IMG/VR virus record: IMGVR_UViG_3300009285_001091
Location: 1 to 23,043 of that record
Source of the DNA: a virus
Direction: 5' to 3' (one strand)
Length of the DNA: 23,043 nucleotides
Shown: positions 1 to 23,043 of the stretch, piece by piece
Numbering within the stretch: position 1 is the stretch's first letter
Layout: every line of letters begins with the position of its first letter
Notes under the pieces: generated by a model
The model's database searches: none
What the model saw: only the letters and a program-made list of their open reading frames with translations
Told to the model about the DNA's origin: nothing
Translations under genes and position numbers: made by a program

Positions 1-7
1 ATTACTT

Positions 8-667
8 TCATGATGCCCCCCTAGTTATACCTGATTCTGTTAGAGTCATGGAGTTTACGTCTAGCCAAAAATCTGAAACATTACCAGCGTTAGTCTGTAG
101 TATATACATACTTATCCAAGCGGCAGTAGCTTCACTCGTAAAAGTGGCTGTTTTCAGTGTCCAGTCATTAGTTCCTGAAAGAGTAAAAGTAGGTGCTGTA
201 GTCAAGGCATCTCCAAAAGCGGGTGCGAATTGATAAAAATTTATCTGCAAAGATGACACTAAGTTAGTAGATTTAACATAAAAACTAAGTGTATAAGAAG
301 TTGATGGCTTTATAGGCCAAAAATAATTTTTACTTACTACCGTAGTTGTACCTGTTGGACTTTCTGTTCCTATAGTACATCTAAACTTACCTGTAATATC
401 TGTTGTTGAGAGTTTTAATGTTTTAGTTCCTGTTCTAGTTACTGCTGAATCAAACTCTGCTGATGCACCATTTGTCACAATATTCATATTCCAACAATAT
501 TTTTCATTTTCAATCCAACCTACAGTTGTCCTTGCCACATCCCCCGTTGCCCCCTCTATACTCTTAGCTCCTGGGATATACACTCCACCCATAGGGGTGC
601 GGGGGTAGACTAAAGCGGTGCGGGCAGTAGCCACTCCTCGTGCTTGCGTTAAAGCATTCCTGCTCAT
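8..667 (-). CDS. Jelly-roll (carbohydrate-binding-module-like) virion protein
   Basis: This 219-residue protein is probably a virion surface or fibre-associated protein. I see an N-terminal arm of about 50 residues, then a beta-rich stretch rich in Ser, Thr, Gly and aromatics. Features such as EFDSAVTRTGTKTLKL, PSTSYTLSFYVKS and a following WTLKTATFTS strand are typical of the CBM4/9-like jelly-roll fold found in phage fibres and glycanases. There is no visible catalytic motif. The ATG at 667 has a good ribosome site (AAAGGAGA, 6 bases upstream) and overlaps the stop of a tiny ORF (664-747) in ATGA fashion. It is the most downstream gene here and follows the GTV-repeat protein. The fold call is by pattern; the sugar-binding role is inference. 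Confidence 0.75.
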   Translation of the reverse strand: MSRNALTQARGVATARTALVYPRTPMGGVYIPGAKSIEGATGDVARTTVGWIENEKYCWNMNIVTNGASAEFDSAVTRTGTKTLKLSTTDITGKFRCTIGTESPTGTTTVVSKNYFWPIKPSTSYTLSFYVKSTNLVSSLQINFYQFAPAFGDALTTAPTFTLSGTNDWTLKTATFTSEATAAWISMYILQTNAGNVSDFWLDVNSMTLTESGITRGAS

Positions 668-747
668 AAATGTCTCCTTTCCTTCCCCTTATAATTAAAA
701 GGAGGCATTCCTTTATTCCAACTTGTAAAGCCTTTAATAAAAGTCAT
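664..747 (-). CDS. Tiny NUMOD3-like ORF, 27 residues
   Basis: This 27-residue ORF has a near-perfect ribosome site (AAAGGAGG, 5 bases before the ATG at 747). Its TGA overlaps the ATG of the jelly-roll gene, so it could be translationally coupled. The peptide contains FIKGFTSWNKG, which resembles the NUMOD3 motif (KGxxPWNKG) in the HNH endonuclease genes elsewhere in the window; the FIKGF core is also present in the endonuclease at 19172-19624. It may be a remnant of a homing-endonuclease gene or a leader that couples translation. Length alone makes it uncertain. Confidence 0.4.
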   Translation of the reverse strand: MTFIKGFTSWNKGMPPFNYKGKERRHL

Positions 748-799
748 CTAAACCTCCTTTAGCGGTAAGACCTCTGTCGAAGCCGCAATATTTCAACAT
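734..799 (-). CDS. Tiny ORF, 21 residues, with strong ribosome site
   Basis: This 21-residue ORF begins 12 bases after the stop of the GTV-repeat gene. A strong AAAGGAGG sits about 6 bases before its ATG at 799. Its 3' end overlaps the ribosome site and start of the next tiny ORF (664-747). The peptide is not recognisable. The two consecutive strong ribosome sites suggest real initiation here, but it could be a decayed reading frame. Confidence 0.3.
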   Translation of the reverse strand: MLKYCGFDRGLTAKGGLDDFY

Positions 800-811
800 A
801 ATAAGCCTCCT

Positions 812-1636
812 TTATCTCCAACTTACAGTAACATCGCATGCCGCCGCAGTCGTACTGGCAATCGTGATACCAGTCAAACATTTAACGTCATATAAATATG
901 TTCTTTCACCTGCACTAGCTTTCAGAGTTGCGACAGTTCCTGCCGCTGTTCCCACAGCGTCAAAAATTTCAATCGGTGCGGTTGCTAAAGTATTCACAGT
1001 CACGGCGTGTAAGAAACCTGCCGCAGATTTAATCGTTCCACTACCAATCGTGTAGTGAGAATAGCTTAACTGTTGTTCAGTTTTCATTACATCATTAGTT
1101 TGGTCTTCGCCTGAGATTAACGGATAAGCTGATAAAGTACCCACAGTTGCCGCAGTCACTACAATAGAACCGGCATTTAAGTTGCCAATAGTTCCGCCTT
1201 GTACAGACGTAACTGTTCCGGCATTTAACACACCAACCGTGCCGACAAATTTGGCAGTTCCCAGTAATTCTTGAGTTCCAGCTAAAATCGTAGTTACAGT
1301 TCCGGCAGTTACAGCAACTGAACCGGAGGCTAAATTACCAACTGTTCCACCTTCAATTTTAGTAATAGTCCCAGCGGCTAAGTTAGTAACTTTTGCCACA
1401 GTTCCTGAAACTAAAGTTGTAATCGTACCAACCGAAACAGAGAAAGTCTCAGCTCCGATTAGATCAACTTTAACGGCTGTTCCTCCAGAAGAAGTCCCGA
1501 TCGGCAGTCTTTCAAAGGATAAACCATCTTGTTCTAACGCTCCTATTTCAAGAGCATTAACTCCGGTCTTATCTTGACCTACTTCTCCAAAAGACGCATT
1601 CCAATAGTCTTGAGTAGATTTTTTTGTTTGAGCCAT
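812..1636 (-). CDS. GTV-repeat beta-structured virion protein
   Basis: This 274-residue protein is built in its middle from imperfect short repeats of the type GTV-x-x-L-x-x-GT or NL-x-(A/S)G(T/S), spanning roughly residues 65 to 170. This is typical of beta-helical or beta-prism phage head or tail decoration proteins. The flanks differ: the N-terminus carries a YWNASFGEVGQDKTG stretch, and the C-terminal 90 residues form a more globular beta domain ending in VTVSW. I chose the ATG at 1636 rather than the in-frame GTG at 1645, because GGAG lies only 1 base before the GTG but 10 bases before the ATG. It is followed by tiny ORFs and the jelly-roll gene. The virion role is inferred from composition and position. 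Confidence 0.75.
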   Translation of the reverse strand: MAQTKKSTQDYWNASFGEVGQDKTGVNALEIGALEQDGLSFERLPIGTSSGGTAVKVDLIGAETFSVSVGTITTLVSGTVAKVTNLAAGTITKIEGGTVGNLASGSVAVTAGTVTTILAGTQELLGTAKFVGTVGVLNAGTVTSVQGGTIGNLNAGSIVVTAATVGTLSAYPLISGEDQTNDVMKTEQQLSYSHYTIGSGTIKSAAGFLHAVTVNTLATAPIEIFDAVGTAAGTVATLKASAGERTYLYDVKCLTGITIASTTAAACDVTVSWR

Positions 1637-1641
1637 AATTC

Positions 1642-2865
1642 TCACGCTCCTTTCACTTCAGTATTTTTTAATGGTCCTAAAAGTTCAATTTGTAAACTCT
1701 CTAAAAATGGTATCCAAGTCTCACGACATCTTGTATTCATATCGTAATTCTTAACGATCCAATCTCTACAGGCTTTTTTAGTTTCTTCATCCCGGGCGTA
1801 TTTAAATACAGTTTCCATTTTCTCGTACAAAGAGTCCAAGTCCGGCTCGGCACTGTAAGTTTGTAGGTTAAGCCATTTCTTATAACTGTGTTTACAAATC
1901 TCGCCGGTTTTACTGGGGATGACTAATTCGGGCATGGAAGTCCAATCATTAACTATCACGGGAACCCCGACCCCCTGAGCTTCAGCTATGGGTAATCCAA
2001 ACCCCTCACCCGATGACGGATTTAATAAAACGTCAAAAGTATTCATAATCTTATTAATTACTGGGTGAGGCGACTTCATCATCATCTCGTAAGGCTGGGT
2101 AAAAAACACGCTATTATTTATCCCCAGATAGTTAGCATAATCTTGGATAGGAAAACCACCCGCTTGTTGTAGTAGAGTATGGAAGTACATTCCCGTCTTA
2201 ATATCTTTGTGATTTTCACTAAATCGTTTAAACGCATCCATACACTGTTGGAATGACTTGCGGGGCGGATTGTCTTTGTTGGCCGCCACCATACCCCAAA
2301 TAAAAGTATCTTGAGGTAAACCTAATTCTTTTCTGGCTTCCTGTTTATCCATAGGTTTAAACACCTCAGTATCAATCGCTTCTAAAATCAAAGTGCTTTG
2401 TAAACCTTTCCGTTTTAATGTTTCATAGCCAAATTTAGACAGGGAAATCAAACGGTAGGCTTTACTTAATCTTTGGTAATTAGGTAAAGACACATCCTCA
2501 AACTCAATCGGGATATAGGCAATCCAGTTTTTTAACTTAAATAGCATATTTGGGTCCATCGGCCAAGGGTTTTGAAAAGTAACCACGCAGTCGGCTTTGA
2601 AATCCTGCTGGTGATAAAACGCCGCATCAGTTCCCCAGGCCTCACCCATCTTTGGGTAGCATCTTAGACCATTAATGTTTATAATTCCTCCCTCAAGGCC
2701 GTAAAACGCACTCATTGCTACTTGCCAACCATCGTCTAAAAAACGGTAAAGTAAGTCACGGGATTGACAAGAATACCCTGAATTTGCCCATACAGAATTA
2801 CTCGACCATAATATACGTAATCGACGGTCTTTAGTTGTACCGTTTTCTGGTGTTTTTTCACTCAT
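1642..2865 (-). CDS. GT4-family glycosyltransferase (GT-B fold)
   Basis: This 407-residue glycosyltransferase is expected to transfer a sugar from an NDP-sugar with retention. The N-terminal half opens with RLRILWSSNSVWANSGY, the first strand and glycine-containing loop of GT-B enzymes. The C-terminal half carries SGEGFGLPIAE (residues 285-295), the E-x7-E signature with E287 and E295 that contacts the donor, followed by a PVIVND strand. No signal peptide or membrane segment is visible, so it should act in the cytoplasm. Its ATG overlaps the stop of the upstream GT8-like gene (ATGA, 2862-2865), with a GGGGGAAG ribosome site. It lies between virion structural genes, which suggests glycosylation of virion proteins; host-surface or DNA modification are alternatives. 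Confidence 0.88.
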   Translation of the reverse strand: MSEKTPENGTTKDRRLRILWSSNSVWANSGYSCQSRDLLYRFLDDGWQVAMSAFYGLEGGIININGLRCYPKMGEAWGTDAAFYHQQDFKADCVVTFQNPWPMDPNMLFKLKNWIAYIPIEFEDVSLPNYQRLSKAYRLISLSKFGYETLKRKGLQSTLILEAIDTEVFKPMDKQEARKELGLPQDTFIWGMVAANKDNPPRKSFQQCMDAFKRFSENHKDIKTGMYFHTLLQQAGGFPIQDYANYLGINNSVFFTQPYEMMMKSPHPVINKIMNTFDVLLNPSSGEGFGLPIAEAQGVGVPVIVNDWTSMPELVIPSKTGEICKHSYKKWLNLQTYSAEPDLDSLYEKMETVFKYARDEETKKACRDWIVKNYDMNTRCRETWIPFLESLQIELLGPLKNTEVKGA

Positions 2866-3593
2866 GCTTCCCCCACTAAATAATGTAATCTATCGGCAAC
2901 TTCTTTTGGAAAGGTAACGAAATAATTCATTTTTGGTGTCTGCCCACCTGCATAATGTAAAACCTTTATTTCCTTATCCTCTACTTGGAAAGGAAACCCG
3001 GCTTTGACGTACTCTTCGACGACCTCTTTAGGCATAATCACTTTGTTATCTTTTAGGACAGTCTTATCCCATCGACCCTTTGATATAAGACCATGCCACA
3101 TCGGGCCAAAATCCAAAGATTTAACTTTCATATCCCCATAATGGAACATGATATTTAACATATCCTGTTCTCTAAATTGGTATTTATCCCAATGAAGTGA
3201 AGTATTTAGGTTCGCCCACCAATCCCACGGTCTTTTACCCCTGACTGCTACAAACCCGGCATTGATATACAACTGACTTGGTGTATCCCACATTTGTAAT
3301 CTAGGATCAATCAGATTGTTATTCAGTACCCCGGCCACGTCATAAGACTCATCATTAATAATATGATCTAATGATCCCGTTACAATCGAATCATTATCTA
3401 TGTTAATCACCAGATCATATTCCTTAGCCAGTTGTTGCCCGTTCATAGCATAAACTCTAAAGTTATGGATTGCCTCAAACGGACGGATAATCAACGGAAT
3501 ATCGGGGTGAAACTTTTTAAGAGAGTTCGCCATCATTTTGGCGTATCTCATATTTTCCCCCTCACTGGCAATCGTAAAAAAACAAGTTTTCAT
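2862..3593 (-). CDS. GT8-like glycosyltransferase (GT-A fold)
   Basis: This 243-residue protein resembles GT-A nucleotide-sugar transferases of the GT8/glycogenin-like type. The first strand (KTCFFTIASEGENM) is followed by VINIDNDSIVTG, in which D66-N67-D68 is the metal-binding DxD. A later NAGFVAVRGKRPWDWW segment and a C-terminal VLHYAGG carrying a possible metal-binding His fit the same fold. The ATG has an AAGGGGA ribosome site 4-5 bases upstream. It is coupled to the GT4 gene by a 4-base overlap, so the pair probably acts together. No membrane segment is seen. Donor and acceptor cannot be told from sequence. Confidence 0.8.
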   Translation of the reverse strand: MKTCFFTIASEGENMRYAKMMANSLKKFHPDIPLIIRPFEAIHNFRVYAMNGQQLAKEYDLVINIDNDSIVTGSLDHIINDESYDVAGVLNNNLIDPRLQMWDTPSQLYINAGFVAVRGKRPWDWWANLNTSLHWDKYQFREQDMLNIMFHYGDMKVKSLDFGPMWHGLISKGRWDKTVLKDNKVIMPKEVVEEYVKAGFPFQVEDKEIKVLHYAGGQTPKMNYFVTFPKEVADRLHYLVGEA

Positions 3594-3621
3594 TTTTCCC
3601 CTTAATTTATAGGTTCTCCGA

Positions 3622-3640
3622 TCGGGCGGTTCACGCCCGA
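3622..3640 (-). repeat. GC-rich intergenic hairpin
   Basis: A 7-bp perfect stem (TCGGGCG / CGCCCGA) with a 5-base loop lies between the beta-helix gene and the GT8-like gene. No T-run follows on the minus strand, so it is not a standard intrinsic terminator. It could protect the mRNA 3' end or tune expression of the glycosyltransferases. Confidence 0.5.
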
Positions 3641-3649
3641 CCAGACAAA

Positions 3650-4714
3650 CTAGGTCTTAGTTACAATCAAGGCCGTGCCAGGAATGGCAATACCCGGATT
3701 TTGTAACAGGTTGTTGATCGTTCCACCCGCAAAGGATGGAGTAATCTTCACACCGTCACCTGTTCCAAAGTTCGTAACATTTACTCCCATACAGTCTTTA
3801 AAGAGATGATATGCCCCTACAGGCATCGAACCTCCAAGAACCATAGCCGGAGCAGTCCCACCAGCAGCAAAGACAAATTTACAGTCTTCAAAGGAAGCCG
3901 CTATTCCATTAGCAGTTCCTGCCCCCCCAGTAAACGGATGATCAGTAGTCGCATTCCCTGTTTTTAAGAAAGTACAGTTTTTAAACTCCCAACCTAACCC
4001 GCTTTGAGGCAATCGACACATTCCCATAGCCGAAGCCGTTTGAGTTCCAGCATTAACAAAGACGTTCTCAAACAACTGCTGACTCTTCGTGCTTCCCGCC
4101 ATAATTAAATGTGAAGGTGTTCCATCATCCCAAGCCGCACCCGTTCTTTCGATAGCCAGGTCGTGGAAATAATTACCATTGCTCGCAATAGTAATCAATC
4201 CCGCCGTACCACCGTCGGCTCCAACCGACCCCAATAAAGAGGTTCCGGCCGTTGCCAAGAGACGGAAACCAGCCACTTCACAACCATTGCCTGTGATGTT
4301 TAAAAATCCAGCAGTAGGTACAGTTGTCGTGTCTGAAGTTCCGAATCCCTGAAGGGTGTTTGAGTATCCGGTCCCATTCAATTTAGGATTGTAGCCCAAG
4401 CTGATAAGGTGAACCTTGTCCTGATTAAGAGTCAGCGCAGTTGTAATAGTCCAAGCTGAACCGTCTTTTTTAGGACAGACAAAAACATAGTCGTTCTCGT
4501 CAGATTTACATACAGCTAAGGCAGCAGCAATCGTGTCGAATAAATTATCCGCCCCGACCGAATCCTTAAATTCTAAATAGTCATTATCCGAAGGGTCTTT
4601 TACCCAATACACATTCCCGCTAGTCAATACACCAGCGTTTTTAATCTCCGAAATAGGATCAATTTTACCGCCTAAATGCCAGTAATTTGTTGATCCCGGT
4701 TTAATATTACTCAT
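3650..4714 (-). CDS. Parallel beta-helix virion protein (tailspike or decoration type)
   Basis: This 354-residue protein has the composition and turn pattern of a right-handed parallel beta-helix: repeated short strands separated by G/N/T-rich turns from about residue 75 to the end (for example GFLNITGNGCEVAGFRLLA, then NGNYFHDLAIER, then FENVFVNAG, then FKNCTFLKTG). The N-terminal 60 residues (WHLGGKIDPISEIKNAG) may form a virion-attachment or capping region. Such folds are used by phage tailspikes and head fibres to bind or cleave glycans, but I see no clear catalytic cluster. The ATG at 4714 follows AAAGGTGG and overlaps the end of a small basic ORF. It is followed by the two glycosyltransferase genes. 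Confidence 0.75.
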   Translation of the reverse strand: MSNIKPGSTNYWHLGGKIDPISEIKNAGVLTSGNVYWVKDPSDNDYLEFKDSVGADNLFDTIAAALAVCKSDENDYVFVCPKKDGSAWTITTALTLNQDKVHLISLGYNPKLNGTGYSNTLQGFGTSDTTTVPTAGFLNITGNGCEVAGFRLLATAGTSLLGSVGADGGTAGLITIASNGNYFHDLAIERTGAAWDDGTPSHLIMAGSTKSQQLFENVFVNAGTQTASAMGMCRLPQSGLGWEFKNCTFLKTGNATTDHPFTGGAGTANGIAASFEDCKFVFAAGGTAPAMVLGGSMPVGAYHLFKDCMGVNVTNFGTGDGVKITPSFAGGTINNLLQNPGIAIPGTALIVTKT

Positions 4715-4865
4715 TAATTACCACCACCTTTCCAGATTTATTTTTTAAGATAAATCGTCTAATAATTATTCTTTGCCTGGGGCTTAGTCCAACCTTTCGA
4801 CAAAGTTCATCGTAAGATATTCTAATGTCAAACTGTCTCTGTGCTCGCCGGTTTCTTCTCGGCAT
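4707..4865 (-). CDS. Small basic protein overlapping two neighbours (52 residues)
   Basis: This 52-residue ORF starts inside the 3' end of the upstream coiled-coil gene in another frame, continues through the apparent 113-base gap, and ends with a TAA overlapping the ATG of the beta-helix gene. The peptide is very basic (starts MPRRNRRAQRQF) and has a helix-rich middle (SYDELCRKVGLSPRQRIIIRR) that could form a small helix-turn-helix-like unit. It exactly fills the gap with tight junctions on both sides. Against it, no good ribosome site is seen, and its first part overlaps a longer gene. I do not recognise a family. Confidence 0.4.
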   Translation of the reverse strand: MPRRNRRAQRQFDIRISYDELCRKVGLSPRQRIIIRRFILKNKSGKVVVINE

Positions 4866-5277
4866 AATGTTTTATCTTATAAGTTTTCCCCTCGGTTGCT
4901 ACCTTTTCCAGCTTTTTATGGAAAACTTTTTGTTTATGCCTTTCTTCTTCACTCTTAATCAGCATTTCCTGCTGCCGAGCAAGCATATTTTGTATATTTT
5001 GACCTCTCAAGTGAGCCAATTCCTGTTTACTAAAATATGCCTCGATTGAACGGCTCCTACTCGCTCCTCCCATACCGCATAGATAAGTAGCGGCGGCATC
5101 TGTCCGCTCTCTCAAAGCATCGGTAAACTCGGACATTTTCTTGGCCCGGTTCTTCTCATACTTTTTTATTGTATTGTTAATGATCCAGCGATTCTTTGAT
5201 ACACTAAAACCCGGTTCTGGTTTATCAGGCCAGAACTTACGGTCTAACGGATCAAAATCACCAATTTGCATCGTCAT
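4828..5277 (-). CDS. Basic coiled-coil protein of unknown function
   Basis: This 149-residue protein lies directly downstream of the major capsid gene, after the structured intergenic segment. Residues 1-25 include DPLDRKFWPDKPEPGF; most of the rest is highly charged, with Lys/Arg/Glu/Gln heptad-like stretches (about 35-60 and 85-135) suggesting long helices or coiled coils. It has a GMGGASRSRS glycine-serine hinge near the middle. Position would suit a head-completion or internal virion protein, but I do not recognise a family. The start is uncertain: no Shine-Dalgarno precedes the ATG at 5277 or the nearby ATG at 5271, and the upstream bases form the GC stem of the adjacent hairpin. Confidence 0.65.
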   Translation of the reverse strand: MTMQIGDFDPLDRKFWPDKPEPGFSVSKNRWIINNTIKKYEKNRAKKMSEFTDALRERTDAAATYLCGMGGASRSRSIEAYFSKQELAHLRGQNIQNMLARQQEMLIKSEEERHKQKVFHKKLEKVATEGKTYKIKHYAEKKPASTETV

Positions 5278-5283
5278 ATCTGG

Positions 5284-5492
5284 CGGGGCGGTTGAAGGTT
5301 AATAAACCTTGATTATTGCCCCGTTGCTGGCTGTAAACAGCCACCCCGTCAGGTATGATGTGGGAGCAAGAAGTAATGAGCTTCAAGCGAGTGAAAAGTT
5401 TCACTCTGCTCCCGTATCGCAGTTTATTTTGAGGTATCGGCTAGATTTATTTGTTTCCTCTAACTTTTCCTCTCATAGATGTAAAACTGCGA
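5284..5492 (-). ncRNA. Candidate structured RNA between capsid gene and next gene
   Basis: This 228-base gap holds at least four separate inverted-repeat elements. (a) 5417-5425 with 5484-5492 form a 9-bp stem (TCGCAGTTT / AAACTGCGA). (b) 5362-5368 with 5407-5413 form a 7-bp stem (GGGAGCA / TGCTCCC) enclosing two hairpins: 5370-5373 with 5381-5384, and 5389-5395 with 5400-5406 (GAGTGAA / TTCACTC), giving a three-way junction. (c) 5328-5333 with 5338-5343 form TGGCTG / CAGCCA with a 4-base loop. (d) 5284-5289 with 5318-5323 form CGGGGC / GCCCCG, enclosing AAGGTT / AACCTT (5295-5300 with 5305-5310). No T-runs follow, so these are not simple terminators. Strand is assigned from the flanking genes. 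It could be a 5' leader for the coiled-coil gene, a processed RNA or a packaging or recombination site. Confidence 0.5.
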
Positions 5493-5505
5493 CCTAAAAC
5501 CACCT

Positions 5506-6765
5506 TTAATCAGTCTTACGTGTTTCCTTTCCATTAGCAGCCGGACAGAGACACAACAGATTGGTAAACCAAACCATCGTGGCCTGATAGGTAATGTAGT
5601 TGACTTTTCTGACTAAACCACCACCGTCAGGGTTCTCCAACCAATCAAGGTCAGAAACCTGACAGACAGTAAAGGTATCGAGATTAACGATTAGAACCTC
5701 ACCATCCGGGCAGTCGTAGTCTAAAAAGACGCCAACTTTCCCTGCTCCTGCAGCAAATTCAAGGCCAGTCCAACCACCGAGTAAATCAGTCTGGTTAACA
5801 GCCCGTCTCATCGAGGTTAATATGTCGCCATATTTCTTAAAAAGAGATTTGTTAACGAAGATTGCATACCGATCGCCGGTCTGGGCGTATTTCTTAGCAG
5901 CCAAGTAACTATCTTCCATTCTGGACAAAGATAGAGCCTCGCTCGTAGATCCGAACTGGGAAGCCATAAACTGTGTAGCACGAGTTGTGCCAGCATATGT
6001 AGAGGTTCCACCAATATCGGAAGCTAAAGCATCGGCCAATCCGCCAATTTCCAAAGTACCTGCCGCATTTCCGTCAGCGTCCGTTGTATAAACCGGAGCG
6101 TTGGCAGCCCGAGAAATATCCGCATTGTAGTAAATCGTGTTAGTCGAAGTCGTTACTGTTCCAATAGTTCCAACGGAACCTGAAGCAGAACCTCCGGTAA
6201 CAGCCATGCCTACATTGATATACTCTGTCGGAGAAATATCACCATTAATGGTACCGTATCGATCTTTGACACGGCCATCAACAGCCAATCCATCTGCGTC
6301 TAGTAATTCTACGGTTCCCCGAGAAGAACTAGCAGTACCTGCAAATTGAGCGATAGCACCTGAACCATCACCAAAATACATCCTATTCACGTTTTTCGAG
6401 AAGTCTGAAGCTAAACTTTTAGCCTGGGCTGTAAGTTGAGACTCAACAGCACCTTTAGCGGTTTTGGTCGCATCGATCGTCAGTTTACTGATGTCGAACG
6501 TACCAGTTAAAATTTTCACTCCAACGTTTAACTGAGCATAAGCTGCCTTACCCGAAACTAACTGCGCAGTATCGCTACCCAAGATACCAACACCACCATG
6601 CCGCCTACTTCTGATAGGAGCATAGAAAGCATCATTCATAAAGGTAACACCTGTATTCCGTTTGATCTGATCCAAAAGAATCGTCGCAGTCGGAAAGTTG
6701 TCCCGAATATAAGGCATAATAACTTTTTGCAAAGTATTTGAAACGTCGCTTAAAGCAATTGCCAT
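5506..6765 (-). CDS. Major capsid protein (HK97-like fold expected)
   Basis: This 419-residue protein forms the head shell. It sits directly after the scaffold gene, as expected. The N-terminal arm (MAIALSDVSNTLQKVIMPYI) leads into DQIKRNTGVTFMNDAFYAPIR and HGGVGILG, then a helix-rich segment with NVNRMYFGDGSGAIAQFAGTA, typical of phage major capsid proteins with the E-loop and spine-helix order. The C-terminal third (DILTSMRRAVNQTDLLGGWTG followed by a VFLDYDCPDGEVLIVN strand) resembles the P- and A-domain closure. The end is a cysteine-bearing tail. It starts at the ATG at 6765 with only a weak ribosome site (GGTG). The assignment rests on order, size and motif style. Confidence 0.85.
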   Translation of the reverse strand: MAIALSDVSNTLQKVIMPYIRDNFPTATILLDQIKRNTGVTFMNDAFYAPIRSRRHGGVGILGSDTAQLVSGKAAYAQLNVGVKILTGTFDISKLTIDATKTAKGAVESQLTAQAKSLASDFSKNVNRMYFGDGSGAIAQFAGTASSSRGTVELLDADGLAVDGRVKDRYGTINGDISPTEYINVGMAVTGGSASGSVGTIGTVTTSTNTIYYNADISRAANAPVYTTDADGNAAGTLEIGGLADALASDIGGTSTYAGTTRATQFMASQFGSTSEALSLSRMEDSYLAAKKYAQTGDRYAIFVNKSLFKKYGDILTSMRRAVNQTDLLGGWTGLEFAAGAGKVGVFLDYDCPDGEVLIVNLDTFTVCQVSDLDWLENPDGGGLVRKVNYITYQATMVWFTNLLCLCPAANGKETRKTD

Positions 6766-6797
6766 TTAATTATTCACCAACTTTCAAAAGTTCAAAT

Positions 6798-7478
6798 TTA
6801 TACTTGTCCTTGATTAAGACTTTCATTAACCATTTTGTCTAAATTATCAGCGGTTATTCTAACCTCTGACGGTTCTTTTCTACTACCACCTCTAGTTTCA
6901 GTCATCAAACCTGATGGCTTCTTTTTAGACAACTCGGCTTCTTTCCAGGCATCAAGTTCTTTTTCAAACTTGAGTTTATAGGCTGATTCGGAGTTTTTAA
7001 CCCCGTTTTCTTTCATATACTTAAGCATTTCCTCTGTCTTGAAAGCCGGGCGGCCATCTTTACCATCAATCTTGCGTTCTAACTTATCACAGGATTTTAA
7101 TAAATCACGGCCCTGTTCCCGCAAAGACAGTTTATCTTCTAAATACTTGTCTAGATCGGCTTGGGTCACGATCCCCAACTTACGGGCTTGATCTTGAACT
7201 TGATCTAAAGATAATTCTCCCTCTTCAGGTTTAATCTCTGACTTGGGTTTTTTAGCCTCTTCTAATTCGGCTTTGAGTTTGCCAATCTCTTCACCCCGTT
7301 TACCCCAAGATGAGGTCAAGCCATCAAAATCGGTTCCTGACTTTTTCTCAAAGTCTCTCACTTTCCCGGCGAAACCGACCATTTCCTGCAACTCTTCAGG
7401 CTTGTACTCCTGCTCGCCGATCTTAATAACTTCCGGCTCTACTGGAGCCTCTACTTTTGGCTCAATTTTTTGAGTCAT
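6798..7478 (-). CDS. Capsid scaffolding protein
   Basis: This 226-residue protein is strongly charged and helical: EELQEMVGFAGKVRDFEKK, then EEIGKLKAELEEAKKPKSE, with acidic Pro-rich linkers and no hydrophobic core of an enzyme. This is the usual look of a phage scaffold, which templates head assembly and is then lost. It lies between portal and major capsid genes. I place the start at the ATG at 7478, which has AAAGGAA 4-5 bases upstream; the longer frame back to 7541 would begin at a TTG inside the terminator stem and is not credible. It is the first gene after the second promoter/leader/terminator unit. Confidence 0.85.
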   Translation of the reverse strand: MTQKIEPKVEAPVEPEVIKIGEQEYKPEELQEMVGFAGKVRDFEKKSGTDFDGLTSSWGKRGEEIGKLKAELEEAKKPKSEIKPEEGELSLDQVQDQARKLGIVTQADLDKYLEDKLSLREQGRDLLKSCDKLERKIDGKDGRPAFKTEEMLKYMKENGVKNSESAYKLKFEKELDAWKEAELSKKKPSGLMTETRGGSRKEPSEVRITADNLDKMVNESLNQGQV

Positions 7479-7563
7479 AAGTTCCTTTCTGGAGGTCGCC
7501 CTTTTGGGAACCCGCCAAATATAATAAAAAAAGACACTCAATCGAGTGCCTTCTAATTTGCAT
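7462..7563 (-). CDS. Possible leader peptide through the terminator, capsid operon
   Basis: This 33-residue frame starts 30 bases downstream of the -10 box. It begins MQIRRH, runs through the terminator hairpin and ends inside the scaffold gene. The equivalent frame in the packaging-operon unit begins MWIRGH at the same distance from its promoter. An AGAGG lies 8 bases before the ATG. It may be a translated leader controlling termination; the resemblance could also come from DNA or RNA constraints. Confidence 0.3.
   Translation of the reverse strand: MQIRRHSIECLFLLYLAGSQKGDLQKGTYDSKN
7526..7550 (-). terminator. Intrinsic terminator in leader of capsid operon
   Basis: On the minus strand GGCACTC, loop GATT, then GAGTGTC (7 bp with one G-T pair) is followed by seven T residues (7532-7526). 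It lies about 36 bases downstream of the expected transcript start and upstream of the scaffold gene, so it would act as an attenuator of that promoter or end the upstream operon. Confidence 0.8.
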
Positions 7564-7592
7564 TCACGCCGCCTCTTTGTGTGCGGTAACTT

Positions 7593-7621
7593 ATATTAAA
7601 CTTTTATTATTTGCTTGTCAA
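7593..7621 (-). promoter_or_regulatory. Sigma-70-type promoter for scaffold/capsid operon
   Basis: A consensus TTGACA (7621-7616), a 17-base spacer and TAATAT (7598-7593) read on the minus strand. The -35 box overlaps the stop of the small Lys/Met-rich gene. The same arrangement with identical spacing occurs at 12444-12472. Confidence 0.8.
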
Positions 7622-7725
7622 CTTTTACCCTTTTTCATTTTTATAGCCATTTCGACCACTTTTTTATTCTTTTTCATTCTCTTATCCATAGTTTCCTTAA
7701 CCATCATCATTTCTTTGGTTTTCAT
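7618..7725 (-). CDS. Lys/Met-rich 35-residue peptide after portal
   Basis: This 35-residue ORF has an excellent ribosome site (AAGGAG, 6 bases before the ATG at 7725) lying in the last codons of the portal gene, which stops 2 bases earlier. The peptide contains about twelve Lys and eight Met and almost no other bulky residues, for example MKTKEMMMVKETMDKRMKKN, so it should be a single basic helix, possibly nucleic-acid or membrane binding. A longer in-frame extension to 7827 overlaps portal and is rejected. The stop codon forms part of the next promoter's -35 box. No family is recognised. Confidence 0.5.
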   Translation of the reverse strand: MKTKEMMMVKETMDKRMKKNKKVVEMAIKMKKGKS

Positions 7726-7726
7726 A

Positions 7727-9790
7727 TTAGGCTCCTTTTTTATACTTGGTTTTAATTTGAATGGTTTTCTTCTGGCCGTCTTTGCCGGACTCAACCTTGT
7801 CAATCCGCTCGATCTCTTCAGCTTCATCTACCTTTTCAGGTTCTTTTGGTTTGTCGAATAAACCGGCCTTTTTAGCATCAGCTAACGCTTCAATCGAACC
7901 GGCCTTAGTAATGGCTAAATGCTTCTCTTCATCAGGATCAAACAAACCGGCTTGTTTCAAGTCTTTCATAGCCTCGACTACGGCCAGTTTAATATCCTGA
8001 CGCTGTTTATCGCCCAGCTCCTCATTAGTTAAGCCGTCTAACGACTCCATCATTTCAGAACTCGGCCCGAACTTAAACACTTCAATTAATTGCATAATCA
8101 CCAATTTGATCGTCTCCGGTGGTAGAACGCCCAGTTTGGCCAACTCAATCATAAAGTTAGCAATCTCCATCATCCGGCCTTTTTTACCCTCTTCGGTGTA
8201 GCCTAAACCCGACTCGATGGTTATATCCACCTTGTAGTCTTTTTTAATTGGGACTACGCCCTCGAGTTTGTCGGCCTCGTCAATTCCCTGTCTGGCTTCA
8301 ACCCCAGCTTGACCAATGATGTCAAAATAAGCCGGTTCGCCTTTGTCTAACCGCATAACTGTCTGTTTGTTAATAAAGTGGTTATCGGCAATATCCAGCA
8401 TTTTCTCGCTGATACGCTGGATACACTTTTTAAGCTGCTTAATCGCCACAAACAGATTGGAAAACTCCGATGCCTTTAAGCTCTCAATTGCTCCCCAGGC
8501 CTTAACCCCTTTAGGCAATTGTCCTAAAGCAGACGTGGTCACGCCCTGTTCCTCAATAAACGAGTTCAAAAGATTAATAAACTGGAACGTTGAAGCTGGA
8601 AGTCCAGCCATTGGTACCTGTTGAGGAGGAGTTGTATCGTATTCGGCCATCAACCCACCGGCCACGTTGCTTATCTGAAAATTTTCACCCTTACGTTTTG
8701 TCCAAACGCCCACGTTCATTGTATGAATCATTCGCTCAATTCTTGACATAACGCTGTCTAATGACTTGTTCGAGGGGATAAACCGCTCAATCTGGGCCAC
8801 GCCGTATAATGCCCCCGGTTCAAGTCTTAAATCTACAAACGGATAGTCAGGTAAATTAGTATATTCGTCTCTTAACCAAATATCCCCGGCTACAAACACC
8901 TGACGGACAATTGGGTCGCCTTTTTTCTTATTGGCTAAAATCTGACCGGCGTTCTTTTGATCTCTAATTCTGGGTAGATTTTCTTCGTTGATATACTCCT
9001 TCAAAAACGCTTCCTTTAACAGTAAAGTGGCTGCCGAGTCCGAACCAACACCGGCTTTGCCAAACTTACTGATTAAATACGCTTCCTTAATCTCGTCACT
9101 GGCGTATCTCGAATCAGGGGTAATCTTGTCTAACTGCTTCTGATCAAAGTTTTCATTGGCTTTAATCTCACGAATTAATTTAGGTACTGACTTAATGATA
9201 AACGGAGAGTCATAAATCGAGGTTACGTTGTTCATTACATAAATATCGAAAGCGTCATAAACTTGAGTTCTGATAGCTTCCTCCAACGCATCCGGCCAAA
9301 TCTGAATATACGAGATGTAGTTTTTCATGGTCAGTAACAACATCTCACTCAACTTGATATCCAAATCTTGATTTTTCCACTCTTCCTCTAACCAATAGCC
9401 AACCTTTTTAGCGGTTACTTTGGCCGATTGTAGAGTTTGTTGATACTCCTGCGGGTCGTTGTAACTATACCGATTAACCTTATCCGGTCTAATCTGCGGG
9501 ATAAAATCCTGAGATAAGATTAAATTAACCATACCTCTAATCTGCCGTGAAGCCTTGGGGATTGACCTACGGGGTGAGTACAAAGTCGCTCTATTGCTTA
9601 AATCCATAATCCTACCCGTTGTCCTTGAGATTGACCGAAGATGATGGCCGTCATCAAAGAAGTTGTTGTTATACCAATTCCTGGCGTATGGTTTACGGGT
9701 GTTATTCGCCAAAGTCATCATGTTATCGACTTCTTTACCGATGTCCATTGTCTCAATGTTACTAGTGTCTCGTTCTATTCTATCGGCCAT
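7727..9790 (-). CDS. Portal protein
   Basis: This 687-residue protein forms the dodecameric portal through which DNA enters the head. The N-terminus has ARNWYNNNFFDDGHHLRS, then PRRSIPKASRQIRGMVNLIL, a helix typical of portal wing regions. The middle contains LDSVMSRIERMIHTMNVGVW and a FINLLNSFIEEQGVTTSALG segment matching the stem/clip boundary of portal proteins. The C-terminal 150 residues are charged and helical (barrel-like), ending in a Lys-rich tail. It follows the large terminase, with two small genes between, and precedes scaffold and capsid, the canonical order. The ATG has GAGGAAATA upstream and overlaps the previous stop by one base (TAATG). Confidence 0.9.
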   Translation of the reverse strand: MADRIERDTSNIETMDIGKEVDNMMTLANNTRKPYARNWYNNNFFDDGHHLRSISRTTGRIMDLSNRATLYSPRRSIPKASRQIRGMVNLILSQDFIPQIRPDKVNRYSYNDPQEYQQTLQSAKVTAKKVGYWLEEEWKNQDLDIKLSEMLLLTMKNYISYIQIWPDALEEAIRTQVYDAFDIYVMNNVTSIYDSPFIIKSVPKLIREIKANENFDQKQLDKITPDSRYASDEIKEAYLISKFGKAGVGSDSAATLLLKEAFLKEYINEENLPRIRDQKNAGQILANKKKGDPIVRQVFVAGDIWLRDEYTNLPDYPFVDLRLEPGALYGVAQIERFIPSNKSLDSVMSRIERMIHTMNVGVWTKRKGENFQISNVAGGLMAEYDTTPPQQVPMAGLPASTFQFINLLNSFIEEQGVTTSALGQLPKGVKAWGAIESLKASEFSNLFVAIKQLKKCIQRISEKMLDIADNHFINKQTVMRLDKGEPAYFDIIGQAGVEARQGIDEADKLEGVVPIKKDYKVDITIESGLGYTEEGKKGRMMEIANFMIELAKLGVLPPETIKLVIMQLIEVFKFGPSSEMMESLDGLTNEELGDKQRQDIKLAVVEAMKDLKQAGLFDPDEEKHLAITKAGSIEALADAKKAGLFDKPKEPEKVDEAEEIERIDKVESGKDGQKKTIQIKTKYKKGA

Positions 9791-10071
9791 TATTTCCTCA
9801 ATTTCCTTTTAATAAATTCTTTGATCTTTTCACCCGCCAGTTCACGGCCGACTTCTTTGAGTATAGCTTTATCAAACTCCTCCGGAGTAGCTTCGCTTAG
9901 AGGAATGGCTTCGAGTTTTTCAACATATGGCTTACCCTGTTTCTCCGGTACATTATTCAATTCGGTTAAGTCTTTAGCCATAAACGCATCACTTAACCTC
10001 CGGCGTTCCTTGCGGTTCATGTAGTCCTGATAAGCTATGTAAGCTATTAAGGTAAAAATAATATAAATCAT
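9790..10071 (-). CDS. Small protein with N-terminal membrane segment
   Basis: This 93-residue protein starts with MIYIIFTLIAYIAYQ, one hydrophobic segment, followed by NRKERRR, which by the positive-inside rule would put the C-terminal 75 residues in the cytoplasm. The rest is charged and helical (PEEFDKAILKEVGRELAG) with a basic C-terminus. I chose the ATG at 10071 (AAGGGAA upstream) over the longer frame from 10101, which overlaps the previous gene. It ends on the portal start codon. Function is unknown; location between terminase and portal suggests a head or host-membrane accessory role. Confidence 0.65.
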   Translation of the reverse strand: MIYIIFTLIAYIAYQDYMNRKERRRLSDAFMAKDLTELNNVPEKQGKPYVEKLEAIPLSEATPEEFDKAILKEVGRELAGEKIKEFIKRKLRK

Positions 10072-10073
10072 AA

Positions 10074-10241
10074 TTATTCCCTTAAAAGTGTTTCTAACCA
10101 CTTTCTCGCTCCATATTTATTAATTAACTCTACATTTTCTATTAACCACTTCTCTTCAATATCTGAAAAAGAGGTTTTGAGTGAAGATGTTTTTACATCA
10201 TAATCTTTTGGCATCTTCGCTGTTTCAATAATATCTTTCAT
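10074..10241 (-). CDS. Small hypothetical protein (55 residues)
   Basis: This 55-residue acidic-to-neutral protein contains FSDIEEKWLIENVELINKYG and KWLETLLRE, suggesting a small helical fold. Start at the ATG at 10241 is supported by GGGAGGG and by an ATGA overlap with the stop of the preceding gene. The next gene begins 2 bases upstream of its stop. No family is recognised. Confidence 0.6.
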   Translation of the reverse strand: MKDIIETAKMPKDYDVKTSSLKTSFSDIEEKWLIENVELINKYGARKWLETLLRE

Positions 10242-10654
10242 AATCCCTCCCGCCAAGGATTCGGCGTATTAAATTGGGTCACTTTATACCAACAAAAATC
10301 CTGGTGTTCCAACCACGGATAAAACTTATCTAGTACCCTAACTCTTACTGGTACGTCTTTAACCATTAGGCACATTGAGCCATCGGTCAGTTCAAACCCC
10401 CAACTAGCTAAAAACCCCTTAACCTCACGGGTTAGGTTCTTAGACTGAACTCCTAAATCAATAAACTTACCTCTTACCTCGCCATCCTCCTTAATACTAC
10501 GCAAAGTCTCTCCCATTAAGAAGAATTTACACATCGCTTGCTCAAAGTAACGCTCTGCCTCAAATAAAGCGTTTTCTAAATCAGGAGTAGTTACTGGTAC
10601 TTTAACTGCTTTATTCGCCGTAGTCCTGAAGAATGTCCGTTTCTTTTTCTTCAT
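10238..10654 (-). CDS. Hypothetical protein adjoining large terminase (138 residues)
   Basis: This 138-residue protein begins with a basic tail (MKKKKRTFFRTTANKAVK). A helical stretch with LENALFEAERYFEQAMCKFF follows, then a beta-rich C-terminal part with DGSMCLMVKDVPVRVRVLD and several Trp. Its ATG has GGGAGG 6 bases upstream, and its first 44 bases overlap the 3' end of the terminase gene. No known motif is visible. Position fits a packaging accessory or head-neck protein, but that is inference only. Confidence 0.65.
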   Translation of the reverse strand: MKKKKRTFFRTTANKAVKVPVTTPDLENALFEAERYFEQAMCKFFLMGETLRSIKEDGEVRGKFIDLGVQSKNLTREVKGFLASWGFELTDGSMCLMVKDVPVRVRVLDKFYPWLEHQDFCWYKVTQFNTPNPWREGL

Positions 10655-12065
10655 TGCCTACCTCCCACTTTCTTGCTAATTGATGAAATCGTCTGCTTAA
10701 CATGGTTACTGGTTTCTTTTGAAGAAACTCTGGTTTGACCGGACGGGACATGAAAAAGTATTTGTCCCGGTCAAAGCAGTGATCCTCCCCGTCAGTATCG
10801 ACATCCTCTACCCGCACTTTATCATAAACAAGCGATGGTATTGTTCTGGCAGTATCGTAACAACTTGAAAATACCTGGTACCAAGGTTTGCCGTCCGGCG
10901 CAATACTTAATACCTCTCGATACCTGGCTAAACCATTCTCCCGGTTATTATCGCCTCTGACCATTCTTAAACCCTCTTTTATCATAATCTCAGCGTACGA
11001 TTGCCCCTCAGTTATATCAGTCGGCTTGCCTAATAAAATCTTATTCCACATACTTGGATCAGCCACACAGTATTCGTAAGTCTCAACCGCTTTCTTGCTA
11101 ATACCTAAAATGACCCTAGCCAACCGGCTGGCAGTTAATGGTTTCCCAAAAGTATTTAAAAACCCGTTTGAGTTCATATATAACTCTCGGTAAAGATAAG
11201 TCCGGCCATCAAAGTCTTGGGCATACCAACCAACAGAAAAAGGTTTATTCGATCCCCAGTCCATCGCTATCCAGCGTTTCCAATCATCGGGGATCTTAAA
11301 GGGCTTGACCACGTGAGTTGCGGTACTCCACTCGTCAAAGACTTGACCCTCGAATACGTCCCAGCTGCCCTCCAACCAGGCTTTGCGCTTAGCCGTAGGC
11401 AAAGATTTAAGCGTATCTATATATCCCTGTTCGGTAAACTTATTATCGTACACATTGGCCGGGATATAGGTATATTTGGCTTGCTCGACATCGAGATGGT
11501 TAGGATCGGGAGCGATCCATAGTTTCTTTACCCATGAGTGGCCCACCTGACCGGGGTTAGTTGCCCCAACGAATTTGGGATCGTGGATGCCCGGATACCT
11601 TAATCTAAACTTCAAATCTTCAAACGTCTCTAGAGGGTTCTTCGTCAACTCCTCAACTAACTCGGCCGCAAACTCAGTCGAAGCGTATTTTGATGGGTCA
11701 TCTAGGTTACGAAGCAGAATAATAAAAGAGCCATATTTCTCATTAGCCTTAAATACCAAACCTTCGTCCCGTGTCTCCCGAACCTCACCCAGCCACTTGG
11801 GGAACTCGGCTTTAATCTTAACGACTTGCCTATCCTTGAGCGTCGGGTAATCCTCGGAGAATAACCCAATGGGAACATTTTTAATCTGATACTTCATTGT
11901 GTAGTAAAGTCCTAATCCAACCGCTGCCCATCTTAAAAAGTAAGATTTGCCACCATGAGCCGCCCCTCCATATAGAAGATATTTACACTGATTGTCAAAG
12001 AGCGAATTAAACGCCAGTAACTGTTTCGGTTGAAACTTCGCTAGATCTACGAACTCCTGGTCCAT
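10611..12065 (-). CDS. Terminase large subunit
   Basis: This 484-residue protein is the ATP-driven DNA packaging motor and headful/cos nuclease. Residues 33-41 are GGAAHGGKS, a Walker A motif. FAAELVEEL (about 132-140) is the Walker B/catalytic glutamate region, followed by TNPG (169-172), the coupling motif III. The C-terminal RNase H-like nuclease has AMDWGS with D269 and a second acidic site in CVADPSMW (about 345). Length is typical. It overlaps the small-terminase-like gene by 59 bases and has no obvious ribosome site, so coupling to the upstream gene is likely. Confidence 0.95.
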   Translation of the reverse strand: MDQEFVDLAKFQPKQLLAFNSLFDNQCKYLLYGGAAHGGKSYFLRWAAVGLGLYYTMKYQIKNVPIGLFSEDYPTLKDRQVVKIKAEFPKWLGEVRETRDEGLVFKANEKYGSFIILLRNLDDPSKYASTEFAAELVEELTKNPLETFEDLKFRLRYPGIHDPKFVGATNPGQVGHSWVKKLWIAPDPNHLDVEQAKYTYIPANVYDNKFTEQGYIDTLKSLPTAKRKAWLEGSWDVFEGQVFDEWSTATHVVKPFKIPDDWKRWIAMDWGSNKPFSVGWYAQDFDGRTYLYRELYMNSNGFLNTFGKPLTASRLARVILGISKKAVETYEYCVADPSMWNKILLGKPTDITEGQSYAEIMIKEGLRMVRGDNNRENGLARYREVLSIAPDGKPWYQVFSSCYDTARTIPSLVYDKVRVEDVDTDGEDHCFDRDKYFFMSRPVKPEFLQKKPVTMLSRRFHQLARKWEVGNEEKETDILQDYGE

Positions 12066-12345
12066 TTTGGTTTAGTGTGAGTTTAATTAATATCGGCTCT
12101 TCTTTATCCCCCTCTAGTTTCATCGTCTGTGCCGGCATCCCGTCCATGTATTGCCAGAGCATTTTTATTGCGGTTACATCGCCTTGAAGCGCCTTTGATA
12201 ATATTTTATTCCCCAAAGCTTGTTTGATCTCAGGCTTGGCCTTAAGCATTGCCTTGATCGTTTCAGTAATTGAATAACCCTTTAGTGGTCGACCATTTGG
12301 GTTTCCCGACTCACCTGGTTTCCATGAAGTTTTTACTTTAGGCAT
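12007..12345 (-). CDS. Small-terminase-like DNA-binding protein
   Basis: This 112-residue protein opens with SWKPGESGNPNGRP, the signature of the DUF5681-type N-terminal domain often found directly before large terminases. A helical segment follows (ITETIKAMLKAKPEIKQALGNKI) and a KALQGDVTAIKMLWQYMDG helix pair. It precedes and overlaps the large terminase, so it is most likely the small terminase that recognises phage DNA. The last 19 codons are shared in another frame with the terminase start. No strong Shine-Dalgarno precedes the ATG; the leader with its terminator lies just upstream. Confidence 0.75.
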   Translation of the reverse strand: MPKVKTSWKPGESGNPNGRPLKGYSITETIKAMLKAKPEIKQALGNKILSKALQGDVTAIKMLWQYMDGMPAQTMKLEGDKEEPILIKLTLNQNGPGVRRSSEVSTETVTGV

Positions 12346-12351
12346 AGCGTG

Positions 12352-12414
12352 TTAATTGTCTGTTTCATAAATAAAAAAAGACATGATATTTAAACCATGT
12401 CCTCTAATCCACAT
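12352..12414 (-). CDS. Possible leader peptide through the terminator, packaging operon
   Basis: This 20-residue frame starts 30 bases downstream of the -10 box, begins MWIRGH, reads through the terminator hairpin and stops 6 bases before the small-terminase ATG. Its counterpart at 7462-7563 begins MQIRRH at the same distance. The ribosome site is weak. It may be a leader whose translation influences the hairpin. Confidence 0.3.
   Translation of the reverse strand: MWIRGHGLNIMSFFIYETDN
12373..12402 (-). terminator. Intrinsic terminator in leader of packaging operon
   Basis: On the minus strand GACATG (12401-12396) pairs with CATGTC (12385-12380), extended by a G-T pair, around a 10-base loop, followed by seven T residues (12379-12373). 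It lies between a strong promoter and the small terminase gene, so it is either an attenuator or the end of the upstream sugar operon. Confidence 0.75.
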
Positions 12415-12443
12415 GAATGCCAGCTATCTAATCTGGTAAATGT

Positions 12444-12472
12444 ATATTAAACCTTTTTATTTTCATTGTCAA
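12444..12472 (-). promoter_or_regulatory. Sigma-70-type promoter for packaging operon
   Basis: TTGACA (12472-12467), a 17-base spacer and TAATAT (12449-12444) on the minus strand. The promoter overlaps the last codons of the 57-residue gene, whose TAA stop is part of the -10 box. Spacing to the leader ATG and to the ATTAGA before the hairpin is the same as in the unit at 7593-7621. Confidence 0.8.
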
Positions 12473-12620
12473 ATGTTACCCAAACTTCTATTAAATTACT
12501 TAGCGTGGATAACTCATCAATATCATTCGGGCTTAGGCTTTCTAATACCACCCGACAGCTTTTATCTCCCGATACCAAAGTTTTGACATTTACTTCTTTG
12601 ATTAACATTAGTTTTTTCAC
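12447..12620 (-). CDS. Small GTG-start protein (57 residues)
   Basis: This 57-residue protein starts with GTG at 12620, preceded by an ideal AAAGGAGA with a 4-base gap. The GTG overlaps the TGA of the sugar dehydratase gene (GTGA), so the two are coupled. The sequence looks like a compact alpha/beta piece (LMLIKEVNVKTLVSGDKS, then LESLSPNDIDELSTL, then IEVWVTFDNEN) and recalls small phage proteins of unknown function. It ends inside the next promoter. I recognise no family. Confidence 0.65.
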   Translation of the reverse strand: MKKLMLIKEVNVKTLVSGDKSCRVVLESLSPNDIDELSTLSNLIEVWVTFDNENKKV

Positions 12621-13741
12621 AAAATCTCCTTTAAGGTTTTAGCTATATAGTTCATGTTTTTAATTGTTAGGTGCGGTCCCACTCCCACAAAGACGCTTTC
12701 GTTAAATAATCTGTCGCTGTTTTTTAAATCCCCGCAAGCTCTATACTTCAAATTTCTGTACGCCGGGTGCCGTAATATGTTACCGCTAAAGATTGTCCTA
12801 ACCCCTATCCCTGCTTGAAAGAGTTTAATCATCACCTCTTGCTTACGCTTAGTTAAGAAAGGAAAGCAGAAAGGATTGATACCAGAGTCTATTTTAGACA
12901 TACCCGTAGCTTCGTATAAAATCTTATAGTTTCTTTTGCGTTTGGCCACAAACCCATCTAGCCTTTTGATCTGTTCCCTGCCGAACGCCGCTTGCATCTC
13001 GGTCAGTTTAAAATTCAATCCTAATCCAATGTAATAATATCTATGATCAAATTTAGGATTAGAAAATCTGTTCCCACAAGCCGGATCGGGTCCGCCATAT
13101 CTACAAAAACAAGCCCTGCCCCAATCCCTAATCATTAAGCATCTTCTGTACAGACTATAATCATCCGTTACAATTGCCCCGCCCTCGCCACCTGTGGTCA
13201 TTAGGTGGGCCGGGTAACAGGATAAAGTAGCCATATCTCCATAAGTACCGGCCCGCTTGCCATTCTGTTCCGAGGCTAACGCATCACAGCAATCTTCAAT
13301 AAACTTTAGATTATATTTCTTAACAAAGCTCATCACTCTATCCATGTCTGGCATTCTACCTAACGTATGGGCAAACATTACCGCTCTGGTTTTATTCGTA
13401 ACTGTCGCTTGATCGATATCAATACAGAATGTATCTAAATCAATATCCACAAATACAGGCTTAAGATGTAAATAGATCATCGGGTTGATTGTGGTCGGAA
13501 ACGCTCCTCCGGCGGCGGTGATAACTTCTGACCCCTCGGGTAATTGTAACGCTTGAGTGGCAATAAAGTTAGCACTCGAGCCACTATTAGTACTAACACA
13601 GTATTTCCTTCCCCACCACCGAGCTAGTTCGTCCTCGAACAAGGCTGTTTCTTTATGCCCTGATAACCAGCGGCTTTTTAAGACCCGCTGGACTGCATCT
13701 ATCTCGGGTTTGCCGTAAATCGCCTCATTGAATTGAAGCAT
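12617..13741 (-). CDS. RfbH/E1-like NDP-4-keto-6-deoxyhexose 3-dehydratase
   Basis: This 374-residue protein has the DegT/DnrJ/EryC1 aspartate-aminotransferase fold: STNSGSSAN for cofactor phosphate binding, EDCCDALASE (149-158) for the cofactor ring, and SCYPAHLMTTGGEGG. In ordinary sugar aminotransferases that last motif carries the PLP lysine; here the position is H179. This is the hallmark of the PMP-dependent 3-dehydratases (E1/AscC, DdhC, RfbH; also ColD). Cysteines C152, C211, C213 and C222 follow the C-x(58)-C-x-C-x(8)-C order, close to the C-x(57)-C-x-C-x(7)-C that holds a [2Fe-2S] cluster in E1. It should remove the C3 hydroxyl of an NDP-4-keto-6-deoxysugar with a partner reductase, which I do not see here. 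Ribosome site AAAGGA; overlaps the SDR gene by 17 bases. Confidence 0.85.
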   Translation of the reverse strand: MLQFNEAIYGKPEIDAVQRVLKSRWLSGHKETALFEDELARWWGRKYCVSTNSGSSANFIATQALQLPEGSEVITAAGGAFPTTINPMIYLHLKPVFVDIDLDTFCIDIDQATVTNKTRAVMFAHTLGRMPDMDRVMSFVKKYNLKFIEDCCDALASEQNGKRAGTYGDMATLSCYPAHLMTTGGEGGAIVTDDYSLYRRCLMIRDWGRACFCRYGGPDPACGNRFSNPKFDHRYYYIGLGLNFKLTEMQAAFGREQIKRLDGFVAKRKRNYKILYEATGMSKIDSGINPFCFPFLTKRKQEVMIKLFQAGIGVRTIFSGNILRHPAYRNLKYRACGDLKNSDRLFNESVFVGVGPHLTIKNMNYIAKTLKEIL

Positions 13742-14528
13742 AAAATTCCTTTAATTTATTTAATGACTCCTTAAACGGCGTGTAAACTATACCAGTTTCT
13801 TCTCTAACCCGGGTATCGTCACAAGTATACTCCTGACCTTGACCACCCAATACCACTCGGTACTTACCTATCTGTTTAGCGATATTCTTTAGAGTAATTT
13901 GATGACCGCCAACATTGTAAAATTTCTCCTTAGGCTTATGCTCGATAAAATATTCTATAATCCTGACTAAATCGTTTACCCAAACGTAACTAAACTTACT
14001 GTCTCTAAAAATCGTTACAGGCAACCCTTTATTGTGGTCTAAAATCGCCTTAGAGATAAACCGCCGGTTCACGTTCTCATGCTTACCAAATATCCCAAAC
14101 GGCCTCAAGCAAATTATATTCTCTCTAAACTCTATTTGTTTAGAAATATAGTATTTACCCAATCCATAAGAGTCAAACGGTTTCCTGTCAAAATCTTCAG
14201 TAACATTTTTAATCGGTAAGGAGTGATCGTACTCCGCCCCCGAGCCTATCTGAATTAATTTACCCGAGTATAAATGAGTCATATTAATAAACGCCTGTAA
14301 ATTATCCTCACAATTAACACAATTAATCACCACGTCCACGTCATTCATCGCCGGTATCTCCCTCTCGATGTCTACCCGGCTATGTTCTGGCGTGATCCAG
14401 GTGTACTGTGGTAGCTGTTCGAGTAAATTCCTGCCAAGAAACCCTGATGCTCCCCACAGGAGGACTCGTTTTCTTGAAACAAACAACTTCTCGACAATCG
14501 CCGCAGACGACGGCAAAGTTATTGGCAT
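13725..14528 (-). CDS. Extended SDR sugar reductase/epimerase
   Basis: This 267-residue protein is an NAD(P)-dependent short-chain dehydrogenase acting on a nucleotide sugar. The dinucleotide loop is GASGFLG (residues 26-32 region), the active site has GSGAEY and YGLGK (YxxxK), and LRPFGIFGKHENVNRRFI matches the SDRs that accompany RfbH-type dehydratases in O-antigen clusters. Those enzymes reduce the 4-keto group of 3,6-dideoxy sugars or, in YerF, the keto group of the branched chain. It is coupled to the dehydratase. The first 25 residues overlap the zinc-ribbon gene and do not look like the fold; a TTG codon just before KLFVSRKR could be the real start. Confidence 0.8.
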   Translation of the reverse strand: MPITLPSSAAIVEKLFVSRKRVLLWGASGFLGRNLLEQLPQYTWITPEHSRVDIEREIPAMNDVDVVINCVNCEDNLQAFINMTHLYSGKLIQIGSGAEYDHSLPIKNVTEDFDRKPFDSYGLGKYYISKQIEFRENIICLRPFGIFGKHENVNRRFISKAILDHNKGLPVTIFRDSKFSYVWVNDLVRIIEYFIEHKPKEKFYNVGGHQITLKNIAKQIGKYRVVLGGQGQEYTCDDTRVREETGIVYTPFKESLNKLKEFYASIQ

Positions 14529-14667
14529 AAACTATGGTTTGTCCTTTATGAAACCGCTTAATTATTATTCCTTGTTCGATTATTTCGCCGAGGACGTTGA
14601 TTTTGCCCTGTTTGAGACAGACGGGGCAGTAAACAAGTCGCTTGGCCTTAGCAGGATTTGTGTACAT
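14380..14667 (-). CDS. Zinc-ribbon protein overlapping both neighbours
   Basis: This 95-residue protein has two Cys pairs, YCPVC near the N-terminus and VCGDC near residue 56, separated by short strands (NVLGEIIEQGIIIKRFHKG). This is a typical zinc ribbon of the kind phages encode in small genes. The first 88 bases overlap the ThDP enzyme's 3' end and the last 149 bases overlap the SDR gene, all in different frames. The functional part seems to be residues 10-70; the C-terminal 25 residues may be shadow sequence of the SDR. It could bind nucleic acid or a protein partner. No reason is visible for its place in a sugar operon. Confidence 0.6.
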   Translation of the reverse strand: MYTNPAKAKRLVYCPVCLKQGKINVLGEIIEQGIIIKRFHKGQTIVYANNFAVVCGDCREVVCFKKTSPPVGSIRVSWQEFTRTATTVHLDHART

Positions 14668-15671
14668 GAATTTGTAACCTCACAGATAACTGGTTGGTTC
14701 TCCTCAAGAACCTGCTTAATTATTTTATCGGGCTTATTGTCATTAATTAAATAATGCTTCAATCCGAAAGCATCAGCGATTTTCCTAAAGTCAGGGAAAC
14801 TCAACCCAGTCTTAGTATCAATTCCTATAAACCTACCCTCCATAAATCTATTTTGGGTGGCTCTTATAAGCCCATAACCCTGATTGTTCCAAACAAATAT
14901 CTTAATCGGTAAGTTGTTATTTTTGACTGTAGCCAACTCCTGTAAATTCATCATCAGCGACCCGTCCCCGGTAATACACAAGGTATGCCCTAGCACTCCA
15001 GCCCCGAGACTGCCAGCCCACCAACCCATGCTTGATAAACCGCCGGTAGTAATAAACTTCTGACCTCGCTTAATCTTCCACGCTTGAGCGACAACATGAA
15101 AGCACGACCCCGTGTCTACGAGAATAATATCATTAGGTGATGCTAAGTTGGAAAGACATTCAGTAAAGTAATAAGAGTTAATCGGGTTTTCTTTCATCAT
15201 CGATTTACTAACAATCTTATATTTTCGCTTCCACTTATGACATTGATTAACCCATTCCAAATTATTAACCGGCGGGGCCGGAACTAGTAACAACTTATCA
15301 AAAAACTCCTGACAGCTGGTATTTACTAACGTGTCTATTTTTACGTCTTTAACCTGTAATTCTAACGGGTCAATATCTACCATGACTTTATGGGATTTGG
15401 GCGACCACTTATCCGGCTGATAACCAACGATTGAAGTCGCCGACAATCGGCACCCAGCGATAAACAATAGATCACATTCCTGAAACGCCCTTAAAGACTG
15501 AACGTCACCATAGATACCGGCATGACCGACGTGTAACGGGTGACTATAAGGCACCAGATCAATCGCCAGCCTTGATAACACAATCGGGTATTGATACTTC
15601 TCGGCAAACTCAAGGTATTTAGAACCTTTAGCCCCAGCACCGAGTAGTAAAAGAGGTTTACAGTAATTCAT
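14580..15671 (-). CDS. ThDP-dependent carboligase, C-terminal subunit (central and PP domains)
   Basis: This 363-residue protein is the second half of an acetolactate-synthase-like enzyme. Residues 1-130 are the central Rossmann-like domain (PLLLLGAGAKGS, then GIYGDVQSL and FIAGCRL). Residues 165 to 330 are the ThDP pyrophosphate domain, with GDGS at 235-238 and NN at 262-263, the metal/cofactor motif. WNNQGYGLIRATQNRF and SFPDFRKIADAFG match ThDP enzymes in LPS sugar clusters. The ATG overlaps the stop of the N-terminal half (ATGA), so the two polypeptides should be made together and assemble. Candidate reaction: transfer of a two-carbon unit from pyruvate to a keto-sugar, as in YerE. The C-terminal tail overlaps the zinc-ribbon gene. 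Confidence 0.8.
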   Translation of the reverse strand: MNYCKPLLLLGAGAKGSKYLEFAEKYQYPIVLSRLAIDLVPYSHPLHVGHAGIYGDVQSLRAFQECDLLFIAGCRLSATSIVGYQPDKWSPKSHKVMVDIDPLELQVKDVKIDTLVNTSCQEFFDKLLLVPAPPVNNLEWVNQCHKWKRKYKIVSKSMMKENPINSYYFTECLSNLASPNDIILVDTGSCFHVVAQAWKIKRGQKFITTGGLSSMGWWAGSLGAGVLGHTLCITGDGSLMMNLQELATVKNNNLPIKIFVWNNQGYGLIRATQNRFMEGRFIGIDTKTGLSFPDFRKIADAFGLKHYLINDNKPDKIIKQVLEENQPVICEVTNSCTQILLRPSDLFTAPSVSNRAKSTSSAK

Positions 15672-16189
15672 ATATTTTTAGCCTGTTGGTCAAGAGGAAT
15701 ATCCAACCAAACCGGCCCCCGTCTTGGGGTCATGGCTTGATCGTACGCCTCTTGGACATACTGTTTAGTTTTTTTAGGGTCGTCTATCGTCTTAAAATAC
15801 TTAACAAAACTTGAAACAATCGGCTCTACGTTAATCCCTTGGATTCCATATTGTCTTATCCCGGTTTTCTTCATGTAATCCACCGCATTAAGATTATACT
15901 GGCCGGATAAAATCATCATCGGGCTAGAATCCATAAACCCACCGATTACCCCGTTTAAGACATTTGCCACGCCGGGACCGGCAGTCACTAGAGCCACGCC
16001 TAGCTTGCCTGATAACCTGCTATAAGCGTCTGCCGCCATACTACAAGCTTGCTCGTGGTGGCAGCAGATATACTTGATACCACTTCGTAATAGGGCATCA
16101 TTAAGATACATGGCCTGACCGCCGACTACCAAATAAACCACATCAGTCTTATCTTTTAAGAAATCAAATATGTAATCACTTACGAGCAT
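15668..16189 (-). CDS. ThDP-dependent carboligase, N-terminal subunit (PYR domain)
   Basis: This 173-residue protein is the ThDP pyrimidine-binding domain of an acetolactate-synthase-like enzyme. CCHHEQACSMAADAYSR carries the catalytic glutamate (E46) that activates the cofactor, followed by VTAGPGVANVLNG and PMMILSGQ. It ends at WLDIPLDQQAKN, the usual end of the PYR domain, exactly where the linker to the central domain begins. Cellular relatives are single chains of about 550-590 residues; here the two halves total 536. It overlaps the aldolase gene by 14 bases at its start. Confidence 0.8.
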   Translation of the reverse strand: MLVSDYIFDFLKDKTDVVYLVVGGQAMYLNDALLRSGIKYICCHHEQACSMAADAYSRLSGKLGVALVTAGPGVANVLNGVIGGFMDSSPMMILSGQYNLNAVDYMKKTGIRQYGIQGINVEPIVSSFVKYFKTIDDPKKTKQYVQEAYDQAMTPRRGPVWLDIPLDQQAKNI

Positions 16190-17183
16190 GAAGTTCCTTT
16201 GCCACAGTTATAATTAAATCCTCTTGTCCGGCCACGGCTTTCCGTTTGCCTAACTCCATAAAAATATCCCTAACATCAACTCCGTACTCTTTAGCGGCTT
16301 TCAAAGCGTGATCCTTAAAACCCGAGAATATCCCGGCTAAACCTGAAGCTATTGAAGTGGGTGTAATCTCCTGAATATGATTATGTTCTTTCATTATTTG
16401 AGCGACTAAATCAGAATTATCCATGAGTTTATATAAATCCAAACCTGTTTCATAACCTAACTTGTGAAGAACAGCTACCATAACCTCTAATTGGCAATTT
16501 CCCGCCCCGGCACCAAATCCCCTTGAAGTACAGTCAAGGAAACTAGCCCCGGCCTTAACCGCCTTTAATGAACTGGCGATCGCCAATCCTAAATTATTAT
16601 GTGCATGAAAACCGACGGAAATATCATTATTGGCTAAATAGTTTATTTTCCAACCAGCCTCACCGGGTAAAATCGCCCCAGCACTATCCATTAAAAGAAT
16701 GTAATCAGCACCGTAAGACACCATTAGATTAGCCTGTTCTAGTAACTTAACCTCATCGACGGTATGGGCCATCATCAACACCCCATAAACTTCTAAACCC
16801 TTTGACTTGCAAAAATCAATATGCTGTCTGGTTACATTTGCCTCAGTACAATGTGAGGCGATCATCGCCACATTGACACCAATTTCTATTGCCGGTTTTA
16901 GATTAACTTTAATTGTGCCAAAGCCGGGGATCATAAATATACCGAGCTTGGTATGTTTTAATTCTTTTCTGGCCGTTTCTAGCATTTCCTGGTCAGATAA
17001 AAGAGCAAACCCTACTTGGAAAGAAGAAGCTGATAATCCATTACCGTGTCCCACGATTAAGGTGTTAATTCCTGCTAATTCAGCCCCTCTTGAATATTCC
17101 TTAATATTATTCTTAGTTAACTTATGTTTTATCGCATGTTGACCGTCTCTAAGTGTCGAATCGATCAATCTTATTTTTCCCAT
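16176..17183 (-). CDS. 4-hydroxy-2-oxovalerate aldolase-like (DmpG/BphI family)
   Basis: This 335-residue TIM-barrel enzyme belongs to the HMG-CoA-lyase-like aldolases. DSTLRDGQHAIKH contains D8 (metal), R12, D13 and H16, matching DmpG R17, D18 and H21; HAHNN gives the metal ligands H193 and H195; GAGAGNCQLEV and GKRKAVAGQEDLI are DmpG signatures. DmpG cleaves 4-hydroxy-2-oxovalerate to pyruvate and acetaldehyde, reversibly, in complex with DmpF. The Tyr291 of DmpG appears to be Phe here (F286 in GLAGIFSGF). The start is coupled to the endonuclease gene by a 13-base overlap, with AAAGGAAA as ribosome site. Being in a sugar operon, it may supply pyruvate to, or build a side chain with, the ThDP enzyme. 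Confidence 0.88.
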   Translation of the reverse strand: MGKIRLIDSTLRDGQHAIKHKLTKNNIKEYSRGAELAGINTLIVGHGNGLSASSFQVGFALLSDQEMLETARKELKHTKLGIFMIPGFGTIKVNLKPAIEIGVNVAMIASHCTEANVTRQHIDFCKSKGLEVYGVLMMAHTVDEVKLLEQANLMVSYGADYILLMDSAGAILPGEAGWKINYLANNDISVGFHAHNNLGLAIASSLKAVKAGASFLDCTSRGFGAGAGNCQLEVMVAVLHKLGYETGLDLYKLMDNSDLVAQIMKEHNHIQEITPTSIASGLAGIFSGFKDHALKAAKEYGVDVRDIFMELGKRKAVAGQEDLIITVAKELHARK

Positions 17184-17884
17184 ATTTTCCTTTTAGTTTT
17201 ATTGTGGCACTCTTTACATAAAGTTCTACCATTATTTATATTCCAAAATTCTTCGCACTGTATGGCTTGAGTTAAATTTCTTATATCATTGCCCCAAAAT
17301 ATCTCAGAAAACTTCTTTGGATAATGATCAGCTTCTAAAAATCCACCTCTTTTGTCACAAATAACACAAGTAAAATTATCCCTAGTAAATATATCAGAAC
17401 GCCATTGACGATATTCAAAAGATTTTCTTATTTGTTCAACTAATGGAGTAATCCCACCTTTCCAAGCATAGTGATTTTCTCCCGCATATATACCTCTCTT
17501 AAATGAGCCGTTATTTATCCATCCTGGTTTTTTAATTCCTTTTCTAGGACTCGGTTGACCTTTTTTAAACTCACTCTTTGGACTTAGTTGATTTTTTGAA
17601 TATTCATCTTTTATAAATTCAAAAGTTAGATTTACATTGGTGTTAAAAGCTTTAGCTATTTTATTAAGAAATGAAAGACTGGGAAGAGAATTACCATTTT
17701 CTAATCTTGCTATACTTGGTTGTTTACTTTTAATCATTTTAGCTAGTTTTTCTTGGGTAATGCCCCTAATTACCCTTACTTGAATTATAAGACGGGCAAT
17801 TTCTCTAGCAAGATCTCGTTTTTCATATTCAGCCCTAAATTTAGGGGTTTTTAATAGTTTTTGTTTATACTGTTTTAGATCCAT
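17171..17884 (-). CDS. HigA-like antitoxin fused to NUMOD3/HNH endonuclease
   Basis: This 237-residue protein has three parts. Residues 1-90 are a HigA-type XRE antitoxin: the helical start (KQYKQKLLKTPKFRAEYEK), then ITQEKLAKMIKSKQPSIARLE and PSLSFLNKIAKAF. Residues 105-132 hold NUMOD3-like motifs (FKKGQPSPRKG, FKRGIYAGE). Residues 158-233 are a zinc-bearing HNH nuclease: CVIC, EADHYP (H187), NINNGR and CKECHN. The upstream gene, 11 bases away, is NUMOD3 repeats fused to the C-terminal half of a HigB toxin. The pair reads as a higBA cassette lodged inside one endonuclease gene. It may be autoregulatory and DNA-cleaving; toxin neutralisation is doubtful. The ribosome site is poor. Confidence 0.85.
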   Translation of the reverse strand: MDLKQYKQKLLKTPKFRAEYEKRDLAREIARLIIQVRVIRGITQEKLAKMIKSKQPSIARLENGNSLPSLSFLNKIAKAFNTNVNLTFEFIKDEYSKNQLSPKSEFKKGQPSPRKGIKKPGWINNGSFKRGIYAGENHYAWKGGITPLVEQIRKSFEYRQWRSDIFTRDNFTCVICDKRGGFLEADHYPKKFSEIFWGNDIRNLTQAIQCEEFWNINNGRTLCKECHNKTKRKIWEK

Positions 17885-17895
17885 ATCTTAAATAT

Positions 17896-18309
17896 TTAAT
17901 AACTTATATCTAATTGATTTAATTGTAGCTTTCTCCTGACCAAGGCGATGTCAATTTCTTTTTGAGGAGTGTAATCAGTTTTTTTGATAAATATATGAAG
18001 TAGCCAACTACTTGTCTCAACAATCATAAGTAAAATACGATAGATGGCATTGTTAAATTTTATGCGTAATTCATAATGAATGCCTTTTTGGCTTTTACTC
18101 CAGGGGATAATTCCTTTTTTAAAGGAACCACTATTTGGTTTACATATTCCTTTAGTCCCTTTATTCCAAGGAATGCGGCCTTTTTGTGACTGACTCATCT
18201 TTTTTCTAACATCAAGCCGTTTCATCGGATTATTTTCTTTCATCCGCTTGCTAGTTGCTGGAGATTGTAACCCTTTATTCCATGGTATATTCCCTTTTTT
18301 AACGGGCAT
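17896..18309 (-). CDS. NUMOD3 repeats fused to C-terminal half of HigB/RelE-type toxin
   Basis: This 137-residue protein has two unlike halves. Residues 4-75 carry three NUMOD3-type motifs (KKGNIPWNKG, QKGRIPWNKG, FKKGIIPWSK) that in homing endonucleases bind DNA. Residues 79-135 (YELRIKFNNAIYRIL, then LLHIFIKKTDYTPQKEIDIA) match the second half of HigB/Gp49-like RelE-superfamily mRNA interferases, whose family pattern is YELRI...YRILY...LLHGFxKKTxKTPxxEI. The first half of the toxin (about 50-60 residues) is missing, replaced by NUMOD3 sequence. Ribosome-site sequence GGAG with an ATG at 18309, overlapping the preceding gene's stop. Toxicity is unlikely if the fold is incomplete, but cannot be excluded. 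Confidence 0.75.
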   Translation of the reverse strand: MPVKKGNIPWNKGLQSPATSKRMKENNPMKRLDVRKKMSQSQKGRIPWNKGTKGICKPNSGSFKKGIIPWSKSQKGIHYELRIKFNNAIYRILLMIVETSSWLLHIFIKKTDYTPQKEIDIALVRRKLQLNQLDISY

Positions 18310-18472
18310 ACATCTCCATAATTGTATTAGTTAATGATTCTGCCCACTCAGATAACTGTTTACTTTTATTGATATTTTCTATTGAAACCTTTAGTTTGTT
18401 TTCAAGGCAGTAAAGATAAACCGCTGCAGTAATATCCGCATAAACCCGATGATATAATTTATCTTTTTGCAT
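18299..18472 (-). CDS. Small hypothetical protein (57 residues)
   Basis: This 57-residue protein, with KLYHRVYADITAAVYLYC and QLSEWAESLTNTIMEMYAR, looks like two helices and a short strand. It starts at the ATG at 18472, overlapping the end of the aldehyde dehydrogenase gene by 14 bases, with GGGGGC as a weak ribosome site, and ends over the start of the NUMOD3-HigB gene. I recognise no family. It may be an original member of the operon that was next to the aldolase before the endonuclease/TA insertion. Confidence 0.55.
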   Translation of the reverse strand: MQKDKLYHRVYADITAAVYLYCLENKLKVSIENINKSKQLSEWAESLTNTIMEMYAR

Positions 18473-19184
18473 AAGCCCCCGCAACAGTTATTGCCGCCCG
18501 ATTGATTAACTCAAGATTTCCCGGTAATCCGCCCTCGGTTTTAATCATTTTAGTTATCGACTCCCGTTTTCCGTTTAACATATAGATCAAAGTATTTCTC
18601 ATCTCAATCTCCGCCGGGTTGATTATAATTATCGCTTTAGCTTTAGGGACACCGCATAACTCCACTAAAGCATCAGCCGTAGTTTGAGTAAACTCATCAA
18701 TGTTATTTCTAGTCCCCATACCGGCAGAACTTGAAGCGATAGTTGATATAAGCTCCATATACTCAATTTCTGGGTGTTTATCCATAATCTCTTTAGCTAC
18801 CGGACAGATTGCTTGCGCTCCGCAAGTCACCAAACTAACTTCGGGTTCAGTCAAACATTCTTTAAGATTGATTTCAGGCACACACATTTTACCAACCCGT
18901 GATGGAGTTAAATCAATAATAAATTTATCCATTTCATGAAACACACCGCTATTGGCTATATGGGAATGGGCGTTGGTACAATCAAAAACTATTTTAGCCT
19001 CACTAGGAATACCGGATATTGATTGAGTTGAAGTCGGCACGCCCAATTCTTTAGCCCGTTTAATTCCGGGCGATTCCTCACGCTGTCCAGAGAACATCAC
19101 GCACTCTAAATATGGAGACCTAATTACTTTAACTAGCAAATCCGAACCTACAAGGCCCGTTCCGAGAATTGCTATTTTGACCAT
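18459..19184 (-). CDS. Acylating acetaldehyde dehydrogenase-like (DmpF family), compact
   Basis: This 241-residue protein matches DmpF/MhpF, which oxidises acetaldehyde with CoA and NAD to acetyl-CoA and pairs with DmpG. Motifs are GTGLVG (8-13, NAD binding), FDCTNAHSH, DLTPSRVG, TCGAQA with catalytic C121 (DmpF C132), and SAGMGTRNNIDEFTQTT (153-169). Cellular DmpF is about 305-315 residues; here the segment after YMLNGKR is missing until TEGGLPGNLELIN, so about 65-70 residues of the dimer/partner-contact domain are deleted with the reading frame intact. It overlaps the HNH gene by 13 bases (ribosome site AAAGG). It could serve as a reductase or dehydrogenase of a sugar side chain. Confidence 0.85.
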   Translation of the reverse strand: MVKIAILGTGLVGSDLLVKVIRSPYLECVMFSGQREESPGIKRAKELGVPTSTQSISGIPSEAKIVFDCTNAHSHIANSGVFHEMDKFIIDLTPSRVGKMCVPEINLKECLTEPEVSLVTCGAQAICPVAKEIMDKHPEIEYMELISTIASSSAGMGTRNNIDEFTQTTADALVELCGVPKAKAIIIINPAEIEMRNTLIYMLNGKRESITKMIKTEGGLPGNLELINRAAITVAGAYAKR

Positions 19185-19624
19185 TTTGCCTTTCTTTTAA
19201 TCCAATGCTTTTTTATGGAATCACTTAATCTCTTTCTTGTTTCTAAACTTAATTTTCTTCCCTTTAAATGCATACTTGCATGAACTGGTCTACTCATTAA
19301 CTCCAAATTTTCTGGTCTATTGTCAAGCCTATTCCCATTTATATGGTGGCAAATTTCATTAGATGTTAAATATCTCCCTATCTTTTTTTCAAGAATTAAA
19401 CGGTGCTCAAAAATATAACCTTTTACTGCATGAGGGTGATTTTTTTTCATAATTAAATAATATCCATTTTCTATATATTTTCCACCTTTCCATCGAGGAT
19501 TTTTAATCCCTGTCCATATTCCTTTCTTTCCTTGACTCCACGGGATATGCCCCTTTTTGAAACTTGTCGTCGGAATGAATCCTTTGATGAATCTCCCTTT
19601 TTTGTCTCTCATCTTTTGTTGCAT
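19172..19624 (-). CDS. NUMOD3/HNH homing endonuclease
   Basis: This 150-residue protein is a free-standing HNH endonuclease. NUMOD3-like motifs (FIKGFIPTT, FKKGHIPWSQG) occupy residues 10-35, and the nuclease runs about 68-119 with FEHRLILEKKIGR, ICHHINGNRLDNRPENLELM and HASMH, the classic HNH_3 layout. A basic C-terminal region (KLSLETRKRLSDSIKKHW) likely binds DNA. It sits at the junction between the nucleotidyltransferase and the aldehyde dehydrogenase, starting inside the former's 3' end (AAGGGA ribosome site) and ending 13 bases into the latter. Such genes spread by cutting alleles that lack them. Confidence 0.92.
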   Translation of the reverse strand: MQQKMRDKKGRFIKGFIPTTSFKKGHIPWSQGKKGIWTGIKNPRWKGGKYIENGYYLIMKKNHPHAVKGYIFEHRLILEKKIGRYLTSNEICHHINGNRLDNRPENLELMSRPVHASMHLKGRKLSLETRKRLSDSIKKHWIKRKAKWSK

Positions 19625-20123
19625 AAAATTCCCTTGTCAATTGTAACCTTCTAGGGTTCCCAATGTCAAGCCAATAACAGTTAAAATTTTCTTTTAGTTT
19701 TTCCCCACCACGCCAAACAACCTTAACACCTGTGTAAACTTTATCAAAAGAATATACCGAATTTTTGTTAACATTGCTAACCTCAATCATTTTATTTATA
19801 TCTATATCAGTTAAAGTATCACCGTTCATGCAGATATACTGCTCACCAAGCCAGCCCATTTCTGCCAATCGCCTCTCCGTTTCCTTTTCACCTAACAAGA
19901 TCGGTTCATAAAAGTAAAGTAACCTATTGCCAAAATACTCCATAATCGGTTTGGGTTTGTAGTGTAGGTTGACAATAATCTGGGTAATCCCGAATGAGTT
20001 GAGGTGCTTAACAATATGCTCTAGTACAGGTTTCCCTGCCACATAGATCATTGGCTTGGGAACCTTATCAGTTAAAGGTCTTAATCTTGTCCCATTTCCA
20101 GCACAAAAAACTAGCGCACGCAT
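19503..20123 (-). CDS. Heptose-1-phosphate nucleotidyltransferase-like (HddC type), compact
   Basis: This sugar-1-phosphate nucleotidyltransferase carries AGNGTRLRPLTDKVPKPM (residues 8-25, the nucleotide-binding signature), GKPVLEHIV, CMNGDTL with the metal-binding Asp, and YWLDIGNPRRLQ near residue 150-160. In the HddC family it joins heptose-1-phosphate to GTP; its place after the kinase supports this role. Enzymes of this type are usually about 230 residues, ending shortly after the DIGTP motif; here the body is about 165 residues because the middle (about 60 residues of sugar-binding region) is short. The last 40 residues overlap the HNH gene and look like shadow sequence. The ATG is within GGGGGTTTATG, overlapping the kinase stop. 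Confidence 0.8.
   Translation of the reverse strand: MRALVFCAGNGTRLRPLTDKVPKPMIYVAGKPVLEHIVKHLNSFGITQIIVNLHYKPKPIMEYFGNRLLYFYEPILLGEKETERRLAEMGWLGEQYICMNGDTLTDIDINKMIEVSNVNKNSVYSFDKVYTGVKVVWRGGEKLKENFNCYWLDIGNPRRLQLTREFYATKDERQKREIHQRIHSDDKFQKGAYPVESRKERNMDRD
19640..19669 (-). promoter_or_regulatory. Weak candidate promoter for the HNH gene
   Basis: TTGACA (19669-19664), an 18-base spacer and TACAAT (19645-19640) lie just upstream of the HNH start at 19624. The bases also encode the conserved LDIGNPRRLQL end of the nucleotidyltransferase, so the match may be chance. Confidence 0.3.
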
Positions 20124-20950
20124 AAACCCCCATAATCTACCTTAAAAGGCACTTCTTTTAATTCCATACACTCTATAAACTCCTGCCTATTATTCGGCTC
20201 GACCACGAATAAGAAGTATCCACCTTGACCGGCACCGATTAGTTTTCCACCGATAGCACCATGTCTCATTCCAGCCTCATAAATATCATTTATCTTATCA
20301 TTGGAAACATTATTAGAGATTTTTTTCAGTTCCCACGTGTTGTCTAGTAATTCTCCTAAATATTCATAATTATGTTCTTTAAACCCATTTAATGCTTCTG
20401 GCACAATCTCTGTCATTTGCTGTAACGCTTCAATCTGCCGTGGATCAGGATTTTCAAACCCTTTTTGAATTTCATAAGACCTGTGTTCTAATCCTAAATC
20501 AAACAAAACTAGCCAAGGCAAAAAACCCTCAAGAGCTAAAGGAGACAAACGGGTAACTTTAACTTCTTCACCTATTTCTAAATAATTAAACCCTCCCAAG
20601 ACTGACGCATAGTGATCCTGACACCCAGTAATCCCAAACTCTTTTTCCTTTTCAAATGCATCCTTAGCAACTTGAGCTTGAGATTTTAAGTTAGGATCAA
20701 CCCCCAAATATTTATACAACGCCCCATAGGTTGCCACCATCATGCTAGCCGAGCCGCCCAAACCACCACCAATACTTGGCCTCTCGACTTTAAAATTAAA
20801 CAAAGGATCAATGGTTACTTTTGTATAGTAATTGATCGCAAAATTTATCACCTTACCGCCGTAATGAGAGGCGAATGGTTCCACATCTGAACCTCCGCCA
20901 AAAAGAGAAATGCGGCACGGTGCTGTTGCTGTTATCCGAGAAGTTTGCAT
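20111..20950 (-). CDS. D-glycero-D-manno-heptose 7-phosphate kinase-like (HddA type)
   Basis: This 279-residue GHMP kinase has the three family motifs: TATAPCRISLFGGGSD (motif 1, residues 7-22), GGGLGGSASM (motif 2, 61-70, ATP phosphate loop) and GGKLIGAGQGGYFLF (motif 3). It closely resembles HddA, which phosphorylates D-glycero-D-manno-heptose 7-phosphate at C1. HddA is usually 330-345 residues; here the stretch between the first strand pair and motif 2 is about 40 residues short. It sits between the HAD phosphatase (19-base overlap) and the nucleotidyltransferase (13-base overlap). Ribosome site GGAG. Confidence 0.88.
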   Translation of the reverse strand: MQTSRITATAPCRISLFGGGSDVEPFASHYGGKVINFAINYYTKVTIDPLFNFKVERPSIGGGLGGSASMMVATYGALYKYLGVDPNLKSQAQVAKDAFEKEKEFGITGCQDHYASVLGGFNYLEIGEEVKVTRLSPLALEGFLPWLVLFDLGLEHRSYEIQKGFENPDPRQIEALQQMTEIVPEALNGFKEHNYEYLGELLDNTWELKKISNNVSNDKINDIYEAGMRHGAIGGKLIGAGQGGYFLFVVEPNNRQEFIECMELKEVPFKVDYGGLCVR

Positions 20951-21234
20951 GTATCACTCCAGCTTATAAATCTTATCGCCCGGTCATCAATTATCATTTT
21001 TGTTTCTGGGAGTTTCTTATCAGTTACTACTAAACCTTTAAACCCGTTCTTAACTAACCACGGAACCACTTGACCAGCTGGCCGATTGGTTAAGACATAA
21101 ACAAGATGTTTTTTCTGCAGCCACTTAATTGCCTCTTTAGATTGCTTGACTGGTTTTAGATTATCTATTGTTGTCTCACTAGGGATTTTTTCGTGCTGGC
21201 AAATAACCCCGTCAAAATCACAAGCTACAATCAT
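20932..21234 (-). CDS. Small HAD-family phosphatase
   Basis: This 100-residue HAD-superfamily protein has ACDFDGVI (D6 and D8, the nucleophile and acid/base), VYVLTNRP (motif II Thr) and IIDDRAIRF (motif IV acidic pair). Its size is that of the cap-less core only. Sitting between the isomerase and the heptose kinase, it plausibly removes the C7 phosphate, the GmhB step, although GmhB itself is about 180 residues with zinc-binding Cys that are absent here. The ATG overlaps the isomerase stop (ATGA). Confidence 0.8.
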   Translation of the reverse strand: MIVACDFDGVICQHEKIPSETTIDNLKPVKQSKEAIKWLQKKHLVYVLTNRPAGQVVPWLVKNGFKGLVVTDKKLPETKMIIDDRAIRFISWSDTCKLLG

Positions 21235-21737
21235 AAAAAAGCCCTATCTATCTTATCACAAATACGATGAAGTACCTTGATCTGTTTTTCTTGTATCTGT
21301 GAAGTTTCTTCACCCTCAACTAAAATCGGATAGTCTATAAACTTTAATAATAATTTGGTTTTCTTTTTACTTACTAATCCGGCAGTTTTAATTCCCAATC
21401 TCCTAGCCGTAATTAGAGCCTCCATTAAATTCTGGGTATGACCTTCTTTAGCATCACTGGTTGTAAAGACAAGCAAGATATCCCCCTCTCGGCCATAAGC
21501 CTCAATCTGCCTGGAAAAAACTTGGTTATATCCTCGGTCATTGCCTAATGAAGTTAAGATCGCCCCGGAGCAAGACAAGGCAATCGCCGGTAATGCCTGA
21601 CGCTTATAACTGGAAAACTGGCCTACGAGTTCAGCCGCCATATGATCTGCTTCGGCAGCCGATCCGCCGTTACCACAGAGAAATAAAAAATGTTGTTTCT
21701 TAAACGCCTCAATTATTATCTTGGGCAAGTCAAACAT
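21231..21737 (-). CDS. gmhA: Sedoheptulose 7-phosphate isomerase-like (GmhA)
   Basis: This 168-residue SIS-domain protein matches GmhA, which isomerises sedoheptulose 7-phosphate to D-glycero-D-manno-heptose 7-phosphate. The signature is LFLCGNGGSAAEADHMAAELVGQF, followed by ALSCSGAILTSLGND and FTTSDAKEGHTQNLMEA (the sugar-phosphate loop). Usual length is 185-195; here the N-terminal helix of about 30 residues is missing, and a stop codon upstream (21750-21752) prevents an in-frame extension. No ribosome site precedes the ATG. It opens the four-gene heptose block. Confidence 0.88.
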   Translation of the reverse strand: MFDLPKIIIEAFKKQHFLFLCGNGGSAAEADHMAAELVGQFSSYKRQALPAIALSCSGAILTSLGNDRGYNQVFSRQIEAYGREGDILLVFTTSDAKEGHTQNLMEALITARRLGIKTAGLVSKKKTKLLLKFIDYPILVEGEETSQIQEKQIKVLHRICDKIDRAFL

Positions 21738-21769
21738 AGTTATAGTGTATCATAATGGTCTACCTAGCT

Positions 21770-22009
21770 TCATATCTTTCTCACTTTCCACAATCCATAT
21801 AAATCTATGGCAATTTCTACTATATAAGGCGGTATTTCTCCCCACTTCAACTCTCCGGCGCACCAGGTAGTCCCTACGATTAAATTGCCATTCCAGTAAG
21901 CCCCGGCCACAAACTGACCGCCACAGTCCAGGTAGTGTATCCACTCATGGATTAAAGTCCCGATAAACCAAACTCCGGCGAGGAAGAAGAATTTATTTAG
22001 ATATTTCAT
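21770..22009 (-). CDS. Tiny membrane protein with HExxH motif
   Basis: This 79-residue protein has an N-terminal hydrophobic segment (about 6-22) ending in HEWIH (H21-H25), the HExxH zinc-metallopeptidase pattern with E22 as the potential catalytic acid. A second moderately hydrophobic segment covers about residues 61-74 and contains E65 and D69 as possible third ligands. The middle is Gly/Trp/Cys-rich. It starts at an ATGA overlap with the preceding gene. It could be a minimal membrane protease or a membrane protein that carries the motif by chance. Confidence 0.6.
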   Translation of the reverse strand: MKYLNKFFFLAGVWFIGTLIHEWIHYLDCGGQFVAGAYWNGNLIVGTTWCAGELKWGEIPPYIVEIAIDLYGLWKVRKI

Positions 22010-22266
22010 AATTTTTTATTCCCCCTCAAGGAAATACCAGTTATCAATACATTAAGTCTTCTTCCTATATATTCTTTAGGCCAACCTTTAAAGTGTGGTT
22101 CTATCTTATATCTTTGAAAAATAAATTTTCTTTTTGTCAACCTCGCATAAATAAGTTTTAATAAAAATTCTATAAAAAACTTTAGGCTTGCCTGACACTC
22201 AGTAACTCCATTACTTCTCTTATATTTAAAAAACATCCTATATTTTATCCACATCATATGCTTCAT
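22006..22266 (-). CDS. Basic hypothetical protein (86 residues)
   Basis: This 86-residue protein is strongly basic and aromatic (WIKYRMFFKYKRSN) with a hydrophobic helix (ASLKFFIEFLLKLIYARL). It has a GAGG ribosome site close to the ATG and overlaps the next gene by 4 bases (ATGA). It may be membrane-associated. I recognise no family. Confidence 0.55.
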   Translation of the reverse strand: MKHMMWIKYRMFFKYKRSNGVTECQASLKFFIEFLLKLIYARLTKRKFIFQRYKIEPHFKGWPKEYIGRRLNVLITGISLRGNKKL

Positions 22267-22267
22267 C

Positions 22268-22417
22268 CTACCTCACAGAGTTTAATTTGATAAAAACATC
22301 ACATATTTCTATTATTTTATCTAAATTATTATTAAGTCCTTTAGTCTCTTTATCTAATTCTTCAAGCAATTCTTTTTGTTCCTTTAGTAGTTTATTTAAA
22401 CGTTGTTCATTATTCAT
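22268..22417 (-). CDS. Small coiled-coil protein (49 residues)
   Basis: This 49-residue protein is nearly all a charged heptad helix (NEQRLNKLLKEQKELLEELD, then LNNNLDKIIEICDVF). I place the start at the ATG at 22417 because AAAGGAGAG lies 3-5 bases upstream; the longer in-frame start at 22480 overlaps the previous gene. Coiled-coil oligomerisation is likely; the role is unknown. Confidence 0.6.
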   Translation of the reverse strand: MNNEQRLNKLLKEQKELLEELDKETKGLNNNLDKIIEICDVFIKLNSVR

Positions 22418-22427
22418 ACACTCTCCT

Positions 22428-22613
22428 TTATAGCGGTAATTGCTTGGTTTTAGTTGATAGGGGGGTAAAATTATTCTCATTTATAAAGTAAATCGTGTTT
22501 TTCGGGGCTGGGTGTTTTGGGTCGTGTAGTATTGACAAACCCTTAAAGAACCCAAGCAACTGGATATTATGGGGAATACCAAGTAGAATTTTAATTAGTT
22601 CCTTTTTCTTCAT
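22428..22613 (-). CDS. Hypothetical protein (61 residues)
   Basis: This 61-residue protein, with KKKELIKILLGIPHNIQLLGFF and NTIYFINENNFTPLS, begins with an ATG overlapping the stop of the upstream gene (ATGA) and ends in a TAA that runs directly into the ribosome site of the coiled-coil gene. Both junctions support it. No family is recognised. Confidence 0.5.
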   Translation of the reverse strand: MKKKELIKILLGIPHNIQLLGFFKGLSILHDPKHPAPKNTIYFINENNFTPLSTKTKQLPL

Positions 22614-23038
22614 AGGCTGTTAAGAATATCCTCAAGTAATTCTCTATTTTGTTTTCTTTCATCTCGGCGACCAGCAACATATAGACTATTTCCATAAAGA
22701 TAAATTCTCTTAGGTGTTTTACTTGGATATTCAATCCATTCTGGGATTGCTTTACCCACCTTCTCCCTAATAGACTTGTGGTCGGCCTCAAGAAGTTGGC
22801 GGATAAAATCTTTTAACTCAACTCTTTTAGCTCCATATTTACCGCCGGGTATTCTGGCTTGGTTGCCAAAACCTATCTCGTCAAACTTCTCTTCCCACCC
22901 TTTAACTTCCTGCTGGGGGGGTTTGAGCTTTACTTGGGTTCCATAAACTAAACACTTTTTTAATGGATTGTCTAAATCAATATATGGTGCTTTCCGCTTC
23001 GCTAATCCGGCACTGGCCTTAGCCTCTTTTAACATCAT
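22610..23038 (-). CDS. Hypothetical protein, 5' end possibly outside the window
   Basis: At least 142 residues. The visible part has a basic N-terminal region, an Asp/Trp-containing middle (WEEKFDEIGFGNQAR, then PGGKYGAKRVELKDFIRQLL) and a C-terminal RIYLYGNSLYVAGRRDERK stretch with a helical end. No known motif is apparent. Two adjacent ATG codons at 23038 and 23035 could be starts, but the frame stays open to the window edge and no ribosome site is visible, so it may be partial. Confidence 0.65.
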   Translation of the reverse strand: MMLKEAKASAGLAKRKAPYIDLDNPLKKCLVYGTQVKLKPPQQEVKGWEEKFDEIGFGNQARIPGGKYGAKRVELKDFIRQLLEADHKSIREKVGKAIPEWIEYPSKTPKRIYLYGNSLYVAGRRDERKQNRELLEDILNSL

Positions 23039-23043
23039 GTCTT

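Follow-up and report, generated by a model that had tools for sequence, protein, structure and literature searches.

Late gene expression in tailed phages is known to be switched mostly by promoters or by processive antitermination from one site. In the pR'/6S RNA/tR' region of lambda, which depends on Q, the late promoter is followed directly by a terminator that has to be read through. In the RAT antiterminators of the BglG/LicT type, which serve sugar-use operons, a protein-stabilised hairpin overlaps a terminator. The two-hairpin antiterminators that are targets of ANTAR proteins (EutV, NasR, and AmiR) have hexanucleotide loops with A at position 1 and G at position 4 (PMC3369931), and the loading of Q at the lambda late promoter has been summarised (PMC9378689).

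Here, we analysed a window of 23,043 nt (positions 1 to 23,043 of IMG/VR record IMGVR_UViG_3300009285_001091). The minus strand of this 23-kb uncultivated virus record carries nearly all of its genes, including those for the large terminase, the portal, a scaffold-position protein, and the major capsid protein. Two units lie on that strand, unit A ahead of the scaffold and capsid genes and unit B ahead of the small-terminase-position gene and the terminase. The earlier note on this DNA had described both as promoter-leader-terminator units; they are real, and the spacings that it gave hold to within a base, with 35 nt from the -10 box to ATTAGA and 29 nt from the -10 box to ATG in each. Our analysis adds the upstream hairpin H1 and the overlap between a second hairpin, H2, and the terminator. 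The features are as follows.

7593 to 7621, minus strand: unit A promoter, TTGACA-N17-TAATAT (-35 box at 7621-7616, -10 box at 7598-7593)
7569 to 7586, minus strand: unit A hairpin H1, CCGC-ACACAAAGAG-GCGG, with compensatory changes in its core pairs across copies
7544 to 7565, minus strand: unit A hairpin H2, predicted antiterminator, GAAUGC-AAAUUAGAAG-GCACUC, with one A.C mismatch
7526 to 7554, minus strand: unit A intrinsic terminator, AGAAGGCACUC-GAUU-GAGUGUCUUUU and a U-tract (T7 end at 7526)
6798 to 7478, minus strand: scaffold-position protein (226 aa), first gene behind unit A, between the portal and capsid genes
5506 to 6765, minus strand: major capsid protein (phrog_14242, E 5.7e-22)
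12444 to 12472, minus strand: unit B promoter, TTGACA-N17-TAATAT (-35 box at 12472-12467, -10 box at 12449-12444)
12420 to 12436, minus strand: unit B hairpin H1, CCAG-AUUAGAUAG-CUGG
12396 to 12415, minus strand: unit B hairpin H2, predicted antiterminator, CAUGU-GGAUUAGAGG-ACAUG
12373 to 12405, minus strand: unit B intrinsic terminator, AGAGGACAUG-loop-CAUGUCUUUU and a U-tract (T7 end at 12373)
12007 to 12345, minus strand: small-terminase-position gene (112 aa), first behind unit B (phrog_26239, a PHROG with no assigned function)
10611 to 12065, minus strand: large terminase (phrog_2, E 2.7e-29)

In unit A, the 3' arm of H2 is the 5' arm of the terminator, and ATTAGA lies at 7557-7552 on the minus strand (12408-12403 in unit B). 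Within the record, TTGACA-N17-TAATAT occurs only at units A and B; the combined unit pattern had no match in 100 dinucleotide shuffles, and the only strong terminators on the minus strand of window positions 1-20000 are those of the two units.

The scaffold-position gene was found in all 21 contigs compared and has its own ribosome site, AGAAAGGAACTT; its protein has no PHROG match and is identified by position only. There is no Shine-Dalgarno sequence near the ATG of the small-terminase-position gene. Among cultured phages, the sole relative is Microbacterium phage Shocker, through a major capsid protein that is 29% identical; the element is absent from the 25 kb around the Shocker capsid gene, and no GenBank phage convincingly resembles a unit at the DNA level. 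A host search, uninformative because it was run without a positive control, gave no capsid relative among 380 Patescibacteria genomes or among 6 others.

Several other genes were observed in the record and its relatives. A glycosyltransferase gene (phrog_2170; window 1642-2865) lies within the late operon and is conserved in 20 of the 21 contigs compared; it suggests virion or host-surface sugar decoration. Genes for SIS, HAD-like, GHMP kinase, and nucleotidyltransferase proteins occur together at window 19503-21737 and in relatives (clusters c22, c23, c27, and c31), a set that resembles a phage-borne GDP-heptose pathway, the pathway name being suggested by the domains. At window 14580-17183, a thiamine-diphosphate enzyme spread across two adjacent frames and an HMGL/DmpG-type aldolase stand beside an epimerase and an aminotransferase, and relatives have apparent split transketolase genes near this position. 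A mosaic HTH and HNH gene type is present at window 17171-17884 and in 14 contigs, at many differing positions, as homing endonucleases are. In one relative, a tRNA-Asn gene directly adjoins the large terminase gene (L092:7527-7599; G022:27527-27599).

We propose that each unit is probably a promoter joined to a cis-acting attenuator leader RNA that is OFF by default and is switched by a late factor. Host RNA polymerase would initiate at the sigma70-type promoter, H1 would form, and one 5' arm would then choose between two mutually exclusive folds. In the default fold, a strong terminator would end the transcript at about 70 nt; in the alternative fold, the weak H2, drawn from the linker ahead of ATTAGA, would block terminator formation. 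A putative late-infection factor would recognise H1 and H2, probably via two conserved A/G-rich loops, and by stabilising H2 it would admit polymerase to the late operon. A minority of copies differ: there, H1 and H2 may compete instead with a hairpin masking the start codon. The promoter, H1, H2, the terminator, their exclusivity, the late-operon positions, and the two output types can all be read from the sequence.

The two units had been taken as a duplication; there is no local duplication, and about 30 IMG/VR contigs have copies in front of late operons. Relatives were gathered via their terminase and capsid proteins, and a scan for a promoter plus a T-tailed hairpin found a layout like that of units A and B in many of them; others came from searching IMG/VR with a DNA pattern. 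The earlier note had named a lack of further copies or of conservation in related genomes as grounds for refutation; we collected 70 copies from one uncultivated phage family, which are not phylogenetically independent (e.g., G003/G004). They head late operons (terminase, scaffold-position gene, and other late genes), and orthologous operon heads in different phages bear the element, including those of the small-terminase-position gene, the scaffold-position gene, and later late-gene heads; it was not found at early-region promoters of near-complete relatives. A typical copy opens with a sigma70-type promoter and H1, continues through a linker to AGARG, which is almost invariant, and closes with a hairpin and its U-tract. 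A covariance model, R1, which covers H1 through the 5' arm and leaves out the promoter and terminator, found several copies per contig in 28 whole viral records, with all 40 copies scoring at least 20 bits on the late-gene strand; another 72 loci, fetched by portal and capsid alignments, gave 26 hits, all on that strand. Rfam 15 gave no gathering-score match in the window (the best, unrelated, scored 24.8 bits over unit A against a threshold of 43) and no match in six relative loci. We call these leaders a candidate for a previously undescribed RNA family of the attenuator kind. In 84,980 genomes of bacteria and archaea, the DNA pattern had 49 hits; these were put down to chance, since on inspection they had neither H1 nor the overlap.

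A promoter with at most 2 mismatches of 12 is present, correctly spaced, in 49 of 62 copies, compared with 0.3% of random positions; seed copies were picked with a promoter, and 14 of a set of 22 nonseed copies are at this level. The spacing is 17 in 45 of the 62. A separate observation concerns mRNAs that we read as leaderless because the ATG lies just 6 to 9 nt past the -10 box (30 cases versus 2 in reversed sequences), for example at G007:6447, G007:7291, G023:12100, G023:20417, and the G024 minus-strand promoter at 21628; two such promoters stand in place of the element at genes whose orthologues have it.

The seed alignment of 20 units was chosen without regard to H2. H1 has 4 to 5 bp whose sequence varies freely while pairing stays, and a 9-nt A-rich loop, AYAAWANRG, with CA or CG next in most copies. 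Each of the four core pairs is formed in 40 or 41 of 41 copies, with three to five pair types; no shuffle of 500 matched this, and every slid version failed. A pseudoknot joining the ATTAGA tail to the loop of H1 was dropped on inspection, as it matches just a few copies. The differing stems of units A and B are explained by covariation across an RNA family rather than by drift from a recent duplication, and because stems differ in every copy, the trans-acting short RNA that had been suggested is unlikely. The same pairing bears on a model with DNA-based loading of a phage protein at a pause close to the promoter, the terminator being simply its first target, as for lambda Q at pR'. A late promoter running directly into a terminator recalls pR'; however, the conserved and compensated feature here is RNA pairing (H1 and H2) downstream of +1, some copies mask a start codon, and the early genes scanned show no Q homologue, so that we regard this model as quite improbable.

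Between H1 and ATTAGA lies the linker, which is complementary to the terminator 5' arm (unit B, CAUGU/ACAUG; unit A, GAAUGC/GCACUC with one mismatch). The resulting H2, with a loop of approximately GAAUUAGAAG, and the terminator are mutually exclusive. Across 70 copies, the summed hairpin energy of H2 is -223, versus -105 +/- 12 for permuted arms, and none of 5,000 permutations reached the native value; nor did any in a permutation of 50 copies, and in the 20 seed copies permuted pairs matched native ones in 6 of 5,000. A reversed-linker control gave -164, intermediate between native and permuted, which indicates that composition explains part of the signal; we rely on arm swaps restricted to the same contig, where the count was 0 of 5,000. 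H2 alone is weak (median, -3.1 kcal/mol) and by simple folding is poor or absent in a few copies (L226_9130, L222_10074, and G011_c16). A terminator with a U-tract was called between promoter and first gene in 58 of 70 copies, and some of the others have U-runs missed by the filter. That nearly all copies pair a strong promoter with a terminator would suit fixed, non-switching cassettes for short-RNA production or operon insulation, but such cassettes predict neither the linker-arm complementarity (0/5,000 permutations) nor the start-codon variants, and a guide RNA would need conserved stems, whereas these vary; we find this explanation hardly credible.

The copies at G022:18678, G022:11202, G026:5229, G009:3045, G027:28824, and L226:1907 have no U-tract, and the start codon of each lies within or directly beside the hairpin competing with H2; in G008, a terminator is formed with the H1 3' arm instead. 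Since some copies swap the U-tract for a start-codon hairpin, one H1-H2 module appears to serve either termination or start-codon masking. Because H1 or H2 is shut out by the competing structure in all variant copies, we infer that H1 with H2 is the ON state; binding of a trans-acting factor and late timing are predicted as well. A single module with exchangeable termination and start-codon platforms is also the classic layout of a small-molecule riboswitch, in which H1 and H2 would form an aptamer whose ligand, a metabolite or ion, shifts during infection. The short, sequence-free stems with conserved terminal loops look more like a protein site than a ligand pocket, however, and the genes controlled are virion genes; a riboswitch proper is in our judgment distinctly unlikely.

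The earlier note had also pointed to a leader frame, M-x-I-R-x-H. Its ATG starts neither gene, the start positions being 7478 for the capsid-operon gene and 12345 for that behind unit B, and in most relatives the ATG is missing there (e.g., CAAACGATTATTAGAGG in G010 and CAAGCGTCTATTAGAGG in G024) while RNA pairing is kept. A short open reading frame, or a ribosome at the Shine-Dalgarno-like AGARG, might still govern the terminator: both window copies have the ATG, AGAAGG is Shine-Dalgarno-like, and in several copies the gene AUG follows the U-tract with no other such site. This is very improbable given the relatives that have neither ATG nor peptide, an AGARG far more invariant than ribosome binding requires, and scaffold-position genes that have their own Shine-Dalgarno sequence. 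At G024:11019, G015:22945, G004:28439, and G027:7344, the U-tract directly abuts the gene AUG with no Shine-Dalgarno sequence nearby; AGARG could act as one there if the hairpin bridges the gap. Of the interpretation originally offered, the leader peptide is rejected, the short RNA is unlikely, and conserved attenuation or antitermination of late genes is supported by phylogenetic conservation, covariation, operon positions, and mutually exclusive hairpins.

Clustering with blastp/phmmer found no early regulator gene conserved across the element-bearing contigs. The ANTAR domain (PF03861) was found in 0 of 19 phage contigs, a count that applies to possibly incomplete contigs and to phage-encoded proteins, and comparison of early genes with Pfam and PHROGs gave HNH, NinG, YopX, lysin, and HTH families, with no known antitermination type among the families listed. 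That no conserved phage regulator was found would agree with H1 and H2 binding RNA polymerase in cis and rendering it terminator resistant without a trans factor, as in HK022; put RNAs are about 70 nt with two stem-loops, and putL lies just past its promoter (PMC9378689). Against this, H2 shares an arm with the adjacent terminator, copies with a start-codon hairpin and no terminator are not explained by processive antitermination, and that strand of window positions 1-20000 has no further strong terminator to read through, which makes local readthrough simpler than a long-range effect; we consider put-like action unlikely.

The attenuator reading that we prefer may extend to the whole family. 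It is possible, at somewhat under even chances, that these phages run their late programme by riboswitch-like leaders of virion operons rather than by a late sigma factor, an activator, or Q, with a two-hairpin module and a terminator or start-codon-masking platform read by a putative, possibly host-encoded, late factor. If so, a regulon of attenuator leaders acting in parallel, with outputs that can be exchanged, would solve late control in another way and would point to an RNA-binding regulator new to science. The element also gives this uncultivated phage group a strong sequence tag of its late operons.

Like ANTAR targets, the phage leader has two small hairpins in tandem, whose terminal loops are conserved and whose stems are free to change, the second overlapping the 5' side of a terminator. 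Unlike the ANTAR hexanucleotides, its loops are mostly 9 nt in H1 and about 8 to 12 nt in H2, with another consensus, and its hairpins are a few nucleotides apart rather than 5 to 12 nt (PMC3369931); because two defining features fail, we do not file it under ANTAR RNAs. Compared by layout alone, BglG/LicT systems have a single RAT hairpin with internal loops, whereas the phage leader has two hairpins. HK022 put (PMC9378689) likewise has two stem-loops in the RNA just downstream of a promoter; however, put serves early operons and acts on polymerase itself over long distances, while the phage leader serves late operons, shares an arm with a local terminator, and has start-codon variants. Lambda pR' has one site per genome and a DNA-loaded Q, whereas here there are several per genome, with a folded RNA that is conserved. 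Neither HK022 put nor lambda Q accounts for both output types of the leader.
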